The notes below the pieces were generated by a model, which did no database searches, was not told where the DNA came from, and saw nothing but the letters and a program-made list of their open reading frames with translations. DNA of 64,000 bases from Cryptosporangium aurantiacum. GTDB lineage: Bacteria; Actinomycetota; Actinomycetes; Mycobacteriales; Cryptosporangiaceae. The first letter of the stretch is position 1. Every line of letters begins with the position of its first letter. The DNA lies in the NCBI RefSeq assembly GCF_900143005.1, contig NZ_FRCS01000007.1, forward strand, positions 124,001 to 188,000. Direction: 5' to 3'. A program made the translations under genes and the position numbers. Of the stretch, positions 1-64,000 are shown piece by piece.

Positions 1-306
1 GCCGTCGTGTGCGGTGCCCGGCGACTTGACGTAGAGGCCGGTCGGGCGCGCCGGGTCGAACTCCAGGCCGGACACGTCGACCCCCGCGGCCCGCGCGGTG
101 GCCGCGATGTGGTGCCCGAACCCGTCGTCGCCGAGCCGCGACAGCCAGGCGGTGGGGACGCCGAGCCCGACCAGCGTCAGCGCGACGTTGAGCTCGGCGC
201 CCCCGACCGTGCGGATGAACGTCGACGCGTCGGCGAGCGGGACGTCGTCCGCGGGGGTCAGCACGACCATCGCTTCGCCGACGCAGACGACCTTTGACCC
301 GGACAT
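1..306 (-). CDS. PfkB-family sugar kinase, N-terminal part (probable KDG kinase)
   Basis: The first 102 codons of a ribokinase/PfkB-fold kinase run off the left edge of the window. The frame begins at an ATG (304-306, minus strand) with MSGSKVVCVGEAMVVLTP, then shows GGAELNVA (residues 35-42) and SRLGDDGFG (56-64), the sugar-binding lid and Gly-rich segments of this family. The ATP-binding C-terminal half lies outside the window. It is divergent from the PLP enzyme, deacylase and KDPG aldolase genes. That context makes 2-keto-3-deoxygluconate the most likely substrate (inference); another hexose or aldonate kinase specificity is possible. The shared promoter region carries three TGCAAC-type half-sites. 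Confidence 0.85.
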   Translation of the reverse strand, partial: MSGSKVVCVGEAMVVLTPADDVPLADASTFIRTVGGAELNVALTLVGLGVPTAWLSRLGDDGFGHHIAATARAAGVDVSGLEFDPARPTGLYVKSPGTAHDG

Positions 307-337
307 GCGCCGATGCTAGAACGGGCAGAAGCATTCT

Positions 338-364
338 TGCAACGGACGTTGCACAGTATGCAAC
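338..364. promoter_or_regulatory. Divergent operator with three TGCAAC half-sites
   Basis: Between the sugar kinase and the PLP enzyme the sequence has TGCAAC (338-343), GTTGCA (348-353) and TGCAAC (359-364). The first two form a perfect 6-4-6 inverted repeat and the last two a perfect 6-5-6 inverted repeat. The block ends just before the GGAGGT ribosome site (365-370) of the rightward gene, so a bound repressor could block both directions. The regulator is not in the window. Confidence 0.6.
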
Positions 365-375
365 GGAGGTGGATC

Positions 376-1629
376 GTGCGATACGACGCGGAGACGCTGG
401 GACTGCTCGGGCCGGAACGGAAGGCCGTACCGGTCGCGGCGTGGGGCCGGACCGCGGCCGCGTTCGTCGCCGGGAAACCTGGCCTCGCCGACCTGCCGAC
501 GCCGGTGGTGACGCTCGACGACGGCGCGGTCACCGACAACCTCGCCGCGATGGCGGCCTGGGCCCGGGCGGCCGGCGTCGACCTGGCGCCGCACGGTAAG
601 ACGACGATGGCGCCGACGCTCTGGCGCGCCCAGCTGGACGCCGGTGCCTGGGCCGTGACCGTCGCGACGCCCTGGCAGCTGGGGGTCGCGCTCACCGAGC
701 GCGTACCGCGCATCCTCGCCGCGTACGCCGTGCTCGACCTGGGCGTGCTCGGCCTGCTGTCCCGGCCGCGGACGTCCCGGGTGCTGGTCTGGGCCGACGG
801 AGTGGACGTCGTCGAGGCGATGGCGCCGCACGTGGCCGACGCGGCGCAGCCGATCGACGTCCTGATCGACCTCGGCGCACCGGGCGGACGCACCGGGGCG
901 CGGTCGGTGGAGGAGGCGGTCGCCGTCGCCCGTGCGGTGGTGCGTACTCCGGGCGTGCGGCTCGCCGGGGTCGCCGGGTACGAGGGGTCGCTGGCCCACG
1001 ACGCCTCGCCGGACAGCCTCGAACGGGTACGAACCTACTTGGCGCAGTTGGCCACACTCCACACCGCACTCCGCGACCTCTACGACGGCGAGGCGATCGT
1101 CACCGCCGGCGGCAGCGCCTACTTCGACCTGGTCGCCGACGCGCTCGCACCCCTCCACGACCCGCCGGCCACCCGCGTCGTCGTCCGCGCCGGCGCCTAC
1201 CTGGCGCACGACGACGGCTTCTACCGCGGGATCTCGCCGGCCAATCGCGACGCCGGCCCGAGATTCCGCTCCGCGTTGCACGGCTGGGTGCGGGTGATCT
1301 CGCGTCCCGAACCCGGCCTCGCGCTCGCCGACGGCGGCAAGCGTGACCTGCCGTTCGACGAGGGCCTCCCGGAGGTGCAGGCGGTCCGCCGGGGCGCGAC
1401 CGGCGCCACCGAACCGCTGGACGGCGCCGAGGTCACCGCGCTCGCCGACCAGCACACGTTCCTGCGGCTGTCCGGCGACGCCGAGTCGCTCGCGGTCGGC
1501 GACGTGGTGCGGCTCGGCCTGTCCCACCCGTGCACGACGTTCGACAAGTGGAGCCTGCTACCGGTCCTGGACGACGCTCATCGCGACCAACCGGTCGTCG
1601 TCGACGTCGTCCGGACGGTGTTCGGATGA
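376..1629 (+). CDS. DSD1-like PLP-dependent ammonia-lyase/aldolase (D-serine dehydratase or D-glucosaminate ammonia-lyase type)
   Basis: A 417-residue protein of the fold-type III PLP family that includes eukaryotic-type D-serine dehydratase and D-threonine aldolase. PHGKTTMAP carries the predicted Schiff-base lysine (K75). The C-terminal HPCTTFDKW segment has the His-x-Cys pair that binds a metal in DSD1-type enzymes. The GTG at 376 is chosen because GGAGGT lies five bases upstream; an upstream ATG at 313 would run through the operator. The gene overlaps the deacylase by four bases. Family members deaminate or cleave D-configured beta-hydroxy amino acids. With a deacylase, a PfkB kinase and KDPG aldolase beside it, deamination of D-glucosaminate to 2-keto-3-deoxygluconate is an attractive inferred role; plain D-serine or D-threonine catabolism is the alternative. 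Confidence 0.85.
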   Translation: MRYDAETLGLLGPERKAVPVAAWGRTAAAFVAGKPGLADLPTPVVTLDDGAVTDNLAAMAAWARAAGVDLAPHGKTTMAPTLWRAQLDAGAWAVTVATPWQLGVALTERVPRILAAYAVLDLGVLGLLSRPRTSRVLVWADGVDVVEAMAPHVADAAQPIDVLIDLGAPGGRTGARSVEEAVAVARAVVRTPGVRLAGVAGYEGSLAHDASPDSLERVRTYLAQLATLHTALRDLYDGEAIVTAGGSAYFDLVADALAPLHDPPATRVVVRAGAYLAHDDGFYRGISPANRDAGPRFRSALHGWVRVISRPEPGLALADGGKRDLPFDEGLPEVQAVRRGATGATEPLDGAEVTALADQHTFLRLSGDAESLAVGDVVRLGLSHPCTTFDKWSLLPVLDDAHRDQPVVVDVVRTVFG

Positions 1630-3200
1630 ACACGCTGATCCGCGGCGCCACGGTGATCGACGGCACCGGTACCCCCGGCTACCGCAGCGACGCGCTGATC
1701 GTCGACGGGCGGATCGCGGCCCTCGGCACGGTGCCCGCGGACGGCCGCGTCCTCGACGCCGACGGTCTGGTGCTCGCCCCCGGGTTCATCGACATGCACG
1801 CCCACTCCGACCTGGCCGTGGTCACCGACCCGCAGCACCTCGCGAAGACCACCCAGGGCATCACCACCGAGGTCGTCGGCCAGGATGGCCTGAGCTACGC
1901 GCCGGTCGACGACGTCACGCTGCCGATCCTGCGCGAGCAACTCGCGGGCTGGAACGGCGTTCCCGCCGACATCCCCTGGCGGAGCGTCGGCGAGTACCTC
2001 GACCGGGTGGACGCCGGAGCGGCCGTCAACGTCTGCTACCTCGTGCCGCAGGGCAGCGTCCGGATGCTCGTCGTCGGCACCGAGGACCGGCCGGCGACGC
2101 CGGGCGAGGTCCGCCGGATGACCGACCTGGTGCGGATCGGCCTGGCGGAAGGCGCGGTCGGGATGTCCAGCGGCCTGACCTACGTACCGGGCATGTTCGC
2201 CGACACCGACGAACTGGTCGCGCTGTGCCGGGTGGTCGCCGAGGCCGAGGGCTTCTACGCACCGCACCAGCGCTCCTACGGTCGCGGCGCGCTGGAGGCG
2301 TACGCCGAGATGGTCGAGGTCGCCCGCCGCAGCGGTGTCGCGCTGCACCTCACGCACGCGACGATGAACCACTCGGTCAACCGCGACCGCGCCGGTGAGC
2401 TCCTGGCGCTGGTGGATGCCGCCCTCGCCGACGGGGTGGACGTCACGCTCGACACCTACCCGTATCTGCCCGCCTCGACGACGCTCGCCGCGATGCTGCC
2501 CAGCTGGTCGTCCACCGGTGGGCCGGACGCGGTGCTGCGGCGGCTGGCCGACCCGGCGGCGCTGGCCCGGATCCGTGAGGCGCTCGAGGTCACCGGCTCC
2601 GACGGGTGCAACGGCTGCACCGCGGACTGGGACACGCTGCAGATCGCCGGGGTGCGGAACCCCGCGCTGAGCGGTGCGGTCGGTTCCACGATCGCGTCGC
2701 TGGCCGCCGCGTTATCCCAGGACCCGTTCGAGGTCTTCGTCGACGTGCTGCGCCGCGACCGGCTCGGCACGACGATCCTGCTGCACGTCGGCCACGAGTC
2801 GAACGTCCGAACGATCATGCGGCACCCGAGGCACACGGTCGGCAGCGACGGCCTGCTGGTCGGCGCACGCCCGCACCCGCGGGCGTGGGGCACGTTCCCG
2901 CGCTACCTCGGCCACTACGTGCGCGAGGAAGGCGTGCTGGAGCTGGCGGAGTGCGTGGCGCGGATGACGTCGCGCCCGGCGGCGCGGCTCGGGCTGTCCG
3001 ACCGGGGCGTGGTGCGGGAGGGGGCGGTCGCCGACCTGGTGCTGTTCGATCCGGCGACGGTCGCCGCCGGGGCCACGTTCGACGATCCGCGGCGGCCCGC
3101 GGTCGGGATCCCGTACGTGTTCGTGAACGGCGTCCCGGTGATCGACGACGGCCGCCGCACCGACGCGCTGCCCGGGCGATCGCTGCGGCGGGCCGCATGA
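1626..3200 (+). CDS. N-acyl-D-amino-acid deacylase (D-aminoacylase family amidohydrolase)
   Basis: A 524-residue amidohydrolase-superfamily protein of the D-aminoacylase type. It starts at ATG 1626, inside the stop of the preceding gene. The N-terminal urease-like beta domain leads to FIDMHAHSD, with the HxH metal pair at H58 and H60. A C-terminal GHESNVRTIM segment and HTVGSDG match the family's conserved metal and substrate region. Length is normal for the family. Enzymes of this group release an acyl group from the nitrogen of D-amino acids, and relatives deacetylate 2-acetamido aldonates. Position between an ammonia-lyase and KDPG aldolase suggests the latter kind of substrate (inference). 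The stop codon lies in the first unit of a tandem repeat and overlaps the first of five possible starts of the next gene. Confidence 0.9.
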   Translation: MNTLIRGATVIDGTGTPGYRSDALIVDGRIAALGTVPADGRVLDADGLVLAPGFIDMHAHSDLAVVTDPQHLAKTTQGITTEVVGQDGLSYAPVDDVTLPILREQLAGWNGVPADIPWRSVGEYLDRVDAGAAVNVCYLVPQGSVRMLVVGTEDRPATPGEVRRMTDLVRIGLAEGAVGMSSGLTYVPGMFADTDELVALCRVVAEAEGFYAPHQRSYGRGALEAYAEMVEVARRSGVALHLTHATMNHSVNRDRAGELLALVDAALADGVDVTLDTYPYLPASTTLAAMLPSWSSTGGPDAVLRRLADPAALARIREALEVTGSDGCNGCTADWDTLQIAGVRNPALSGAVGSTIASLAAALSQDPFEVFVDVLRRDRLGTTILLHVGHESNVRTIMRHPRHTVGSDGLLVGARPHPRAWGTFPRYLGHYVREEGVLELAECVARMTSRPAARLGLSDRGVVREGAVADLVLFDPATVAAGATFDDPRRPAVGIPYVFVNGVPVIDDGRRTDALPGRSLRRAA

Positions 3201-3299
3201 GCGAATCAGCGGCGGGCCGCATGAGCGAATCAGCGGCGGGCCGCATGAGCGAATCAGCGGCGGGCCGCATGAGCGAATCAGCGGCGGGCCGCATGAGCG
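3185..3299 (+). repeat. 24-bp tandem repeat (about 4.8 copies) that multiplies a start codon
   Basis: A perfect 24-bp unit is repeated head to tail through the deacylase/aldolase junction. Each unit contains ATGAGCGAATC, so ATG codons occur at 3197, 3221, 3245, 3269 and 3293, all in one frame. Because 24 is a multiple of three, each extra unit adds MSESAAGR to the aldolase N-terminus. Only the first ATG also overlaps the deacylase stop. Confidence 0.95.
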
Positions 3300-3946
3300 C
3301 GCTGGACACGATGTTCGCCGACCGGGTCGTGTGCGTGGTGCGGGCGCCGGTGCTGCCGGACGCGGCCGCGTTGTGCGGGGCGCTCGCCGCGGGCGGCATC
3401 CGCACCGTCGAGCTGACGTTCACGACCCCGGACGTGCTGCGGCATCTGGCCACGGCCTCAACCGTCTCCGGAGTGACCGTCGGCGCCGGTACCGTGCTGA
3501 CCGCCGAAGACGCCCGCGCCGCCCTCGACGCCGGGGCCCGTTTCCTCGTCACGCCGGGGGTCGCGCCCGACGTCGCCGCGGTGGCGCGCGAGGCGGACGT
3601 GCCGCTCCTGATGGGGGCGCTGACACCGACCGAGGTGCGGGCGGCGTCGTCGCTGGGCGCGGACGCGGTGAAGATCTTCCCGGCGTCGGCGTTCGGGCCG
3701 CGCTACCTCCGTGACCTGCACGGGCCGTATCCCACGTTGCGCCTGGTCCCGTCGGGGGGCGTCACCGCGTCCAACGCGGCCGAGTACCTGGCGGCCGGCG
3801 CCGCCGCGGTCACCGCCGGGACCGGCGTCGTGCCCCCCGACGCGGTCGCCGCCGCCGACTGGCCCGGCGTCACCCGGCGCGCGCGGGACTTCATCGCCCA
3901 CCTCCCCCGTCGCGCGGGGGAGGGGGCGGATCGCTCGGGCGAGTGA
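3197..3946 (+). CDS. eda: 2-keto-3-deoxy-6-phosphogluconate (KDPG) aldolase with repeat-derived N-terminus
   Basis: Class I KDPG aldolase, which cleaves KDPG to pyruvate and glyceraldehyde 3-phosphate. The core protein, read from the last repeated ATG (3293), is 217 residues. It has the catalytic Glu in VELTFTTP (E40) and the Schiff-base lysine in VKIFPAS (K127), both at normal spacing, and a PSGGV phosphate-binding turn. Read from the first ATG (3197), which overlaps the deacylase stop as ATGA, the protein is 249 residues and begins with four copies of MSESAAGR. No strong ribosome site precedes any of the five ATGs, so translational coupling at 3197 is likely, giving the extended form; initiation at 3293 would give the standard one. 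The tail is charged and low in structure. Confidence 0.9.
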   Translation: MSESAAGRMSESAAGRMSESAAGRMSESAAGRMSALDTMFADRVVCVVRAPVLPDAAALCGALAAGGIRTVELTFTTPDVLRHLATASTVSGVTVGAGTVLTAEDARAALDAGARFLVTPGVAPDVAAVAREADVPLLMGALTPTEVRAASSLGADAVKIFPASAFGPRYLRDLHGPYPTLRLVPSGGVTASNAAEYLAAGAAAVTAGTGVVPPDAVAAADWPGVTRRARDFIAHLPRRAGEGADRSGE

Positions 3947-3980
3947 GGCGCGGCGGCAACGCAGCGGGCAGACTGGGGCG

Positions 3981-5087
3981 GTGCGCGCCCGGACGATCGA
4001 TCTGCTGGTCACCGCCGCGGTCGCGGTGCCGGTGGCCGGGCAGATCGTCAGCGCGGAACCCAGCGACGTCGACGCGCTCGGCATCGCGCTCAACGCGGGC
4101 ACGGTCGTCCCGTTGTACTGGCGGCGCCGCGCACCGTTCGCGATCACGGTCGTCGTCCTGCTGATCGGACTGGCGGCCTCCGCCTACGCGCAACCGGGCC
4201 AGCAGCTGCAGTACGGCGCGCTGGTGGCCACGTACACGGTCGCCGACCTCGCCGAACGCCCCTGGCAGCGCTGGGCGGTGCTGCTCGGCGAGTGCGCGGT
4301 GATCCCACCCGGCGCGATCTGGATCAAAGACAACACGCTGCCCGAATTCCTGTTCACGCTGCTGTTGCCGATCGCCGCCTGGATGCTCGGCACGGTCGCC
4401 CGCCTGCACCGCGAACGCGCCGACGCGCTGGCCGACCGGGCCGCCGAGCTGGAGCGGCAGCGCACCGCCGACGCCGCCAGGGCCGTCGCGGAGGAACGCG
4501 CCCGGATCGCCCGCGACCTGCACGACGTGCTGGCCCACGCGGTCAGCGTGATCGTCGTGCAGGCCGAGGCAGGCCCGCTGGTGGTGCGCTCGGACCCGGA
4601 CCGCGCCGAGCGCGTCTTCGACGCGATAGCCAGTTCCGGACGCGATGCGATGGCGCAGCTCCGGCGCTCGCTCGGCGTCCTTCGTACCGCGGGGGACGCT
4701 CCGGCGCTCGCACCGCAGCCGACGGTCGCCGCGATCCCCGACCTGGCCGAGCGGGTCCGGGGTACCGGGCTGCGCGTCTCGGTCGACACCGTCGGCGAGC
4801 CGGTGCCGCTCCCGGTGGACGCCGAGCTCGCGGCGTACCGCATCGTCCAGGAGGGACTGACGAACACGGTGAAGCACGCCGCCGCGACGACGGTGACCGT
4901 GACGCTCGGCTGGCAGCCGGACGGGCTGCGGGTGGCGGTCCGTGACGACGGCCGGGGCGGGCCACCGGGGACGGGTGGGCAGGGTTTGGTGGGGATCCGG
5001 GAGCGTGCCACGGCGTGCGGTGGTACCGCTTCGGCCGGTCCGGTCGAGGGAGGGTTCCTGGTGACGGCGTGGCTGCCGCGATGCTGA
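3981..5087 (+). CDS. NarL-type sensor histidine kinase
   Basis: A 368-residue membrane histidine kinase. Residues 1-140 hold about five hydrophobic segments with very short outside loops, so it probably senses a signal within or at the membrane. A short coiled-coil linker follows (about 140-175). The HisKA_3 dimerisation box ARIARDLHDVLAH carries phospho-accepting H181. The ATPase domain shows an N-box (VQEGLTNTVKHA), a G1 box (DDGRGG) and a G2 box (GQGLVGIRERA). The GTG at 3981 is the first start after the aldolase stop. The response regulator gene begins on the base after the stop. Proximity to an ABC-2 exporter suggests a cell-envelope or drug-stress sensor (inference). Confidence 0.92.
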   Translation: MRARTIDLLVTAAVAVPVAGQIVSAEPSDVDALGIALNAGTVVPLYWRRRAPFAITVVVLLIGLAASAYAQPGQQLQYGALVATYTVADLAERPWQRWAVLLGECAVIPPGAIWIKDNTLPEFLFTLLLPIAAWMLGTVARLHRERADALADRAAELERQRTADAARAVAEERARIARDLHDVLAHAVSVIVVQAEAGPLVVRSDPDRAERVFDAIASSGRDAMAQLRRSLGVLRTAGDAPALAPQPTVAAIPDLAERVRGTGLRVSVDTVGEPVPLPVDAELAAYRIVQEGLTNTVKHAAATTVTVTLGWQPDGLRVAVRDDGRGGPPGTGGQGLVGIRERATACGGTASAGPVEGGFLVTAWLPRC

Positions 5088-5750
5088 GTGACCGAAATGA
5101 TTAGTATCGTCGTGGCCGACGACCAAGAGTTGGTGCGCAGCGGTTTCACGATGATCCTGGAGGCGCAGCCGGACTTCACCGTGGTCGCCGAGGCCGGTGA
5201 CGGTCTGGCCGCGGTGGCCGCCGCGTCCGCGCACGACCCGGACGTCGTCCTGCTCGACGTGCGGATGCCGAAGCTGGACGGGCTGGGTGCCGCACGCCGG
5301 ATCTGCGCCGGGACCAGCGCCAAGGTCATCATGCTGACCACGTTCGACCAGGACGACTACGTCTACGACGCGCTGGCCGCCGGGGCGAGCGGGTTCCTGC
5401 TCAAGGACCTGCGCCGGGACGACCTCGTGCACGCGGTGCGGGTGGTCGCCGGCGGTGAGGCGCTGCTCGCCCCGACCGTGACCCGGAGGCTGATCGCCGA
5501 GCTGACCCGGGCCAGGGCGCGCGGCCAGGTGGCACCCGGGCGGTTGAGCGCGCTGACGCCGCGCGAGCAGGAGACGCTCGCGCTGCTCGGCCGGGGGTTG
5601 TCGAACGCGGAGATCGCGGCCGCGCTGGTGGTCAGCGAGCACACCGTGAAGACGCACGTGAGCAACGTGCTGGCCAAGCTCGGGCTCCGCGACCGGATTC
5701 AAGCCGTGATCGCGGCCTACGAGACGGGCCTGATCGTCCCCGGCAGCTGA
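5088..5750 (+). CDS. LuxR/NarL-family response regulator
   Basis: A 220-residue response regulator that pairs with the upstream kinase. The receiver domain has the acidic pair D11/D12, the phospho-acceptor in VVLLDVRMP (D57) and the conserved lysine in GFLLKD. A linker leads to a LuxR-type helix-turn-helix (LTPREQETLALLGRG through EHTVKTHVSNVLAKLGLRDR). The GTG at 5088 abuts the kinase stop with no gap; an ATG at 5097 would remove only three residues. Neither start has a good ribosome site, so translation probably relies on coupling to the kinase. The ABC exporter downstream is a plausible target (inference). Confidence 0.93.
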   Translation: MTEMISIVVADDQELVRSGFTMILEAQPDFTVVAEAGDGLAAVAAASAHDPDVVLLDVRMPKLDGLGAARRICAGTSAKVIMLTTFDQDDYVYDALAAGASGFLLKDLRRDDLVHAVRVVAGGEALLAPTVTRRLIAELTRARARGQVAPGRLSALTPREQETLALLGRGLSNAEIAAALVVSEHTVKTHVSNVLAKLGLRDRIQAVIAAYETGLIVPGS

Positions 5751-5853
5751 TCGTCCACATATCAAGAAGGGCCGGATCCCTCGGGCGGCGGAGCGCGGAA
5801 CATCGCTCGGGACGGCGATGCACCGGGCAGGGCCCCCGCCGAGGGTGGAACGC

Positions 5854-6423
5854 ATGAATCGCTACCTCGCCGCCCCACTCCTGCTCCTCGGTTACGGGCT
5901 CGTGCGGCTCGTCGACGGCCTCGACGGCAGCCACGGCCCCGGCCCCGCCTGGACGATCGGCCACCTGCTGTTCCTCGCGGCGCTGGTCGGGTTCGGAGCG
6001 GTCACGCTCGACCTGCGCCGCCGGATCGGCTCGCTGCCCGCGCTGCTCACCACCGTCGCGGTGGGGCTCGGTCTGCTCGCGTTCGCCAAGGTGGTGATCG
6101 TCGACCTGATCGTCGGGTTCGGCGCGGCCGACCGGGCGGAGATGAACCTGCGCTACCGGGACTACGAGACCCCCGCCGACCCCGCGCTCGATTTTGTCGG
6201 GATGCTGTTCCCGCTCGGCCTCGTCGTCCTGCTGGCGCTGCTCGCGGTCGCGGGCCGGACCGCGTGGTGGAGCCCGCTGCTCGCGCTGGGCGGTTTCGTC
6301 GTGCTGACGATCGAGCTCGACCTCCTGCCGCTCGGGGCGTTGCTCCTGCTCGGCGCCCTGTTCACGGCCTCCAGGCCGAGCACGCCCCGCGTCGAACCCG
6401 TTGGCGCGGGTAAGGCAGTCTGA
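5854..6423 (+). CDS. Hypothetical multi-pass membrane protein
   Basis: A 189-residue hydrophobic protein that I do not recognise. It has about five or six membrane-spanning stretches (roughly residues 5-18, 30-48, 55-82, 115-135 and 140-165) and short charged loops such as RADRAEMNLRYRDYE. ATG 5854 is preferred over an in-frame ATG at 5818 because GAGGGTGGAA lies just upstream and the membrane segment starts at once. It sits between the two-component genes and the ABC exporter, 27 bases before the ATPase gene, so it may be part of that transport or sensing unit. Confidence 0.7.
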   Translation: MNRYLAAPLLLLGYGLVRLVDGLDGSHGPGPAWTIGHLLFLAALVGFGAVTLDLRRRIGSLPALLTTVAVGLGLLAFAKVVIVDLIVGFGAADRAEMNLRYRDYETPADPALDFVGMLFPLGLVVLLALLAVAGRTAWWSPLLALGGFVVLTIELDLLPLGALLLLGALFTASRPSTPRVEPVGAGKAV

Positions 6424-6450
6424 GAGGGCAGCCGAACGGGGAAGGGTTCG

Positions 6451-7353
6451 ATGGCCGACAGCACGCTGGAGTTCGACGGCACCACCAAGCGGTACGGCGA
6501 TCTCGTCGCCCTCGACGACCTGTCGTTCGACGTCCGGCCGGGGGAGCTGTTCGGGTTCGTCGGCAGCAACGGCGCCGGGAAGACGACCGCGATGCGCATC
6601 GCGCTCGGCGTGCTGTCCGCGGACGGCGGTGAGGTGCGCTGGAAGGGCGCGCCGATCACGCTGGAGGCGGCCCGCCGCATCGGGTACATGCCGGAGGAGC
6701 GCGGCCTCTACCCGAAGATGACGGTGGCCGACCAGCTGGAGTACCTGGGGCGTCTGCACGGGATGAGCCGGGCCGACGCCCGCGCGGCGACCGCGGAGTG
6801 GACCGAGCGGCTCGGGCTCGCCGAGCGTCGCAAGAGCGAGATCGGCGCGCTGAGCCTCGGCAACCAGCAGCGCGTCCAGCTCGCCGCGGCGCTGCTGCAC
6901 GGGCCCGAGCTGCTGGTGCTCGACGAACCGTTCTCCGGTCTCGACCCGGTGGCGGTCGACGTGATGAGCGGGGTGCTCGCCGAGCGGGCCGCGGAGGGCG
7001 TCCCGGTGCTGTTCTCCAGCCATCAGCTCGACCTCGTGCAGCGACTCTGCGACCGGGTCGGGATCATCCGGTCCGGCCGGCTGGTCGCCTGCGACTCGGT
7101 GGACGCACTGCGCAGCACCGAGCGCCAGCTCACGGTCGACGTCGGCGCCCCGTGGGAACCCGCGCTGCCCGGCGTCCGGATCGTTCGTACCGACGGAACC
7201 CGGCACGTGCTCGAGCTGGACGACGACGTCGACGACCAGGACGTGCTGCGCTCGGCGCTGGCCGCCGGGCCGGTCGCGGAGTTCCGTCCGTATCGCCCGA
7301 CGCTCACCGAGCTGTACCGCACGGTCGTCACCGACGGGGAGACCACTCGATGA
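6451..7353 (+). CDS. ABC exporter ATP-binding protein (NatA/DrrA type)
   Basis: A 300-residue ABC ATPase. Walker A is GSNGAGKT (38-45). The signature reads LSLGNQQRVQLAAAL, the SLGNQQ variant usual in NatA-like exporters of sodium, drugs or lipids. Walker B is LLVLDEP and the H-loop is SSHQLD. A C-terminal regulatory domain of about 90 residues follows, as in NatA. ATG 6451 has GGGAAGGG upstream. The gene overlaps the permease by four bases (ATGA). It probably powers the ABC-2 permease encoded next. Confidence 0.92.
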   Translation: MADSTLEFDGTTKRYGDLVALDDLSFDVRPGELFGFVGSNGAGKTTAMRIALGVLSADGGEVRWKGAPITLEAARRIGYMPEERGLYPKMTVADQLEYLGRLHGMSRADARAATAEWTERLGLAERRKSEIGALSLGNQQRVQLAAALLHGPELLVLDEPFSGLDPVAVDVMSGVLAERAAEGVPVLFSSHQLDLVQRLCDRVGIIRSGRLVACDSVDALRSTERQLTVDVGAPWEPALPGVRIVRTDGTRHVLELDDDVDDQDVLRSALAAGPVAEFRPYRPTLTELYRTVVTDGETTR

Positions 7354-8558
7354 ACACCTCGTCGATCGTCTGGCTGGTCGCGTCGCGGGAGCTGCGGACG
7401 CGCCTGAGGGCGAAGTCGTTCGTCATCGGGACACTCGGACTGCTGGCGGCGATCACCGGGTACCTCGTGCTCAGCGCGTGGCTCGCCAGTTCGTCCGGGC
7501 CGGTGATCGGGCTCTCCGGCCCGATCAGCCAGCTGCGCCCGGCCATCGAGGCCGTCGCCGAGAGCCTCGACGAGGACATCGAGGTCCGGATCGTCGGCAA
7601 CGTGGACGACGCCCGCCGCGAGGTGCGGGACGGCGACCTGGACGTGTTGCTCATCGGCTCGGCGCCCGCCCCGGTCGCGGTGGTGGACGAGGAACTGGAC
7701 GACAGCGTCCGCGGCATCCTCACCGCGGTCCTGCAGCAGCAGGCGCTCGAACGCGCGCTGGAACGGGCCGGTGCCGATCCGGCGGCGGTGCAGCAGGCGG
7801 TCGCCGGGGCCGGGGTCCGGGTCGACGCGCTGTCCGAACGCGACCCGCTGGAGGGCGAGCGGCTCGTGCTCGCCGCGGTCGCGATGACGCTGCTCTACAT
7901 CGCGCTGATCACCTACGGCAGCGGCGTGGCGCAGGGCGTCGTCGAGGAGAAGACCAGCCGCGTCGTGGAGTTGCTGCTGGCCACGGTCCGCCCGTGGCAG
8001 CTGCTGATGGGCAAGATCCTGGGCATCGGGCTGGTAGGGCTGGTCCAACTCGTGATCCTCGGCGGCGTCGGGTTGATCGGGGCGACGCTCGCGGGGCAGC
8101 TCACGTTGCCGGCCGCCGGCGTCGGGACGTTCGTCTCGCTGCTCGGCTGGTACCTGCTCGGGTTCTTCCTGTTCGCGTCGCTGTTCGCGGCCGCCGGTGC
8201 GCTGGTGTCGCGGTTCGAGGACATGCAGAGCGTCATCTCGCCGCTGATCATGCTGCTGGCGATCGTGTTCGTCGTCGGGTTGAACCTGCTGATCCGGGAT
8301 CCGCGCAGCGAGCTCGTCGAGGTGCTGTCGCTGATCCCGCCGTTCACGACGATCCTGATGCCCGCCCGAGGGGCGCTGGGCGTGGCCCCGGCCTGGCAGA
8401 TCATGCTCGCGGTCGTCCTGACGCTGGTCGCGCTCGCGGTCACCGTGCGGCTCGCGGGCGCGGTGTACCAGCGCGGCGTGCTGCACACCGGCTCGCGGCT
8501 CTCGCTCCGCGCCGCCCTCCGCGGCCCGGACCGGCCGAAGTCCTCGAACCGGGCATGA
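7350..8558 (+). CDS. ABC-2 type exporter permease (NatB type)
   Basis: A 402-residue ABC-2 permease. One N-terminal membrane segment (about 22-45) is followed by a large outside domain of about 130 residues, then five or six membrane segments. VEEKTSRVVELLLATVRPWQLLMGKILG is the coupling region conserved in NatB-type permeases. It shares ATGA with the ATPase gene before it and ATGA with the ADP-ribosylglycohydrolase gene after it, so the three are probably co-translated. The substrate is unknown; sodium, lipid or peptide export are all seen in the family. Confidence 0.92.
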   Translation: MNTSSIVWLVASRELRTRLRAKSFVIGTLGLLAAITGYLVLSAWLASSSGPVIGLSGPISQLRPAIEAVAESLDEDIEVRIVGNVDDARREVRDGDLDVLLIGSAPAPVAVVDEELDDSVRGILTAVLQQQALERALERAGADPAAVQQAVAGAGVRVDALSERDPLEGERLVLAAVAMTLLYIALITYGSGVAQGVVEEKTSRVVELLLATVRPWQLLMGKILGIGLVGLVQLVILGGVGLIGATLAGQLTLPAAGVGTFVSLLGWYLLGFFLFASLFAAAGALVSRFEDMQSVISPLIMLLAIVFVVGLNLLIRDPRSELVEVLSLIPPFTTILMPARGALGVAPAWQIMLAVVLTLVALAVTVRLAGAVYQRGVLHTGSRLSLRAALRGPDRPKSSNRA

Positions 8559-9556
8559 GCCGCGCGCCGCGGGATCGCGCGGTCGGTGCGCTGGTCGGGC
8601 TGGCACTCGGTGACGCGCTCGGGATGCCGACCCAGAACCTGCCCCGCGACGTCGTCCGCGACCGCTACGGCGACGTGCTGGACAACCTCCACCCGGGCCC
8701 GGACGACAACCAGATCAGCCGCGGCCTGCCCGCCGGCCGGGTCACCGACGACACCGACCAGGCGGTTCTCCTCGGCGAACTGTTCGTCGCCGGGAACGGT
8801 CGGGTCGATCCGGTCGCGTTCGCCGACCGCCTCCTGCGGTGGGCGGAACACCAGGAAGCGATCGGGTCCGCGGACCTGCTCGGCCCGTCGACCCGCCGGG
8901 CACTGACGCTGCTCGGCGAGGGCGTCCCGCCGGAGGAGACCGGGCGGTGGGGCGACACCAACGGTGCCGCGATGCGCATCGCGCCGATCGGCGTCGGCGT
9001 TCCGGTCGATCCGCTGCCCCGCCTGGTCGACGCCGTCGCGCAGGCGAGCGGCGTCACCCACTCCACCGGCGTCGCGATCGCCGGTGCCGCGGCGGTCGCG
9101 GCCGCGGTCAGCGCGGGCATCGACGGGAGTCCGCTGGACAACTCGCTCCGGCTCGCCGTCGACGCCGCCCGCCTCGGCGCCGCCCGCGGCTCCTACGTGC
9201 CCGGCGCCGACGTCGCGGCCCGCATCACCTGGGCGTTGGAGCTGGTCGGCGGGCGGCCCCCGGCCGAAGCGCTGGACCTGATCTATCGCCTGGTCGGCAC
9301 CGGCCTGGCGACCCAGGAGGCGGTGCCTGCCGCGCTGGCCGTCGCCGCGCTGTTCCCCGACGACCTCTGGGACGCCTGCCGCCACGCCGCGAGCCTCGGC
9401 GGCGACTGCGACACGGTGGCGGCGATGACCGGCGCGGTCGTCGGCGCACACACCGGCGCCGGCGGCGTGCCGCACACCGCACGCGAGCGGCTGCGCGCAG
9501 CCAACCCCTCCCTGGAGCTGACCACGCTCGCCGATCAACTACTGGCGCTGCGCTAA
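8555..9556 (+). CDS. ADP-ribosylglycohydrolase (DraG family)
   Basis: A 333-residue DraG/ARH-fold hydrolase, which removes ADP-ribose from proteins or small molecules using two magnesium ions. GLALGDALG opens the fold, TDDTDQA (64-70) gives the first set of metal-binding Asp and Thr residues, and GGDCDTVAAMTGAVVGA near the C-terminus gives the second. All expected acidic ligands are present. The start overlaps the permease stop (ATGA). Its link to an exporter operon is unusual. It may act on a modified transporter or regulator, or it may simply be co-transcribed. Confidence 0.9.
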   Translation: MSRAPRDRAVGALVGLALGDALGMPTQNLPRDVVRDRYGDVLDNLHPGPDDNQISRGLPAGRVTDDTDQAVLLGELFVAGNGRVDPVAFADRLLRWAEHQEAIGSADLLGPSTRRALTLLGEGVPPEETGRWGDTNGAAMRIAPIGVGVPVDPLPRLVDAVAQASGVTHSTGVAIAGAAAVAAAVSAGIDGSPLDNSLRLAVDAARLGAARGSYVPGADVAARITWALELVGGRPPAEALDLIYRLVGTGLATQEAVPAALAVAALFPDDLWDACRHAASLGGDCDTVAAMTGAVVGAHTGAGGVPHTARERLRAANPSLELTTLADQLLALR

Positions 9557-9574
9557 TCGGGGTATGAACCTCGC

Positions 9575-10276
9575 ATGTCGGACATCCATGAGGGGCTGCG
9601 GTGCCGATCGGTCGGCACCGCGCGGCCCGGCGTCCCGCAGATCGTGATGGTGCAGGGTCTCGCGGTGGCCGACTACCTGCTGCCCGGCCTGGCCGGCTTT
9701 GCCGGCTGGACCCGCGCCCACCTGCTGGAACTGCCCGATCGCCTGCTCTCGGTGCCGGGCTACGCCCGGTCGGTCGCCGAGTGGCTGGACGCCAGGCAGC
9801 TCGGCCCCGTCGTCCTCGGCGGGCATTCCAGCGGGACGCAGATCGCCGCGGCCGCCGCGGTCGGGCGCACCGACGTCGTGCTCGTGCTCCTGGTCAGCCC
9901 GATCGTCGACCCGGCCGCGCGCAGCGTGCTCCGGCTCGGGGCGCGCTGGCTGAGCGACGGCAGGCAGGAAAAGCCCGGGCTGATCTCCTGGCAGTGGCCC
10001 GAGTGGCGGGAGGCCGGACCGCGCCGGATCGTCCACTTGATCCGGACGCACCTGCGGTACCGCATCGAGGAGCCGCTCGCCCGGCTCGAGACACCCGCGC
10101 TCGTCCTCCGGGGCAGCGAAGACCGGCTCGGCACGCCGGACTGGTGCCGCCGGCTCGCGGCACTGACCCCGGGCGGGCGGTACGTCGAGGTACCCGGTGC
10201 GCACTCGTTCTTCTGGGACGATCCGCACGCGTGGTCGGATCCGGTACGGCAGGCGGCGCTGGCCGCGCCACACTGA
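9575..10276 (+). CDS. Alpha/beta-fold hydrolase
   Basis: A 233-residue alpha/beta hydrolase. The nucleophile elbow is GGHSSGTQ with S85, and GAHSFFWDD near the C-terminus supplies the catalytic His; SEDRLGTPDW carries a candidate acid. It is shorter than many family members and has no signal peptide, so it is probably cytosolic. The gene lies 18 bases after the ADP-ribosylglycohydrolase and five before the PPOX gene. No substrate can be named. Confidence 0.85.
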   Translation: MSDIHEGLRCRSVGTARPGVPQIVMVQGLAVADYLLPGLAGFAGWTRAHLLELPDRLLSVPGYARSVAEWLDARQLGPVVLGGHSSGTQIAAAAAVGRTDVVLVLLVSPIVDPAARSVLRLGARWLSDGRQEKPGLISWQWPEWREAGPRRIVHLIRTHLRYRIEEPLARLETPALVLRGSEDRLGTPDWCRRLAALTPGGRYVEVPGAHSFFWDDPHAWSDPVRQAALAAPH

Positions 10277-10281
10277 CGGTC

Positions 10282-10698
10282 GTGCAGCTCTCCGAGACCG
10301 AGGCCCGTCGCCGGCTGACCGACGCGCGGGTGGTGCACCTCGCTACGGCGGACGCCGCCGGGGTGCCCCATCTCGTCCCGGCGACGTTCGCGCTGCACGC
10401 CGACACCGTCGTGATCGCCGTCGACGCCAAACCCAAGCGCCACCAGCGCCTCAAACGGCTGGACAACCTCGCCGCGAACCCGCGGGCGTGTGTGCTGGCC
10501 GACCGGTACGACGACGACTGGACGCAGCTGTGGTGGGTCCGCGCGGACGGCGTCGCCCGGATCCTCACCGGGCCGGACGAAACCCGCGAGCCGATCGACC
10601 GGCTGGCCGCGAAGTACCCGCAGTACCGATCGCAACGGCCGGCCGGCCCGGTGATCGCGCTGCGGGTGACCCGCTGGATCGGCTGGGCGTACCGGTAG
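10282..10698 (+). CDS. PPOX-class F420/flavin-dependent protein (Rv0121c-like)
   Basis: A 138-residue split-barrel protein of the pyridoxamine-phosphate-oxidase class, close to the actinobacterial Rv0121-type subfamily. It shows VVHLATADAAGVPHLVPATFAL, a paired beta-strand region with KPKRHQRLKRLDNLAANPRACVL, and a WVRADG segment. Members bind F420 or flavin and reduce small organic substrates; the reaction here is unknown. GTG 10282 begins five bases after the hydrolase stop. It converges with secA2, leaving only eight bases between the two stops. Confidence 0.85.
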   Translation: MQLSETEARRRLTDARVVHLATADAAGVPHLVPATFALHADTVVIAVDAKPKRHQRLKRLDNLAANPRACVLADRYDDDWTQLWWVRADGVARILTGPDETREPIDRLAAKYPQYRSQRPAGPVIALRVTRWIGWAYR

Positions 10699-10706
10699 CG
10701 GACCGG

Positions 10707-13052
10707 TCAGCGGCGGACCAGCGCGGAGAAGAAGCCGTCCTCCGCGTTCTGGAACGGGGTGTCGGCGACCAGGTACGTCCACGTCGACGTCGGCCGCCGG
10801 AGCCCCGCGTCGGCGAGGTCGATGCCGTCCGGGGTGAGCTCCGCGGTCGTCAGCGTCTCGCCGGCGGCGTCCCGGATGTGCCGCCGCAGCGCGCGGAACG
10901 CGTCGACGGCGACCGCGTTGAACTCGTCCACCGGCGTCTCCCGCGCGAGGATCCGCAGGTGGATGCCCTCCCGCGCGGAGGCGAGCGAGGCCAGGTGCTC
11001 GGCCCAGGCCTCGTCGAGGTGGAACAGCAGTGTGGCGACCGCGGCCGCACGGGCGGCGTCGATCCCGTCCTCGGCCTCCTGCTTGTCCAAGCGGGTGCGG
11101 GCGTCCGGCGTCAGCCACTCCGCGAGGTCGTAGTGATCCTCGGCGGCGAGGATCTCCGCGCGCCACGCGAGCGTGGCCGCCCGCTGGTTCTCGACGATCT
11201 CGTTGTACCGGACGGTCTTGCGGTGGATCTGGTCCAGCTTCCCGGCGGCGACCCGCTGGGCGTGCTCGACGTGCCGCAGCAACGCACGGTCGAGGATCCG
11301 GCCGTCGGCGTTCAGCTTCCGCAGCGCCGGCCGATCCGGGGCGTGTTCGAGGACGACCTCGTCCTCGAGGCTGGTGAAGAACACCGACCGGCCGGGGTCG
11401 CCCTGGCGTCCGGAGCGACCGCGGAGCTGCCGGTCGAGGCGCGCGGAGTCGTATCGGCCGATGCCGACGACGCAGAGCCCGCCGAGCTCCCGCACCTCGT
11501 CGGCCAGCTCCGGCTGGGTGTCGGCCGCGGTTCCCCCGAGCCGGATGTCGACGCCACGCCCGGCCATCTGCGTCGACAGCGTCACCGCGCCGCGGCGGCC
11601 CGCCTCGGCGATGATCTCCGCCTCCTCGTCGTCGTTGCGGGCGTTGAGCACGACGTGGTCGATGCCGGCGGCGTCCAGCCGGGTGCTCCACGCCTCCGAC
11701 GTGGCGACGTCGCGGGTGCCGATCAGCAGCGGCTGACCGGTGCCGTGCACCTCGGTGAGGAACTCCAGCAGCGCCTCGTCGCGGTACTCGGCGTCGGCGT
11801 ACAGCCGGTCGTCCTCGTCGACCCGGATCAGCGGCGTCGCCGGGGGCACGACGCCGATCCGCAGGTCGTAGAACTCGGCCATCTGCCCGGCGGCCTCGCG
11901 GGCGCTGCCGCTCATGCCGGTGACCGTGGGGTAGCCGGTCACCAGCGCCCGGATCAGGATCTGGTCGCGGACCTCACCGGCGGGGGAGACGTCGAGGTCC
12001 TCTTTGACCTCCACCGCGGTCTGCAGCCCGTCCGGCCAGCGCTGCCGGTCGACGGTGCGGCCGCGGGAGGCGCTGATGATCTCGACACGGCCGTCGCGGA
12101 CCAGGTAGTCGACGTCGCGCTCGACCAGCACCGCGGCGTGGAGCGCGAGGTTCGCCGCGGTGAGGAGGGCGACGTGCTCGGGCTGGAACAGGTTGTCGAC
12201 CCCGAGGTGCTCCTCGATGCTGCGGATGCCGGCGTCGGTGAACGACGCGTTGCGCCGGTCGTCGTCCACCTCGTAGTGGCGGTGGACGCGCAGGTGGCGC
12301 ACGTGCCGCGCGAGGCTCCGGGAGACGTCGATCGTGCCGGCGTCGCCGGCCAGCACCAGCGGGACCAGGGCCTCGTCGAGCAGCACCGCGTCGATCTCGT
12401 CGATGATCGCGACGTCCCGCTGGTCGAGCACGCGCTCGTCGGGCACCGTGCGCTGCCGGTCGCGCAGCAGGTCGAACCCGACCTCGTGGACCGGCGCGTA
12501 CACCACGTCGCTCAGGTAGGCGGCCCGGCGCTCGTCGTCGGTGAGCTCGGACGTCACGCCGCTCACCGTGAGCCCGAACCAGTCCAGGAACTCCGCCGAC
12601 CAGCGGGCGTCACGGCGGGCGAGGTAGTCGTTGACCGACAGCACGTGGACGCGGCGCCCCGCGCACCCGTACGCGGCGGCGACGAGGACACCGACCAGCG
12701 TCTTGCCCTCGCCGGTGGCCATGTCGACGACGTGGCCGCGAACCATGTTCACGACGGCGAGCAGCTGCGGATCGAACGCGTCGAGGTCCCAGACCCGGCG
12801 TCCGATCTCGCGCGCCACGGCGCAGAACTCGGCGAGCGCTTCGTCGTCGAGCTCCGCGCCGGTGCGCAGTGCGGTGGCCGCCGCACGCAGCTCGTCGTCG
12901 TCCAGCGCGGCGGTCTCGTCCCGTCGCTCGTTGGCGGCGGTCACCAGGGGCTGGAGCCGCGTCAGGTTCGCGGTGCCCGGTTCGTTCCGAAACCGGGCCA
13001 CCGAACTACTCAGCCATCCGCGCCACGCGGCCGTCATCCCTGTCGAACTCAC
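10707..13052 (-). CDS. secA2: Accessory preprotein translocase ATPase SecA2
   Basis: A 781-residue SecA-type ATPase. Walker A is MATGEGKT, the DEAD-type Walker B is IIDEIDAVLLDEA, and SVNDYLARRDA, MSGSAR and GRSGRQGDPG are SecA helicase motifs. A preprotein-binding domain is present, but the Cys-rich zinc tail of housekeeping SecA is missing. The length and missing tail fit actinobacterial SecA2, which exports a small set of proteins alongside SecA1. The GTG at 13052 gives the longest plausible protein, and an ATG at 13037 would lose five residues. It follows the truncated MFS gene by nine bases on the same strand, so the two are probably co-transcribed. Confidence 0.92.
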   Translation of the reverse strand: MSSTGMTAAWRGWLSSSVARFRNEPGTANLTRLQPLVTAANERRDETAALDDDELRAAATALRTGAELDDEALAEFCAVAREIGRRVWDLDAFDPQLLAVVNMVRGHVVDMATGEGKTLVGVLVAAAYGCAGRRVHVLSVNDYLARRDARWSAEFLDWFGLTVSGVTSELTDDERRAAYLSDVVYAPVHEVGFDLLRDRQRTVPDERVLDQRDVAIIDEIDAVLLDEALVPLVLAGDAGTIDVSRSLARHVRHLRVHRHYEVDDDRRNASFTDAGIRSIEEHLGVDNLFQPEHVALLTAANLALHAAVLVERDVDYLVRDGRVEIISASRGRTVDRQRWPDGLQTAVEVKEDLDVSPAGEVRDQILIRALVTGYPTVTGMSGSAREAAGQMAEFYDLRIGVVPPATPLIRVDEDDRLYADAEYRDEALLEFLTEVHGTGQPLLIGTRDVATSEAWSTRLDAAGIDHVVLNARNDDEEAEIIAEAGRRGAVTLSTQMAGRGVDIRLGGTAADTQPELADEVRELGGLCVVGIGRYDSARLDRQLRGRSGRQGDPGRSVFFTSLEDEVVLEHAPDRPALRKLNADGRILDRALLRHVEHAQRVAAGKLDQIHRKTVRYNEIVENQRAATLAWRAEILAAEDHYDLAEWLTPDARTRLDKQEAEDGIDAARAAAVATLLFHLDEAWAEHLASLASAREGIHLRILARETPVDEFNAVAVDAFRALRRHIRDAAGETLTTAELTPDGIDLADAGLRRPTSTWTYLVADTPFQNAEDGFFSALVRR

Positions 13053-13061
13053 GTGCCGACC

Positions 13062-14219
13062 CTACGTTGCCGGTTCACGTTCCGGCTCGGAGATCGGGTC
13101 CGTCTCCCGGGCCGGGCCGGCCGCGAGTGCGACCAGAGTGGCCAGCAGCGACGCGAGTGCGGCGACGAGGTAGGTGGTGGTGCCGTTCTGCGCGGACGTC
13201 GCCAGCACCAGACCGAGGCTGGTCAGCGCCGCGAGCCCGACCGCGGCGCCGAGTTCCTGGACGGTGGTGACCAGCCCGGACGCCGCACCCTTGAGGCGGT
13301 CGTCGACGCCGGTGGCCAGCGCGAACATCGGGGCGTAGCCGAGGCCGCTGCCCAGCGCGACCAGCGCGAGGCCGGGCAGCACGCCGACCAGGTAGCCGCG
13401 CTCGGCGAACGCGGTCAGCAGCGCGACCCCGGCGGTCGTCGCGATCCCGGCGCCGACCAGCAGCGGCCGCGCCCCGACCGTCGCCACCGCCGCTCCGGCC
13501 TTCGGGCTGACCAGCAGGACGATCGCGGTGATCGGGGCGAACGCCAAGCCGGTCTGCATCGCGCTGAAGCCCAGTTCGTTCTGCAGTACCAGCGAGGTCA
13601 CGTAGAGGGCGGTGGTGACCGTGGCGACGTTCAGCGCGAGCACCGTGTTGCCGACGACGACGCCGCGTTGCCGCAATAAGCCCGGCTCCAGCAGCGGCCG
13701 TCGGCTGCGGGACTCCGCGACGACCAGCGCGACCGCGAGCACGACGAGGACGACGACCACGGCGGTGAGGCCGCTGCTCCACCCGCCGTTCGCCGCGGCG
13801 AGGACCAGGCTGCCGCCGCCGACGACGGTGACCAGCAGCAGCGCGTTCGGCAGGGCGGGGCGACCGGCCCCGGAGCCGGGCAGGGCGGGCAGGGCCCTCC
13901 GCAGCCCCAGCAGCGCCACCACCCCCACCGGAACGTTGATCAGGAAGATCGACCGCCACCCGGCCAGGTCGGTGAGCACGCCGCCGAGCAACTGTCCGGC
14001 GATCGCGCCGGCCGAGGCGACCGACGCCCAGAGGCCCAGCGCCCGGCCTCGGCTCTTCTCGTCGTCGAAGACGCGGAGCAGCGCGCTGAGCGCGTTCGGT
14101 GACACCAGCGCGGCGCCGATGCCCTGCAGTGCCCGGGCGGCGAACAGCTGCCACGGCGCGGTGGTCACCCCGCACAGCAGCGACGCGACGACGAACAGTG
14201 CGAGCCCGGCGAGGATCAC
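13062..14219 (-). pseudogene. MFS drug exporter (DHA2 type) lacking its N-terminal membrane segments
   Basis: The frame encodes 385 residues with the later part of a 14-segment DHA2 drug exporter, including the motif-C-like region around LGLWASVASAGAIAGQLLGG. The only start (GTG 14217-14219) falls at ILAGLALFVVASLLCG, normally the third membrane helix. Helices 1 and 2 and the conserved GRLADRxGRR loop, about 80 residues, are absent. Reading upstream in frame, a TGA occurs seven codons earlier, so no hidden N-terminus joins. Twelve membrane segments remain. It is divergent from a TetR gene, the usual arrangement for regulated exporters. I think it is a 5'-deleted gene; a functional 12-helix variant is less likely. 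Confidence 0.7.
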
Positions 14220-14222
14220 CGG

Positions 14223-14279
14223 GTTTCCGTATCACCATTCGGAAACTCCGCCGGGCGGCAGGGACCGGCAAGGTTTCCG
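14223..14279. promoter_or_regulatory. Candidate TetR operator with three GTTTCCG half-sites
   Basis: Between the truncated exporter and the TetR gene the sequence has GTTTCCG (14223-14229), CGGAAAC (14240-14246) and GTTTCCG (14273-14279). The first two form a perfect 7-10-7 inverted repeat only a few bases from the exporter frame. The position and dyad suit autoregulation by the adjacent TetR protein. Confidence 0.6.
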
Positions 14280-14299
14280 ATCTGTGGTTCGATAATTGG

Positions 14300-14875
14300 G
14301 TGGCCCGGCCCCGCAAGGTCTCCGACGACGAGCTACTCCGCGCCACCGCACGGGCGATCGGCCGGTACGGGCCGCAGTTCACGCTCGCTCAGGTGGCCGC
14401 CGAAGCCGGCGTCGCCACCGCCACCGCCGCCGCCCGGATCGGCTCCAAGCGGGAACTGCTGCGCTGGATGGCGTCCACCGCGACCGCGGGGTTGCGCACG
14501 GAGGTGGCCGCGGCGGCCGGAGCGGCCGCCGATCCGGTCGACGCCGTCCGCGCGGCCACGGTCAGCGGGATCGAGGGCATCGACGACCCGTCGACCGCGA
14601 TGAACCACCTGGCGCAGCTCGGGTCGGAGCTGGCGGATCCGGAGCTGCGCACCGAGATCGCCGCGATGTGGAACGCGTACCGGCACGCGCTGGAGGACCT
14701 GGTCGCCGCGGCGGCGCTGCCCGGCGCACCGCCGCCCGCCGAGGCCGCGCGGTTGCTGGCCGCGCTCGTGCACGGGACGCAGGTGCTCTGGGCGGTCGAG
14801 CCACGCGGGGAGCTGCGCGACGAGCTGACGACGCACGTCGACACGGTGCTGCGGGCCTGGGGGGCACCGCCGTGA
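14300..14875 (+). CDS. TetR-family transcriptional regulator
   Basis: A 191-residue TetR-type regulator. The N-terminal helix-turn-helix runs from about 8 to 52 (DELLRATARAIGRYGPQFTL then GVATATAAARIGSKRELL). The C-terminal ligand domain is all helical and Ala-rich. GTG 14300 is the first start past the half-site cluster. The gene is divergent from the MFS exporter and ends as TGATG with the beta-helix gene, so it may also be co-transcribed with that gene. Likely role: repression of the neighbouring exporter and itself. Confidence 0.85.
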   Translation: MARPRKVSDDELLRATARAIGRYGPQFTLAQVAAEAGVATATAAARIGSKRELLRWMASTATAGLRTEVAAAAGAAADPVDAVRAATVSGIEGIDDPSTAMNHLAQLGSELADPELRTEIAAMWNAYRHALEDLVAAAALPGAPPPAEAARLLAALVHGTQVLWAVEPRGELRDELTTHVDTVLRAWGAPP

Positions 14876-16395
14876 TGGCCCGGCACCGCCGTCCGTCGGT
14901 GTGGCGGCGCACCCGCTGGAGACGGGTGGTGCCGGTGCTGGTCGCGGCGGTGCTGCTGGTCTCGGGTGTGGTGTCCACGGTGGTGGGTGGATCCGACTCG
15001 GCCGACGAGGCACCCGTCGCCGCGGCCCGGTCGGGCGGGCCGGCATTGCCCGCACCCGGCGGCGGACGCGCACCGGCGCCCGACGGCACCTCGCCGGGAG
15101 CGGCTTGTGCCGTGCCGGCGGGTCCTCCGGCAGGGTCCCCGTCGGCCGCCGCGTCGCCCCAGCCCTCCTCGCGCGTCACGGGGCCGCCCGTGACGGGGCC
15201 GCCCGTGACGGGGCCGCCCGTGACGGGGCCGCCCGTGACGGGGCCGCCCGTGACGGGGCTGCCCGAGGCGACGCTGACGGTGGGGGCGGCCGGGCGGTAC
15301 CGCACGATCCAGGCGGCGGTGGACGCCGCCTCGGCCGGCGACACGATCGAGATCGCCGGCGGCACGTACTCCGAGGTCGTCACGATCCGGACGAGCGGGC
15401 GCCCCGGCGCCCCGCTCACGCTCCGCGCCCGGCCCGGCGCCACCGTGATCCTCGACGGCCGCCGCACGCTCCCGTCGCCGTCCGGCTCGGCCCGCGGGCT
15501 GATCACGCTCGACGAGCAGGAGCACGTCAGGCTCTCCGGCCTCACGGTCCGGAACTCCCGCCGTCACGGCATCTACGCGGGCTTCGCGAGCCACGTCGTC
15601 ATCGAGAACAGCGAGGTGTCGTACGCGGCGGACGGCGGGATCCTGGTCGGCGACGGCTCCGACGTCGTGCTCACCTGCAACCGCGTCCACCACAACAACG
15701 CGGCCGCCCGCGGCGGAGACATCGAGGCCGCGGCGAACGAGGGCGTCACCCTCTACAACGTCAGCGACTTCGAGATCGCGTACAACCGGGTGTACGCGAA
15801 CGACGAGGAAGGCATCGACGTCAAGAACGGCACCCGCGGCGGGTCGATCCACCACAACGACGTCTACCGCAACAACGGGCCGAACATCTACGTCGACGGT
15901 GCGAGCGACGTCCGGATCCACGCGAACCGGATCTTCGATGCCCGCGGGCCGACGAAGGCCGGGATCGGCCTGGCGGTCGAGTCCGGCGGAACCGCTCGCA
16001 ACGTCGACATCTACAACAACGTCATCCACGGCAACCCGGGCGGCGGCGTCGACTTCTGGATCGGCAGCTACGCCGACGTGCGGGTTTTCTACAACACGAT
16101 CTACCGCAACGGGCGCGCCGCGATCCGCGCGCTCGGTGGTGGGGTCAGCGACTCCGTCGCCCGGGACAACATCGCGTACGGCAATCCGCTGCCTCGCGTC
16201 CCCGGGTTCGTTCTGGAGCGGAACCTGACGACCGACCCGAGGTTCGTCGACCTGGCCCGCGGGGACGTCCGGCTGCGGCCGGGATCGGCCGCGATCGACG
16301 CGGGGTCGCGGAGAACCGCGCCCGCGACCGATTTCACCGGCGCCGCCCGTCCGGCCGGATCCGCTCCCGACCTCGGGGCTTACGAATACCGCTAG
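14875..16395 (+). CDS. Secreted right-handed parallel beta-helix protein
   Basis: A 506-residue exported protein. An Arg-rich N-terminus (RRPSVWRRTRWRR) and a hydrophobic stretch (about 18-38) form a signal peptide or membrane anchor. A Pro/Gly/Ala-rich linker with six VTGPP units follows (about 101-130). The rest begins with YRTIQAAVDAASAGDTIEIAGGTY, the classic start of pectate-lyase-like beta-helices, and then shows repeated coils such as VVIENSEVSYAADGGILV and IYNNVIHGNPGGGVDF. It may bind or cleave an acidic polysaccharide outside the cell. Family members include lyases, epimerases and non-enzymatic adhesins, and no lyase active site is obvious. It starts inside the TetR stop (TGATG). 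Confidence 0.88.
   Translation: MARHRRPSVWRRTRWRRVVPVLVAAVLLVSGVVSTVVGGSDSADEAPVAAARSGGPALPAPGGGRAPAPDGTSPGAACAVPAGPPAGSPSAAASPQPSSRVTGPPVTGPPVTGPPVTGPPVTGPPVTGLPEATLTVGAAGRYRTIQAAVDAASAGDTIEIAGGTYSEVVTIRTSGRPGAPLTLRARPGATVILDGRRTLPSPSGSARGLITLDEQEHVRLSGLTVRNSRRHGIYAGFASHVVIENSEVSYAADGGILVGDGSDVVLTCNRVHHNNAAARGGDIEAAANEGVTLYNVSDFEIAYNRVYANDEEGIDVKNGTRGGSIHHNDVYRNNGPNIYVDGASDVRIHANRIFDARGPTKAGIGLAVESGGTARNVDIYNNVIHGNPGGGVDFWIGSYADVRVFYNTIYRNGRAAIRALGGGVSDSVARDNIAYGNPLPRVPGFVLERNLTTDPRFVDLARGDVRLRPGSAAIDAGSRRTAPATDFTGAARPAGSAPDLGAYEYR
15175..15264 (+). repeat. 15-bp coding tandem repeat (six VTGPP units)
   Basis: Six adjacent 15-bp units at 15175, 15190, 15205, 15220, 15235 and 15250 encode VTGPP five times and VTGLP once. 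Four units are identical (GTGACGGGGCCGCCC). They form the flexible linker between the membrane anchor and the beta-helix and are likely to vary in copy number between strains. Confidence 0.95.
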
Positions 16396-16405
16396 CCTAC
16401 CGTTG

Positions 16406-16432
16406 TCCTTCCGGTATGAATTACCGGAAGGA
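16406..16432. promoter_or_regulatory. 27-bp perfect palindrome (operator or hairpin)
   Basis: TCCTTCCGGTA and its exact reverse complement flank a five-base centre (TGAAT). It lies ten bases after the beta-helix stop and 28 bases before the acyl-CoA ligase start. There is no T-tract after it. An operator for the ligase gene is at least as likely as a terminator. Confidence 0.65.
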
Positions 16433-16459
16433 TCTTCGCTGAGGTCGACGGGGTAGTTG

Positions 16460-17938
16460 ATGAACACAGAGCAGCGGATGGACACGGTGGTCGGTTTCGC
16501 CCGTCGGATCCGGCAGTTCGCCGACGCCTGCTCCGGTGACGTCGTGGTGCGCCACGTCGCCACGGACGGTGGTGAGGCGACGTTCACCTGGTCCGAGCTG
16601 GACTCTCGGGCGAGCAGGCTCGCGGGTGCACTCGCGGCGCGCGGGCTGGGCCACGGCGACCTGCTCGGGCTCGGGTTCCGGAACTCGCCGCAGTTCACGC
16701 TGGCGGCACTCGCGGCCTGGAAGCTCGGTGCCACGCCGGTGCCGATGCGGTGGGACCTGCCGGACTGGGAGCTGACCCGGGTCCGCGAGACGATCGGCGC
16801 GCCGGTGCACCTCGGCCCGGACGACGTCGGCTGGGTGGACGCGACCGCTGCGCTGCCGGTGCCCGACCTGTCGGACGACGTCGTGTCGCCGCGTGTGAAC
16901 GGCATCTGCAGCAGCGGGTCCACCGGGACGCCGAAGGTGATCCTGGGCCGCCGTCCGGCCACGTGGGAACCCACGTCGGGCGTGCCGTTCATCGCGATGT
17001 GGAACCCGGTGCCGCTGCCGCAGACGATCCTGGTGCTCGCGCCGATGTACCACGCGAACGGCTTCTCCACGCTGTTCAGCCTGCTCAGCGGCGATCGTCT
17101 GGTGGTGATGGAGAAGTTCGACGCCGCCCGGGTCGTCGACGTGATCGAGCGGCACCGGATCTCGACGTTCACCGCGACCCCGACGATGCTCCAGCGGATC
17201 GCCGACCTGCCGGACGTCGACAAGCGGGACCTGTCGTCGCTGCAGTGGATCCTGCAGGGCGCCGCGCCGATGCCGCCGTCGCTGGTGCATCGCTGGGGCG
17301 AGCTGATCGGCTACGAGCGGATCGTGATGGCGTACGGCATGACCGAGGGGCTCGGCCTCACGACGCTGCGCGGCGACGAGTGGCTGGCGCACCAGGGCAG
17401 CGTCGGACGCGGGTTCCGCGGCACCGAGCTGCGGATCCTCGACGACGATGGGCACGAGGTGCCGCTCGGCGAGATCGGCGAGATCTACCTGCGCTCGCCC
17501 GCGGCCGGCGGGTACGAGTACCTCGGGAACGCGCCGCGGCTGCGGGAGACCGCCGACGGGTTCCAGACCGCGGGTGACGCCGGGTACCTGGACGCCGACG
17601 GGTACCTGTACCTGGTCGACCGGCGCGCGGACCTGATCGTGACCGGCGGCGCGAACGTGTTCCCGGCGGAGGTGGAGGTCGCGCTCGTCGACCACCCGAA
17701 GATCGCCGACGTCGTCGTGATCGGCCTGCGCGACCCGGAGTGGGGCCGCCGGGTGCACGCGGTCGTCGAACCGGCGGACCCGGACGACCCGCCGAGCGCG
17801 GCCGAGGTGATCGCGTACGCGAAGAGCCGGCTGGCCCCGTACAAGGTGCCGAAGACCGTCGAACTGGTGGACGCGATGCCGCGCAGCGCGGCGACGAAGA
17901 TCAACCGCCGCGCGCTGGTCGAGTCCCGAGGCGGCTGA
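16460..17938 (+). CDS. Class I AMP-forming acyl-CoA synthetase
   Basis: A 492-residue adenylate-forming enzyme, of a size and sequence type close to bile-acid/steroid and medium-chain acid CoA ligases. The phosphate loop is SSGSTGTPK, the A5 motif is YGMTEG, the hinge and CoA region is DRRADLIVTGGANVFPAEVE, and the adenylation lysine is in PRSAATKINRRAL. It would convert a carboxylic acid, ATP and CoA to an acyl-CoA. ATG 16460 has a GGGG stretch upstream; a TTG one codon earlier is possible. The last 38 bases overlap, on the opposite strand, the 3' end of the PQ-loop gene. Confidence 0.9.
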   Translation: MNTEQRMDTVVGFARRIRQFADACSGDVVVRHVATDGGEATFTWSELDSRASRLAGALAARGLGHGDLLGLGFRNSPQFTLAALAAWKLGATPVPMRWDLPDWELTRVRETIGAPVHLGPDDVGWVDATAALPVPDLSDDVVSPRVNGICSSGSTGTPKVILGRRPATWEPTSGVPFIAMWNPVPLPQTILVLAPMYHANGFSTLFSLLSGDRLVVMEKFDAARVVDVIERHRISTFTATPTMLQRIADLPDVDKRDLSSLQWILQGAAPMPPSLVHRWGELIGYERIVMAYGMTEGLGLTTLRGDEWLAHQGSVGRGFRGTELRILDDDGHEVPLGEIGEIYLRSPAAGGYEYLGNAPRLRETADGFQTAGDAGYLDADGYLYLVDRRADLIVTGGANVFPAEVEVALVDHPKIADVVVIGLRDPEWGRRVHAVVEPADPDDPPSAAEVIAYAKSRLAPYKVPKTVELVDAMPRSAATKINRRALVESRGG

Positions 17939-18518
17939 ACCCGCGCCCCGCGTGCGCGACTCGGGCGAGGATGAGCGTGCTCGCAGTGACGCCGGTCGCG
18001 CCGAGGATGACCAGCCGTGGGTCGGATCGGTGCAGGCCGAACGCGAGCCAGCACGAGAGCTCGGCGAACAGCAGCACCCACGTTCCGGCCGCGATGCCGG
18101 TCGGGCGCGCGGTGCGGTACGCCGCCCGGAGCGGTGGTGCCAATTGGACGATTGCCGCCGCGGTGAGCAGCCCGCCGAGCCCGGCCCGCCCGGCGACGAC
18201 GTAGGCGGCGCCGAGCGTCGCGGCCCAGGCGCCGACGAGAGTCGCCGTCCGCACGGACCCGCAGCCGCGCCGGGCGAGCATCACCGCGACGACGCCCGCC
18301 AGTAACGCCGCCGCGGACGACGGCACCATCGCCGACCAGTAGCCGGACAGCGTGAAGTAGGCGAACCAGGCGGTGTTGTGCAGGCTGGTCAGCGCCGCCC
18401 AGGCCCAGGACACCCCGGCGGTGTCGCCGGTGCGGTGGAGGCGCCGGATCTGCGGAACGTACTGCGGGGTCGCGAGAACCGCAGCGACGAGCGGCAGCGC
18501 GTCCAGTACGAAGTCCAT
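17901..18518 (-). CDS. PQ-loop/SWEET-like membrane protein
   Basis: A 205-residue protein with about seven hydrophobic helices. LVAAVLATPQYVPQIRRLHRTGDTAGVS carries the Pro-Gln pair of PQ-loop (SWEET/cystinosin-like) transporters and the WAWAALTSLHNTAWFAYF segment fits the first triple-helix bundle. The second bundle lacks a clear PQ. ATG 18518 is chosen because the PQ-loop begins at once; longer in-frame starts would run into the divergent lrp-type gene. Its 3' end overlaps the acyl-CoA ligase by 38 bases. With a divergent Lrp-type regulator, amino-acid or small-metabolite export or uptake is a reasonable guess. Confidence 0.8.
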   Translation of the reverse strand: MDFVLDALPLVAAVLATPQYVPQIRRLHRTGDTAGVSWAWAALTSLHNTAWFAYFTLSGYWSAMVPSSAAALLAGVVAVMLARRGCGSVRTATLVGAWAATLGAAYVVAGRAGLGGLLTAAAIVQLAPPLRAAYRTARPTGIAAGTWVLLFAELSCWLAFGLHRSDPRLVILGATGVTASTLILARVAHAGRGFSRLGTRPARGG

Positions 18519-18546
18519 GCTGGACAGGGTAGAAACGACGCCGCGC

Positions 18547-18564
18547 GAAATGGTTGCGTATTTC
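18547..18564. promoter_or_regulatory. Possible Lrp/AsnC operator
   Basis: An AT-rich dyad, GAAAT and ATTTC with an eight-base spacer, stands in the 82-bp gap between the PQ-loop gene and the Lrp-type gene. A short AT-rich dyad in a GC-rich intergenic region is what Lrp-type regulators usually bind. No footprint data; position and composition only. Confidence 0.4.
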
Positions 18565-18600
18565 TGCTGGTCAAGGCCGTTCACGGCTAGATTCGCAGGG

Positions 18601-19056
18601 GTGGACGCCATCGACCGCAGCATTGTTGCCGTGCTCGAGACCGAGGGGCGGCTCAGCGTCACCGAACTAGCTCGCCGGGTGCGGCTGACCGTTGCGCCGT
18701 GCCACCGCCGATTACGTGAACTCGAACGCGCGGGGGTGATCCGGGGCTACCGGGCCGTCGTCGACCCGGTAGCGCTCGGCTGCGGGTTCGAGGTGCTGAC
18801 GTCGATCACGATGGACCGCGAGGACGCCGCGACGATCACCGCGTTCGAGCAAGGCCTGGCCGACCTGCCGGAGGTCCGCCACGCCGAGCGCCTCTTCGGC
18901 GACCCGGACTACCTGGTCCGGGTGGCGACCGCGGATCTCCCCGCGTACCAGCGGTTGCGCGACGAGCGACTCGCCACCCTGCCCGGCGTCCGGAGGCTCA
19001 CGTCCACCATCGTCATGCGCCGCGTCGTGGACCAACGCCCCTACCCCAACACGTAG
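18601..19056 (+). CDS. Lrp/AsnC-family transcriptional regulator
   Basis: A 151-residue feast/famine regulator. The N-terminal helix-turn-helix spans about residues 3-47 (DAIDRSIVAVLETEGRLSVT then VAPCHRRLRELERAGVI). The C-terminal RAM domain contains GCGFEVLTSITM and VRHAERLFGDPDYLVRV, the amino-acid-binding fold. GTG 18601 follows a GGGG run. It is divergent from the PQ-loop membrane protein, a common regulator-transporter layout, so that gene is the likely target. It converges with argG. Confidence 0.9.
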   Translation: MDAIDRSIVAVLETEGRLSVTELARRVRLTVAPCHRRLRELERAGVIRGYRAVVDPVALGCGFEVLTSITMDREDAATITAFEQGLADLPEVRHAERLFGDPDYLVRVATADLPAYQRLRDERLATLPGVRRLTSTIVMRRVVDQRPYPNT

Positions 19057-19093
19057 TTCAAAACTACGGACCTGGAGCCCGCCCTGGGCGGGC
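19052..19093. terminator. Two small hairpins between convergent genes
   Basis: CGTAGTT/AACTACG (19052-19058 and 19062-19068, three-base loop) covers the Lrp-gene stop. GCCCGCC/GGCGGGC (19077-19083 and 19087-19093, three-base loop) follows. Together they fill the gap between two convergent genes and could stop transcription from either side, although no T-tract is present. Confidence 0.55.
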
Positions 19094-19099
19094 CGTGCA

Positions 19100-20632
<1,533 letters not shown>

Positions 20633-21061
20633 TCAGTGCGGGTAGCGGCGGACCGATTCCGGGTGGAGGACGACCCGGAGCAGGTCGGCGGCGAGCATCT
20701 GGGCGAGATCGTCGGCCCGGGATCGGTCGCCCAGATCCCAGTAGCGAGCGGCGAGGCGGGAACACAGGTCGTGGGCGCCGTCGGCCTCCAGCGTCGCGCG
20801 GCCGGTCACCGACACCCAGCGTTCGGCCTCACCCATCGGCGCCGCGACGACGATCGAGGCGCGCGGGTCGAGCCGGAGTCGCCGCACCTTCGCCGAACCC
20901 GGCTCGGTGAAGAACTGGACCGTCCCCTCGGCGGTGGCCTCGAACCACACCGGCCGCGGCTGGGGCGGCTGCGGCCCGCCGGCCACGGACAGGAATCCGT
21001 GCAGCGGCCGTCCGAGGAACTCGCGGTCCCCGGCGCTCAACAGGCTGGTCGCCGTGCTCAT
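20633..21061 (-). CDS. PPOX-class flavin/F420-binding split-barrel protein
   Basis: A 142-residue split-barrel protein. It has FLSVAGGPQPPQPRPVWFEAT at the front, VRRLRLDPRASIVVAAPMGEAERWVSVTGRATLE in the cofactor-binding middle and a helical end. Such proteins bind FMN, F420 or heme and reduce or sequester small molecules. The start codon overlaps the NmrA gene stop (ATGA, 21058-21061), so the two are co-translated. The function is not known beyond the fold. Confidence 0.82.
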   Translation of the reverse strand: MSTATSLLSAGDREFLGRPLHGFLSVAGGPQPPQPRPVWFEATAEGTVQFFTEPGSAKVRRLRLDPRASIVVAAPMGEAERWVSVTGRATLEADGAHDLCSRLAARYWDLGDRSRADDLAQMLAADLLRVVLHPESVRRYPH

Positions 21062-21891
21062 CGCTGCCACGCCCCGGCCGACGCGGCCCGGACGACGTAG
21101 TCCTCGAAGCTCCGCGGCGCGCGCCCCAGCACGGTCGCCACGTCGTCGGTCGCCTTGGCCAGCAACCCGCGCTCCATCAGGACGAACATCTCCGCGACGT
21201 GGTGGGCGGCGTCCTCGGGCCAGCCCTCCCCGACCAGCGCCGCGGCGTACTCGGCGGGCGAGACCTGCCGGTAGGAGATCGACCGCCCGGATGCCTTCGC
21301 GATCAGGTCGACGGCCTCGGCGAACGTCAGCGCCCGCGGCCCGGTCAGCTCGTAGATCTGTCCGGCGTGCCGGCCGGGCTCGGCCAGCACCGTGACCGCC
21401 ACCTCGGCGATGTCCTCGATGTCGACGAACGGCTCGGGGACCGCACCGGCGGGGAGCACCAACTCGCCGGCGACCAGCGGGGCGTGGAAGAGATCCTCGT
21501 CGAAGTTCTGGTCGAAGTTCGAGGACCGCACCACGGTCCACTCCAGCGCCGAGCCGCGCACGGCGTCCTCGGCCGACCGCATGTCCAGCCCGAACGTGGA
21601 GTCGCCCCACGAGTCGGCGCCCCGCCCGGAGAGCAGGACCAGACGCTGCACGCCCGCGGCGGCGGCCCGCGTGACGAACTCGTGGACCGGGCCGGGCACC
21701 GGCGGCGGCACCACGTAGACGGCGCTGACGCCCTCCAGGACGGAATCCCAGCCCGCGGGGTCGGACCAGTCGAAACGGATGCGGCTGGAGCGGGAGGCCG
21801 CGCGCACGTCGGTACCGTGCAGTCGGAGGCGTGCGGCGACCCGCCGGCCGGTCTTGCCGGTGGCGCCGAGGACGAGAACGGTGTGACTCAT
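21058..21891 (-). CDS. NmrA-family NAD(P)-binding oxidoreductase-like protein
   Basis: A 277-residue Rossmann-fold protein of the atypical SDR/NmrA type. GATGKTGRRV (9-18) is the dinucleotide-binding loop. LVLLSGRGADSW and SNFDQNFDEDLF follow the order seen in NmrA and quinone oxidoreductase 2 (QorB-like) proteins. A classical SDR Tyr-x-x-x-Lys is not evident, so it may sense redox state rather than catalyse a reaction. It is co-transcribed with the PPOX gene and divergent from the AraC-type gene (81-bp gap). Confidence 0.85.
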   Translation of the reverse strand: MSHTVLVLGATGKTGRRVAARLRLHGTDVRAASRSSRIRFDWSDPAGWDSVLEGVSAVYVVPPPVPGPVHEFVTRAAAAGVQRLVLLSGRGADSWGDSTFGLDMRSAEDAVRGSALEWTVVRSSNFDQNFDEDLFHAPLVAGELVLPAGAVPEPFVDIEDIAEVAVTVLAEPGRHAGQIYELTGPRALTFAEAVDLIAKASGRSISYRQVSPAEYAAALVGEGWPEDAAHHVAEMFVLMERGLLAKATDDVATVLGRAPRSFEDYVVRAASAGAWQR

Positions 21892-21972
21892 GCCAGTAAT
21901 TCAACGTCGCGCGCTCGGACGCACACATAGCTGAAAAGCCGGAGTGCCTTTGTGATCGTCTAGTCTCGGTGC

Positions 21973-22914
21973 GTGGACGCTTTCGGTGATCTCCTGCGCG
22001 GCATGCGGGCACAGGGCTCGTTGTTCGGCAGTTCGACGCTTACCCCGCCCTGGGCGTTGCGGTTCGTGGACGGTGCGCCGCTGACGTTGTGCACCGTCCT
22101 CGGCGGGGCGGGCTGGATCGTCCCGGAGCACCGCGCGCCGGAACGGCTCGACGCGGGCGAGACCGTCATCGTGCGCGGCCCCGACCCGTTCACGTTCGTC
22201 GACGAGGTCGGCACCCGGGCCGAACCGATCGCGTGCGGCGAACACTGCGCGACGCCCGAGCAGGGCGGAACTCGGCACCGGCTCGGCTGGAACGACGACA
22301 GCTGCGCGAAGCCCGGCGAGGGCGCGACGACGCTGATCGTCGGTGCCTACCCGGTCCGCGGTGAGATCAGCCGCAGGCTGCTGGAGACACTGCCGGTCGT
22401 GCTGCGTGTGCCCTGCGGCGGTGCGGCCGACGCCGTACTGGACCACCTCGCCGCGGAAGCCGCCGCCGACACCCCGGGCCAGCAGATCGTGCTGGACCGG
22501 CTGCTGGACTGGCTGCTGGTCTGCGCCCTGCGGGATTATTTCGACCGGCCCGACGGCGAGCCGCCCGCCTGGTACGCCGCGCAGCGCGATCCCGTGGTCG
22601 GCGACGCGCTGCGCCTGCTGCACGCCGAGCCCGCGGCGCCCTGGACGGTCTCCTCGCTGGGCAAGCGGACCGGGGTGTCGCGCTCGACGCTGGCGAAGCG
22701 GTTCGCCGAGCTGGTCGGCGAACCACCGCTGACCTACCTCGCCCGCTGGCGCATGACGCTCGCCGCGGACCTGCTGGCCGAGCGCGAGGCGGCGACCGTC
22801 GCCGAGGTCGCCCGCGCGGTGGGCTACTCCGACGCGTTCGCGTTCAGTGCGGCGTTCAAGCGGATCCGGGGCGTCAGCCCGAGCGAGTTCCGCCGCCCCG
22901 AGCAGAACGTGTAG
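21973..22914 (+). CDS. AraC-family transcriptional regulator
   Basis: A 313-residue regulator with an N-terminal cupin-like sensing domain (about 1-190) of the AraC cupin_6 type. Its C-terminal double helix-turn-helix (about 215-308) includes TVSSLGKRTGVSRSTLAKRFAELVGEPPLTYLARWRM and VARAVGYSDAFAFSAAFKRIRGVSPSEFR. It starts with GTG 21973. It is divergent from the NmrA/PPOX pair, which it probably controls. It converges with the serine hydrolase gene with a three-base gap. Confidence 0.9.
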   Translation: MDAFGDLLRGMRAQGSLFGSSTLTPPWALRFVDGAPLTLCTVLGGAGWIVPEHRAPERLDAGETVIVRGPDPFTFVDEVGTRAEPIACGEHCATPEQGGTRHRLGWNDDSCAKPGEGATTLIVGAYPVRGEISRRLLETLPVVLRVPCGGAADAVLDHLAAEAAADTPGQQIVLDRLLDWLLVCALRDYFDRPDGEPPAWYAAQRDPVVGDALRLLHAEPAAPWTVSSLGKRTGVSRSTLAKRFAELVGEPPLTYLARWRMTLAADLLAEREAATVAEVARAVGYSDAFAFSAAFKRIRGVSPSEFRRPEQNV

Positions 22915-22917
22915 ACC

Positions 22918-24360
22918 TCACCAGATCGCGACGCCGACCACCAGGCTCAGCGCGGCGGAGGCAGCGAGGCCGCTCCAGCGCATCCACGCCGGGCCGCTCG
23001 CCAGCGTCGGTATGTCCCGCCACCGGAACACGATCAGCCCGGCGCCCGCGGCCGCGACCCCCGCGGCCACCGCCCAGAGCGGCGGAGGCACCGCGATCCA
23101 GTCTCCGAGCCGGTGCGCGACCAGCAGCACGACGACCGTCGACAGCACCGCGCTCACCGCGCGGAGCCGGTCCACTGCCCGGCCAGTGCGAAACGCGAGC
23201 GTCGGCAGCATGATGATCGCGAACAGCAGGAGCGTGGCGGTCACCGCGGCCTGCCACAGGCCGGGCCCGGCCGCCGACGGCTCCGCGTCGCCGTCGCCGA
23301 GCAGCCGCCGGCCGATCCAGTCGACGTCCCGGTCGGTGTTGCCGAGCACGACGACGCCGCGTCCGGAGTCCCGATCGAATCCGACGTACGACCGGAAGCC
23401 GCGGGTGCCACCGTTGTGCCAGGTGATGCCGTCGTCGGTGAACCAGGCGTACCCGATCCGGGACTCGTCGTCGGCGAACCGCGGCGTCGCGGCGTCGGCG
23501 CCGGGCGCCGACCCGTCCAGCAGAGCCGTGACCAGCTTCGCCAGGTCGGCCGCGGTCGAGCGGACGCCGGTCCCGGCCGGCGCGTACCCGACGCCGGACC
23601 ACGCCTCCACCGGCCGCCCGCTCGCCGTGGAACCCCGCGCGGAATCAGCACCCGTGAGCGTGGTGTCGTTCATACCCAGCGGCCGCAGAACCCGCTCGGT
23701 GACCAGCTCCGTGTACGGCGTTCCGGTGCGAGCCGCCAGCGCCTGACCGAGCAGCGCCATACCGAAGTTCGAGTACCGGACGTCGCCGCGTCCGCCGCCG
23801 ACCGAGGTCTCCGCGGCCTGCCGGAGGATGTCGTCGACGTCCTCGCCGTACGGGTTCGCTCCGCGCAGGGCCGCCCAGGCCGAGCGGAACACCTGCGTGG
23901 GCCCGCCGCCGAGCCGCGGCAGACCGGAGCGGTGGCTGGCCAGCTCGGCGAGCGTCACGGCACCGACCGCCGGGTCGTCGAACCGCACCTCGGGCAGCAC
24001 GTCGCGCAGCGTCTCGTCCGGCCGGACGACGCCGTCGGCGATCAGGTCGGCCAGCAGCATCCCGGTGAACGGTTTCGCCACCGAGCCGATCTCGAAGCGA
24101 GGGCCGCCGGCGAGGTCGCCGACGGTCGCGGTCTCGACCCGCGCGCCGTCGACGAACGCGACCGAGAGGCCGCGGTAGCCGGTCTCCTCGCCGTCCACGA
24201 CGTCGGTGACGCGAGCCGCGAGGTCGGGCTCCCCGGAACGGTCGGCGCCGAGCCGGTGCGGCGACGGCGCGATCAGTAAGGCCAGCGCCGAGGCGAGCAC
24301 ACCGACCGCCGCCAGCACGGCGACGCGGATAGGAACAAGGCGGGTGTCCAGAATGGTCAT
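22918..24360 (-). CDS. Membrane-anchored serine hydrolase (beta-lactamase/class C PBP fold)
   Basis: A 480-residue protein. One N-terminal membrane segment (about 11-31) places the catalytic domain outside. SVAK (93-96) holds the catalytic Ser and Lys, YSN (196-198) the general base, and HNGGT replaces the KTG triad, as in EstB/D-aminopeptidase-like esterases. Four further membrane helices (about 372-480) follow the domain. The architecture fits an outside esterase or peptidase of the class C beta-lactamase superfamily, not necessarily a true beta-lactamase. It is translationally coupled (ATGA) to the upstream ArsR-like gene, which suggests regulated expression. Confidence 0.88.
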   Translation of the reverse strand: MTILDTRLVPIRVAVLAAVGVLASALALLIAPSPHRLGADRSGEPDLAARVTDVVDGEETGYRGLSVAFVDGARVETATVGDLAGGPRFEIGSVAKPFTGMLLADLIADGVVRPDETLRDVLPEVRFDDPAVGAVTLAELASHRSGLPRLGGGPTQVFRSAWAALRGANPYGEDVDDILRQAAETSVGGGRGDVRYSNFGMALLGQALAARTGTPYTELVTERVLRPLGMNDTTLTGADSARGSTASGRPVEAWSGVGYAPAGTGVRSTAADLAKLVTALLDGSAPGADAATPRFADDESRIGYAWFTDDGITWHNGGTRGFRSYVGFDRDSGRGVVVLGNTDRDVDWIGRRLLGDGDAEPSAAGPGLWQAAVTATLLLFAIIMLPTLAFRTGRAVDRLRAVSAVLSTVVVLLVAHRLGDWIAVPPPLWAVAAGVAAAGAGLIVFRWRDIPTLASGPAWMRWSGLAASAALSLVVGVAIW

Positions 24361-24872
24361 GTCCGCACTCCCGAGAGGATGACGAGTAGCGGCACCACCC
24401 GGTCGCCCGGCACCGCGTACCGGCCCCGGGCCTCCGACTGCAGCCAGCCGGCGCTGACCAGGTGGCGTAGGTGGTGGTAGAGCTGTCCGGTCGTGCCCAG
24501 CTCCTCGTCGGCGGCGAGCTCCGCGGTCGTGCGGACACCGCCGAGGATTCGGTGGAGCAGCCGGAGCCGGACCGGGTGACCGAGGGCGGCCAGGCGATCG
24601 GCCCACGCCGACCAGTCGGCCCCGAACAGCCCCTCGACCGGCGTTCCGTACTGCCAGTCGTAGTGCTCCCCGGTGGGCAGCCCGACCGTGCCGGTGAAGA
24701 GGACGGCGCCCGCGCCCTCGGCGTCCACCCGTTGTTTGAGGCCGTCGAGAGCCCAGAACGTGCCGGCCGGAACGGAAGTCTCGGCCGGAGCAGACGTCAG
24801 ACGCGCGGTCAGCGCGTCGAGCCGGCGCTCGAGCGTGGCCACACGGTCGGCGAGAGACGCTTCTTCGGTCAC
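24357..24872 (-). CDS. ArsR-like winged-helix transcriptional regulator
   Basis: A 171-residue protein with a short coiled coil at the front (ADRVATLERRLDALTARL), a middle domain of unknown type, and a winged helix in the C-terminal half (ALGHPVRLRLLHRILGGVRTTAELAADEELGTTGQLYHHLRHLVSAGWL). GTG 24872 is taken as the start, although GGAGAA touches it with no spacer. An ATG at 24926 would add 18 residues and overlap the divergent gene by two bases. It is the first gene of a pair with the serine hydrolase. Regulator-protease pairs of this kind often sense cell-wall or drug stress; that is inference. Confidence 0.78.
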   Translation of the reverse strand: MTEEASLADRVATLERRLDALTARLTSAPAETSVPAGTFWALDGLKQRVDAEGAGAVLFTGTVGLPTGEHYDWQYGTPVEGLFGADWSAWADRLAALGHPVRLRLLHRILGGVRTTAELAADEELGTTGQLYHHLRHLVSAGWLQSEARGRYAVPGDRVVPLLVILSGVRT

Positions 24873-24883
24873 TTCTCCATAGT

Positions 24884-24916
24884 TACGTAATTCCGTATTT
24901 CCGTCCAGGGTATAGG
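24884..24916. promoter_or_regulatory. Divergent promoter region with TTACGTAA dyad and leaderless TATAGG box
   Basis: TTACGTAA (24884-24891) is a perfect palindrome within a larger TACG/CGTA dyad and could bind the adjacent ArsR-like regulator. TATAGG (24911-24916) ends eight bases before the ATG of the methyltransferase gene, which has no ribosome site, so that mRNA is probably leaderless. GGTATA (24909-24914) read leftward gives TATACC for the regulator gene. Confidence 0.5.
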
Positions 24917-24924
24917 TTCCGTGC

Positions 24925-25950
24925 ATGCTGCTCGCGACATCGGTGGTCGGAAGCCTCCCGCAGCCGGAGTGGCTGATCGACCGGTCGAAGCTGGCCGCCC
25001 GGATGCCCCCGCGGGTACGGGCGAAGGAGCTCTGGCGGGTGGCTCCCGCCCAGCGCGCCGAGGCGCAGGACGACGCGACGCTGCTCGCGATCCGGGCCCA
25101 GGAGGACGCCGGGCTCGACATCGTCACCGACGGCGAGATGCGCCGGGAGAGCTACTCGAACCACTTCGCGACCGCGCTGGACGGCCTGGACCTCGACAAC
25201 CCCGGCACCACGGTCAACCGCAACGGCGAGCCGTACTCGGTGCCGCGGATCGTCGGTCCGATCCGCCGGACGCGGCCGATCCAGGTCGACGACGTGCGGT
25301 TTCTGCGGGCGCACACCGACCGGACGATCAAGATGACCGTGCCCGGCCCGTTCACGATGTCCCAGCAGGCCCAGAACGACCACTACCCGGACGCCGAGTC
25401 CGCCGCGATGGACTACGCCGACGCGGTCAACGCCGAGATCAAGGACCTGCACGCGGCCGGTGCGGACGTCGTCCAGATCGACGAACCGTGGCTGCAGGCC
25501 CGGCCGGACGTCGCCAGGGCGTACGGGGTCGCCGCACTGAACGCCGCGCTCGACGGCGTCACCGGCACCACCGCGGTGCACCTGTGCTTCGGGTACGCCG
25601 CGCTGGTGCACGAGCGCCCGGCCGGTTACTCGTTCCTGCCGGAGCTGGCCGCCTGCACGGCCGACCAGATCTCGATCGAGACCGCCCAGTCGAACCTCGA
25701 CCTGGGCGTGCTGGCCGACCTCGCGGACAAGACGATCGTCCTCGGCGTGATCGACCTGTCGACGCCCGAGGTGGAGAGCGCGGAGACGGTGGCCGCGCGG
25801 ACCCGGCGGGCCTTCGACCGGGTACCGCCCGAGCGGATCGTCCTCGCGACCGACTGCGGCATGAAGTACCTGCCGCGGGCGTCCGCCGCGGGCAAGATGC
25901 GCGCGATGGCGAACGCTGCCGCGCTGCTGCGCGCCGAGCTCAACCCGTGA
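24925..25950 (+). CDS. MetE-like cobalamin-independent methyltransferase (C-terminal domain type)
   Basis: A 341-residue single-domain relative of the catalytic half of cobalamin-independent methionine synthase. VVGSLPQP opens the barrel. HLC (H219 and C221), SIETAQ (E252) and TDCG (C311) supply the full set of zinc ligands that activate a thiol such as homocysteine. QIDEPWL is the family's barrel strand. It lacks the N-terminal duplicate domain of full MetE, like core MetE-type proteins that use other methyl donors. No ribosome site precedes the ATG. Its last 11 bases overlap the convergent TetR gene. Confidence 0.87.
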   Translation: MLLATSVVGSLPQPEWLIDRSKLAARMPPRVRAKELWRVAPAQRAEAQDDATLLAIRAQEDAGLDIVTDGEMRRESYSNHFATALDGLDLDNPGTTVNRNGEPYSVPRIVGPIRRTRPIQVDDVRFLRAHTDRTIKMTVPGPFTMSQQAQNDHYPDAESAAMDYADAVNAEIKDLHAAGADVVQIDEPWLQARPDVARAYGVAALNAALDGVTGTTAVHLCFGYAALVHERPAGYSFLPELAACTADQISIETAQSNLDLGVLADLADKTIVLGVIDLSTPEVESAETVAARTRRAFDRVPPERIVLATDCGMKYLPRASAAGKMRAMANAAALLRAELNP

Positions 25951-26527
25951 GCATGCGCTCGGCGAGCCGTCGCAGGGCCCCGGTGACCTGAGCGGGGGAC
26001 TGGTTTCGCTCGAACCGCTGGTACCGGTAGAGCTCGGGCGCCAGCGGGGCCAGCAGGGCGTCGACCGTCGCGTCCTCGAACGGCACCCCGGCGTCGACGA
26101 GCAGCGCGTGCACGTGCGTCCGCCAGAACCCGTACGCGCCGATCGCGAACCGCGCGCTCCCGGTCTCCGCGCCGAGCGCGAGCGGCAGGTGATGCTCCAG
26201 CAGGTCCACCATCGCCGCGTAGAACGCCGCCAGCCGATCCGCGGCCGGCGCGCCCGGTCCGAGCGGCGGCGGCCCGGAGATGAGCCGCTCCTGCAGGGCA
26301 TGTTCGTGCTCGTCGAGCAGCGCGACGGCGATCGCGGCGGGATCCGGGTAGCGGCGGTACAGCGTGGCCCGTCCGACGCCGGCCGCGCGGGCGACGTCCT
26401 CCATCGTGACGGTGACCGGGTCGCGTTCGGTGAACAGCCGTTCGGCGGCACGCAACACCCGCTCCCGGTTGCGCGCCGCGTCGGCCCGCTCGCGCGGCCC
26501 CCGGCTCTTCTCGGTCGGTGGGGTCAT
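25940..26527 (-). CDS. TetR-family transcriptional regulator
   Basis: A 195-residue TetR regulator. The DNA-binding part (about 15-62) includes RVLRAAERLFTERDPVTVTMEDVARAAGVGRATLYRRYPDPAAI. The C-terminal helical domain is moderately long. ATG 26527 is chosen because it begins before the helix-turn-helix and just after the palindromic operator; longer frames cross that operator. It is divergent from the YdcZ-like transporter gene, its likely target. Confidence 0.9.
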   Translation of the reverse strand: MTPPTEKSRGPRERADAARNRERVLRAAERLFTERDPVTVTMEDVARAAGVGRATLYRRYPDPAAIAVALLDEHEHALQERLISGPPPLGPGAPAADRLAAFYAAMVDLLEHHLPLALGAETGSARFAIGAYGFWRTHVHALLVDAGVPFEDATVDALLAPLAPELYRYQRFERNQSPAQVTGALRRLAERMLTG

Positions 26528-26550
26528 CGACCGCGAGTGTAAGCCGCCGG

Positions 26551-26581
26551 GGAATAAGTGGACATGCTGTCCACTTATCCC
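26551..26581. promoter_or_regulatory. TetR-type operator, 11-3-11 perfect palindrome
   Basis: ATAAGTGGACA (26554-26564) and TGTCCACTTAT (26568-26578) flank a three-base centre; outer G-G/C-C pairs extend the dyad. It lies between the TetR gene (start 26527) and the transporter ATG (26586), so close to both that binding should block both promoters. The size suits a TetR dimer pair. Confidence 0.8.
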
Positions 26582-26585
26582 GGCC

Positions 26586-27512
26586 ATGGAACTCTCACTT
26601 CTGCTCGTCGCGGTCGTCGTCGGCTGCCTGCTGGCCGTGCAGACGTCGGCCAACCTGCAACTGACAACGGCTTTGGGGACGCCGTACGGCGCATCAACCG
26701 TCCAACTCGGCCTCGCCCTCGCGCTCCTGGTGGTCGCAGCGCTCGCGGTCGGCGCGACCGGGGCCGTCGGCGACCTCGGCTCGGTGCCCGCCTGGCACCT
26801 GCTCGGGGGCCTGGCCAGCCCGCTTTACATCACCAGCGGCATCCTGCTCTTCCCGCGGCTCGGAGCGCTGGTCTCGGTCGGCCTCTTCGTCGCCGGACAG
26901 ATGTTCGCGTCGCTCGGCCTGGACCTGGCCGGGGCGCTCGGCGTTCCGCAGCGCCCGTGGAGCGTCGGCATCGTCGTCGGCGCGGCGCTCGTGCTCGCCG
27001 GCATCGTCCTGGTGATCCGTGCGCAGCGTGCGGCGGCGCCCGGCAGCCGGGCGGCGGCGCGGGCCGGCTGGATCCTGCTCGGCCTGGTCGCGGGCGCGGT
27101 CCTGCCGGTCCAGGGCGCGGTCAATGCCCGGCTGCGGGCCGACGTCGACGAGCCGCTCGCGGTCGCCGCGCTCAGCTTCGCGGTCGCGACGGCCACGATC
27201 GGCGTGGTGCTGGCGCTGCTGCTCGTGCTGCGGCGGACCCCGGTGCCGAGCACGACCCGGCTGCCCACGATGCCCTGGTGGGGGTGGCTCGGCGGGATCT
27301 GCGCCGCCGTCTACGTGACCGCGACGTTCCTGCTCATCCCGGAAATCGGCGCCGCGACGACGGTCGCGCTGACCGTGACCGGGCAGCAGCTCGCCTCCGC
27401 GGTGATCGACCAGCGCGGTCTGTTCCGCCTGCCCCGCCGCCCTCTCGACGCTCGGCGCGTGGCCGGCCTTCTGCTCCTCCTCACCGGCTCGATCGCCATC
27501 CAGCTCGGCTGA
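26586..27512 (+). CDS. DMT-superfamily transporter (YdcZ/DUF606 type)
   Basis: A 308-residue membrane protein with about ten helices in two similar halves. Each half begins with a conserved pattern (GCLLAVQTSANLQLTTALGTPYGAS and GAVLPVQGAVNARLRADVDEPLA), typical of duplicated DUF606 proteins. The substrate is unknown. The ATG at 26586 is only eight bases past the operator dyad and has no clear ribosome site, so the transcript may be leaderless. It is likely to be controlled by the divergent TetR protein. Confidence 0.87.
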   Translation: MELSLLLVAVVVGCLLAVQTSANLQLTTALGTPYGASTVQLGLALALLVVAALAVGATGAVGDLGSVPAWHLLGGLASPLYITSGILLFPRLGALVSVGLFVAGQMFASLGLDLAGALGVPQRPWSVGIVVGAALVLAGIVLVIRAQRAAAPGSRAAARAGWILLGLVAGAVLPVQGAVNARLRADVDEPLAVAALSFAVATATIGVVLALLLVLRRTPVPSTTRLPTMPWWGWLGGICAAVYVTATFLLIPEIGAATTVALTVTGQQLASAVIDQRGLFRLPRRPLDARRVAGLLLLLTGSIAIQLG

Positions 27513-27526
27513 GCCCGGCCGGGCTC
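27511..27526. terminator. Short GC palindrome between convergent genes
   Basis: GAGCCC and GGGCTC flank GGCC, forming a 16-bp perfect palindrome directly after the transporter stop and before the convergent PaaX stop. It could act as a short bidirectional hairpin; there is no T-tract. Confidence 0.45.
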
Positions 27527-27535
27527 GGTGCCCGG

Positions 27536-28477
27536 CTACCAGCTCGCGGACGTGTGGTGGCGGGCCAGGGGCGCCAGGTCGGCGTCGTGTTGAGCGACGA
27601 CCTGGCGCACCCGGTACTCGGCGAGCGGTCCTAGCGTGTCGTAGAGCTCGGTGAACAGCGCGTGGGCACGCGCCCGGGGCCAGTCCGGCGGCAGCAGCGC
27701 GTCGGGAAGGCCCGGGTCCAGCGCCGGGATCCGCCGCCACGCGTCCATCAACCGGACCCGCCCGACCAGCGCCTCGGCCGCGCCGACCGCACCCGCTCGG
27801 GCGCGGTCGCGCAGCGGGTGGAACTGCTGCAACAGCGCGGCGTACGCGGAGGATGCGCCCGCCGACGGCCACGCGTCGGCGGGCGGCTCGTCGAGCATCT
27901 CGACCCGGAACACCGAGACCGCGTCCAGTGCGTACCGGGCGAGGACGGCTTCGACCGCGGCCACCGGCGTGCGCGGCGCGATCCAGACCCCGTCCACCAC
28001 CGCGGCGAACCCCAGCCAGCGCAGCGCGGTCCGCACCTGCGCGCGAACCGACCGTCGTTCCTCGGACACCCGGAACGCCACCAGCGTCCACCGCCCGTCC
28101 CAGGTGTCGTCCGGCCGTCCGAATGCGACCAGGCGTGCGGCGGCCTCCCGCAGCTCGCCGACCGCGGACGGGGTCAGCCGCAGCCGGCTGCGCCGGCCGG
28201 CCCGGACGCTCCGGAGCGTGCCCCGGTCGGTGAGCCGCCCTGCTGCCCGCCGGGTGTTCGCGGCCGACGTCCCGAGCGCCGTCATCAGGTCCACGACCGC
28301 TCCGAGCGGCACCTCCGCGTCCTCGTGCAGCCAGAAGTCGCCGAACAGCGTCACGAGGAGGTGCTGCGGTCCCGCCCCCGCTCGCGGCAGCAGTCCCGAC
28401 GGTGTTTCGTCTCGCGAGGCGGTCGGCGAAGAAACTGTCACACGAGGACTGTACGGCGCGCCGTGTTTGGGCCACAC
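27536..28477 (-). CDS. PaaX-family transcriptional regulator (first of two)
   Basis: A 313-residue PaaX-like regulator. The N-terminal winged helix (about 35-110) contains LLVTLFGDFWLHEDAEVPLG and a TSAANTRRAAGRL recognition helix, then RSVRAGRRSRLRLT. WDGRWTLVAFRVSEERRSVRAQVRTALRWLGFAAVVDGVWIAP is the characteristic middle domain. PaaX proteins repress phenylacetyl-CoA and related genes and respond to acyl-CoA thioesters. GTG 28477 has GGAG upstream; a GTG at 28441 is possible. It is divergent from the ABC/CoA-transferase/dehydratase-like operon, which it probably regulates, and a second PaaX gene closes the far end. Confidence 0.88.
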   Translation of the reverse strand: MWPKHGAPYSPRVTVSSPTASRDETPSGLLPRAGAGPQHLLVTLFGDFWLHEDAEVPLGAVVDLMTALGTSAANTRRAAGRLTDRGTLRSVRAGRRSRLRLTPSAVGELREAAARLVAFGRPDDTWDGRWTLVAFRVSEERRSVRAQVRTALRWLGFAAVVDGVWIAPRTPVAAVEAVLARYALDAVSVFRVEMLDEPPADAWPSAGASSAYAALLQQFHPLRDRARAGAVGAAEALVGRVRLMDAWRRIPALDPGLPDALLPPDWPRARAHALFTELYDTLGPLAEYRVRQVVAQHDADLAPLARHHTSASW

Positions 28478-28500
28478 TCAGCTCCACAACATGTGACAGT
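28434..28500. promoter_or_regulatory. Spaced inverted pair ACTGTCACA ... TGTGACAGT
   Basis: ACTGTCACA (28434-28442) and its exact reverse complement (28492-28500) flank the start region of the PaaX gene. Their centres lie 58 bases apart. They are candidate binding sites for PaaX or another looping regulator between the regulator gene and the operon start at 28550. Confidence 0.45.
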
Positions 28501-28549
28501 CCAAATTACGGACGTCATAAGATCGTCTCAATGACGAAGGGGTCAGGAG

Positions 28550-29464
28550 ATGTGGACGTTAGCGAGGCCCGTCCTGGCCGCAGCGCTGGGAGCCGTTATT
28601 TTGGCGCTCTCGGCCTGCGGTGGCACCACCGCTCCGGAGAAGAAGCCCACACCGTCGGTCGACGCGAAAGCGCTGTTCCGGCAGGAGCTGCACGACCGGC
28701 TCCCACAATCGGTGAAGGACGCCGGTGAGATCGTCTTCGCCGGTGACCCCCACCCGCCCTACCGGGTCGTCGCCAAGGACGGCACGGTCACCGGCTTCGA
28801 CCCCGACCTCCAGGCCGCGCTCGGGGCGGTGCTCGGCGTCAAGACCCGGATCGAGGTGATCGCCGGCCTGCCCGCCGCGCTCACCGGCATGAAGGCGAAG
28901 CGCTTCGACGCGTTCAACGGCCCGGTGAAGGACACCGCGAAGCGCGAGGTCGACTTCGACAACGTCGTCTACATGACCTCGCGGACCGCCTACCTGTTCA
29001 AGGCCGACGCCAAGGTCAAGGCTGCGGGCGACCTCTGCGGCGCCACGGTCGCGTACGTCTCCGGCAGCATCGTCGAGGGTCAGCTCGAAGCGCTCTCGTC
29101 CTGGTGCGGCAAGCAGGGCAAACCCGCGGTGAAGGGCCAGCCGCTCGCCGACACCAACGCGACGATCCTGTCCGTCCGATCCGGACGCGCCGACGCGCTC
29201 GGCGCGACTCAGGCCGGCGTGCTCGACATCGTCAACGCGGGCGACAAGGGCGCGTTCCGGTACGTGCTGCAGGAGGACGCCCAGGGTGCGGGCGTCGACC
29301 AGCTGGCGCTGCTCGCGCCGAAGGCCGGCGGGCTGGGCCCGGTCATTTTCGAGGCGTTCAAGGTCCTGTTCGAGACCGGCACCTACGACGAGCTGATGAA
29401 GCGCTACGGGCTGACCGACGTCGCGGTCGACGCACCGGCGATGAATGTGGCGGGTAAGGCGTGA
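28550..29464 (+). CDS. ABC importer substrate-binding lipoprotein (polar amino-acid type)
   Basis: A 304-residue solute-binding protein of the SBP_bac_3 type. Signal peptide and lipobox LSAC place lipid-modified C23 at the membrane. IVFAGDPHPPYRVVAKDGTVTGFDPDLQAALGAVLG is the classic opening of amino-acid-binding lobes, and FDAFNGPVKDTAKREVDFDNVVYM the second hinge strand. A GGGG run lies about eight bases before the ATG. It is the first of seven genes that all overlap by ATGA or GTGA. The ligand is probably an amino acid or a small organic acid. Confidence 0.9.
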   Translation: MWTLARPVLAAALGAVILALSACGGTTAPEKKPTPSVDAKALFRQELHDRLPQSVKDAGEIVFAGDPHPPYRVVAKDGTVTGFDPDLQAALGAVLGVKTRIEVIAGLPAALTGMKAKRFDAFNGPVKDTAKREVDFDNVVYMTSRTAYLFKADAKVKAAGDLCGATVAYVSGSIVEGQLEALSSWCGKQGKPAVKGQPLADTNATILSVRSGRADALGATQAGVLDIVNAGDKGAFRYVLQEDAQGAGVDQLALLAPKAGGLGPVIFEAFKVLFETGTYDELMKRYGLTDVAVDAPAMNVAGKA

Positions 29465-30339
29465 CGACGGTGACCCCCACCGTGTCGACGACCGCGCCAC
29501 CGGACACCGCCGACTACGCCGCCCGCGCCCGCACCCGGCTCCGCTGGACGCACTGGCTGATCGGCGCGGTCCTGTTCCTGGTGGCCGTGCAGCTCGTTCG
29601 GTTCCTGGTGTTCAACAAGGCGTTCGAGTGGGACGTCGTCGGGCAGTACCTGTTCGAACCGGCCGTGCTCCGCGGCCTGGGCACGACGCTGCTGCTCGCG
29701 GTCGCAGCGATGGTCGTCGGGCTGCTGCTCGGCACCACGATCGCGGCCTGCCGCCTGAGCGCCTTCGCGCCGCTGCGCTGGGCCGGCACCGCGTACGTGA
29801 CCGTGTTCCGCTCGATCCCGCCGCTGGTCCAGCTGATCTTCTGGTTCAACCTCGGCTACCTGCTACCCCGGATCTCGCTCGGCGTCCCGTTCGGGCCGGA
29901 GTTCGTCAGCTGGTCGAGCAACGACCTGATCACGCCGGTCACCGCCGCGGTGCTCGGCCTCGGGCTCAACGAGGCCGCGTACCTCGCCGAGATCGTCCGC
30001 GCCGGGCTGATCGGTGTCGACGCCGGGCAGCGCGACGCGGCCCGGTCGCTCGGTTACACCGGCTGGCAGACGTTCTCCCGGGTCGTGCTGCCGCAAGCGA
30101 TGCGGACGATCATCCCGCCGACCGGCAGCCAGTTCATCACGGTCCTCAAAGGAACGTCGCTGGTCAGCGTCATCGCGATGGCTGACCTCCTGTACTCGGT
30201 GCAGACGATCTACGGCCAGACGTACCAGGTCGTGCCGCTGCTGGTCGTCGCCTGCGCCTGGTACCTGCTCGTGGTCTCGGTGTTCAGCCTGGGCCAGCAA
30301 CGGCTGGAGAAGCACTTCGCACGGGGGGAGAAACGATGA
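29461..30339 (+). CDS. ABC importer permease (amino-acid HisM/GlnP type)
   Basis: A 292-residue inner-membrane permease with about five to six helices and the family loop LNEAAYLAEIVRAGLIGVDAGQRDAARSLGY, which contacts the ATPase. It starts with GTG 29461, overlapping the binding-protein stop by four bases, and ends in the same kind of overlap with the ATPase gene. A single permease gene suggests a homodimer. Confidence 0.93.
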   Translation: MTTVTPTVSTTAPPDTADYAARARTRLRWTHWLIGAVLFLVAVQLVRFLVFNKAFEWDVVGQYLFEPAVLRGLGTTLLLAVAAMVVGLLLGTTIAACRLSAFAPLRWAGTAYVTVFRSIPPLVQLIFWFNLGYLLPRISLGVPFGPEFVSWSSNDLITPVTAAVLGLGLNEAAYLAEIVRAGLIGVDAGQRDAARSLGYTGWQTFSRVVLPQAMRTIIPPTGSQFITVLKGTSLVSVIAMADLLYSVQTIYGQTYQVVPLLVVACAWYLLVVSVFSLGQQRLEKHFARGEKR

Positions 30340-31109
30340 CGGTCCTTCGGCTGCGGGGCGTCCGTAAGGCCTACGGCACGCACACCGCGCTCGACGGCGT
30401 CGACCTGGACGTGCAGGCCGGTGAGGTCGTCGCGGTGATCGGCCCGTCCGGATCCGGGAAGTCGACGCTGGTGCGGTGCGTGCACCAGCTGGAGACGATC
30501 GACGACGGTGCGATGTACCTCGACGGCGAGCTGCTCGGCCGACGCCGGGTCGGTGGGCACCTGCGGGCGCTGCCGGAGAAGGCCGTCGCCGCGCAGCGTC
30601 GTCGCATGGGCATGGTGTTCCAGCAGTTCAACCTGTTCCCGCACCGCACCGTGCTGCAGAACATCACCGACCCGCCGCGGCTCGTCCACGGCCGGTCCCG
30701 CGCGGACGCCGTCGAGCGGGCGAACGAGCTGCTGACCAAGATGGGCCTGGAGGACAAGGCGTCCGCCTACCCCCGGCAGCTGTCCGGCGGGCAGCAGCAG
30801 CGGGTCGCGATCGCCCGCGCGATGGCCACCCGCCCGCGGATCCTGCTGTTCGACGAACCGACCAGCGCACTCGACCCGGAGCTGGTCGACGAGGTGCTGA
30901 AGGTGGTGCGCGACCTGGCCGCGGCCGGCATGACGATGGTGCTGGTCACCCACGAGATGGCGTTCGCCAGGGACGTCGCCGACCGGGTCGTGTTCATGGA
31001 GGCCGGCCGGATCGTCGAGACCGGCCCACCGGCGGAGCTGTTCGAGGCCCCGAAGACACCCCGGCTCCGGGAGTTCCTGCGCCGCTACGCGGTAGGAGCC
31101 GCCGAATGA
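30336..31109 (+). CDS. ABC importer ATPase (GlnQ type)
   Basis: A 257-residue ABC ATPase of the polar amino-acid group. Walker A is GPSGSGKST (36-44), the Q-loop is in MVFQQFNLFPH, the signature is LSGGQQQRVAIARAM, Walker B is ILLFDEPTSALDPE and the H-loop is VTHEM. All sites are intact. It overlaps the permease gene before it and the CapA-like gene after it. Confidence 0.95.
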   Translation: MTVLRLRGVRKAYGTHTALDGVDLDVQAGEVVAVIGPSGSGKSTLVRCVHQLETIDDGAMYLDGELLGRRRVGGHLRALPEKAVAAQRRRMGMVFQQFNLFPHRTVLQNITDPPRLVHGRSRADAVERANELLTKMGLEDKASAYPRQLSGGQQQRVAIARAMATRPRILLFDEPTSALDPELVDEVLKVVRDLAAAGMTMVLVTHEMAFARDVADRVVFMEAGRIVETGPPAELFEAPKTPRLREFLRRYAVGAAE

Positions 31110-32221
31110 TCACGCTGCTCGCCGTCGGCGACCTGATCCTCGACGAGCCGGACCCGGACCGTTTCTTCGACGGCACCCGGAACGTGCTGACCGGCGCCGA
31201 CGTCGCGATCGGTCACGTCGAGGTCCCGCACAGCACCTCGACCGCGCAGCTGAGCACCGACGTCCCGGCGCCGCCGGCCGACCCGGCGCACGTCGCGGCG
31301 CTCTCCCGGGCCGGGTTCGACGTCGTGACGCTGGCCGGGAACCACGTGTTCGACGTCGGGGAGCAGGGCGTCCTGGACACCGTGCGGCACTGCCGCGACG
31401 CCGGGCTGGTGGTTACCGGCGCGGGCCCCGACCTGGCGTCCGCGCGGACCCCCGCGGTGCTGACGACGGCCGGGCCGCGGGTCGCGGTGCTCAGCTACAA
31501 CTGCGTCGGGCCGCGGGAGTCGTGGGCGACCAGCCGGAAAGCCGGCTGCGCGTACGTCCGGGTGCTCACCCACTACGAGCTCGACCACGCCAGCCCGGGC
31601 GGCCCACCGGAGACGTTCACGTTCGCGGACCCGGCGAGCCTCGACGCGATGACCGCCGACGTCGCCGCGGCACGGGCGCACGCGGACGTCGTCGTCGTGG
31701 CGTTTCACAAGGGGGTCGGGCACACGCCCGCGCTGATCGCGATGTACGAGCGGCCGGTCGCGCACGCCGCGATCGACGCGGGTGCCGACGTGGTGATCGC
31801 GCACCACGCGCACATCCTGCGCGGGGTCGAGGTGTACCGCGGACGGCCGATCTACCACGGTCTCGGCAACTTCGTCACGGTCACCCGGGCGCTGAACCCG
31901 TCCGGTGGCGACAGCGCCGAACGCGCCGCCTGGGCCCGGAAGCGGGTCGAGCTGTACGGGTTCGCGCCGGACCCGGCGATGCCCGCGTACCCGTTCCACC
32001 CGGAGAGCCGCAACACCGTGATCGCGTCCTGCCGGTTCGGCGACGACGGCGCGCTGCTCTCCGCCGGGCTGATCCCGTGCTGGATCGACGAGACCGGAGC
32101 GCCGCAGCCGACCGACGACCCGCGGGTCGCCGGTTACGTCGAGGACATCACCAGGCGCGCCGGCTTCGACACCACGTTCGACTGGGAGGAGGGGCAGATC
32201 GTGCTGCCCGCGACCCGATGA
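31106..32221 (+). CDS. CapA/PgsA-like metallophosphatase-fold protein
   Basis: A 371-residue protein of the bacterial capsule-synthesis CapA family, a branch of the calcineurin-like phosphoesterase fold. Metal-site motifs are VGDLI, LAGNHVFDVG, VVVVAFHKGVGH and VIAHHAHILRGVEVYRGRPIYHGLGNF. The classic NLE motif is changed to GHVEVP. No signal peptide is seen, so unlike PgsA it is probably cytosolic. CapA proteins are usually linked to poly-gamma-glutamate. Here it is locked by overlaps between a transporter and a CoA-transferase, so it may hydrolyse a phosphate or amide in the imported compound (inference). Confidence 0.85.
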   Translation: MITLLAVGDLILDEPDPDRFFDGTRNVLTGADVAIGHVEVPHSTSTAQLSTDVPAPPADPAHVAALSRAGFDVVTLAGNHVFDVGEQGVLDTVRHCRDAGLVVTGAGPDLASARTPAVLTTAGPRVAVLSYNCVGPRESWATSRKAGCAYVRVLTHYELDHASPGGPPETFTFADPASLDAMTADVAAARAHADVVVVAFHKGVGHTPALIAMYERPVAHAAIDAGADVVIAHHAHILRGVEVYRGRPIYHGLGNFVTVTRALNPSGGDSAERAAWARKRVELYGFAPDPAMPAYPFHPESRNTVIASCRFGDDGALLSAGLIPCWIDETGAPQPTDDPRVAGYVEDITRRAGFDTTFDWEEGQIVLPATR

Positions 32222-33453
32222 CCGTGCGCACGGACGGCCCGCTGACCGGCGTCACCGTCGTGGACCTGACCACCGCACTGGCCGGGCCCTACGCGACGCT
32301 GCTGCTCGCGGGCCTGGGGGCCCGGGTGATCAAGGTGGAGAAGCCGGGCGGTGGGGAGACCGCGCGGGACAACGCGCCGTACGTCGGCCGGGACGGCCTG
32401 AAGACCCAGCGCACCGACCCGGCCGACATGTCGGTCTCGATGCTGCTGCGCGGCCGGAACAAGGAGGCGGTGACGCTCGACCTGAAGCAGCCCGCCGGTG
32501 TTCAGGTGCTGCACGACCTGGTGCGGCGGGCGGACGTCCTGGTCGAGAACTACAGCACGGGCGTCACCCACCGGCTCGGCATCGACGCGGCGGCGCTGCT
32601 GGCGGTCAACCCGCGGCTGGTCTACACGTCGATCACCGGGTTCGGCACCGACAACCCCGGCAAGGCGATGGATTCGGTGATCCAGGCGCTCTCCGGCGCG
32701 ATGCTCACCTCCGGTGAGCCGGGGTCCGACCCGGTCCGGTTCGGTCTGCCGATCGGTGACCTGCTCGCGCCCATGTACGCGGTGATCGGGACGCTGTCCG
32801 CGTTGCGAGAGGTCGAGCGCACCGGACAGGGACAGCACGTGGACGTGTCGATGCTCGGCGCGCTGACGTCGCTGGTGGCCTGCGAGCCGTTCGACGCCTA
32901 CGAGCGCCTCGGCTGGGAGCAGCGGACCGGCAACCAGGTGCCGCGGCTCGCCCCGTTCGGCATCTTCGCGACGGCCGACGGGCACGTGAGCATCTCCGCG
33001 CCGACCGACGCGTTCGCGCACCGCGTGTTGACCGCGATCGATCGGCCCGACCTGGTGGCGGATCCGCGCTTCGCCACCAGGGACGCGCGGGTCGGACGGG
33101 CCGACGAGTTGCACGCGCTGATCGGGGAGTGGACGCGGGGGCGCACCACGGCTTCGGCGGTGGCCGCGCTGACCGCGGCCGGCGCCCCGTGCGCGCCGGT
33201 GCGGAGCCCGGCCGAGGCGGTGGCCGATCCGCTGGTGCGGGCCCGGAACGAGGTGGTCCCGCTGCGGCATCCGGAGTTCGGTGCGGCCGCGGAGCTGTCC
33301 GGCACCGGCCTGCCGATCGTGTTCTCCCGGTCGCAGGCGGGGTTCGACCGGCCGCCGCCGCGGCTCGGCGAGCACAACCGCGCGGTGTTCGGGGAGTTGC
33401 TGGGGTACTCCGACGCGGACCTGGAGACGCTGCGCGACAAGGGCGTGCTGTGA
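32218..33453 (+). CDS. Class III CoA-transferase (CaiB/BaiF/FRC family)
   Basis: A 411-residue family III CoA-transferase. GVTVVDLTTALAGPYATLLLAGLGARVIKVEKP is the hallmark N-terminus and AMDSVIQALSG carries the acyl-accepting Asp (D152). Length and motif order are normal. It would move CoA between two acids, so it can make the acyl-CoA needed by the two dehydratase-like subunits encoded next. It overlaps both neighbours (ATGA before, GTGA after). Confidence 0.92.
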   Translation: MTVRTDGPLTGVTVVDLTTALAGPYATLLLAGLGARVIKVEKPGGGETARDNAPYVGRDGLKTQRTDPADMSVSMLLRGRNKEAVTLDLKQPAGVQVLHDLVRRADVLVENYSTGVTHRLGIDAAALLAVNPRLVYTSITGFGTDNPGKAMDSVIQALSGAMLTSGEPGSDPVRFGLPIGDLLAPMYAVIGTLSALREVERTGQGQHVDVSMLGALTSLVACEPFDAYERLGWEQRTGNQVPRLAPFGIFATADGHVSISAPTDAFAHRVLTAIDRPDLVADPRFATRDARVGRADELHALIGEWTRGRTTASAVAALTAAGAPCAPVRSPAEAVADPLVRARNEVVPLRHPEFGAAAELSGTGLPIVFSRSQAGFDRPPPRLGEHNRAVFGELLGYSDADLETLRDKGVL

Positions 33454-34616
33454 GCACTGCGCCGGTGGTCGGGGTGGTCGGTGGTGACGTCCCGGTCGAG
33501 CTGATCACCGCGGCCGGTGCGGTGCCGGTGCGGCTGTCCGGGTCGCCGGACGTGGACCGTGAGCTGGGTGACCGGTACCTCGGCACCGGGGTCGACCCGG
33601 AGGCGCGGGCGTTGCTCGCGGGGCTGTTGGCGGGTGCGTGGCCGGGGCTGGACGCGCTGGTCGTCGGGCGGGATTGTGAGGCGTCGTCGCGGTTGTTCTA
33701 CGCGCTCCGGGAGTTACACCGCACGGGGGCCGCGCCCGGCCTCCCGCCGGTGCTCCTCGCCGACGTGCTGCACCTGCCGCACCGCAGCACGACCCGCTAC
33801 GTCGCCCACCGCCTCGGTGAGCTGCGCACCCGCCTGGCCGACGTCCTCGGTACGGCCCGGCCCGGCCCCGCCGACGCGGCGCCCGCCGACACGGCGCCGG
33901 CGGACGGCGTGCTGGCGGACGCCGCGCTGGCCGAGGCGGTGCGGGCGCACGACCTGCTGCGGGCACGGCTCGCGACGCTCGTTCGTCGGCGCCGGGCAAT
34001 GCCGATGCGCTCCGGGCCGCCCGAGCTGTCCGGTGTGGACGCGCTCGCGCTCTACGCCGCCACGGAGACCATGCCGGTCGCCGACGGCATCGCCCTGCTC
34101 GACCGCACGCTCGTCGGACCGCCGGACGCCGCCGCGGTGCCGCGCGCGGTCGGTGCGCTGGAAAGTCGCGGGCAGGCGGACGGCGCGCGGCGTCGCGTCC
34201 CTCTGCGTCGCGTCCCTCTGCGTCGCGTCCATCTGACCGGGAGCAGCCACGATGGACCGTCGGTCTACCTGGCGTTGGAGAACGCGGGCTACGTGGTCGT
34301 CTCCGACGACCACGACCGCGGTGACCTGCTCGCGCGCGGCCAGGTGGGCGACCCGGCGAACCTCGCCGAGTTCTACCAGTCCGCGCGGCCGACCGCGGCC
34401 CGGTCCGCGCCGCGGGTCCGGGCGGCGCTGCTCGACGCCGACCTCACCGAGAGCGTGCCGGACCTGGTCGTGGCGTACATCCGGGAGCACGACGACGCGC
34501 CGAGCTGGGACCTGGCCGCCCAGCGAGCGGTGTGCGCGCGGCGCGGTGTTCCGCTGGTCGTCGTCGACCGGCAGCAGTACGGCCAGATAGACCTCGAACG
34601 CTTGGAGCAGGTGTGA
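33450..34616 (+). CDS. 2-hydroxyacyl-CoA dehydratase/benzoyl-CoA reductase-like subunit, cysteine-poor (first)
   Basis: A 388-residue protein of the HgdB/BcrB-like family. GVVGGDVPVELITAAGAVPVRLSG and LDALVVGRDCEASSRLFYALRELHR match the first conserved blocks, and GVPLVVVDRQQYGQIDLERLE the end. True enzymes use three Cys to hold a [4Fe-4S] cluster; here only C76-like RDCEAS is at a family position, the first Cys site is Gly and a second lone Cys (RAVCARRG) is elsewhere. A low-complexity Ala/Pro/Asp insert (PADAAPADTAPADG) and a three-unit RRVPL repeat interrupt the middle. GTG 33450 overlaps the CoA-transferase stop. It probably dimerises with the next gene's product; the chemistry is uncertain. 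Confidence 0.75.
   Translation: MSTAPVVGVVGGDVPVELITAAGAVPVRLSGSPDVDRELGDRYLGTGVDPEARALLAGLLAGAWPGLDALVVGRDCEASSRLFYALRELHRTGAAPGLPPVLLADVLHLPHRSTTRYVAHRLGELRTRLADVLGTARPGPADAAPADTAPADGVLADAALAEAVRAHDLLRARLATLVRRRRAMPMRSGPPELSGVDALALYAATETMPVADGIALLDRTLVGPPDAAAVPRAVGALESRGQADGARRRVPLRRVPLRRVHLTGSSHDGPSVYLALENAGYVVVSDDHDRGDLLARGQVGDPANLAEFYQSARPTAARSAPRVRAALLDADLTESVPDLVVAYIREHDDAPSWDLAAQRAVCARRGVPLVVVDRQQYGQIDLERLEQV
34191..34235 (+). repeat. 15-bp coding tandem repeat (three RRVPL-type units)
   Basis: Units at 34191, 34206 and 34221 read CGTCGCGTCCCTCTG twice and CGTCGCGTCCATCTG once, adding a basic stretch of RRVPL/RRVHL units to the first dehydratase-like subunit. It looks like a recent in-frame expansion within a weakly constrained loop. 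Confidence 0.93.
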
Positions 34617-35839
34617 CCGAACGGCTCCCCTCGGCACTGGCCGCCACGCAGTACCAGCGGCGGTGGTTCGCCGAGCTGCGTGCTTCCGGCGTGCCGATCG
34701 CGCTGGTGAACGCCGACGCCCCGCAGGAGATCTTCCGCGCGATGGAGATCCCGTACGTGGTGAGCCAGTGGTGGGCGTCGATCGTCGCGGCGAAACAGCG
34801 GACCGCCGACCACCTCGCGCTGCTGGCCGCGCGCGGCTACCCCGACCACACCGAGCAGTACAGCTCGCTGTCGTTCGCCAGCTCGTTCGGAGTCGACGAT
34901 CCGCCGTGGGGCGGGCTGCCGACACCGTCCGTACTCCTCGGCGAGGCGACCGGCGACGTCACCCGGAAGATCTTCGAAGCCTGGCACGAGGAGACCGGCG
35001 TCCCGTACTACGCGCTGGAGTCCGCCGCGCACGACCCGGTGCCCGAGCGCTGGTGGGAGCTCATGCCGCACGACTGGGAACACACGATCGGCACCCCGCG
35101 CCTCGACCTGATGCAGGAGGAGCTGGTCGGGCTGATCCGGTTCCTCGAGATGCACACCGGCCGGCGGTTCTCCGAAACCCGGTTCCGGCGGGTGATGGAC
35201 CTGGCGAACGAACAGGCCGAGTGGAACCGCCGCACGAGGGACCTGATCGCTTCCGCCCGCCCCTGCCCGGTAGCGGTCACCGACATCGTGCCGAGCGTCA
35301 TGGTTCCGCAGTGGCACCGCGGCACCGAGTGGGCCCGCGACGCCGCCCGGACGCTCTACGAGGAGGTGGCGCAGCGGGTCGGCGCGGGGCGCGGGGCCGG
35401 CGCCGAACGCGCGCGGCTGATGTGGATCGGCCGCGGGCTCTGGTTCGACCTGGGCTTCTACCGCCGGTTCGAGGAGCGGTACGGAGCGGTGTTCGTCTGG
35501 TCGATGTACCTGGCGATCGCGGCGGACGGGTACGCCCGGTACGGCCCCGACCCACTGCGGGCGCTGGCGGCGCGGTTCGCGGCGTTCACCGACCAGCTCT
35601 ACACGCCGCCCTGGTCGGTGGAGTGGTACGTCCACCAGGCCCGCACGCACGGCGTCGACGGGGTCGTGCACCTGGTGTCCGAGGACGGCCGCGGCAGCTG
35701 GTTCACCACGTCCGCGCTGCGCGCGGCCGGCATCCCGGTGCTGGAGCTGCGCGCCGACAACGTCGACAGCCGCGGTTACGACCCGGACGCCGCCGAGCGA
35801 ACCGTCGGCGCCTGGCTCACCGAGCAGGTGACCGGCTAG
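34613..35839 (+). CDS. 2-hydroxyacyl-CoA dehydratase/benzoyl-CoA reductase-like subunit, cysteine-depleted (second)
   Basis: A 408-residue partner of the preceding protein. GVPIALVNADAPQEIFRAMEIPYVVSQWWASIV, LPTPSVLLGEATGDVTRKIFEAWHEETGVPYYALES, LMWIGRGLWFDLGFYRRFEERYGAVFV and GIPVLELRADNVDSRGYDP follow the HgdA/BcrC block order. In iron-sulfur members the first block ends in Cys-x-Tyr, the second has a Cys-rich segment and the last has His-Cys-Lys. Here those places read WWASI, GEATGDVT and SEDGRGSW. The only Cys is in ARPCPV. No activator ATPase gene is in the window. It may have a cluster-free function. GTG 34613 overlaps the previous stop; its TAG shares four bases (CTAG) with the convergent PaaX stop. 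Confidence 0.75.
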   Translation: MTERLPSALAATQYQRRWFAELRASGVPIALVNADAPQEIFRAMEIPYVVSQWWASIVAAKQRTADHLALLAARGYPDHTEQYSSLSFASSFGVDDPPWGGLPTPSVLLGEATGDVTRKIFEAWHEETGVPYYALESAAHDPVPERWWELMPHDWEHTIGTPRLDLMQEELVGLIRFLEMHTGRRFSETRFRRVMDLANEQAEWNRRTRDLIASARPCPVAVTDIVPSVMVPQWHRGTEWARDAARTLYEEVAQRVGAGRGAGAERARLMWIGRGLWFDLGFYRRFEERYGAVFVWSMYLAIAADGYARYGPDPLRALAARFAAFTDQLYTPPWSVEWYVHQARTHGVDGVVHLVSEDGRGSWFTTSALRAAGIPVLELRADNVDSRGYDPDAAERTVGAWLTEQVTG

Positions 35840-36768
35840 ACCCAGGCGGCGACCGTGTGGTGGCCGACCGAGGCGGCCAGCTCCGGCTCGTGCTGGGCGA
35901 CGATTTGCCGGAACCGCAGCGCGGCCAGCTCACCCAGCCCGTCGTAGAGATCGGTAAACAGCGCGTGCGCTGCGGGCCGGGGCCAGTCGCCCGGCAGCAG
36001 CTCGGCCGGAAGGTCCGGATCCAGGCCGGGGAAGACCCGCCAGGACTCCAGCAGCCTGGTCCGCGCGGTCAACGCCGACGCCGGGGTCACCGAGCCGGTG
36101 CGGATGTCCTCGCGCAGCGCGGCGTGGTCGGCCAGGAAATCCTGGTACGCCGTCTGGATGCCGGTCAGGTCCCAGGCGGTGAGCGGCGAGCAGCCGACCG
36201 CGGTCTCCACCACCCGGAACGCGCTGAGGTTGTCGACGCCGACCGCCTGGAACACCTCGCGCAGCGCGTCGAGCCCGGCGTGCGGCGAGATCCAGAGCCC
36301 GTCGAACAGCGGCGCGAACCCGAGCCACCGCAGGTAACTGCGCAGCTGGTGGCGGAGCCGCCGCTGTTCCTCCGGGACGCTGAACGCGGCGAGCGTCCAG
36401 CGGCCGTCCCAGGGGCGGGCGGCAGGTCCGAAGCCGAGCACGGTGCCTGCCTTGTGCCGGATGTCCTGCGCCCCAGTGGCCGAGAGCCGGTAGTACGCGT
36501 GTCTGCCGACCCGCGCGGCGTCCAGGACGCCGCGTTTCACCAGGCGGTTCGCGGTGGCGCGGGCACTGGTCTCGCTGATCCCGAATTCGGCGACGAGGTC
36601 GATGAGGACGCCGAGCGGCAGGGCGGCGTCCGCGTCGAGCCAGTGTTCGCCGAGCAGGCTGGTCAGCAGCCGCTGCGGAGAGCCGCCGGCCTGGTGGCGG
36701 GGGAGGACCGACCCCTCCATCGCCCGCCGCAGGACGAGCACCTCGGCGGGTGACGGTTCGGCAGGCAT
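35836..36768 (-). CDS. PaaX-family transcriptional regulator (second of two)
   Basis: A 310-residue PaaX-like protein, similar in every block to the one at 27536-28477: LLTSLLGEHWLDADAALPLGVLIDLVAEFGISETSARATANRL is the winged helix, WDGRWTLAAFSVPEEQRRLRHQLRSYLRWLGFAPLFDGLWISP the middle, and HALFTDLYDGLGELAALRFRQIVAQHEPELA the end. ATG 36768 is the only good start. It faces the seven-gene operon and overlaps its stop by four bases. Two PaaX copies at both ends suggest control by a CoA-thioester intermediate of this pathway. Confidence 0.9.
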   Translation of the reverse strand: MPAEPSPAEVLVLRRAMEGSVLPRHQAGGSPQRLLTSLLGEHWLDADAALPLGVLIDLVAEFGISETSARATANRLVKRGVLDAARVGRHAYYRLSATGAQDIRHKAGTVLGFGPAARPWDGRWTLAAFSVPEEQRRLRHQLRSYLRWLGFAPLFDGLWISPHAGLDALREVFQAVGVDNLSAFRVVETAVGCSPLTAWDLTGIQTAYQDFLADHAALREDIRTGSVTPASALTARTRLLESWRVFPGLDPDLPAELLPGDWPRPAAHALFTDLYDGLGELAALRFRQIVAQHEPELAASVGHHTVAAWV

Positions 36769-36806
36769 GCCGCGAGCCTAGCTCGGAGCGCCCCCGCGGT
36801 ACCGAG

Positions 36807-38387
36807 TCAGTCGTCCAGGTAGGGGCCGTCCGGACCGATGATCCCGCCCTGGGCGGAGCCGCCGCCGATCCGGCCCGGGCGCGGAAACCGCGGCGGACCG
36901 CCGAACGGGGCCGGGCTGCCGAACGGCGGTGGCCCGCCGAACACGGGTGGCGCGTCGAACCCGTCCGGCCCGTCGTAGTCGTCGTCCGGGACGCCCCACG
37001 GGCCGGGGCCGCCGGCACCGAGCAGGGACCGGGTGATCGCCTGCGCCTCGGACAGCATCTCGTCCAACGCCGCAGCCAGGTCGCCGTCGCCGGCGTCCCG
37101 CTCGTCCTCGGCGGCGATCAGCACCGACCGCCGGACCAGCTCCTTCGCGAACGAGGCGGTGGTTCCCTCGGAACGTGCGGCGGCTTCGTCGATCGCGCCC
37201 GGGCTGAACGGCACACTGCGCGCGTAGAGCGCGATCAGCTGCCTGCGCGCGGGCTCGTCCGGCAGCGGCACCTCGATCGCCAGGTCGATGCGCCCGGGAC
37301 GCTGGGCCAGCGCGGGTTCCAACACCTCGACCCGGTTCGTCGTCAGCAGGAACGCGACATCGGCGTCGTCGCTCAGCCCGTCGAGGGCCTCCAGCACCGC
37401 GAACAGCAGCGGCTGCTCCCCGGCGTAGTGGTCGCGGTTCTCCGCGACCAGGTCGCAGTCCTCCAGCACGACCAACGCCGGTTCGAGGGCGCGCGCCATC
37501 TGCGCGGCCTCCGCGACGTAGGCGATCGACGGCCCGGCGAGCAGCACGACGGTCAGCTCGGGCAGCGCGCCGAGCAGGAACCGCACGGTGTGGGTCTTCC
37601 CGGTGCCCGGCGGGCCGTGCAGCAGCAGGCCGCGCTTGAGGTGCTGCCCGGCGGCGCGCAGCCGGTCACGGTGGTGCGCGACGCCGGCGATGTGCCGCCG
37701 AACCCGCTCCAGGACGCCGTCCGGCAGCACGATGTCGTCCGGCGTCAGCGTGGGGCGGCGATGGAACGTCACGCCGCCGACCGCGGCCTCGTAGTCCGAG
37801 CCGCCGAGCGACAGCACCTGCCCGCGGAACACCGACAGGCGCTTCATCTCCTCACGGACCGCGGCGATCAGCCGCGCCGCGACACCGTCGACCGGCGTCA
37901 GGACCTCGAGCTGCGCGGTCGGCTGGCCGTAGCGCGGATCCGGGCCGCGCTGCAGAACGGCGACCGGCGCGCCGTCGAACGTGAATAGGCGCAGTCCGAA
38001 CGAGACCGCCTGCCGGGTGTCGTCCGGGCTGGTCGCGAGGTTGACGTAGTCCACGGTGCCGAGCGGGAACTGGCCCCACCGGCCGGACGACTCCAGGATC
38101 TCGCTGAGTGCGCTGTGCCGACGCTGCTCGCCGCCGCCGATGCCGAGCAGCGTCCCGCCGCCGGCCTGCTCGCAGAGCGCGGCCATCGCGAGGTCGAGGT
38201 TGACGAAGACGTGGCCGGGCAGGTCCTCGGTGACCACCGCGAGCGACTGCGGATCCACGCCGAGGTGCTGCTTCAGCGTCGGTATCAGCGCCGGGCCGTC
38301 GCTCTTCTTGGCCAGGCGTTCGGAGTGGACGACTTCGTCCAGGAACGCGCGGAACGCATCCACAAAACCGGCCGTGCGTTCGTCCAC
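36807..38387 (-). CDS. AAA+ ATPase with N-terminal unknown domain and Pro/Gly-rich tail
   Basis: A 526-residue protein. Residues 1-210 form a domain I do not recognise. The AAA+ module has Walker A GPPGTGKT (258-265), Walker B in LVVLEDCDLVA, a sensor-1 segment FLLTTNRVEVLEPALAQRPGRIDLAIE, and an arginine-finger-like QRPGR. The last 65 residues are Gly/Pro/Phe-rich (FGGPPPFGSPAPFGGPPRFPRPG) and probably unstructured or a binding tail. GTG 38387 has GGGGGGAAGAG upstream. It resembles CbxX/proteasomal-type remodelling ATPases in its core. It is divergent from a Tyr-rich micro-protein gene. Target unknown. Confidence 0.85.
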   Translation of the reverse strand: MDERTAGFVDAFRAFLDEVVHSERLAKKSDGPALIPTLKQHLGVDPQSLAVVTEDLPGHVFVNLDLAMAALCEQAGGGTLLGIGGGEQRRHSALSEILESSGRWGQFPLGTVDYVNLATSPDDTRQAVSFGLRLFTFDGAPVAVLQRGPDPRYGQPTAQLEVLTPVDGVAARLIAAVREEMKRLSVFRGQVLSLGGSDYEAAVGGVTFHRRPTLTPDDIVLPDGVLERVRRHIAGVAHHRDRLRAAGQHLKRGLLLHGPPGTGKTHTVRFLLGALPELTVVLLAGPSIAYVAEAAQMARALEPALVVLEDCDLVAENRDHYAGEQPLLFAVLEALDGLSDDADVAFLLTTNRVEVLEPALAQRPGRIDLAIEVPLPDEPARRQLIALYARSVPFSPGAIDEAAARSEGTTASFAKELVRRSVLIAAEDERDAGDGDLAAALDEMLSEAQAITRSLLGAGGPGPWGVPDDDYDGPDGFDAPPVFGGPPPFGSPAPFGGPPRFPRPGRIGGGSAQGGIIGPDGPYLDD

Positions 38388-38591
38388 TGCTCTTCCCCCC
38401 GCGTGTGGCGTTCGTGTGACGCACAGTAGCGGACGCCGGTCCGACCGGACGGCGGGTTTCCACAGCCGCGAGTGTTCGGAAGAGAACGGTGCGGGCGTCG
38501 CCGGGCCGAGCGAAGCGGGCCGGGATCCGGGCGAGAGTAGTGGCACACGGGGAACGGCCCCGGACGACAAAGCCTCAGGAGGCTGGACGAC

Positions 38592-38711
38592 ATGAGCGGC
38601 TGCTACGACTACGACTACAAGCACGACTACGACTACAACGACTGCTACAAGCCGCGCCGCCGTCGTCGCCACCACAAGAAGCGTGACTACTGCTGGGACT
38701 ACAAGTACTGA
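38592..38711 (+). CDS. 39-residue Tyr/Asp-rich, Arg/His/Lys-rich micro-protein
   Basis: A short frame with a textbook ribosome site (AGGAGG at 38577-38582, nine bases before the ATG) and a strong hairpin 18 bases after the stop. The peptide starts MSGCYDYDYKHDYDYNDC, has a basic centre PRRRRRHHKK and ends RDYCWDYKY. It has 11 Tyr, 8 Asp and three Cys (4, 18 and 34) and no hydrophobic segment. The Tyr/Asp codons are tac/gac, not random GC filler. I do not know a family for it. The Cys/His/Asp content suggests metal binding or cross-linking, and the alternating charge suggests condensate-like behaviour (both inference). The divergent AAA+ ATPase, 204 bases away, is a candidate partner. Confidence 0.7.
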   Translation: MSGCYDYDYKHDYDYNDCYKPRRRRRHHKKRDYCWDYKY

Positions 38712-38728
38712 GTCGATAACGCGTAACC

Positions 38729-38759
38729 CGGCCGGGGAGCCCTCGAGGCTCCCCGGCCG
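38729..38759. terminator. Strong 13-bp GC hairpin
   Basis: CGGCCGGGGAGCC (38729-38741) pairs perfectly with GGCTCCCCGGCCG (38747-38759) around a five-base loop CTCGA. It lies between the micro-protein stop and the convergent SDR stop (38769), so it probably serves both as a terminator despite a weak T-run. Confidence 0.8.
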
Positions 38760-38768
38760 TCGCGTGTG

Positions 38769-39638
38769 TTACGGGTGGACCAGGTCGCGGCCGGTCAGGG
38801 CCGCCGAGTACTGCCAGAGGCGCGCGGCCTCGGCCTCCTCATGCGGATACGGCTCGGCCTCGCGGCACTCGGCGCAGTACGCGCCACCGCGGGTGGCCGC
38901 GACGGCTGCCCACAGCGGGGTCGCCGCGCCCTCCTCGGGGGTGCGGAACAGCTCGGGCAGCGGTTCGCCCGCGGCGTCCAGCCATCCGGCGTCGATCATC
39001 TCGGTCAGCGTCAGATGCCGCTGCAGCGGTGTGCGGATGTACCCCGGTGCGGCGGAGAACGCCCGCACCCCGTACGGGGCACCGAGCCGGTCGAGGTGCA
39101 GCGCGAACAGGACGTTGGCCAGTTTGGACTGTCCGTACGCAGCCCACTTGTCGTAACCGCTGGTGAACTGGGTGTCGTCCCAGCGTATGCGGTCCTCGGG
39201 TGAGCGTCCGGATGCCACCGCGACCACCCGCGCCGAGGGGGCGCGAACCAGCGCGGGCCAGAGCCCGCAGACCACGGCGAAGTGCCCGAGGTGGTTGACC
39301 GCGAACTGGGCCTCCCAGCCCGGCCCCACGCGGGTTTCCGGGCACGCCATGATCCCCGCACTGGCGACGAGCAGGTCGAGGGCCGCGTACCGGCGGCGAT
39401 AGCGCTCGGCGAACGCGTCGACCGAGGTGAGGTCGGCCAGGTCCAGCGGCTCGACGTCGACGTCCGGGCCCAGGTTCCGGCGCGCGACCTCGGGCCGGCG
39501 AGCCGGGACCGTCACGTGTGCCCCGGCACGGGTGAGCGCCCGGGTGATCGCCAGGCCGACCCCGGAGTAGCCGCCGGTGACGACGGCCCGGCGTCCGGAG
39601 AGGTTGATGTCGTGCAGAACTTCGTCGGCGGTGGTCAT
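38769..39638 (-). CDS. Short-chain dehydrogenase/reductase
   Basis: A 289-residue SDR. TGGYSGVG (21-28) binds NAD(P), NHLGHFAVVCGL and VVAVASG are family strands, and YGQSKLAN holds the catalytic Tyr and Lys. The length and late Cys-rich segment (AYCAECREAE) fit retinol-dehydrogenase-like or WWOX-like SDRs. The ATG lies two or three bases downstream of the predicted transcription start of a MerR-type promoter, so the mRNA is practically leaderless. Expression is probably activated by the divergent MerR protein in response to an inducer. Confidence 0.9.
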   Translation of the reverse strand: MTTADEVLHDINLSGRRAVVTGGYSGVGLAITRALTRAGAHVTVPARRPEVARRNLGPDVDVEPLDLADLTSVDAFAERYRRRYAALDLLVASAGIMACPETRVGPGWEAQFAVNHLGHFAVVCGLWPALVRAPSARVVAVASGRSPEDRIRWDDTQFTSGYDKWAAYGQSKLANVLFALHLDRLGAPYGVRAFSAAPGYIRTPLQRHLTLTEMIDAGWLDAAGEPLPELFRTPEEGAATPLWAAVAATRGGAYCAECREAEPYPHEEAEAARLWQYSAALTGRDLVHP

Positions 39639-39646
39639 GACGGCGA

Positions 39647-39677
39647 AAGCTAGGTGCTAGACCGCGGTCTAGGTCAA
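39647..39677 (-). promoter_or_regulatory. MerR-type promoter with 19-bp spacer and central palindrome
   Basis: On the minus strand, TTGACC (39672-39677) and TAGCTT (39647-39652) are separated by exactly 19 bases, longer than the usual 17. A perfect 16-bp palindrome, CTAGACCGCGGTCTAG (39657-39672), fills the spacer. This is the classic layout of promoters activated by DNA untwisting by MerR proteins. It drives the SDR gene and lies next to a MerR gene. Confidence 0.88.
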
Positions 39678-39716
39678 CCGGCACTCGGGCATCCGCCGCC
39701 GCGTTAGGGTCGGTGT

Positions 39717-40175
39717 GTGACGTCTACCGGGGTCGGTATCGGCGAGGTCGCCCGGCGGACCGGCCTGAGCGTGCACACGCTGCGTCTGTACGAGCGCGCC
39801 GGGGTGCTCGCCGGTCCGGTGCGACGTGACGCGGCGGGGCGCCGCGTCTACAGCGAATGGGACCTCACCTGGCTCGCCAACTGCGTGCTGTTCCGTGCTT
39901 CGGGGATGCCGCTGGCCACGCTGGCCGAGCTCGCGCGGCTGGTCGGCGAGGGATCCGGCAACGAGGCCGAGCGGCTGGAGATTCTCCGCGCGCATCGTCG
40001 GCGGGTCGGCGAGCAGATGGCGCGGCTCACCGAGTGCCTCGAGCTGATCGATGCCAAGGTCACCGCGTACGAGAAACACCTGTCGTCGGAACTGCCCGGT
40101 GATCCGTGGCAACCCGAGCCGGCACAACCGCGCGCGCTGGTCCGCGCACCGGGCAACGGCGACCTCACAGCATGA
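39717..40175 (+). CDS. MerR-family transcriptional regulator
   Basis: A 152-residue MerR regulator. GIGEVARRTGLSVHTLRLYERAGVLAG is the helix-turn-helix and first wing; a long helix follows (about 85-120). The C-terminal tail lacks the Cys pairs of metal sensors, so an organic or redox signal is more likely. GTG 39717. It is divergent from the SDR gene and sits beside a perfect MerR-type promoter for it. Its 3' end overlaps the membrane-protein gene by 11 bases on the opposite strand. Confidence 0.9.
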   Translation: MTSTGVGIGEVARRTGLSVHTLRLYERAGVLAGPVRRDAAGRRVYSEWDLTWLANCVLFRASGMPLATLAELARLVGEGSGNEAERLEILRAHRRRVGEQMARLTECLELIDAKVTAYEKHLSSELPGDPWQPEPAQPRALVRAPGNGDLTA

Positions 40176-41436
40176 TGAGGACGATCACCGCGCCGACCAG
40201 CAGAGCGGCCAGCGACGTCCGGTCGACCAGACGGATCACGCCCGCGCCGTAGTCGGCCGGCCGCAGCCGCGCCTCGGCCCACGGTGCGTACAGCACGCCG
40301 AGGATGAACAGGGCCAGCACGTACAGCGACCGGGACAGCCCGGCACCGAAGTTCGCGGTGAGCTTGACGCACAGCCGGGCGACGCGGTCACGGCGCGCCG
40401 AGGTCGCCTCGGCCCACATCTTTTCGTTCACGTAGGCCGGCGCGGTGGGTGCGTCGTCGGTGCGGTTCGCGCAGTCCACGCGGTCGGAGAGGTAGCTGTT
40501 GAGCGGATCGGCGGCCGGCGCGAACGAGGGCGGTTCGCTCTTCCGGCGGCGTTCGATCAGTTGCTTCTCGGCGCGGATCCAGGTGGTCGCCGGCACGTCC
40601 GGATAGTCGAGCAACGAGTCCGAGATGACGATCAACTGATAGGTGGCGGCGCCTCCTCGGGCGTCGGCCACCGCGTTGTGATCCAGGTCGTACACATAGG
40701 GGGCCAGGATCGCGGCGAACGAGAACAGCGTCGTCGTCAGGCCCAGGGTCAGCACCTGACGCGGGCGTCCCGACTGAAGGGCGCAGACGAGGACGATGAC
40801 CACGACGATGAGCGACCACACGGAGAGCCGGTCGGCGTCCCGGAGTACGCCCGAGGCCCGCAGCAGCCATTCGATGGGCGAGCGCAGCAGGTACCAGAGG
40901 AAGCCGAGGACAATGACGGCCCAGAACAGGACGGAGTAGGTCGCGCAGCCCATGGCCACCACGCCACCCACACGGGTGAGCGGCGAATCGTCGGGACCGA
41001 TCGTTGGTGCGTAGCCACCGCTGTAGTACGTCTCCGGGCCCATCCTGAGCACTGGCCCCAGGAGCAACCCGAGCAGCGCGCCGCCGACGAAGAACGCGGC
41101 GAGGCTGACCACGAACGGCTGGAGCACGGCTTTGACGAGTTCGGAGACGACGTTCTCGGTCATCACCTGGGCGACGAGCGCGGCCGCCGGAAAGACGAGA
41201 AACCTCGCCGCGCCACGGCGTCCCTCGGGCGGCGGCTCGGCGGGCCGCTTCGACGCGGCGCGGTAGCGCAGCGCGAGTTCCGCGACTGTCCCGACGGTCG
41301 CGCCGACCGCCACCGAGAGCAGCGCCTCGCCGGGCTCGTGCCGGATCTGGAGGGTGGCCGCCCACAGGAACCACCCGAACGTCGCGCCGAGGGCACCGAA
41401 GACGCCGCAGTAGAGGCTGATGCGCGCCGCGACCAC
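40165..41436 (-). CDS. Hypothetical large multi-pass membrane protein
   Basis: A 423-residue protein that I do not recognise. About eight hydrophobic helices are visible (roughly residues 5-30, 35-55, 80-125, 160-185, 205-222, 228-250, 370-392 and 405-423). A large soluble loop with DAPTAPAYVNEKMWAEATSARRDR separates the last two from the rest. GTG 41436 has GAGAGG six bases upstream. No transport or enzyme motif stands out. It overlaps the convergent MerR gene by 11 bases. Confidence 0.72.
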   Translation of the reverse strand: MVAARISLYCGVFGALGATFGWFLWAATLQIRHEPGEALLSVAVGATVGTVAELALRYRAASKRPAEPPPEGRRGAARFLVFPAAALVAQVMTENVVSELVKAVLQPFVVSLAAFFVGGALLGLLLGPVLRMGPETYYSGGYAPTIGPDDSPLTRVGGVVAMGCATYSVLFWAVIVLGFLWYLLRSPIEWLLRASGVLRDADRLSVWSLIVVVIVLVCALQSGRPRQVLTLGLTTTLFSFAAILAPYVYDLDHNAVADARGGAATYQLIVISDSLLDYPDVPATTWIRAEKQLIERRRKSEPPSFAPAADPLNSYLSDRVDCANRTDDAPTAPAYVNEKMWAEATSARRDRVARLCVKLTANFGAGLSRSLYVLALFILGVLYAPWAEARLRPADYGAGVIRLVDRTSLAALLVGAVIVLIML

Positions 41437-41525
41437 CCCGTGCCTCTCGCCGAACCAGAGGGCCGTCGAAGCGTATCGGGCGCCGAGGCCACGGCCCGAT
41501 CACAGCGCGCGGCGTGTCGGGGCCG

Positions 41526-41972
41526 CTACCCCCGTTCGGCGGTCACGAGTAGGTACTCCAGGGGCAGGGACAGCCCGGCCTCGTCGCGGACACTGCGCTC
41601 GACCACGAACGCCCGCAGATCGTCGAGGAGGGGCTTCCAGCGCTGTTCGGCTTCCAGCCGCGGACGTTCCGCGATCAGGTGGCCCGCGGTCTCGGCCAGC
41701 AGCGTGGTTGCCGCCTCGGCGTCGGCGCCGCGCAGCCGCACCTCGCGCCGCCGCGCCGAGACGACGCTCAGCCCCGAGGCGGCGAGCAGGTCGAGGACCG
41801 CGTCCACGTCACCCCAGCGGCTGGGCGCGCCGCTGCCCGGGAGCAGCGTCGCGTCGCCGAGCAGCGCCGGCTCCAGGTCGACGCCGGTCACGTGGCCACC
41901 GCACAGACCGGCCAGCAGCCGCCGTGCCATCGCCGGGTAGTCGCCGATTCCCCAGGTCGTTCGATCGCTCAC
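41526..41972 (-). pseudogene. Decayed SAM-dependent methyltransferase
   Basis: A 148-residue open frame that contains pieces of a class I methyltransferase. It begins MSDRTTWGIGDYPAMARRLLAG, which normally leads into the VDVGCGTG motif, but instead jumps to GGHVTGVDLEPALLGDA (post-I acidic strand) and then straight to GSGAPSRWGDVDAVLDLLAASGL near the usual C-terminal third. About 110 residues that should hold motif I and the middle strands are missing, apparently by two in-frame deletions. Without motif I it cannot bind SAM in the normal way. The reading frame is still open, so a recent loss or a new role is possible. Confidence 0.7.
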
Positions 41973-42032
41973 ATCGTTCGCCTCCCGATTCGGAGGCGCC
42001 CTTGGATCGTCGACGCCGGATGAGCGTGGCGG

Positions 42033-42461
42033 TTACCGGCGGAGCCAGCCACGCACGGTGGCCGGAGCCGGGTTGACGTGCGCTTCTCCGGCGACCACCA
42101 CGGTCGGCACGGTCTCGTTGCCGTCGGCGACCGCGCGCACCGCGGCCGCACCGGACGGGTCGCTCCAGATGTTGACCCAGTGCGCGCGCCGCCCGAGGCG
42201 TCCCAGGCTCAGGCGGAGCCGGAGGCAGTACTGGCAGCCCGGACGCCAGTAGATGATCGGCCGGCCGTCAGCGGCGCTGCGGTCCTGCGCCTCGGTCGCG
42301 CTCACCGACGAGGGCATCAGCAGCGGCGAGGACAGCGCCGCCCACCCCAGGAACCAGAGCAGTATCACCAGCGCGACGAACGGCGATCCGGCGGCGAGCA
42401 GGAGCACGGCGCCGACGGCGCCGAACCCGACCGCGATCGCCGCCAGCGTCCAGTTCCGCAC
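42033..42461 (-). CDS. Membrane-anchored glutaredoxin/thioredoxin-fold protein
   Basis: A 142-residue protein. Two N-terminal helices (about 5-24 and 28-48) anchor it, and IIYWRPGCQYCLRLRLSLGRLG gives a redox C-x-x-C (C76 and C79) in a glutaredoxin fold, followed by TVPTVVVAGEAHVNP with the cis-Pro. It could reduce disulfides or mycothiol adducts at the membrane, like mycoredoxin-type proteins. GTG 42461 has GGAGG only one base upstream, so the exact start is uncertain. Confidence 0.83.
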   Translation of the reverse strand: MRNWTLAAIAVGFGAVGAVLLLAAGSPFVALVILLWFLGWAALSSPLLMPSSVSATEAQDRSAADGRPIIYWRPGCQYCLRLRLSLGRLGRRAHWVNIWSDPSGAAAVRAVADGNETVPTVVVAGEAHVNPAPATVRGWLRR

Positions 42462-42528
42462 GCCTCCACGGTAGCCGCCCCGACGCCCGCGGGAGCCGAC
42501 CGGAACAGGGGGGTGCCGCGGACCGCTC

Positions 42529-43410
42529 TCAGCCCGCGCAGACCGGGCGGGCCAGGTCGACGAACGCCTTGGCGGCGGGGGAGAGCTGCCCGCTGCGCCA
42601 CATCATCACCGCGCCGTGCACCAGCGGCGGCGTCGTCGGCACCACGACCGCGCCGCGCACGGCGGCGTCCTCGGCGAGTCGCGCCGGTAACACGGTCGCG
42701 CCCGCACCGGCGAGGACCAGCGGCACGATCGCGGCCCGGTGGGTCGTCTCGACCGCGACCCGCGGCGGAGTGCCGCAGACGCTCAGCTCGCGGTCGACGA
42801 GCGTCCGCATCGCGGTGCCCTCCGGCGTCGAGACCAGCGGCCGGTTGGCGAGCGCGGCCACCGGGATCGGAGAGTCGGGCTCACCGCCGGTGCCGGGCGG
42901 GAGCACCGCGAAGAACTCCTGATCCGGCAGGCGAAGGTGGTCCAGCCCTTCCGCGGTTCCCCGCGACTCGGCCAGCCCCAGCTCGCAGTCCCCGTTGAGC
43001 ACCATGCCGGTGACCGCGTCGTCGTGCTCGGGGTCGTCCACCCGGACGTCGACGCGCTCGTGGTCGAGCCGGAACCGTCCGATCAGGCCGGCCAGCGGGT
43101 CGACGGCGAGCGTGGTCAGCGCGACGATGTCCAGCCGTCCGCCGGTCAGCCCGATCACGCTCTCCACCGACGCCCGCGCGGTCGCGAAGTCGCGGAGCAC
43201 CTGCTTGGCCGGGCGGACCAGCGCCTCGCCCGCGGCGGTCAGCCCGACCCCGCGTCCGAGGCGGTCGAACAGCGGCGTGCCGAGGTCGCGCTCCAGCGAG
43301 CGGATCGCCTGGGAGAGCGACGGCTGGGCGACGCGGAGCCGACGGCTCGCGCTGGTGAAGCCGCCGGTCTGAACGATGGCGAGGAAGTACTCCAGCTGGC
43401 GGCGATCCAT
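42529..43410 (-). CDS. LysR-family transcriptional regulator
   Basis: A 293-residue LysR regulator: MDRRQLEYFLAIVQTGGFTSASRRLRVAQPSLSQAIRSLERDLGTPLF is the helix-turn-helix, and the rest is a periplasmic-binding-like effector domain. ATG 43410 is firm. It is divergent from the DUF3604-type/betaine-transporter operon with a 92-bp gap that contains a T-N11-A-like dyad, so it probably controls that operon. Confidence 0.92.
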   Translation of the reverse strand: MDRRQLEYFLAIVQTGGFTSASRRLRVAQPSLSQAIRSLERDLGTPLFDRLGRGVGLTAAGEALVRPAKQVLRDFATARASVESVIGLTGGRLDIVALTTLAVDPLAGLIGRFRLDHERVDVRVDDPEHDDAVTGMVLNGDCELGLAESRGTAEGLDHLRLPDQEFFAVLPPGTGGEPDSPIPVAALANRPLVSTPEGTAMRTLVDRELSVCGTPPRVAVETTHRAAIVPLVLAGAGATVLPARLAEDAAVRGAVVVPTTPPLVHGAVMMWRSGQLSPAAKAFVDLARPVCAG

Positions 43411-43413
43411 ACG

Positions 43414-43430
43414 TAAATCCTATGGGGTTA
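43414..43430. promoter_or_regulatory. Possible LysR operator
   Basis: TAAATCC and GGGGTTA flank TAT in a 17-bp imperfect dyad (five of seven positions pair), with the TAA...TTA ends typical of LysR boxes. It lies three bases upstream of the LysR gene start, where autoregulation would act. Confidence 0.4.
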
Positions 43431-43502
43431 GTCGGAAATCGGTATCGCTCCCCGACCGCCGGGGGATTGTTCTCCTTCGACGTCGAACGAGAAGGTTTGC
43501 GC

Positions 43503-46500
43503 ATGGAGCAGTGCTGCGGTCTGGATCATCATGAGGCCGGGTACACCGCGCGTCAGCGGGCCGACCTCGATCGGGTCCTCGCGTTCAACCGCCGCCTGGC
43601 CGCCGCGATCGACGCGGGCCGCGACACCGCGGAGGTGGTGGCGGCGCTGGATCCGGATCCGCTGCGGTACATGTGGGTCGACGAGGGCAGCGGCCGCCTG
43701 ACCGAGTACCTCGCCACTGCTGAGGCCCTGCTGACGGCGGCACCGCCACTGCCCGGCCACCGCCGCGTCCCCGGCCACGGCGTGGCGCGCCCGCCACGGT
43801 CAGCGGACGCCCCGGCCACGGCGGACGGTGCGCGGCCGACGGCGGCTCGGCCGGCGATCGCGGTGGCGGCGGACGGTCGCGAACTCGCGGTCTGGATCGA
43901 CTGGGAAGCCGGCGTGGGCGAGCGTGTCGTCGCGGCCCTGGACGGCGTCCCGATCGTGCTCACCCCCGAGGCCGCGGACGTCTTCCGCCCCTCGGCGACG
44001 TTCGACGCCGACGGCGTCCCGTGGGTGTTCTACGGCCGTGCCACCGACACCGGGGTGAGCGTTCACGCCCAGCGTCACGACGGCGCCTGGAGTACCCCGG
44101 AGCGGATCAGCGACACCGGCCACCCGAGCTTCAACCAGGAGGTCGTCGCCACCCCGCGCGGCCTCGAGGTCGTCTGGCAGGGCCCGCACGGCACCGGCTT
44201 CGGCATCTGGTCGCGCCGGTGGTCGGGCACCGCCTGGGAACCGACCCGCCTGGCCAGCGCAGGAGCCGCAGGCAACGCCTGGGACCCGGCGGTCGCCGCG
44301 CTCCCGGACGGCCGCAGCGTTTACGCCTGGTCGGAGTACGTCGACGGGTCGTACCGCGTCGTCGTCCGGATCGCCGACGGCCCGATCCGCCCGATCAGCG
44401 CGGGCACCGACTACGCGCTGCACCCGAGCCTCGCGGTCACCACCGACGGCGGCATCTGGTGCGCGTTCGACCTGATCGCGGTCCACGGGCACGGCGGCTC
44501 CGGCCCGACCCGGTTACGCCGGGCGGAGGAACTTGCCGAGGCGCCGACGCTCCTCGGCGCCCGGGATCCCGGCGACGCGATCCCACCCGAACTGTTGCCG
44601 GACGTCACCGCCGCACTCCGGGTCGTGCGCCTCACCCCGGACGGTGTTCAGGAGGCGGACGGCTTGCTGGCCCCGGGCCTCGACGTCGTCCCCGGCGGCC
44701 TTCCGCGCCTGGCTGCGGACGCGAACGGGGGCCTCACCGTGGCCTACCGGATCCACCGCAGGCTGCCGCTGATGACGTACTACTGGGAGGTCGCCGCCCA
44801 GACGCTCGGCCCGGACGGCTGGTCGGCACCGGTGACCTTCCAGGGCAGCGACGGCACGCTGGAGGAGCCCGCGATCTGCCCCGCACCGGGCGGCGTCCGG
44901 ATCGTCTGGCAGACCGACGGCCGTCTGGAGCGCAGCCTCACCTGGACCGAGGGGTTCGGCGGCCGCGAGTGCCCGGTGCTGCTCGAACACCTCGGCTCGG
45001 TGGTCTGGCACGGCATGCACGGCACGGGTCAAGTGCGTACCACGGACCTCCCGGCAGCGGCAGGACCGGCGCTAGCCGGTCCTGCCGCGCCGACGATCGA
45101 GAGCAACGACCGCCGCGAGGCCCGGGAATGGCTCGGTGCCGGAACCGGCCGCTACACCACCGAGGTCGACGGAGAAACCCTCACGCTCTACTGGGGAGAC
45201 CTGCACCGCCACTCGCTGGTCAGCCGCTGCACGTCCGGCGACGAACCGTCGCTGGAGGACTTCTACCGCTACGGCTGGGACGTCTGCGACTACGACTTCT
45301 GGGCGGTCACCGACCACTCCGAGAACAGCAGCGAGTACCAGTGGTGGTCGATCCAGAAGATCGCCGACCTGTTCCGCGTCGACGACCGCTTCGTGCCGTT
45401 CTACGGCTTCGAGTGGACCGGCAACACCGGCCACCAGAACGTCATCTACGGCTCGGTCGACCGCGGCGCCCCGATCTACTCGAGCTTCGCCGCCGGTTCG
45501 CAGACCCCGGACGAACTCTGGGCGAGCCTGCGGCGGCACCCCGCCTACCCGGCGCTGACGATCCCGCACCACCCGGGTTCGGCGATGATCCCGTACGACT
45601 GGAACTACGGCGACCCCGAATACCTGCGGCTGGTCGAGGTGTTCCAGGCCTGCCGCGGGAACTACGAACACGATGGTGCGTTCCGGCAGTATTCGGACGC
45701 CACCCGGCACGGCACGTTCGTGGCCGACGGACTGGGCAAGGGCCACCGCTTCGGCCTGATCGCCAGCTCCGACCACGGCAACGGCGCCAGCTACGTCGGC
45801 GCGTTCGCCGAGCGGCTCACCCGCGACGGCGTCTTCACCGCACTGCGCAATCGCCGTGTCTTCGGCGCCACGACCCGGGACGTCCTGGTCGACGTGCGGG
45901 TCGGCGGCGCGTTCATGGGTTCCGAGATCCGCCGGGACGGCCCCGTGGACATCGAGGTCTACGCGCGGGGCTTCCGCGACCTGGCCCGGATCGAGCTGGT
46001 CCGCAACGGCGAGACGGTGCGGGTCCGCGCGCCCGAACGCCACCTCCCGGACGGCCACCTCGAGCTCCCGATCCGGGTCGAGTTCGGGCAGAGCGGCACC
46101 ACCACGGACTGGAGCGGCCACCTCACGATCGACGGCGGCCGGATCCTGGCGACCCCGTACTGGTCCCCGGAGGTCACCGCCGCCGACGAGCGAACGGTGC
46201 GCTGGACGGCGTCCACCAAGTCGTTCGGGGAGCCCTACGGCGCGCAGCGCGGCGGCGTCGAAATGACGCTCCTCGGGCCGCCCGACGCCCGGGTCACCGT
46301 GAACGGGACCGAAACCACGCTGGAGAAGCTCATCGGCCTCACCCTCCCCGGCGGGGAGGGCGGCCGGCTGACCGTGATCCCCGCGACCGGCGGACTGACC
46401 TCGCTCGGGGCAGCCGAGCAGCGGCTGACGTGGACCGACGACCCGGGCCGCGGCGCGTACTACTACGTCCGCGTGATCCAGGTGGACGGCGAGATGGCAT

Positions 46501-46556
46501 GGTCCTCCCCGGTCTGGGTGGACACCGACCAACCCTCAGGAGACACACCCCGATGA
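43503..46556 (+). CDS. Large DUF3604/CehA-McbA-type PHP-like hydrolase
   Basis: A 1017-residue protein. The N-terminal half has a beta-propeller-like array (segments such as GVPWVFYGRATDTGVSV, GLEVVWQGPHGTGFGIWSRRW and GRSVYAWSEYVDGSYRVVVRI). The C-terminal half has PHP metal motifs: DLHRHS (566-571) and TDHSENSS (with D604 and H605), then IPHHPGSAMIPYDW and SSDHGNGASYVGAF. CehA/McbA relatives hydrolyse carbamate esters. ATG 43503 has GAGAAGG upstream. It overlaps a glycine-betaine-type binding-protein gene (ATGA), so it may release a quaternary amine from a larger molecule before uptake or after it; no signal peptide is seen. Function is inferred from fold and context. Confidence 0.82.
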   Translation: MEQCCGLDHHEAGYTARQRADLDRVLAFNRRLAAAIDAGRDTAEVVAALDPDPLRYMWVDEGSGRLTEYLATAEALLTAAPPLPGHRRVPGHGVARPPRSADAPATADGARPTAARPAIAVAADGRELAVWIDWEAGVGERVVAALDGVPIVLTPEAADVFRPSATFDADGVPWVFYGRATDTGVSVHAQRHDGAWSTPERISDTGHPSFNQEVVATPRGLEVVWQGPHGTGFGIWSRRWSGTAWEPTRLASAGAAGNAWDPAVAALPDGRSVYAWSEYVDGSYRVVVRIADGPIRPISAGTDYALHPSLAVTTDGGIWCAFDLIAVHGHGGSGPTRLRRAEELAEAPTLLGARDPGDAIPPELLPDVTAALRVVRLTPDGVQEADGLLAPGLDVVPGGLPRLAADANGGLTVAYRIHRRLPLMTYYWEVAAQTLGPDGWSAPVTFQGSDGTLEEPAICPAPGGVRIVWQTDGRLERSLTWTEGFGGRECPVLLEHLGSVVWHGMHGTGQVRTTDLPAAAGPALAGPAAPTIESNDRREAREWLGAGTGRYTTEVDGETLTLYWGDLHRHSLVSRCTSGDEPSLEDFYRYGWDVCDYDFWAVTDHSENSSEYQWWSIQKIADLFRVDDRFVPFYGFEWTGNTGHQNVIYGSVDRGAPIYSSFAAGSQTPDELWASLRRHPAYPALTIPHHPGSAMIPYDWNYGDPEYLRLVEVFQACRGNYEHDGAFRQYSDATRHGTFVADGLGKGHRFGLIASSDHGNGASYVGAFAERLTRDGVFTALRNRRVFGATTRDVLVDVRVGGAFMGSEIRRDGPVDIEVYARGFRDLARIELVRNGETVRVRAPERHLPDGHLELPIRVEFGQSGTTTDWSGHLTIDGGRILATPYWSPEVTAADERTVRWTASTKSFGEPYGAQRGGVEMTLLGPPDARVTVNGTETTLEKLIGLTLPGGEGGRLTVIPATGGLTSLGAAEQRLTWTDDPGRGAYYYVRVIQVDGEMAWSSPVWVDTDQPSGDTPR

Positions 46557-47506
46557 TCAGCAGACTCTGTGCTGCGGCCGTGGCGCTAGCCCTCACGGCC
46601 GCCGTCGCCGGCTGCGGCGGCTCCGACACCACGGCGTTCGGCGAGGACGGCGGTGACGGCTCCACGGCGGTGCGGCTCGTCCAGCAGCCTTGGGAGGACC
46701 TGATCGTCGAGAACCAGATCGTCAGCGACATCCTGACGAAGCTGGGTTACTCGCCGTCGGCCCAGGAGGTGTCGGTCCCGCTCGGTGCGCAGGCGCTCTC
46801 CACCGGTAAGGCCGACGCCTATCTCGGCAACTGGTGGCCGTCGCAGGAGAGCGTGTTCGGCAAGCTGATCGACGCCGGTTCGGTGGAGGTGACCGGCACA
46901 CTGCTCACCGGCACCGAGTACGCGCCGGGTATCCCGGGTGACCAGGCCGCGCAGCTGAAGGTCTCGTCGCTGGCCGACCTGGACAAGCACGCCGATGTGT
47001 TCAAGAAGGAGATCCTCGGCATCGAGCCCGGCACTCCCGGCAACCAGTACATCCTGGACGCGATCAAGAAGGACGCGTACGGGCTCGGCGACTGGAAGCT
47101 GGTGCAGAGCAGCACCGAGGCGATGCTCGCCGAGGTCACCCGCCGGGTCGGGAAGAACCAGCCGGTCGTGTTCCTGGCGTGGAAGCCGCACTGGATGGTC
47201 GTGAAGTGGAAGGTCGACTTCCTCGACGACCCGGAGAAGGTCTGGCCGGGTGCCGGGCAGATCCGCGTCCTCACCCGGAAGGGCCTGAAGACCGACGACC
47301 CGAACCTGACGAAGTTCCTCTCGCAGATCAGCGTCGACCCGACGACCGCGTCGGAGTGGATCGACGCGTTCGGCAACCAGAAGAAGTCCGCGAAGGACAT
47401 CGCGTCGGCGTGGCTGGCCGCGAACGAGGACACGGTCACGAAGTGGCTCGACGGGGTCAAAACCGCGGACGGCAAGGACGGCGTGGCCGCGGTGGTGGGA
47501 GGGTGA
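46553..47506 (+). CDS. Glycine betaine/choline-type ABC binding lipoprotein (OpuAC/ProX)
   Basis: A 317-residue solute-binding protein. The signal peptide ends in a lipobox (AVAGC, C21). VRLVQQPWEDLIVENQIVSDILTKLGY, KADAYLGNWWPSQ and VFLAWKPHWMVVKWKVDFLDDP provide the Trp-rich aromatic cage that binds quaternary ammonium groups in OpuAC/ProX. AGGAGA precedes the ATG. The stop overlaps the ATPase gene start. It completes an importer with the next two genes. Confidence 0.92.
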   Translation: MISRLCAAAVALALTAAVAGCGGSDTTAFGEDGGDGSTAVRLVQQPWEDLIVENQIVSDILTKLGYSPSAQEVSVPLGAQALSTGKADAYLGNWWPSQESVFGKLIDAGSVEVTGTLLTGTEYAPGIPGDQAAQLKVSSLADLDKHADVFKKEILGIEPGTPGNQYILDAIKKDAYGLGDWKLVQSSTEAMLAEVTRRVGKNQPVVFLAWKPHWMVVKWKVDFLDDPEKVWPGAGQIRVLTRKGLKTDDPNLTKFLSQISVDPTTASEWIDAFGNQKKSAKDIASAWLAANEDTVTKWLDGVKTADGKDGVAAVVGG

Positions 47507-48666
47507 TTTCCGGGGAGGGTCTGTCCAAGGTCTACGGCCTGAGCCAGAAGCGCGCGGTGGCACTGCTCGATCGGCCGGAGGCGATCGCGAAGGCCGGCGG
47601 GAAGCTCGCCGTGTACGACGTGAGCTTCACGGTCGACGAGGGCGAGCTGTTCGTCCTGATGGGCCTGTCCGGCTCGGGCAAGTCGACGCTGCTCCGGATG
47701 ATCAACCGGCTGCACGAGCCGTCCGCGGGCACGCTGCGGATCGCCGGCGCGGACGTCACCGCGCTCGACGCCGCCGCACTGCGGGAACTGCGCAACCGCC
47801 GGGTCAGCATGGTGTTCCAGCACTTCGCGCTGTTCCCGCACCGCACGGTCCGGCAGAACGCCGCGTACGGCCTGGAGGTACGTGGCGTGCCCGCGCACGA
47901 ACGGCTCGAACGCGCCGACGAGGCGTTGCACCGCGTGGGCCTCGGGTCGTCCGGCGACGCGAAGCCGCACGAGCTGTCCGGCGGCATGCGGCAGCGGGTC
48001 GGGCTGGCGCGGGCGCTGGCCACCGACGCCGACGTGCTGCTGATGGACGAGCCGTTCAGCGCGCTGGACCCGCTGATCCGCCGCGACATGCAGGACCTGC
48101 TGTTGGACCTGCAGTCCGAGCGCCCGCGGACGATCGTGTTCGTCACCCACGACCTCAACGAGGCGATGCGGATCGGCAGCCGGATCATGGTGCTCAAGGA
48201 CGGCCGGGTGCAGCAGTGCGCGACCGGCCCGGAGATCCTCGCGGCCCCGGCGAACGACTACGTCGGCGACTTCATCGCCGACGTCGACCGGTCGCGCGTC
48301 CTCACCGCGGCGACCGTGATGCGTCCGCCGCCGCTGACCACGGGCCTTTCGGTGGCCCCGTCCGACGTGCTCGGACGGCTCGCCTCCAGCGAGGCGTCCG
48401 GCGTGTTCGTCCTCGATGGGGACGAGAAACTGCTGGGCATCGTGGGTGACGACGCGGTGGCGGCCGCCGCCGACGCGGGGGAGCCGGACCTCTCGGCGCG
48501 GGTGGCCGACGGGTACCACACGGTGCCGCCGGACCGGCCGCTCGCCGACCTCCTCCACCTGGCCGGGCACCCGACCGTGCCGCTCGTGGTCGTCGACGAC
48601 GGACGCCTGGTGGGGGTCGTCCCGACCACGGACCTGCTCACCGCGCTGGGAGGCCCCCGTGCCTAG
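47503..48666 (+). CDS. Betaine/choline-type ABC ATPase with CBS domains (ProV/OpuAA)
   Basis: A 387-residue ABC ATPase: Walker A GLSGSGKST (54-62), signature LSGGMRQRVGLARAL, Walker B VLLMDEPFSALDP and VTHDLNEAMRIG are intact. Two C-terminal CBS domains (about 270-380) are osmosensing elements in OpuA-type systems. The N-terminus YGLSQKRAVALL matches ProV. It starts at GTG 47503, overlapping the binding-protein stop by four bases. Uptake of an osmolyte or quaternary amine is the likely job. Confidence 0.94.
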   Translation: MISGEGLSKVYGLSQKRAVALLDRPEAIAKAGGKLAVYDVSFTVDEGELFVLMGLSGSGKSTLLRMINRLHEPSAGTLRIAGADVTALDAAALRELRNRRVSMVFQHFALFPHRTVRQNAAYGLEVRGVPAHERLERADEALHRVGLGSSGDAKPHELSGGMRQRVGLARALATDADVLLMDEPFSALDPLIRRDMQDLLLDLQSERPRTIVFVTHDLNEAMRIGSRIMVLKDGRVQQCATGPEILAAPANDYVGDFIADVDRSRVLTAATVMRPPPLTTGLSVAPSDVLGRLASSEASGVFVLDGDEKLLGIVGDDAVAAAADAGEPDLSARVADGYHTVPPDRPLADLLHLAGHPTVPLVVVDDGRLVGVVPTTDLLTALGGPRA

Positions 48667-49588
48667 GGTCCCGATCGGCGAGTGGGTCGACTCGTTCATC
48701 CAGTTCCTGCTCGACCACTTCGGCGGCGTGTTCGACGGGCTGGCCTCGGCGGTGACGTCGCTGGTCAACGGCCTCTACTGGGTGCTGCACACGCCGCCGT
48801 ACGGCGTCGTGATCGCGGTGTTCGCGCTGCTGGCCTGGGTGGCGACGCGGCGCTGGCAGCTGGTGATCTTCACCGTGCTCGCGTTCCTGCTCATCGTCTC
48901 GATGGAGCTGTGGACCGCGGCGATGCAGACGCTGACCGTCGTGCTGCTGGCCGCGGTCGCAGCGGTGCTCATCGGGGTGCCGATCGGGGTGTGGGCCGCC
49001 CGGAGCGCGCGGACCGCGGCGGTCGTGCGGCCGGTGCTGGACTTCATGCAGACGCTGCCGGTGTTCGTGTACCTGATCCCGTCGGTGTTCTTCTTCGGGA
49101 TCGGTGTGGTGCCGGGAACCGTGTCGACGACGCTGTTCGCGATCCCGCCCGCGGTCCGCCTGACCGAGCTGGGGATCCGACAGGTCGACACCGAGATCGT
49201 CGAGGCCGCGCACGCGTTCGGGTCGCGTCCGGGGCAGATCCTGCGGCAGGTGCAGTTGCCGCTGGCGTTGCCGTCGATCATGGCCGGCGTGAACCAGGTG
49301 ATCATGCTGGCGCTGTCGATGGTGGTGATCGCGGGCATGGTCGGCGCCGGTGGGCTGGGCGAGGTCGTCGTCCGTGGCGTCACCCAGCTGGACATCGGCG
49401 CCGGGTTCGAGGGTGGCCTGGCGGTCGTGATCCTGGCGATCTACCTGGACCGGGTCACGGGCGGCTTCGGCTCGGGCACGTTCCAAGGCTTCCGCCTGCG
49501 CCGCACTGCGGCGCGGCGCAGCCGTGCTACAACCCGGTCTCCGGAGCCAGCAGGGAGCGGCGGACGTCCATCCAGTTCTGGGCGGTGA
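48659..49588 (+). CDS. Betaine/choline-type ABC permease (ProW/OpuAB)
   Basis: A 309-residue permease with about seven membrane segments and the family motif DFMQTLPVFVYLIPSVFFFGIGVVPG, plus EIVEAAHAFGSRPGQILRQVQLPLALPSI as the ATPase-contact loop. GTG 48659 has GGGAGG five bases upstream and overlaps the ATPase gene by eight bases. The last 21 residues (ATTRSPEPAGSGGRPSSSGR) are hydrophilic and are encoded opposite the 3' end of the TetR gene, so the C-terminus may be a recent extension. Confidence 0.93.
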   Translation: MPRVPIGEWVDSFIQFLLDHFGGVFDGLASAVTSLVNGLYWVLHTPPYGVVIAVFALLAWVATRRWQLVIFTVLAFLLIVSMELWTAAMQTLTVVLLAAVAAVLIGVPIGVWAARSARTAAVVRPVLDFMQTLPVFVYLIPSVFFFGIGVVPGTVSTTLFAIPPAVRLTELGIRQVDTEIVEAAHAFGSRPGQILRQVQLPLALPSIMAGVNQVIMLALSMVVIAGMVGAGGLGEVVVRGVTQLDIGAGFEGGLAVVILAIYLDRVTGGFGSGTFQGFRLRRTAARRSRATTRSPEPAGSGGRPSSSGR

Positions 49589-50156
49589 GCCGCCGGATCG
49601 CCCGGATCAGCGTCTCCGCCAGGTCGAAGCTCGGATCGACGAGCCACTGCGCCGTCAACCCGTCCCACACCGCGACGATCTGCCGTGCGACGTCCGCCGG
49701 GTCGAGCCCCGGATGGGCGTCGCCGGATCGTTGCCGCTCCTCCACGAGCCGTCGGAACTCGTCGATCGCGGCGGCGTTCCTTCGCGCGAAGTACTCCGCG
49801 GCCGGGTGATCCGGGGTCGCGGCGTTCCCGGCCAGCACGGTGTGCAGCCGCAGTACCGGTTCGTGGTGCGTGGTGGCGCGCCGGACGAACGCCCGTAATC
49901 CGGCGAGGTCGCGTACCTCGCGGTCCGCGCTCGCCGCGTCCGCGTACTCCAGCGCGGCCACCAGCAGGTGATCCTTGCCCGGGAAGTGGTACAGAACCGT
50001 CGCCTCGCTGGTGCGGGCCCGCCGCGCCACCTCGGCGGTCGTGACCTGCGCGTGCCCCTTCTCCTCGACGAGGCGGAGCACGGCGCGGGCGATCTCGCGA
50101 CGCCGACCGGCGGTGCGTGCGTACTGACCACGTTGTCTGTTCGGCACGGTGCACAT
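49527..50156 (-). CDS. TetR-family transcriptional regulator
   Basis: A 209-residue TetR regulator. ARTAGRRREIARAVLRLVEEKGHAQVTTAEVARRARTSEATVLYHFPGKDHLL is the DNA-binding domain. ATG 50156 is taken as the start; a GTG at 50147 is also possible and no ribosome site decides. It is convergent with the betaine-type permease, with a 62-base overlap of coding ends. Its target is not obvious; the 209-bp gap to the right shows no palindrome. Confidence 0.85.
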   Translation of the reverse strand: MCTVPNRQRGQYARTAGRRREIARAVLRLVEEKGHAQVTTAEVARRARTSEATVLYHFPGKDHLLVAALEYADAASADREVRDLAGLRAFVRRATTHHEPVLRLHTVLAGNAATPDHPAAEYFARRNAAAIDEFRRLVEERQRSGDAHPGLDPADVARQIVAVWDGLTAQWLVDPSFDLAETLIRAIRRLTAQNWMDVRRSLLAPETGL

Positions 50157-50365
50157 CCAACGCCCGATCGCTCGCGGGATGTTCGAAACCTGAGTGAATT
50201 CCAATCTTTAAGGTCGCCGGATCTCGTGCGCGCAGGTCAGTGCGGTGCTTAGCCTGTTGGCGCCGGGGAGGAACCCGGCTCGACTCAACTTTCGCGCGCC
50301 ACGGTCCGGCGATGGGAGCACCGCGATGACACAGCGACGCGCAGGTCCCTGATCGCGCGGGCAGG
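50157..50365. other. 209-bp intergenic region
   Basis: This stretch between the TetR gene and the cupin gene carries the promoter of the TetR gene and the end of the cupin transcript. It is less GC-rich near 50185-50215. I see no gene, hairpin with a T-tract or clear operator. Confidence 0.5.
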
Positions 50366-50773
50366 TTACTCGGACACCATTTGATCGTCGGCGGAAAGGT
50401 GCTCGACGGTCTTGCCGGTCGCCAGGAAAGTCCGCGTGACGAACGCGGAATCGTAAACCCACAAAATGGTCATCGGCGTGTCGCCGATATTGCGGAATGC
50501 GTGGGGAATTCCGGCCTCGACATAAGTCGTGTCGTAGACCTCGAGCGGGGTGATCTCCCCGTCGGTCTCGACCTCGGCAACCCCCGATAGGAGGGTCACG
50601 TGCTCGACGCAGTTGTGCGTGTGCAGGGGAGCCCCGGTACCGACCGGGTAAGTGCTGATGCCCGACGTCAGCGTCGTCTTCTCCACCGCGCTGTGCTTCG
50701 TGATCAGCGGGATCGTGGCGACGCTGCCGCCGCGGTCCAGGCGCGTGACCTGCGCTGCCTTGATGATCGTCAT
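50366..50773 (-). CDS. Cupin-domain protein
   Basis: A 135-residue single-domain cupin. [20 protein letters not shown] supplies the first metal motif (His-x-His, then Glu and His) and [21 protein letters not shown] the second. Such proteins bind Fe or Mn and act as dioxygenases, isomerases or regulators of small aromatic or sugar acids. ATG 50773 has GGAAGG seven bases upstream. It is divergent from the decarboxylase-like and ABC genes and probably part of the same regulon. Confidence 0.87.
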
Positions 50774-50953
50774 GGTGGAGCCTTCCGACGGGGGCGGTGT
50801 CGCCACCCGAGACTAGGCCCGTCGGATGCCGTCCGGACGCCCCGAACGCGAACGCTAATGTTTCGCGCTCCGGCCAGTGCACCTGGTGGACATCGACGGG
50901 GGGTTTCCGCAGGATTACGTCACCCCGAGAAATTGCCTCTCAGAACTTGGACG

Positions 50954-51547
50954 GTGCACGTGCGACTTCCTCCGCTGGATGAGCTGACCCCGCGTCAGGC
51001 GGAAATCAGTGAGCGAATCGCTTCCCGCCGGGGTGGCACGCGCGGGCCATTCCTGGTCTGGTTACGCAGCCCCGAATTGTGTGAGCGCGTCGAGGCGCTC
51101 GGCGCGTTCTGCCGATTCGAATCGTCGCTTCCGCTCCGCCTGCGTGAGCTCAGCCTGCTGATCGCCGCCCGTCACTTCGACGCCGCGTACTCGTGGAACG
51201 CGCACGCGGACAAGGCCGTCGAGGTCGGGATCCCCGCCGAGAGCGTCCAGCAGCTGGCCCAGGGCGTCACCCCGGACTTCGGCGACGACCACGAGGCCGC
51301 GATCCTCTATCGCTTCTCGACCGAGGTGCTGGAGAAGCACTTCGTCAGCGACGAGACGTTCGCGGCCGGCCTGGCGGCGTTCGGCGAGCAGGGCCTCGTC
51401 GACCTGATCGGCAGCCTCGGCAACTACTCGATGCTCGCGATGCTGCTCAACACGTTCCAGGTCGACCTCAAGCCCGGCTGGACCGAGCCGTACCCGGACG
51501 TCCGGGGCTTCGCGAAAGTCGCGCCAGAGACGGCGACACCGGCGTGA
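50954..51547 (+). CDS. Carboxymuconolactone-decarboxylase/AhpD-like protein
   Basis: A 197-residue helical protein of the CMD family. LSLLIAARHFDAAYSWNAHADKAVEVGI matches the family core, but the redox Cys pair of AhpD is replaced by Tyr-Ser-Trp-Asn-Ala-His, as in decarboxylase-type members. GTG 50954 or 50960 is the start; neither has a ribosome site. The gene overlaps the ABC permease (GTGA), so the protein is made with the importer. A role in ring-cleavage product metabolism would fit the downstream operon (inference). Confidence 0.82.
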   Translation: MHVRLPPLDELTPRQAEISERIASRRGGTRGPFLVWLRSPELCERVEALGAFCRFESSLPLRLRELSLLIAARHFDAAYSWNAHADKAVEVGIPAESVQQLAQGVTPDFGDDHEAAILYRFSTEVLEKHFVSDETFAAGLAAFGEQGLVDLIGSLGNYSMLAMLLNTFQVDLKPGWTEPYPDVRGFAKVAPETATPA

Positions 51548-52560
51548 CGGCAACCGTCGACGCCACCGCCCCGGAAGCGCCGGAGAAGCCGGCCGCGACC
51601 TCGGGCGTCACCTCCGCGGCCGGCGTGTTCGGCGCGCGGTTCGCGGTAGTCGGCGTGTGGATCCTGCTGGCGCTGATCTACGCGGTCGCGGTGCCGGAGA
51701 CGTTCCTGACCCAGGGCACGTTCCAGACGATCTTCGGCAGCCAGCAGGCGCTGGTGTTCCTCACCGCGGCGCTGCTCTGCACGATCTGCGTCGGCGAGTT
51801 CGTCGACCTCTCGGTAGCGTCGGTCTTCGGCCTGTCCGCGATCCTGCTCCCGGTGCTGGTCGTCAACCACGGCTGGGGCGTCTGGCCGGCCTCGATCGCC
51901 GCGGTGGTCGCCGCGACGGTCTGCGGGCTGATCAACGCGATCCTCATCGTGCGGGTCGGCGTCAACACGATCGTCGTGACGCTCGGCATGGGCACGTTCG
52001 TACTCGGCATCTCGCTGTGGATCAGCAACCTGGCTCCGGTCAGCGGCCTGCCCGGCGACTTCGCGCAGATCGCCCTCTACGACATCGGCGGGCTGCCGAT
52101 CAGCTTCTTCGAGGGCATCCTGCTGATGGTCGGGTTCGCCTACGTGCTGGGCGGGACGCCGCTCGGGCGCAACATGCGGTTCGTCGGCGCCAACCGCGAG
52201 GTCAGCCGCCTGGCGGGCATCCGGGTCAACCGGATCCGGTTCGGCGCGTTCCTCGCGGCCGGCCTGATCGCCGGCCTCGGCGGCGTGCTGTCCGCGGCGG
52301 CGACCGGCGGTTTCGACCCGACCGTGTCGCAGAGCTACCTGCTGCCGACGTTCGCGTCCACGTTCCTCGGCACCGCGGTCCTCCAGCCCGGCCGCTTCAA
52401 CCCGCTCGGCACGCTGATCGCCGTCTACTTCCTGGCCACCGGCATCCTCGGCCTCCAGTTGCTGGGCGTGGCCGGGTGGGTCGCCAACGTCTTCTACGGC
52501 GGGGTCCTGATCGTCGCGGTCACGATCTCCACGCTGCTGCACGCGCGCTCCGGCTCGTAG
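51544..52560 (+). CDS. Sugar-type ABC importer permease (RbsC family)
   Basis: A 338-residue permease with about ten helices; LGMGTFVLGISLWISNLAPVSG and GRNMRFVGANREVSRLAGIRVNRIRFGAFLAAGLIAGLGGVL are the conserved family regions. GTG 51544 overlaps the upstream CMD gene. Unlike amino-acid permeases, this branch takes up sugars, polyols, autoinducers or aromatic compounds. It works with the following binding protein and fused ATPase. Confidence 0.93.
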   Translation: MTATVDATAPEAPEKPAATSGVTSAAGVFGARFAVVGVWILLALIYAVAVPETFLTQGTFQTIFGSQQALVFLTAALLCTICVGEFVDLSVASVFGLSAILLPVLVVNHGWGVWPASIAAVVAATVCGLINAILIVRVGVNTIVVTLGMGTFVLGISLWISNLAPVSGLPGDFAQIALYDIGGLPISFFEGILLMVGFAYVLGGTPLGRNMRFVGANREVSRLAGIRVNRIRFGAFLAAGLIAGLGGVLSAAATGGFDPTVSQSYLLPTFASTFLGTAVLQPGRFNPLGTLIAVYFLATGILGLQLLGVAGWVANVFYGGVLIVAVTISTLLHARSGS

Positions 52561-52593
52561 CGCCGGCCCGAAACTCCCTCCGAAAGGCGCTCA

Positions 52594-53754
52594 ATGATGC
52601 GCGATACCCCTCGGTTCCGGCGCGTGCTGCGGCCGGTCCTGGCGCTGACCGCCCTCGCGCTGGTCGCTGCCGGCTGCGGTAACCCGGCCGCCGACACCGC
52701 CGGTTCCGGCTCGAACAGCACCAACAGCGCGCTCGCGGCCGAGGTCGAGAAGCTCTCCGAGGCCAGGGACGCCTACCCGGTGCCCACCGAGCCCGTCGGC
52801 GACGTCTCCTCGCTCCGCGGCAAGACCGTCTTCTACATCCCGATCACCCAGCAGGCGCACCAGTTCGCGATCACCGCCGAGGCGCTCTCCAAGGCCTTGG
52901 CGACGGTCGGGATCCGGATGCAGCTCTGCAACGGCAACTCGAACCCGTCCGAGGTCAGCGCCTGCGTGTCTCAGGCGACCGCGGCGAACGCCGGTGCGAT
53001 CGTCACCGACTCGATCCCGTACGCGCTGGCCGCGAACGGCTTCGACGCCGCCCAGGTCAAGGGCATCCCGGTGCTGATCACCGACCAGATCCCGGACCCG
53101 AAACACCCGGAGACCACGACCCTCGGCTACCTCGAGGGCGGCGGCACCGCGTCGCTCACCGCGGTCGCGAAGTGGATCATCAACGACTCCGGCGGCACCG
53201 CGAAGGTCGTCGTCAACCAGAGCACGGACTCCCAGTCCACGGTCGCCTACGTCGAGGCCGCGAAGAAGGTCTTCGACTCCGAGTGCCCGAAGTGCACGGT
53301 GACGATCAACAAGATCTCGTCGGCGAACTACTCACTGATCGCGTCGTCGACCAGCTCCGCACTGCTCCGGACGCCGGGCGCCAACTACCTGGTGTCGGAG
53401 TTCGACCAGTACCTGCAGCCGACGCTCGGCGGCGCGCAGCAGTCCGGCAAGATCGCGTCGCTCAAGGGCGCCTCGGCCGGCGCGCAGCTGCCCGGTCTGA
53501 AGATGGTCGAGTCGAAGAACTTCCTGCACGCCGACATCGGCCAGGCCTCGGTGTTCCAGGGCTGGGCCGACGCGGACGCCGTGTTGCGGCTGATGCTCGG
53601 CGAGCCGCTGCCGGAGTACGAGATCCCGGTCCGCATCTTCACCAGGGACAACATCGCCGACATCGAGCTGACCGAGGAGGCCGAGGAGTCCGGCGAGTGG
53701 TACGGGCCGACCGACTTCCCGCAGAAGTTCGGCGCTCTCTGGAAGGAGAGCTGA
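52594..53754 (+). CDS. ABC importer substrate-binding lipoprotein (sugar-type, periplasmic-binding protein 1 fold)
   Basis: A 386-residue solute-binding protein. Signal peptide and lipobox AAGC put the lipid on C28. TVFYIPITQQAHQFAITAEALSKALATVGI and ANAGAIVTDSIPYALAANGFDAAQVKGIPVLITDQ follow the pattern of LacI/RbsB-type lobes. Two ATGs at 52594 and 52597 are equally possible. AAAGG is upstream. The ligand cannot be told from sequence. Confidence 0.9.
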   Translation: MMRDTPRFRRVLRPVLALTALALVAAGCGNPAADTAGSGSNSTNSALAAEVEKLSEARDAYPVPTEPVGDVSSLRGKTVFYIPITQQAHQFAITAEALSKALATVGIRMQLCNGNSNPSEVSACVSQATAANAGAIVTDSIPYALAANGFDAAQVKGIPVLITDQIPDPKHPETTTLGYLEGGGTASLTAVAKWIINDSGGTAKVVVNQSTDSQSTVAYVEAAKKVFDSECPKCTVTINKISSANYSLIASSTSSALLRTPGANYLVSEFDQYLQPTLGGAQQSGKIASLKGASAGAQLPGLKMVESKNFLHADIGQASVFQGWADADAVLRLMLGEPLPEYEIPVRIFTRDNIADIELTEEAEESGEWYGPTDFPQKFGALWKES

Positions 53755-53756
53755 TC

Positions 53757-55304
53757 ATGTCGAGCGTCCGCCTGGGCATCGACAACGTGTCGAAGACGTT
53801 CGGCCGGAACCGTGCGCTGCGCAACGTCAGCCTCAACGTGCACCCCGGCGAGATCCACGCGCTCGTAGGACAGAACGGGTCGGGCAAGTCGACGCTGGCG
53901 AAGATCCTCACCGGGTACCACCCGGCGGATCCCGGTGGCCGGGTCGTCGTCGACGGCGCGGAGCTGGTCCTGCCGGTGCGTCCGCTGGAGGCCCGCAACC
54001 GCGGGCTGGCCGTCGTCCACCAGTCGCTGGGCCTGGTCAACGACCACACGGTCGTGGAGAACCTCCGGGTGGGCCGGTTCCGGGCCAGCCGGTGGTCCCG
54101 CCGGATCCGCTGGGACGAGGAGCGGGCGGCCGCCGCCGAGGTGCTCGCCCGGCTCGGGTGCACGGTGCCGCTCGACGCGAAGGTCGGCGCGCTCGGCGAG
54201 GAGGACCGCGCGAGCGTCGCGATCGCCCGCGCGCTGCAGGACGCGCAGAGCGGGCAGGGCGTCATCATCTTCGACGAATCCACCCGCTCGCTGAACCGCG
54301 AGACCCTCGAGCACTTCTACGAGATCCTGGACGGCGTCGTGGCCACCGGGACGTCGGTGCTGCTCATCACCCACCGCCTGGAGGAGGTCACCGAGGCGGC
54401 GGACCGGGTCACCGTGCTGCGGGACGGCGTCGCCGTGGAGGCCGACCGGCCGACCGACGGGCTCACCGAAGCCGAGCTCGTCCACCTGCTGCTCGGACGC
54501 GCGCTGGAGAACCTGGACCGGCCGACGCCGCCGGCCACCGGCGAGCGCGCGCCGATCGTCGTCAGCGGTGTCTCCGGCCGGCTCGTCCGGCCGGTCGACC
54601 TCGAGGTCCGGCCCGGTGAGGTCGTCGGGGTCACCGGCCTGCCCGACTCCGGTTACGAGGAACTGCCGTACCTGCTGGCCGGCGTCAGCCCGGCGGCCGG
54701 CGGCACGGTCCGGCTGGCCGACACGACGCTCGACGTGCGCCGGACCGGTCCGCTCGCGGCGATCGCGGCCGGTGTGGTGCTGGTGCCGGAGAGCCGCGAC
54801 CGCCAGGGGCTCGCGTTCGACATGTCGATCGCGGAGAACGTCGTCCTGCCGTGCATGAACGTGCGGTCGCACGGCGTCCGCCCGGTCGACCGTCGCACCG
54901 AGAAGGCGCGCGTCGCGAAGTGGGTCACCGAGCTCGACGTCCGTCCGCCGGTGCCGTCGCTGCCGGTCGGCAAGCTGTCCGGCGGAAACCAGCAGAAGGT
55001 GCTGCTGGCCAAGTGGCTCTCCACCGACCCGCAGCTCCTGCTGCTGCACGAGCCGACGCAGGCCGTCGACGTCGGGGCACGGCGCGCGATCATCGCCGCG
55101 ATCCACGACGCCGCGGCGCGGGGCTGCGCGGTGCTGGTCGCCGGCTGCGACGAGAACGAGCTGTCGCTGCTCTGCGACCGCGTCCTGGTCTTCCGGGACG
55201 GACGCGTCGCCGAGGAGCTGGAGGACAAGCCGGGCGCGGACGCGATCGTGGCAGCCATCCACGTCTCGACCGGACGAAAGAAGCTACGCGCCCGCAGCGC
55301 GTGA
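53757..55304 (+). CDS. Fused two-domain sugar-type ABC ATPase (RbsA family) with degenerate sites
   Basis: A 515-residue double ATPase. Domain 1 has an intact Walker A (GQNGSGKST), but its signature reads ALGEEDRASVAIARAL, not LSGGQ, and Walker B ends IIFDESTRSLN. Domain 2 has a normal signature (LSGGNQQKVLLAKWL) but GLPDSGYEELP replaces Walker A, the degenerate site usual for RbsA second domains. Hence one composite site should pair Walker A of domain 1 with the signature of domain 2. GGAAGGAG precedes ATG 53757. Confidence 0.92.
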   Translation: MSSVRLGIDNVSKTFGRNRALRNVSLNVHPGEIHALVGQNGSGKSTLAKILTGYHPADPGGRVVVDGAELVLPVRPLEARNRGLAVVHQSLGLVNDHTVVENLRVGRFRASRWSRRIRWDEERAAAAEVLARLGCTVPLDAKVGALGEEDRASVAIARALQDAQSGQGVIIFDESTRSLNRETLEHFYEILDGVVATGTSVLLITHRLEEVTEAADRVTVLRDGVAVEADRPTDGLTEAELVHLLLGRALENLDRPTPPATGERAPIVVSGVSGRLVRPVDLEVRPGEVVGVTGLPDSGYEELPYLLAGVSPAAGGTVRLADTTLDVRRTGPLAAIAAGVVLVPESRDRQGLAFDMSIAENVVLPCMNVRSHGVRPVDRRTEKARVAKWVTELDVRPPVPSLPVGKLSGGNQQKVLLAKWLSTDPQLLLLHEPTQAVDVGARRAIIAAIHDAAARGCAVLVAGCDENELSLLCDRVLVFRDGRVAEELEDKPGADAIVAAIHVSTGRKKLRARSA

Positions 55305-55320
55305 CATACGAGGAGCACCA

Positions 55321-56244
55321 GTGGACCGGATCACGATCATGCGCAGCTTCGTCGGCGTCGGCGAGCAGGGCAGCTTCAGCCAGGCGGCCCGACGCCTGGG
55401 GATATCCGGTTCGCTGGTGTCCAGGCACGTCGCCGAGCTGGAGAAGCAGCTCGGGATCCGGCTCGTGAACCGCACCGCGCGAGCGGTCACGCTGACCGCG
55501 GCCGGGCGGCGGTACCACGACTTCGCGCACCGGATCCTGGAGGAGCTCGACGCCGAGGACGCGGCGCTGCGCGGCCTGCGGGACAAGCCGGAGGGGCCGC
55601 TGGCCGTGATCTGTCCCAAATGGATCGGCAACCTCGACCTCGGGGAGGCGATCGCGGACTTCGCGGTCGACCATCCGAAGATCCACGTCCGGTTCGAGGT
55701 CGGCGGGATGTCCGACCGCACGTTCGACTTCCTCGACAAGGGCTACGACGTCGCGTTCCACACCAAGGACCTGCGGGACTCGACGATGCTGATCCGCCGG
55801 ATCGCGAACATCGAGTACGTGCTCTGCGCGGCGCCCGAGTACCTCAAGGGCAGGCCGGCCCTCACCGACCCGCAGGACCTGGCCGAACACGAGTGCCTGG
55901 TGCACATCAACGACCCGATCTGGCACCTGCACCAGGGCGGCAAGGACGTGCACGCGAAGATCCTCACCACGGTGTACTCGTCGAACAGCTACCTGACGCT
56001 GCGCAAGGCCGCGGTCCGTGGCCGAGGGCTCGCGCTGATGCCGGTGCGCACGGTGCTGGGCGACCTGGAGAGCGGGGCGCTGCAGCGCGTCCTGCCCGAG
56101 TACGAGGGCCCGGACCGGTCGCTGTACGCGGTGCACTCGCCGGGCGCGCACACGCTGCGCAAGGTCCGGGTCTTCCTGGACTACATCGCCGCCTGGTTCG
56201 CGCGGAATCCGATCAACGCGCCGAACCTCGCAATCGGCGAATGA
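55321..56244 (+). CDS. LysR-family transcriptional regulator
   Basis: A 307-residue LysR protein with MDRITIMRSFVGVGEQGSFSQAARRLGISGSLVSRHVAELEKQLGIRLVNRTARAV as the DNA-binding part, of the CrgA/AaeR-like group. GTG 55321 has GAGGAG upstream. It lies between the importer and the catabolic operon on the same strand. Its stop codon is within a 31-bp palindrome that precedes the operon promoter, so it probably regulates that operon and may be co-transcribed with the importer. Confidence 0.92.
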   Translation: MDRITIMRSFVGVGEQGSFSQAARRLGISGSLVSRHVAELEKQLGIRLVNRTARAVTLTAAGRRYHDFAHRILEELDAEDAALRGLRDKPEGPLAVICPKWIGNLDLGEAIADFAVDHPKIHVRFEVGGMSDRTFDFLDKGYDVAFHTKDLRDSTMLIRRIANIEYVLCAAPEYLKGRPALTDPQDLAEHECLVHINDPIWHLHQGGKDVHAKILTTVYSSNSYLTLRKAAVRGRGLALMPVRTVLGDLESGALQRVLPEYEGPDRSLYAVHSPGAHTLRKVRVFLDYIAAWFARNPINAPNLAIGE

Positions 56245-56261
56245 TTAGAGTTCGCCGATTG
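56231..56261. promoter_or_regulatory. 31-bp palindrome (11-9-11) at LysR gene end
   Basis: CAATCGGCGAA (56231-56241) and TTCGCCGATTG (56251-56261) are exact reverse complements around a nine-base centre that starts with the LysR stop. There is no T-tract. It stands just upstream of a promoter-like pair for the catabolic operon and could be the LysR binding site or a hairpin between the two units. Confidence 0.6.
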
Positions 56262-56274
56262 CCGTCCCGCGCCG

Positions 56275-56302
56275 TTGAGGCTGATCAACTGCCCGTCATA
56301 GG
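56275..56302 (+). promoter_or_regulatory. Candidate promoter of the catabolic operon
   Basis: TTGAGG (56275-56280) and CATAGG (56297-56302) are 16 bases apart. Transcription would begin near 56309, leaving a leader of about 26 bases with GAGGAG as ribosome site before GTG 56335. The A-rich GTGAAAAAAATCC patch is unusual in this GC-rich DNA. Confidence 0.45.
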
Positions 56303-56334
56303 GTGAAAAAAATCCGGATGAGGAGTGCGCCCCC

Positions 56335-57234
56335 GTGACTATTCTTCGGATCGAACGTGCCGTCTACGCGGTGGATGACATCCCCACGTGCGCGCGTTTC
56401 TTCGAGGATTTCGGATTGCTGCGCCGCAGCGAGACCGAGCTGACCACGCTGACCGGTCAGGTGGTCGAGTTGCGGCCGATCGACGACCCGTCGCTGCCCG
56501 CCGGGTTGGAGCCGGGCCCCACGATCCGCGAGGTCGTCTGGGGCGTCGACAGCCAGGATTCGCTCGACGCCCTCATCGACGATCTGCGCACGGACCGCCC
56601 TGTCACGGTCGACGAGAACGGTGTCGCGCACACGCTGGACGAGACCGGTTTCGGGCTCGGACTAGCGGTCGCGGCGCCGGTGGAACTCGACTCGACGACG
56701 TTCGCGACAAATGCGTACGGCAACGTCCAGCGGTGGAACAAAGGCCTCGAGCCGACGCCGACCGTCCGGCCACTTCGGATCTGCCACGTCGCTCTCAACA
56801 TTCCGAAAGAGGGCCGGGAGAAGGCGACCGACTTTTACCTCGACCGGCTCCATTTCCGGGCCACCGACCGCGTTCTCAAGATGGGCACCTTCATGCAGTG
56901 CGAGGGTGACGACGACCAGCACAATCTGTTGCTCTGCCACCGCCCCGACCGGGCGGGCATCAACCACACCTCCTACGAGGTCCGCAATTTCGACGAGGTG
57001 ATCGTCGGCGGCAACCAGATGATCGAGGCCGGCTGGCAGGAAGCGCGCCGGCTGGGTCGCCACACGGTCGGGTCGAACGTCTTCCGGTTCTTCCACGCCC
57101 CCTGCGGCGGGCGGGTCGAGTACGCCGCCGACATGGACCGGGTGGACGCCTCCTACGGCGAGCGCGTGCACGAGGAGACCCCACCGCATCACCTCTGGAC
57201 CCTCCGTAGCAACCGGGAGAAGGCCGAATCGTGA
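56335..57234 (+). CDS. Extradiol ring-cleavage dioxygenase-like VOC protein (BphC type)
   Basis: A 299-residue protein with two VOC modules. The second holds the facial triad for Fe(II): H151 (RICHVAL), H211 (GINHTSYEV) and E262 (GGRVEYAAD), the spacing of two-domain type I extradiol dioxygenases such as BphC. It should cleave a catechol-like ring next to the hydroxyl groups. GTG 56335 has GAGGAG upstream. It is the first gene of a tightly packed seven-gene operon. The substrate may be a monocyclic or larger catechol; the sequence does not say. Confidence 0.85.
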   Translation: MTILRIERAVYAVDDIPTCARFFEDFGLLRRSETELTTLTGQVVELRPIDDPSLPAGLEPGPTIREVVWGVDSQDSLDALIDDLRTDRPVTVDENGVAHTLDETGFGLGLAVAAPVELDSTTFATNAYGNVQRWNKGLEPTPTVRPLRICHVALNIPKEGREKATDFYLDRLHFRATDRVLKMGTFMQCEGDDDQHNLLLCHRPDRAGINHTSYEVRNFDEVIVGGNQMIEAGWQEARRLGRHTVGSNVFRFFHAPCGGRVEYAADMDRVDASYGERVHEETPPHHLWTLRSNREKAES

Positions 57235-58691
57235 GTACCGCTCTATCCGAGACCGCTGCCGCCACCGGGTATCCGTCGCCGGCGCTCTACATCGACGGCG
57301 AGTGGACGGCGGGCAGCGGCGACCGCACCGAGCCGGTGATCAACCCGGCCACCGGGGAGGTCCTCGGGCACGTCCCGCTCGCCACCGCCGCCGACCTCGA
57401 CCGGGCGCTGGCCGCCGCCGCCCGCGGCTGGCGGGTCTGGCGCGACACCCCGGTGCTGCGCCGCACCGCGATCCTCCACCGGGCCGCCGACCTGATGCGC
57501 GAGCGGGCCGCCGAGATCGGCCGGGCGATGACGCTCGAGCAGGGCAAGCCGCTGACGGAGTCCACCGGCGAGGCGGGCCGCGCCGCCGCGCTGCTCGACT
57601 GGGACACCGAGGAGGGCCGCCGCGCCTACGGCCGGATCATCCCGACCGGCCCCGGCGAGTCGTTGCGGGTGGTCCGCGAGGGGATCGGGCCGGTCGCCGC
57701 GTTCACGCCGTGGAACTTCCCCGCCGGTGGCCCGAACCGGAAGATCGCCGCCGCGCTCGCCGCCGGGTGCTCGATCGTCCTCAAGGCGTCGGAGGAGGTG
57801 CCGGCCACCGCGGTCCTGCTGGCCCGGTGTTACCAGGACGCCGGTCTGCCCGCCGGCGTGCTGAACCTGGTCTTCGGGGTGCCCGCCGAGGTCTCCGAGC
57901 ACCTGATCGCCTCGCCGACGATCCGCTTCGTCGCGTTCACCGGCTCGGTCCCGGTCGGCAAGCTGCTCGCGGCGCGCGCCGGGTCGTTCATGAAGCCGGC
58001 GATCATGGAGCTGGGCGGCCACGCGCCGGTCATCGTCTGCGACGACGTCGACCCGGTCGCCGCCGCTCAGGCGTGCGTGCGCGCCAAGTTCACGAACGCC
58101 GGCCAGGTCTGCACGTCCCCGAGCCGGTTCTTCGTCCACGAGTCGCAGCACGACGCTTTTGTGCAGGCGTTCGTGACCGCGACCGAGGCGGTGGTGGTCG
58201 GCAACGGCCTCGAGCCCGGCGTCCAGATGGGGCCGTTGGCCAACGCCCGCCGTCGCGAGGCGGTCGACCGGCTGGTCTCGGAATCCGGGGCACAGGTCCT
58301 CACCGGGGGGCACGCGCTCGACCGGCCCGGTTTTTTCTACGCACCGACCGTCCTGATCGACGTGCCCCCGGACGCCGCGCTCCTCACCGAGGAGCCGTTC
58401 GGGCCGGTTGCGCCGATCCTCCCGTACACCGACCTCGACGAGGTGATGGACCGGGCGAACAGCCTGCCCTACGGGCTGGCCGCCTACGGCTTCACCCACC
58501 GTGCTGACCGGGCCGAGTGGCTCATCGACCGCTTCGAAGCCGGGATCCTCTCGATCAACCACGCCGGTGGGTCGGTCCCGATCGCGCCGTCCGGCGGGTT
58601 CAAGGAGAGCGGCTACGGACGGGAGGGCGGCTCGGAGGGCCTCGACGGCTACCTGATCACCAAACGCGTCTCCCACAAGTTGGTCCTATGA
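57231..58691 (+). CDS. NAD(P)-dependent aldehyde dehydrogenase
   Basis: A 486-residue ALDH close to succinate-semialdehyde and 2-hydroxymuconate-semialdehyde types. TPWNFPAGGPNRK binds the cofactor, MELGGHAP carries the general base E260 and NAGQVCTSPSRFF the catalytic C294. GTG 57231 overlaps the dioxygenase stop by four bases, and the stop overlaps the FAH gene start. Oxidation of the ring-cleavage aldehyde is the expected job. Confidence 0.93.
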   Translation: MSTALSETAAATGYPSPALYIDGEWTAGSGDRTEPVINPATGEVLGHVPLATAADLDRALAAAARGWRVWRDTPVLRRTAILHRAADLMRERAAEIGRAMTLEQGKPLTESTGEAGRAAALLDWDTEEGRRAYGRIIPTGPGESLRVVREGIGPVAAFTPWNFPAGGPNRKIAAALAAGCSIVLKASEEVPATAVLLARCYQDAGLPAGVLNLVFGVPAEVSEHLIASPTIRFVAFTGSVPVGKLLAARAGSFMKPAIMELGGHAPVIVCDDVDPVAAAQACVRAKFTNAGQVCTSPSRFFVHESQHDAFVQAFVTATEAVVVGNGLEPGVQMGPLANARRREAVDRLVSESGAQVLTGGHALDRPGFFYAPTVLIDVPPDAALLTEEPFGPVAPILPYTDLDEVMDRANSLPYGLAAYGFTHRADRAEWLIDRFEAGILSINHAGGSVPIAPSGGFKESGYGREGGSEGLDGYLITKRVSHKLVL

Positions 58692-59440
58692 GATGGGCGC
58701 GGGTCCTCGACCGGTTCGCGCTGATCCAGGACGATCTCGTCTTCCCGGTTTCCGGAAGCCCGTTCGGGGAGTACCGGCGCACCGGGGAACGGATCCCGCT
58801 GGCCGACGTGCGGTTGCAGCCACCGGTGGTGCCGCCGACGTTCTACGCGGTCGGACTGAACTACGCCGCCCACGTCGCGCACGCGAACGCGACCATGCCG
58901 GACCGGCCCGAGGTGGGCTATCGCGCCAACAGCGCGCTGATCGGGCACCGCGCCCCGGTGGTCAAACCCGCCGACTGCACCGGGCGGTTCGAGGCCGAGG
59001 CCGAGCTGGTGGCGGTGGTCGGTGCGCGGCTGCGCCGCTGCTCGCGGGACGAGGCCGTAGCGGGGATCTTCGGGTGGACGATCGGCAACGACGTCAGCGC
59101 CCGTGCCTGGCAGCACTCCGACCGGACGTTCTGGCGTGCGAAGAACAGCGACACGTTCAAGCCGATGGGTCCGTGGATCGAGACCGACGCCGACCCGCTC
59201 ACGGCGTCGACGACCGTGACCGTGGACGGCGAGACGGTCGCCCACTTCACGACCGGAGCGATGATCTTCGACCCGTACGACTACCTGGTCGAGATCTCCC
59301 GCTACATCACGCTCGTCCCGGGCGACGTGCTGTGGATGGGAACCGACGCGGTCGTCCCCCTGAAGCCCGGCACCACGCTGGGCATCTCGATCACCGGCAT
59401 CGGGACTTTGCAGAATCCGATCGTGCAGGAGGAGTCATGA
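58688..59440 (+). CDS. Fumarylacetoacetate hydrolase-family protein
   Basis: A 250-residue FAH-fold enzyme. FYAVGLNYAAHVAH starts the fold, FEAEAELVAVVG and IGNDVSAR contribute Glu and Asp ligands for Mg, and KPGTTLGISITGIGTLQNPI ends it. Family members are hydrolases, isomerases or decarboxylases of oxo-acids, including oxalocrotonate decarboxylase and hydratase of meta-cleavage routes. It overlaps both neighbouring genes by four bases. Confidence 0.91.
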   Translation: MRWARVLDRFALIQDDLVFPVSGSPFGEYRRTGERIPLADVRLQPPVVPPTFYAVGLNYAAHVAHANATMPDRPEVGYRANSALIGHRAPVVKPADCTGRFEAEAELVAVVGARLRRCSRDEAVAGIFGWTIGNDVSARAWQHSDRTFWRAKNSDTFKPMGPWIETDADPLTASTTVTVDGETVAHFTTGAMIFDPYDYLVEISRYITLVPGDVLWMGTDAVVPLKPGTTLGISITGIGTLQNPIVQEES

Positions 59441-59850
59441 GTAACCGCCCCGCCTACATTCACCACGTCAACTTCCCGACCACCGATCCCGAGCGCACCA
59501 AAGAGTGGTACACGAAGGTCTTCGGCATGAAGAACGTGACGCCGAAGAGCAACACCAAGGTCGTCCTGATGACCCGCGGTGACTTCGACCTGCATTTCAC
59601 CCCGGTCGAGACGATGGACCGGATGGCGCCGTACCACTTCGCGGTCGAGGTCGAGGACTGGGACGGGTTCCTGGCCCATCTCAAGGAGCTCGGCATCCGG
59701 CACACCCGGCCGATCGAGCGGCCGGAGAACCAGTCGAAGTTCTGCTACATCCACGACCCGGACCACACGATGATCGAGCTGGTCTACCACCACCGTCGGA
59801 AGCCGATCGACGGCGCGCCGAACCTCCAGCCTGCCGTGGCGGAGGGCTGA
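59437..59850 (+). CDS. Single-domain VOC (glyoxalase/dioxygenase-fold) protein
   Basis: A 137-residue VOC protein. IHHVNFPTTDPERTKEWYTKVFGM opens it; HHV, APYHFAVEV and TMIELVY supply the likely His and Glu metal ligands of a glyoxalase-like site. It overlaps the FAH gene and ends as TGATG with the hydrolase gene. Its task may be isomerisation or a second ring-opening step in the same pathway. Confidence 0.88.
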   Translation: MSNRPAYIHHVNFPTTDPERTKEWYTKVFGMKNVTPKSNTKVVLMTRGDFDLHFTPVETMDRMAPYHFAVEVEDWDGFLAHLKELGIRHTRPIERPENQSKFCYIHDPDHTMIELVYHHRRKPIDGAPNLQPAVAEG

Positions 59851-60632
59851 TGTTCGCCACCGCCGAGGACGGCACGAAGATCTACTACGAGACGCACGGC
59901 AGCGGCCCGGCCGTGGTGTTCGTGCACGGCTCGGGTGGCCATCACGCCGCGTGGTGGCAGCAGGTGCCGGCGTTCAGCGACCGGTACACGGTCGTCACGC
60001 TCGACCTGCGGGGCTTCGGCAACTCGGACTCTTCGTTCGACGAGTTCGACAGCCGGGCCTTCCCGGACGACGTCCTCGCCGTGCTCCGGGCCGCGTCCGT
60101 GGGCCCCGCCGTCCTGCTGGGGCAGTCGATCGGGGCGGCCGCGGCGCTGAAGGCCGCGCTCCGGGAGCCGTCGCTGGCCGCCGGGGTCGTGCTCGCGCAC
60201 TCGCTCGGCGGCATCGACGACGCGGAGCTCTCCGCGCTCGTCGCGGCCGACCGCGCCGAGGCGGTCAAGCTCCCGGTCATCGACCGGCTGCTGACGCCCG
60301 CGTTCCGCGCGGCCGACCCGGCCAAGACGTTCCTGTTCCGTCAGCAGGGCACGTTCAACACCGCGACCATGGCCGACCTGCGCAACCTCAACAGCGACGG
60401 TCCGACGATCGAGGCCGTGGTCGCGTCCGGCCTGCCGATCTGCTTCCTCGCCGGTGAGTTGGACGCCGTGCTGTCCGGCACGACCGTGCGCCGCGCCGCT
60501 TCCAAGGTGCCGGGTTCGGTGCTGGAGCTGGTCCCGGACGCACCGCACTCCATGTACTGGGAGGCGCCGGAGCTGTTCAACGCGGCGCTCGACCGTTTCC
60601 TCTCTCGCGTCTTCACAGGAGTTCCCGCATGA
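59850..60632 (+). CDS. Alpha/beta hydrolase (meta-cleavage-product hydrolase-like)
   Basis: A 260-residue alpha/beta hydrolase. VFVHGSGGHHAAWWQQVPAFSDRYTVVTLDLRGFGNSD is the oxyanion and early strand region, LLGQSIGAAAAL has nucleophile S93, LAGELDAVL the acid and DAPHSMYWE the His. This set is common in C-C hydrolases of aromatic degradation, and the place after dioxygenase and FAH genes fits that role. It shares one base with the VOC stop and four with the GlcG start. Confidence 0.88.
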   Translation: MFATAEDGTKIYYETHGSGPAVVFVHGSGGHHAAWWQQVPAFSDRYTVVTLDLRGFGNSDSSFDEFDSRAFPDDVLAVLRAASVGPAVLLGQSIGAAAALKAALREPSLAAGVVLAHSLGGIDDAELSALVAADRAEAVKLPVIDRLLTPAFRAADPAKTFLFRQQGTFNTATMADLRNLNSDGPTIEAVVASGLPICFLAGELDAVLSGTTVRRAASKVPGSVLELVPDAPHSMYWEAPELFNAALDRFLSRVFTGVPA

Positions 60633-61093
60633 ACGGCGTCTCACTGGACGTTGCCCGCGCCCTCGTCGAGGACGCGAAGCGGCAGGCTCAGTCGCTCGGT
60701 AAAGCGCTGAGCATATCGGTCGTCGACGCGGGCGGCTACGTCATCCTCACCGAACGGATGGACGGCGCCCGCCCGATGACCCCGAGCATCGCGCTGTCGA
60801 AGGCGTACTCGGCCGCGGTCATGCAGCGCCCGACGCACATGCTCGAGGGCTGGGCGAAGAGCGACCCGGTGTTCTTCAGCCAGGTCGCCCGGATGGGGCA
60901 CCAGCCGATCGTCGCCACGCTGGGCGGATACCCGCTCGCAGGTAAAGACTCGAGCCGCGAGATCCTCGGCGGCGTCGGCATCTCCGGCGGCAGCCCCGCC
61001 GAGGACGAGAAGATCGCGGAGTCGATCGTCGCCTCGGCGGGCTTCGCCACCGACTTCCCGGCGTGGGCCGGCCTGGCCTCGGGAGCGCACTGA
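60629..61093 (+). CDS. GlcG/HbpS-family protein
   Basis: A 154-residue GlcG/HbpS-like protein: VEDAKRQAQSLGKALSISVVDAGGYVILTERMDGARPMTPSIALSKAYSAAVMQRPT is the typical core, and GGYPLAGKDSSREILGGVGISGG the end. Relatives bind heme or corrinoids or lie in glycolate and diol operons with unclear roles. It is embedded in the catabolic operon. Confidence 0.9.
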   Translation: MNGVSLDVARALVEDAKRQAQSLGKALSISVVDAGGYVILTERMDGARPMTPSIALSKAYSAAVMQRPTHMLEGWAKSDPVFFSQVARMGHQPIVATLGGYPLAGKDSSREILGGVGISGGSPAEDEKIAESIVASAGFATDFPAWAGLASGAH

Positions 61094-61094
61094 C

Positions 61095-62132
61095 ATGGCT
61101 GACGACTTCAAGTACCACATCGACCACCACGCGCGGCTGCTGCCGCCGCCCGCGCTGGTCGACGCCCGGGCCGCGGGCGTCTCCGACGCCGAGCTGACCG
61201 CGGCCGAGGACGCCGCGATCAGCGCGGCCCTGCTGGAGCAGCGGCGGCTGGCCCTGCTCGGCTTGTCCGACGGCGAGTTCCGGCGTCCGCACCGCCTGTC
61301 GGTGGTCTACAACGGCGTCGACGGGTTCGGGGACGCCGTTTCTCCGGGGCCGCTCGGCGAGCTGCTCGGATCGGACGAGGTGGCCGAGCGGCGCCCGCTG
61401 GTCGGGACGCCGGTCGCGCACGGCCGGCTGACCAAGCACGAGACCGACTTCCTGCTGGCCGGCGTCCAGCGTTCGACGATGCTGACGCTGCCCGCGCCGG
61501 GGCTGGTGGCGCTGCTCGGGGACGCGTCCGAGTCGGATGCGGCAGCGCTCGCGGGCGTCATCCGGGACGAGATCGCCGCGGTCGCGGCGGACGGCATCAT
61601 GTACGTGCTGCTGACCAACCCGCTCTACGGCCACCTGCTCTCGGCTTCGGGCCGGGCCCGGGCCGCCGAGCTGGGCATCGACGCGTCCGCGGTGCTGCGG
61701 CGGTCGCTCGCGATCGACGCTGCCGTGCTGGACGGGCTCGAGACCCCGGAGAACTTCCGGGTCGGCCTCGACATCACCACCGGCGGGGCGGTGAGCGGCG
61801 GCTACTCCGAGGTCGAGTGGTTCGTGGGTGCGCAGCCGTTCGAACGGCTCTGCGTCGAGCACACCGCGGCGGCGCCGTTCCCGCTGGAGCCGCTCGTCGG
61901 CGGGCTGGTCGTGTCGCTGGGTCTGGTGGACGTGTCCACCCCGGAGCCCGAGGACGTCAACGACCTCGTCGCCCGGGTGGACGCCGCGGCCGAGATCCTG
62001 CACATCGACGACATCGCGATCTCGACGAACGGCGCGTTCTCTCCCTCGGCCGGGCTGACCGTCGACCAGCAGCACCGGAAGCTGCAGCTGGTCGAGATGG
62101 CTGCCCGCTACTTCTGGGGCAACGAGCTGTAG
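61095..62132 (+). CDS. MetE-like barrel protein without zinc ligands
   Basis: A 345-residue relative of core MetE. Its N-terminal LGLSDGEFRRP resembles the DGE strand of active MetE cores (see VTDGEMRRE in the window's other copy). At the places where that copy has HLC and TDCG, this one reads GLDITTGG (225-232) and STNGAF (310-315), and only one Cys (C253) is present, near the Glu-ligand strand. It is therefore unlikely to activate a thiol through zinc. It may have been adapted for a lyase, demethylase or isomerase step in this operon. It converges with the next gene with a 25-base overlap. Confidence 0.75.
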   Translation: MADDFKYHIDHHARLLPPPALVDARAAGVSDAELTAAEDAAISAALLEQRRLALLGLSDGEFRRPHRLSVVYNGVDGFGDAVSPGPLGELLGSDEVAERRPLVGTPVAHGRLTKHETDFLLAGVQRSTMLTLPAPGLVALLGDASESDAAALAGVIRDEIAAVAADGIMYVLLTNPLYGHLLSASGRARAAELGIDASAVLRRSLAIDAAVLDGLETPENFRVGLDITTGGAVSGGYSEVEWFVGAQPFERLCVEHTAAAPFPLEPLVGGLVVSLGLVDVSTPEPEDVNDLVARVDAAAEILHIDDIAISTNGAFSPSAGLTVDQQHRKLQLVEMAARYFWGNEL

Positions 62133-62764
62133 ATCTCCGCTCGCGCCAGGCCGCCGATCGCCTCGACCGGCGGTCCGGCAGCGTCCCCGAGCTGCCCCTG
62201 ACGGGCTGAGAGTTCTTCACCCATGCCGCGGTAGTGCTCCTCGTCCGCGAGGATCCGCTCGCGGCGGAACGCGTCCGGCTGGCTTCCCCGGATCGCCAAC
62301 CCGTCGGTCGTCCAGAACGCCTCCGCCGGGACCTCGGCGGCTCCCTGCGGCAGGAACTTGGTGATCTCGGCCAGCGCGGAGTACGCGGTGTCGACGTGGT
62401 ATCCGATGTCCTCGACCGCGGTCCGGTCGAGTCCGCGGCCACCGACCTGCGCGAGCAGCTGGTCCAGGGTGGAGCACGCCCACAGCTCGACGGCTCGCCA
62501 CTGTCCGGCGTCGATGAGCGAGGACGGCGTGCGGCCCGTGCCGTAGAGCTCGCCGGGGATCACCGGATCGTGCGAGATCGGCGGCAGGGCGATGTCGAAC
62601 TCGTGGTGGTGGCCGGCGTGCAGGCCGTTGACCCGGACCACCGGCCGCTCCGTGTCGAGGACCAGGCCGGTCACGCGGTGCAGATCGACCGGTTCCTCCC
62701 GGCCGAGGAGAAGCTCGACGAACAGATAGGCCTCGTCCGGCGTCCTGGCCCGCAGCTCGGTCAT
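62108..62764 (-). CDS. Hypothetical protein
   Basis: A 218-residue soluble protein I do not recognise. It has ELRARTPDEAYLFVELLLGREEPVDLHRVTGLVLDT, HAGHHHEFDIALPP and SLIDAGQWRAVELWACSTLDQLLAQVG. No signal peptide or membrane segment. ATG 62764 has a strong GGGAGGAG site upstream, which argues for real translation. The 3' end overlaps the MetE-like gene by 25 bases. Confidence 0.75.
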   Translation of the reverse strand: MTELRARTPDEAYLFVELLLGREEPVDLHRVTGLVLDTERPVVRVNGLHAGHHHEFDIALPPISHDPVIPGELYGTGRTPSSLIDAGQWRAVELWACSTLDQLLAQVGGRGLDRTAVEDIGYHVDTAYSALAEITKFLPQGAAEVPAEAFWTTDGLAIRGSQPDAFRRERILADEEHYRGMGEELSARQGQLGDAAGPPVEAIGGLARAEIYSSLPQK

Positions 62765-62955
62765 TCTGGTGCTCCTCCCGGTAGGACAGTTGCCCTCGAT
62801 CGTGCCGTCTCGGGCACAAGCGCCGTAAACCGGGGTGGGTAGCCGCTTACCGCAGTAAGGGCGCGGCCGGTGGGTTGTGCACAGCGTCGGGCGCGAGGGC
62901 GCCACGCCTGTGGACGACCGGCATTTTGTCGTACCGGTGTGCGACAGTCATTGGC
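62765..62955. other. 191-bp divergent intergenic region
   Basis: It holds the promoters of the hypothetical gene and the DUF222-type gene. TGTCG (62927-62931) and CGACA (62942-62946) form a short dyad just upstream of the latter's ATG. I see no RNA gene. Confidence 0.5.
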
Positions 62956-64000
62956 ATGAGTGAAGGCGGAGTGGGTGCGCGGCTCCACGGGGTATGCCCC
63001 GGGCCGGAACTGATTGCCGTACTCGCCGGGCTGGGCCCGGTGCGGCGGCGGGAGATCGACGAGGCCGGGGTCCGAGAGGTACTTCCGGACGCGAGCGAGC
63101 AGGTGCTCGTCGCGCGAGCGTGGCAGCGGGTCTCGGCGTGGGTGGAGTCTCGGCTCGACGATGCAGTGCTGCAGGTCGCCGGGCAATGGTCCGGTGTGAG
63201 CGACGAGGACTGGGGCCGGGAGGAGATCGCCGCCGGACTGCGCTGGTCCGGCCTGGCTACCGCTGACCGCCTCGAGGTGGCCCGCGCGCTGCGCGGCCGA
63301 TGCCTGCTCACCGGCCAGGCCCTCGCCGCCGGTCTGATCACCTACCGGCACGCCGCGGAGATCGTTCACGCTCTTGAGCCTTTGGACGATGAGACGGCCG
63401 CCGCCGTGGAAGCCCGCTTGTTGGATGCGGCTGAGCGCAAGACACCGGCGCAGTTGGCGCGTCAGGCGCGCAAGGAGGTCGCGAAGGCGGATCCGGCGGG
63501 CGCCGATGAGCGGCACAAGAAGGCGCGGAAGGGTCGGCGGGTGGAGTTCACCCCGCTGCCCGACGGGATGGCCGAGATGCGCGCCATCCTGCCCGCCGAC
63601 GCCGCGGCCCGTTTGCGCGCGAACATCGACCAGCTCTCGGGCCGCGTCCGGTCCGGCGACGACACACGCACCATCGACCAGCGCCGCGCTGATGCGCTGG
63701 TGGCTCTGGCCGAACTCGGCGTGCTCACCGCGACCCGCTTCGGCTCAGGCGGGCTCGACGACCTCGGCGCCGACCCCGCCGGTGAGACACCCGACAGCGG
63801 AACGCCCGATGGCGAGGCGGCCCCCGGCCGGACGTCCGCGGGCCCGGTGTCCGGTGGCCGGGCGCGCGATGGCCGGACCCCCGCGGGCCCGGTGTCCGGT
63901 GGTCGGGCGCCCGCGGGCCGGACGTCCGGCGGCCGGGCGTCCGGCGGCCGCACCCCCGCGGGCCGGGCGGCGGCCGGCGCTGGCCAGGCGTCCGATGCTG
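62956..64000 (+). CDS. DUF222/13E12-repeat family protein, N-terminal part
   Basis: At least 348 residues before the window edge. The DUF222 helical domain is clear: LVARAWQRVSAWVESRLDDAVLQVAG, LRWSGLATADRLEVARALRGRCLLTGQALAAGLITYRHAAEIVHAL, LPDGMAEMRAILPADAAARLRANID and RTIDQRRADALVALAELG. In this family a C-terminal HNH nuclease usually follows, here lost beyond the edge. From about residue 275 the protein becomes a Gly/Arg/Thr/Pro-rich repeat tract. These genes are abundant in actinomycetes, often as mobile-like copies. ATG 62956 lacks a ribosome site. Confidence 0.88.
   Translation, partial: MSEGGVGARLHGVCPGPELIAVLAGLGPVRRREIDEAGVREVLPDASEQVLVARAWQRVSAWVESRLDDAVLQVAGQWSGVSDEDWGREEIAAGLRWSGLATADRLEVARALRGRCLLTGQALAAGLITYRHAAEIVHALEPLDDETAAAVEARLLDAAERKTPAQLARQARKEVAKADPAGADERHKKARKGRRVEFTPLPDGMAEMRAILPADAAARLRANIDQLSGRVRSGDDTRTIDQRRADALVALAELGVLTATRFGSGGLDDLGADPAGETPDSGTPDGEAAPGRTSAGPVSGGRARDGRTPAGPVSGGRAPAGRTSGGRASGGRTPAGRAAAGAGQASDA
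63823..63990 (+). repeat. Imperfect coding repeat, 45-bp period
   Basis: The segment at 63838-63865 recurs nearly unchanged at 63883-63910, giving a 45-bp (15-residue) period with AGPVSGGRA as core. Shorter GRTSGGRAS/GRTPAGRA variants continue to the end. It forms the linker of the DUF222-type protein and is prone to length change. Confidence 0.85.

Follow-up and report, generated by a model that had tools for sequence, protein, structure and literature searches.

A candidate cluster-free heterodimer of the 2-hydroxyacyl-CoA dehydratase/benzoyl-CoA reductase family from Cryptosporangium aurantiacum

Two overlapping genes of Cryptosporangium aurantiacum, here called HGDA and HGDB, encode members of the 2-hydroxyacyl-CoA dehydratase/benzoyl-CoA reductase family, as judged from Pfam, profile matches and predicted folds. 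The pair has lost nearly all of the cysteines expected to bind the Fe-S clusters of such enzymes. We consider the chances even that the pair is a heterodimer of the BCR/HAD fold without Fe-S clusters or an ATP-driven activator, which now carries out non-radical chemistry on acyl-CoA. Slightly better than even, in our judgement, is the proposal that it represents an undescribed branch in largely aerobic lineages, in which the heterodimer lost its clusters, its activator and its catalytic Glu, and the emptied pocket took on a new role in polar acyl-CoA chemistry, as an acid/base or metal active site. Among the open-licence PMC papers listed, none described cluster-free family members, judged by titles and the beginnings of abstracts.

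The window analysed here is a stretch of 64,000 nucleotides, positions 124,001 to 188,000 of the forward strand of contig NZ_FRCS01000007.1 (assembly GCF_900143005.1). HGDA and HGDB (388 and 408 residues) lie on its plus strand at the end of a seven-gene operon that also encodes an amino-acid-type ABC transporter, a CapA-like protein and a class III CoA-transferase, with HGDB last and a 4-base overlap at each of the six junctions (Table 1). The closest PDB relatives of the CoA-transferase are CaiB/BaiF, YfdE and the formyl-CoA and succinate-HMG CoA-transferases. The CapA-like protein has a match, below the cut-off, to the NCBIfam entry for the lasso-peptide epimerase MslH. A PaaX operator was sought in the divergent region at 28478-28549, which contains short inverted repeats only and no convincing site.

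Table 1. Genes and key residues of the HGDA-HGDB locus (positions in the window).
Feature	Position	Strand	Evidence or conservation
PaaX-type repressor, divergent from operon	27536..28477	-	Pfam PaaX, PaaX_M, PaaX_C; TIGR02277 below cut-off
Family 3 solute-binding protein	28550..29464	+	Pfam SBP_bac_3 3e-13; PDB amino-acid binding proteins
ABC permease, polar amino-acid type	29461..30339	+	Pfam BPD_transp_1; HEQRo_perm_3TM over cut-off
Polar amino-acid-type ABC ATPase	30336..31109	+	Pfam ABC_tran; NCBIfam EhuA/GlnQ/TcyN below cut-offs
CapA-like (PGA_cap) protein	31106..32221	+	Pfam PGA_cap 8.1e-58; PDB relatives 8gq9, 8gqb, 8ith
Class III (CaiB-type) CoA-transferase	32218..33453	+	Pfam CoA_transf_3 5.4e-110
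HGDA, BzdN/HadC-like subunit, 388 aa, GTG start	33450..34616	+	Pfam HGD-D 2.8e-14, profile, Foldseek
HGDA Asp49, first cluster-Cys position	33594..33596	+	D 75/76, E 1/76 rows, window included
HGDA Cys76, second cluster-Cys position	33675..33677	+	C 66/76, S 10/76 rows
HGDA Asp348, third cluster-Cys position	34491..34493	+	D 76/76 rows
HGDB, HadB/BzdO/MbdO-like (substrate-binding type), 408 aa, GTG start	34613..35839	+	Pfam HGD-D 3.6e-42, profile, Foldseek
HGDB Gln52, position of catalytic Glu (BzdO Glu65)	34766..34768	+	Q 86/87, T 1/87
HGDB Glu81 (first cluster-Cys position) and Tyr83	34853..34861	+	E81 68/87; Y83 87/87
HGDB Gly114-Asp115, second cluster-Cys position, uncertain by one residue	34952..34957	+	G114 83/87; D115 86/87
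HGDB Tyr299 (BzdO Tyr298, thioester oxygen)	35507..35509	+	Y 87/87 rows and 7/7 Cys-bearing homologues
HGDB Asp358-Gly359; 359 is the third cluster-Cys position	35684..35689	+	D358 86/87
Second PaaX-type repressor, convergent with HGDB	35836..36768	-	Pfam PaaX, PaaX_M, PaaX_C; TIGR02277 below cut-off

Both proteins carry the HGD-D domain above the curated Pfam cut-off, and the three HGD-D matches in the host genome all fall inside this pair. When family profiles were compared with the PDB, HGDA matched BzdN best (1.2e-25), followed by HadC (2.1e-20), and HGDB matched MbdO best (2.5e-27), followed by BzdO (7.5e-25) and HadB (2.8e-20). The predicted model of HGDA (pLDDT 86.5) has 8s02_B as its top Foldseek match (E 1.6e-17, TM 0.75/0.77); that of HGDB (pLDDT 90.0) has 3o3o_A, which is HadB (E 1.2e-17, TM 0.82/0.84). 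These models and matches, together with the phylogenetic tree and the adjacent or fused genes, point to the two-α/β-domain fold of the family, built from non-identical A-type and B-type subunits. Single-sequence searches with HGDA reached no PDB chain and no plasmid record, such relatives being found by profiles only, and in NCBIfam HGDA had no match and HGDB had matches that were all below cut-off. Chance resemblance is ruled out by the profiles, the predicted fold and the relatives, which were encoded in 325 stretches in one scan. The family assignment in the original prediction thus stands, the predicted fold not being an unrelated one.

The ligand positions were mapped by alignment to HadC, BzdN and Cys-bearing paralogues. 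As had been counted originally, only three cysteines exist in the 796 residues of the pair, C76 and C362 in HGDA and C218 in HGDB. The original prediction had also placed Gly, Trp, Ser or Thr at the cluster positions, and here it must be revised: the residues are Asp49, Cys76 and Asp348 in HGDA, and Glu81, Gly114 (with Asp115 adjacent) and Gly359 (with Asp358 adjacent) in HGDB, so that one HGDA cysteine does occupy a ligand position where none had been implied. In the window, the canonical set of three cysteines is therefore reduced to one in HGDA and none in HGDB, and the complete set is absent from both subunits in every aligned row of the group. Across 87 HGDB rows, position 81 is E in 68, R in 6, L in 5, C in 3, D in 2, and Y, Q and P in one each; position 114 is G in 83, C in 3 and T in one; position 359 is A in 37, P in 27, V in 9, S in 6, T and N in 3 each, and G and D in one each. 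Three alphaproteobacterial HGDB proteins retain two cluster cysteines, and in two carrier genomes all three are retained by six Cys-bearing paralogues. For HGDA, eight further and mostly more distant rows all have Asp348 (one row, L096, being common to both sets); position 49 is P or S in five of them, and position 76 is Cys in none.

The reported lack of an ASKHA activator gene in the window extends to the host genome, over which the TIGR00241 profile gave no match (six of 14 control genomes were positive) and the broader PF01869 gave one partial match below the cut-off, covering 76 of 271 positions at 23 bits, on another contig. An activator encoded elsewhere in the genome was rejected on these results. 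Among 23 other carrier genomes, 21 lack a TIGR00241 match over the cut-off, two of these having weak partial matches. The remaining two have such a match beside separate Cys-bearing pairs; in these genomes the activator might in principle act on both kinds of pair. Since nearly all of the cluster cysteines are gone and no activator was found in the genome, it is probable that an air-tolerant function has taken the place of the former radical chemistry.

PMC11971306 describes Glu65 (catalytic), Ser44, Tyr97 and Tyr298 of BzdO, the two tyrosines forming hydrogen bonds to the thioester oxygen. Both tyrosines have counterparts in HGDB. Tyr83, equivalent to Tyr97, is found in 87 of 87 rows and in all seven Cys-bearing homologues, and Tyr299 is equally invariant (Table 1); three further Cys-bearing rows have Y83 and are unaligned at position 299. 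The position of the catalytic glutamate is Gln52 in HGDB and Glu in 7/7 Cys-bearing homologues, a match that rests on HadB, MbdO and the Cys-bearing rows, the BzdO alignment itself starting after Glu65. Ala34, at the position of Ser44, is invariant (87/87), and because Ser is retained in merely four of the seven Cys-bearing homologues its loss from HGDB is little informative. Invariant HGDB residues are weakly enriched in five segments matched to the CoA channel of BzdO (21/60 versus 76/348, p 0.023). That both tyrosines which bind the thioester are kept speaks for an acyl-CoA as the putative substrate of the pair.

Relatives are found at 80 loci of actinobacteria and in seven plasmid records from Alphaproteobacteria. 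The genes for the CoA-transferase, HGDA and HGDB are adjacent in 69 of the 80 loci, with a CapA gene immediately upstream in 64, and in L103 and L104 a single open frame covers HGDA and HGDB. In the pairs tested, which do not include the window, the relatives are under purifying selection: dN/dS is below 1 in all eight, at 0.04-0.20 for HGDB and 0.11-0.33 for HGDA, and the CoA-transferase (0.04-0.25) has the same range as HGDB. HGDA is poorly conserved, with a mean column identity of 47%. In a sampled tree, A-type rows group with A and B-type rows with B; the 51 cluster-free HGDB rows form one clade (100/100), as do the seven cluster-free HGDA rows (100/91). That each cluster-free subunit is a single clade is consistent with the loss of both clusters from a pre-existing heterodimer.

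Neighbouring genes at the 80 loci were called by a simple GC-frame rule and are incomplete. A polar amino-acid solute-binding protein and permease occur in 57 loci; 15 have a polyamine-type binding protein and 11 an oligopeptide-type permease. A TRAP transporter is encoded on both annotated plasmids from Alphaproteobacteria. As raw counts, without a random-locus background, alpha/beta hydrolases of four kinds are found at 53 loci, an amidohydrolase at 21, a P450 at 20 and an AMP-ligase at 17. Locus L096 has a gene of the mandelate-racemase type.

What might such a pair do? Most likely, it would act on an acyl-CoA supplied by the CoA-transferase, through polar chemistry that is cofactor-free or needs a simple metal only. 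The pair is best read, as originally proposed, as an oxygen-tolerant derivative with new chemistry, and may be a CoA-ester hydrolase, lyase or binding protein, as was also suggested. The ABC transporter would import a polar organic acid or amino-acid-like compound, which the CoA-transferase would convert to a thioester. Tyr83 and Tyr299 of HGDB could then hold the thioester oxygen, while Asp115, Asp358 and often Glu81, all carboxylates of the pocket left by the cluster, act as acid/base, HGDB stabilising an enolate-type or tetrahedral intermediate on the way to elimination, isomerisation or hydrolysis. These candidate bases are located in loops, and Glu81 is not universal (68/87). HGDA would have a structural role, closing the site with Asp348 and, in most cases, Asp49. 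Fld/Had acid cycles return CoA through a CoA-transferase, and the product here may leave in the same manner.

Could the former cluster pockets instead be mononuclear metal sites (Zn, Mn, Fe or Mg), acting as a Lewis acid on the acyl-CoA or on an attacking water? We regard this as possible, though clearly less probable, with HGDA Asp49/Cys76(Ser)/Asp348 and HGDB Glu81/Asp115/Asp358 as candidate ligands. Window HGDA has possible ligands at all three former cysteine positions, D348 being present in 76/76 rows, and positions 76 and 81 co-vary, Ser76 occurring with a residue other than Glu/Asp81 in 7 of 10 rows and Cys76 with Glu/Asp81 in 64 of 66 (Fisher 1.8e-6). This co-variation tracks clades, however, and is confounded by descent, and the loss of Asp49 in 5/8 and of Cys76 in 8/8 of the further, mostly more distant rows implies that a complete metal site is not conserved. 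An unlikely alternative is that the pair has no catalytic function and serves the CoA-transferase as an acyl-CoA-binding partner or as a regulator. Such a role would fit the direct adjacency of the CoA-transferase in 69/80 loci, and the retention of the thioester tyrosines with loss of the catalytic Glu and the cluster ligands. However, D358 and D115 are each present in 86/87 rows yet missing in Cys-bearing homologues, and these near-invariant new acids, together with dN/dS values like those of the CoA-transferase, suggest a new active site.

Very improbable, to our mind, is that Asp/Glu residues ligate an unusual Fe-S cluster in the pair, with an unrelated reductase as activator. Asp is a minority ligand of [4Fe-4S] clusters, and one cysteine is left at a ligand position in HGDA and two in the three alphaproteobacterial HGDB proteins; against this, window HGDB has no ligand-position cysteine, its sole one being C218, the host genome yielded no activator, and the host lineages are mostly aerobic. 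Least probable of all is that the pair is what remains of a canonical dehydratase in decay. Window HGDA does have a long branch in the tree and insertions of its own, partly short repeats, that are modelled with low confidence, but dN/dS is far below 1 for both genes in 8/8 pairs (window not among them), the seven-gene set is intact and conservation is wide.

If the preferred reading of a cluster-free heterodimer with polar acyl-CoA chemistry is true, a family of oxygen-sensitive, cluster-dependent radical enzymes has a natural cluster-free branch, which would allow a test of the fold's capabilities in the absence of metal and of the way in which a radical enzyme takes on another function. In the two annotated plasmid examples HGDA is a 'hypothetical protein' and HGDB a '2-hydroxyacyl-CoA dehydratase family protein', an annotation that suggests an activity made unlikely by the missing parts. 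A further implication is an uncharacterised and probably catabolic gene set that is common to Actinomycetota and Alphaproteobacteria.

Among known systems, the 4-thio-UMP desulfidase TudS offers a precedent for non-redox chemistry in the superfamily, according to PMC10611767 and PMC11971306. Unlike HGDA-HGDB, TudS is a single domain that retains a catalytic [4Fe-4S] cluster and has a thionucleotide, not a CoA ester, as substrate. The double-cubane cluster protein DCCP (6ENO), a homodimer with one double-cubane cluster per monomer (PMC11971306), has the same fold as HGDA and HGDB, with a weaker match, but its ligand set is missing here. HGDA lacks the set of six cysteines of the [8Fe-9S] double-cubane proteins; besides C76 it has C362 only, and the five positions mapped, BzdN Cys36/73/100/263/327, are G11, D49, C76, D289 and D348. 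The class I benzoyl-CoA reductase BzdNO (8S02) and the 3-methylbenzoyl-CoA reductase MbdNO (9G87), the top profile matches, share both thioester tyrosines with HGDB. They differ in their [4Fe-4S] or double-cubane ligand set, absent from HGDA and HGDB, and in their activator, no BzdPQ-like protein having been found; BzdO Glu65, Ser44 and Gln274 correspond to Gln52, Ala34 and Arg274 in HGDB. The (R)-2-hydroxyisocaproyl-CoA dehydratase HadBC (3O3M/N/O) shares the fold, HGDB resembling HadB and HGDA resembling HadC. The three HadB ligand cysteines are lost in HGDB, those of HadC correspond to Asp/Cys/Asp in HGDA, HadB Glu55 (numbering from the alignment) is Gln52 in HGDB, and a HadI-type activator was not found in the host genome. 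The likeness extends to the gene neighbourhood: had/fld clusters have a neighbouring class III CoA-transferase, and one likewise adjoins HGDA-HGDB.

Both subunits of the 2-hydroxyacyl-CoA dehydratase-like pair, HGDA and HGDB, belong to the HGD-D family of Pfam, and their own genome (9.58 Mb) contains no other HGD-D match. NCBIfam gives no match for HGDA and only sub-cut-off matches for HGDB. In single-sequence searches of the PDB, HGDB matched HadB, BzdO and MbdO (1.4e-9 to 2e-5) and HGDA matched nothing; a profile of HGDA relatives matched BzdN (1.2e-25) and HadC (2.1e-20), and a profile of HGDB relatives matched MbdO (2.5e-27), BzdO (7.5e-25) and HadB (2.8e-20). The AlphaFold2 models have mean pLDDT values of 86.5 (HGDA) and 90.0 (HGDB), and for each of them all 20 Foldseek matches listed at E <= 0.001 are BCR, HAD or DCCP chains. 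Together, the PDB profile matches and Foldseek results argue that HGDB is a HadB/BzdO-like subunit, of the predicted substrate-binding type by homology, and HGDA a BzdN/HadC-like subunit. The origin in the BCR/HAD family proposed in the original prediction is borne out by the HGD-D match, the PDB profiles and the fold obtained by structure prediction.

According to PMC11971306, the cluster ligands of BzdO are Cys95, Cys128 and Cys380, and the double-cubane ligands of BzdN are Cys36, Cys73, Cys100, Cys263, Cys293 and Cys327. We aligned 87 cluster-lacking HGDB rows, the window included, with seven Cys-bearing homologues. The first ligand position is occupied by Glu in 68 of the 87 rows, Arg in 6, Leu in 5, Cys in 3, Asp in 2, and Tyr, Gln and Pro in 1 each; the second by Gly114 in 83, Cys in 3 and Thr in 1; and the third by Ala in 37, Pro in 27, Val in 9, Ser in 6, Thr and Asn in 3 each, and Gly (the window) and Asp in 1 each. 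Asp115 and Asp358, which adjoin the second and third positions, are each present in 86/87 rows. In all seven Cys-bearing homologues the first and third positions are Cys; their second Cys lies in an inserted column beside 114 in six and at 114 in one, so that the place of the second ligand is uncertain by one residue.

For HGDA, the alignment omits eight of the 84 locus hits (including L063, L074, L075 and L081) because less than half of the query aligned, and L066 and L069 yielded nothing usable. Removing the Cys-bearing L088 from the resulting 77 rows leaves 76, among them the window's own. All 76 have Asp at position 348; position 49 carries Asp in 75 rows and Glu in the remaining one, and position 76 carries Cys in 66 rows and Ser in the other 10. 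Eight further rows, mostly more distant and one of them (L096) already among the 76, all have Asp348 and all lack Cys76, with Asp (2), Glu (1) and Pro or Ser (5) at position 49. Given these counts, the earlier listing of the cluster positions as Gly, Trp, Ser or Thr was inexact: the alignments give Asp49/Cys76/Asp348 in HGDA and mostly Glu, Gly114 and a varied third residue in HGDB. Could the former cluster loops instead bind a metal? The Asp/Cys/Asp set at the former HGDA ligand positions is suggestive of such a site, but the set is incompletely conserved. Across the 76 rows, Ser76 of HGDA occurs with neither Glu nor Asp at HGDB position 81 in 7/10 cases, and Cys76 occurs with Glu or Asp there in 64/66; this co-variation may be cross-subunit coupling or mere descent.

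Other active-site positions have also changed. The catalytic Glu, placed from the HadB and MbdO alignments and the Cys-bearing rows (the BzdO alignment starts past Glu65), corresponds to Gln52 in 86/87 HGDB rows and to Thr in the other, and is Glu in all seven Cys-bearing homologues. The position of BzdO Ser44 is Ala34 in every row, with Ser in only four of the seven Cys-bearing homologues, and that of BzdO Gln274 is Arg274 in 83/87, Gln not being general among the Cys-bearing rows either. Both tyrosines with which BzdO binds the thioester oxygen (PMC11971306) are retained in all 87 rows, as Tyr83 and Tyr299. The aligned residues form a pattern in which predicted acyl-CoA recognition is kept and the cluster ligands and catalytic acid are removed.

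As in the window, no ASKHA activator was found in the rest of the pair's own genome, where TIGR00241 (CoA_E_activ) has no match and PF01869 a single partial match below cut-off. The activator search covered 23 of 24 chosen carrier genomes (22 from the 80 best loci and two of the window's genus), and TIGR00241 exceeded its cut-off in two, matched only weakly in two and had no match in 19. In the genomes of Prauserella flavalba (L011) and Rhodococcus jostii (L076), the activator adjoins separate HGD-D pairs, located on different contigs from the cluster-free pair, and all six proteins of these pairs (one pair in P. flavalba, two in R. jostii) have Cys at 3/3 positions. Because both versions occur in the same genomes, the ligand assignment has a direct internal control. 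The activator of these species could in principle serve the cluster-free pair too, but that pair has no cluster ligand set on which it could act. Cys-bearing HGD-D pairs with an adjoining ASKHA activator are seen in L105, L109 and L119 of R. jostii, twice on one contig, and one such pair in L106, L110 and L120 of P. flavalba. Actinobacteria such as these are usually regarded as aerobic.

Seven genes, with a 4-base overlap at all six junctions, look like a single operon, flanked on the minus strand by PaaX-type repressors. Short tandem repeats of 15-base units coincide with HGDA insertions that are missing from nearly all aligned relatives and have low model confidence.

Features of the window and of related records, each in its own coordinates
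Feature	Position	Strand
Seven-gene run: solute-binding protein, permease, ATPase, CapA-like protein, class III CoA-transferase, HGDA, HGDB	28550-35839	+
HGDA (388 aa)	33450-34616	+
HGDB (408 aa)	34613-35839	+
Tandem repeat in HGDA	33863-33959	
Tandem repeat in HGDA	34190-34235	
HGDB of L094, L095, L097 (Croceicoccus/Novosphingobium plasmids)	~14000-15260	
Mandelate-racemase/enolase-superfamily gene of L096 (Rhizobium sp. SSA_523)	7942-9126	

A single scan across 84,980 species genomes yielded 325 stretches that encode a relative. Among the best 80 of the 325, all Actinomycetota by title, the CoA-transferase gene, HGDA and HGDB are adjacent in 69, HGDA immediately precedes HGDB in 76, the CapA-like gene immediately precedes the CoA-transferase in 64, and 63 of the loci have a PaaX homologue. 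The 11 loci without the triple comprise L064, L067 and L071, with space for a transporter gene between CoA-transferase and HGDA (called in L064 and L067); L069, on a cut contig; L074, L075 and L081, with partial HGDA hits only; L032 and L080, slightly over the distance limit; and L063 and L066, without a clear adjacent HGDA. One open frame spans HGDA and HGDB in L103 and L104. HGDB also occurs, at 37-40% identity, on seven Alphaproteobacteria plasmids; of the four examined, two are annotated, with the order CapA, TRAP permeases, 'hypothetical protein', CoA-transferase, HGDB; the 'hypothetical protein' is HGDA by profile match. Transporter type varies between lineages and the core gene set is constant. 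In L096 the enolase-superfamily gene precedes two CoA-transferases, HGDA and HGDB, a possible hint of a hydroxy-acid substrate.

In an even sample of 296 phylum genomes, 29 matched P0002 at all, with E below 1e-100 in three (the window's own included) and 6e-20 or weaker in the others; among 61 near relatives, matches were confined to the own genome and two of its genus, a third genome of the genus having none. The branch is therefore widespread but patchy. Two congeneric genomes, L101 and L102, have the set CoA-transferase-HGDA-HGDB-PaaX, at roughly 60%, 41% and 62% identity to that of the window and, it seems, next to another type of ABC transporter; in the tree, which omits them, the window HGDB pairs with L004 of Pseudonocardia. 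Transfer of the gene set between lineages is possible.

In a midpoint-rooted tree of 71 rows, with long branches flagged and Cys-bearing rows few (9 HGDB-type, 4 HGDA-type), the cluster-free rows make up two clades, one of the 51 HGDB rows (100/100) and one of the seven HGDA rows (100/91), each grouping with its own subunit type; the nine Cys-bearing HGDB-type rows are not one clade. These separate subunit-type clades favour a history in which the clusters would have been lost from an already existing heterodimer. The plasmid HGDB proteins of L094, L095 and L097 have Cys at two of the three cluster positions, either retained or regained, and possibly represent an intermediate state. Their neighbouring CoA-transferase is of ~700 aa, L094 and L095 having a further partial match to the CoA-transferase family. 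The dN/dS ranges in eight pairs of relatives are 0.04-0.20 (HGDB), 0.11-0.33 (HGDA) and 0.04-0.25 (CoA-transferase).

What might the pair do? The family, the predicted fold, the loss of cluster ligands, the kept thioester-binding residues and the gene set form the observed basis for a scheme in which a substrate would be imported, CoA would be transferred onto it, and HGDB would then carry out polar chemistry through acids lining the former cluster loops. Invariant residues show only weak enrichment in the segments assigned to the CoA channel (p 0.023). Pfam labels the pair HGD-D and the plasmid HGDB is annotated as dehydratase-like, so the sequence group is already visible; among the open-licence papers listed by literature searches, no title or abstract opening described a cluster-free branch. 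The pair is clearly related to the radical enzymes, yet departs from them in both cluster and activator. Non-redox chemistry has an earlier example in the superfamily, TudS, which keeps its cluster (PMC10611767, PMC11971306).
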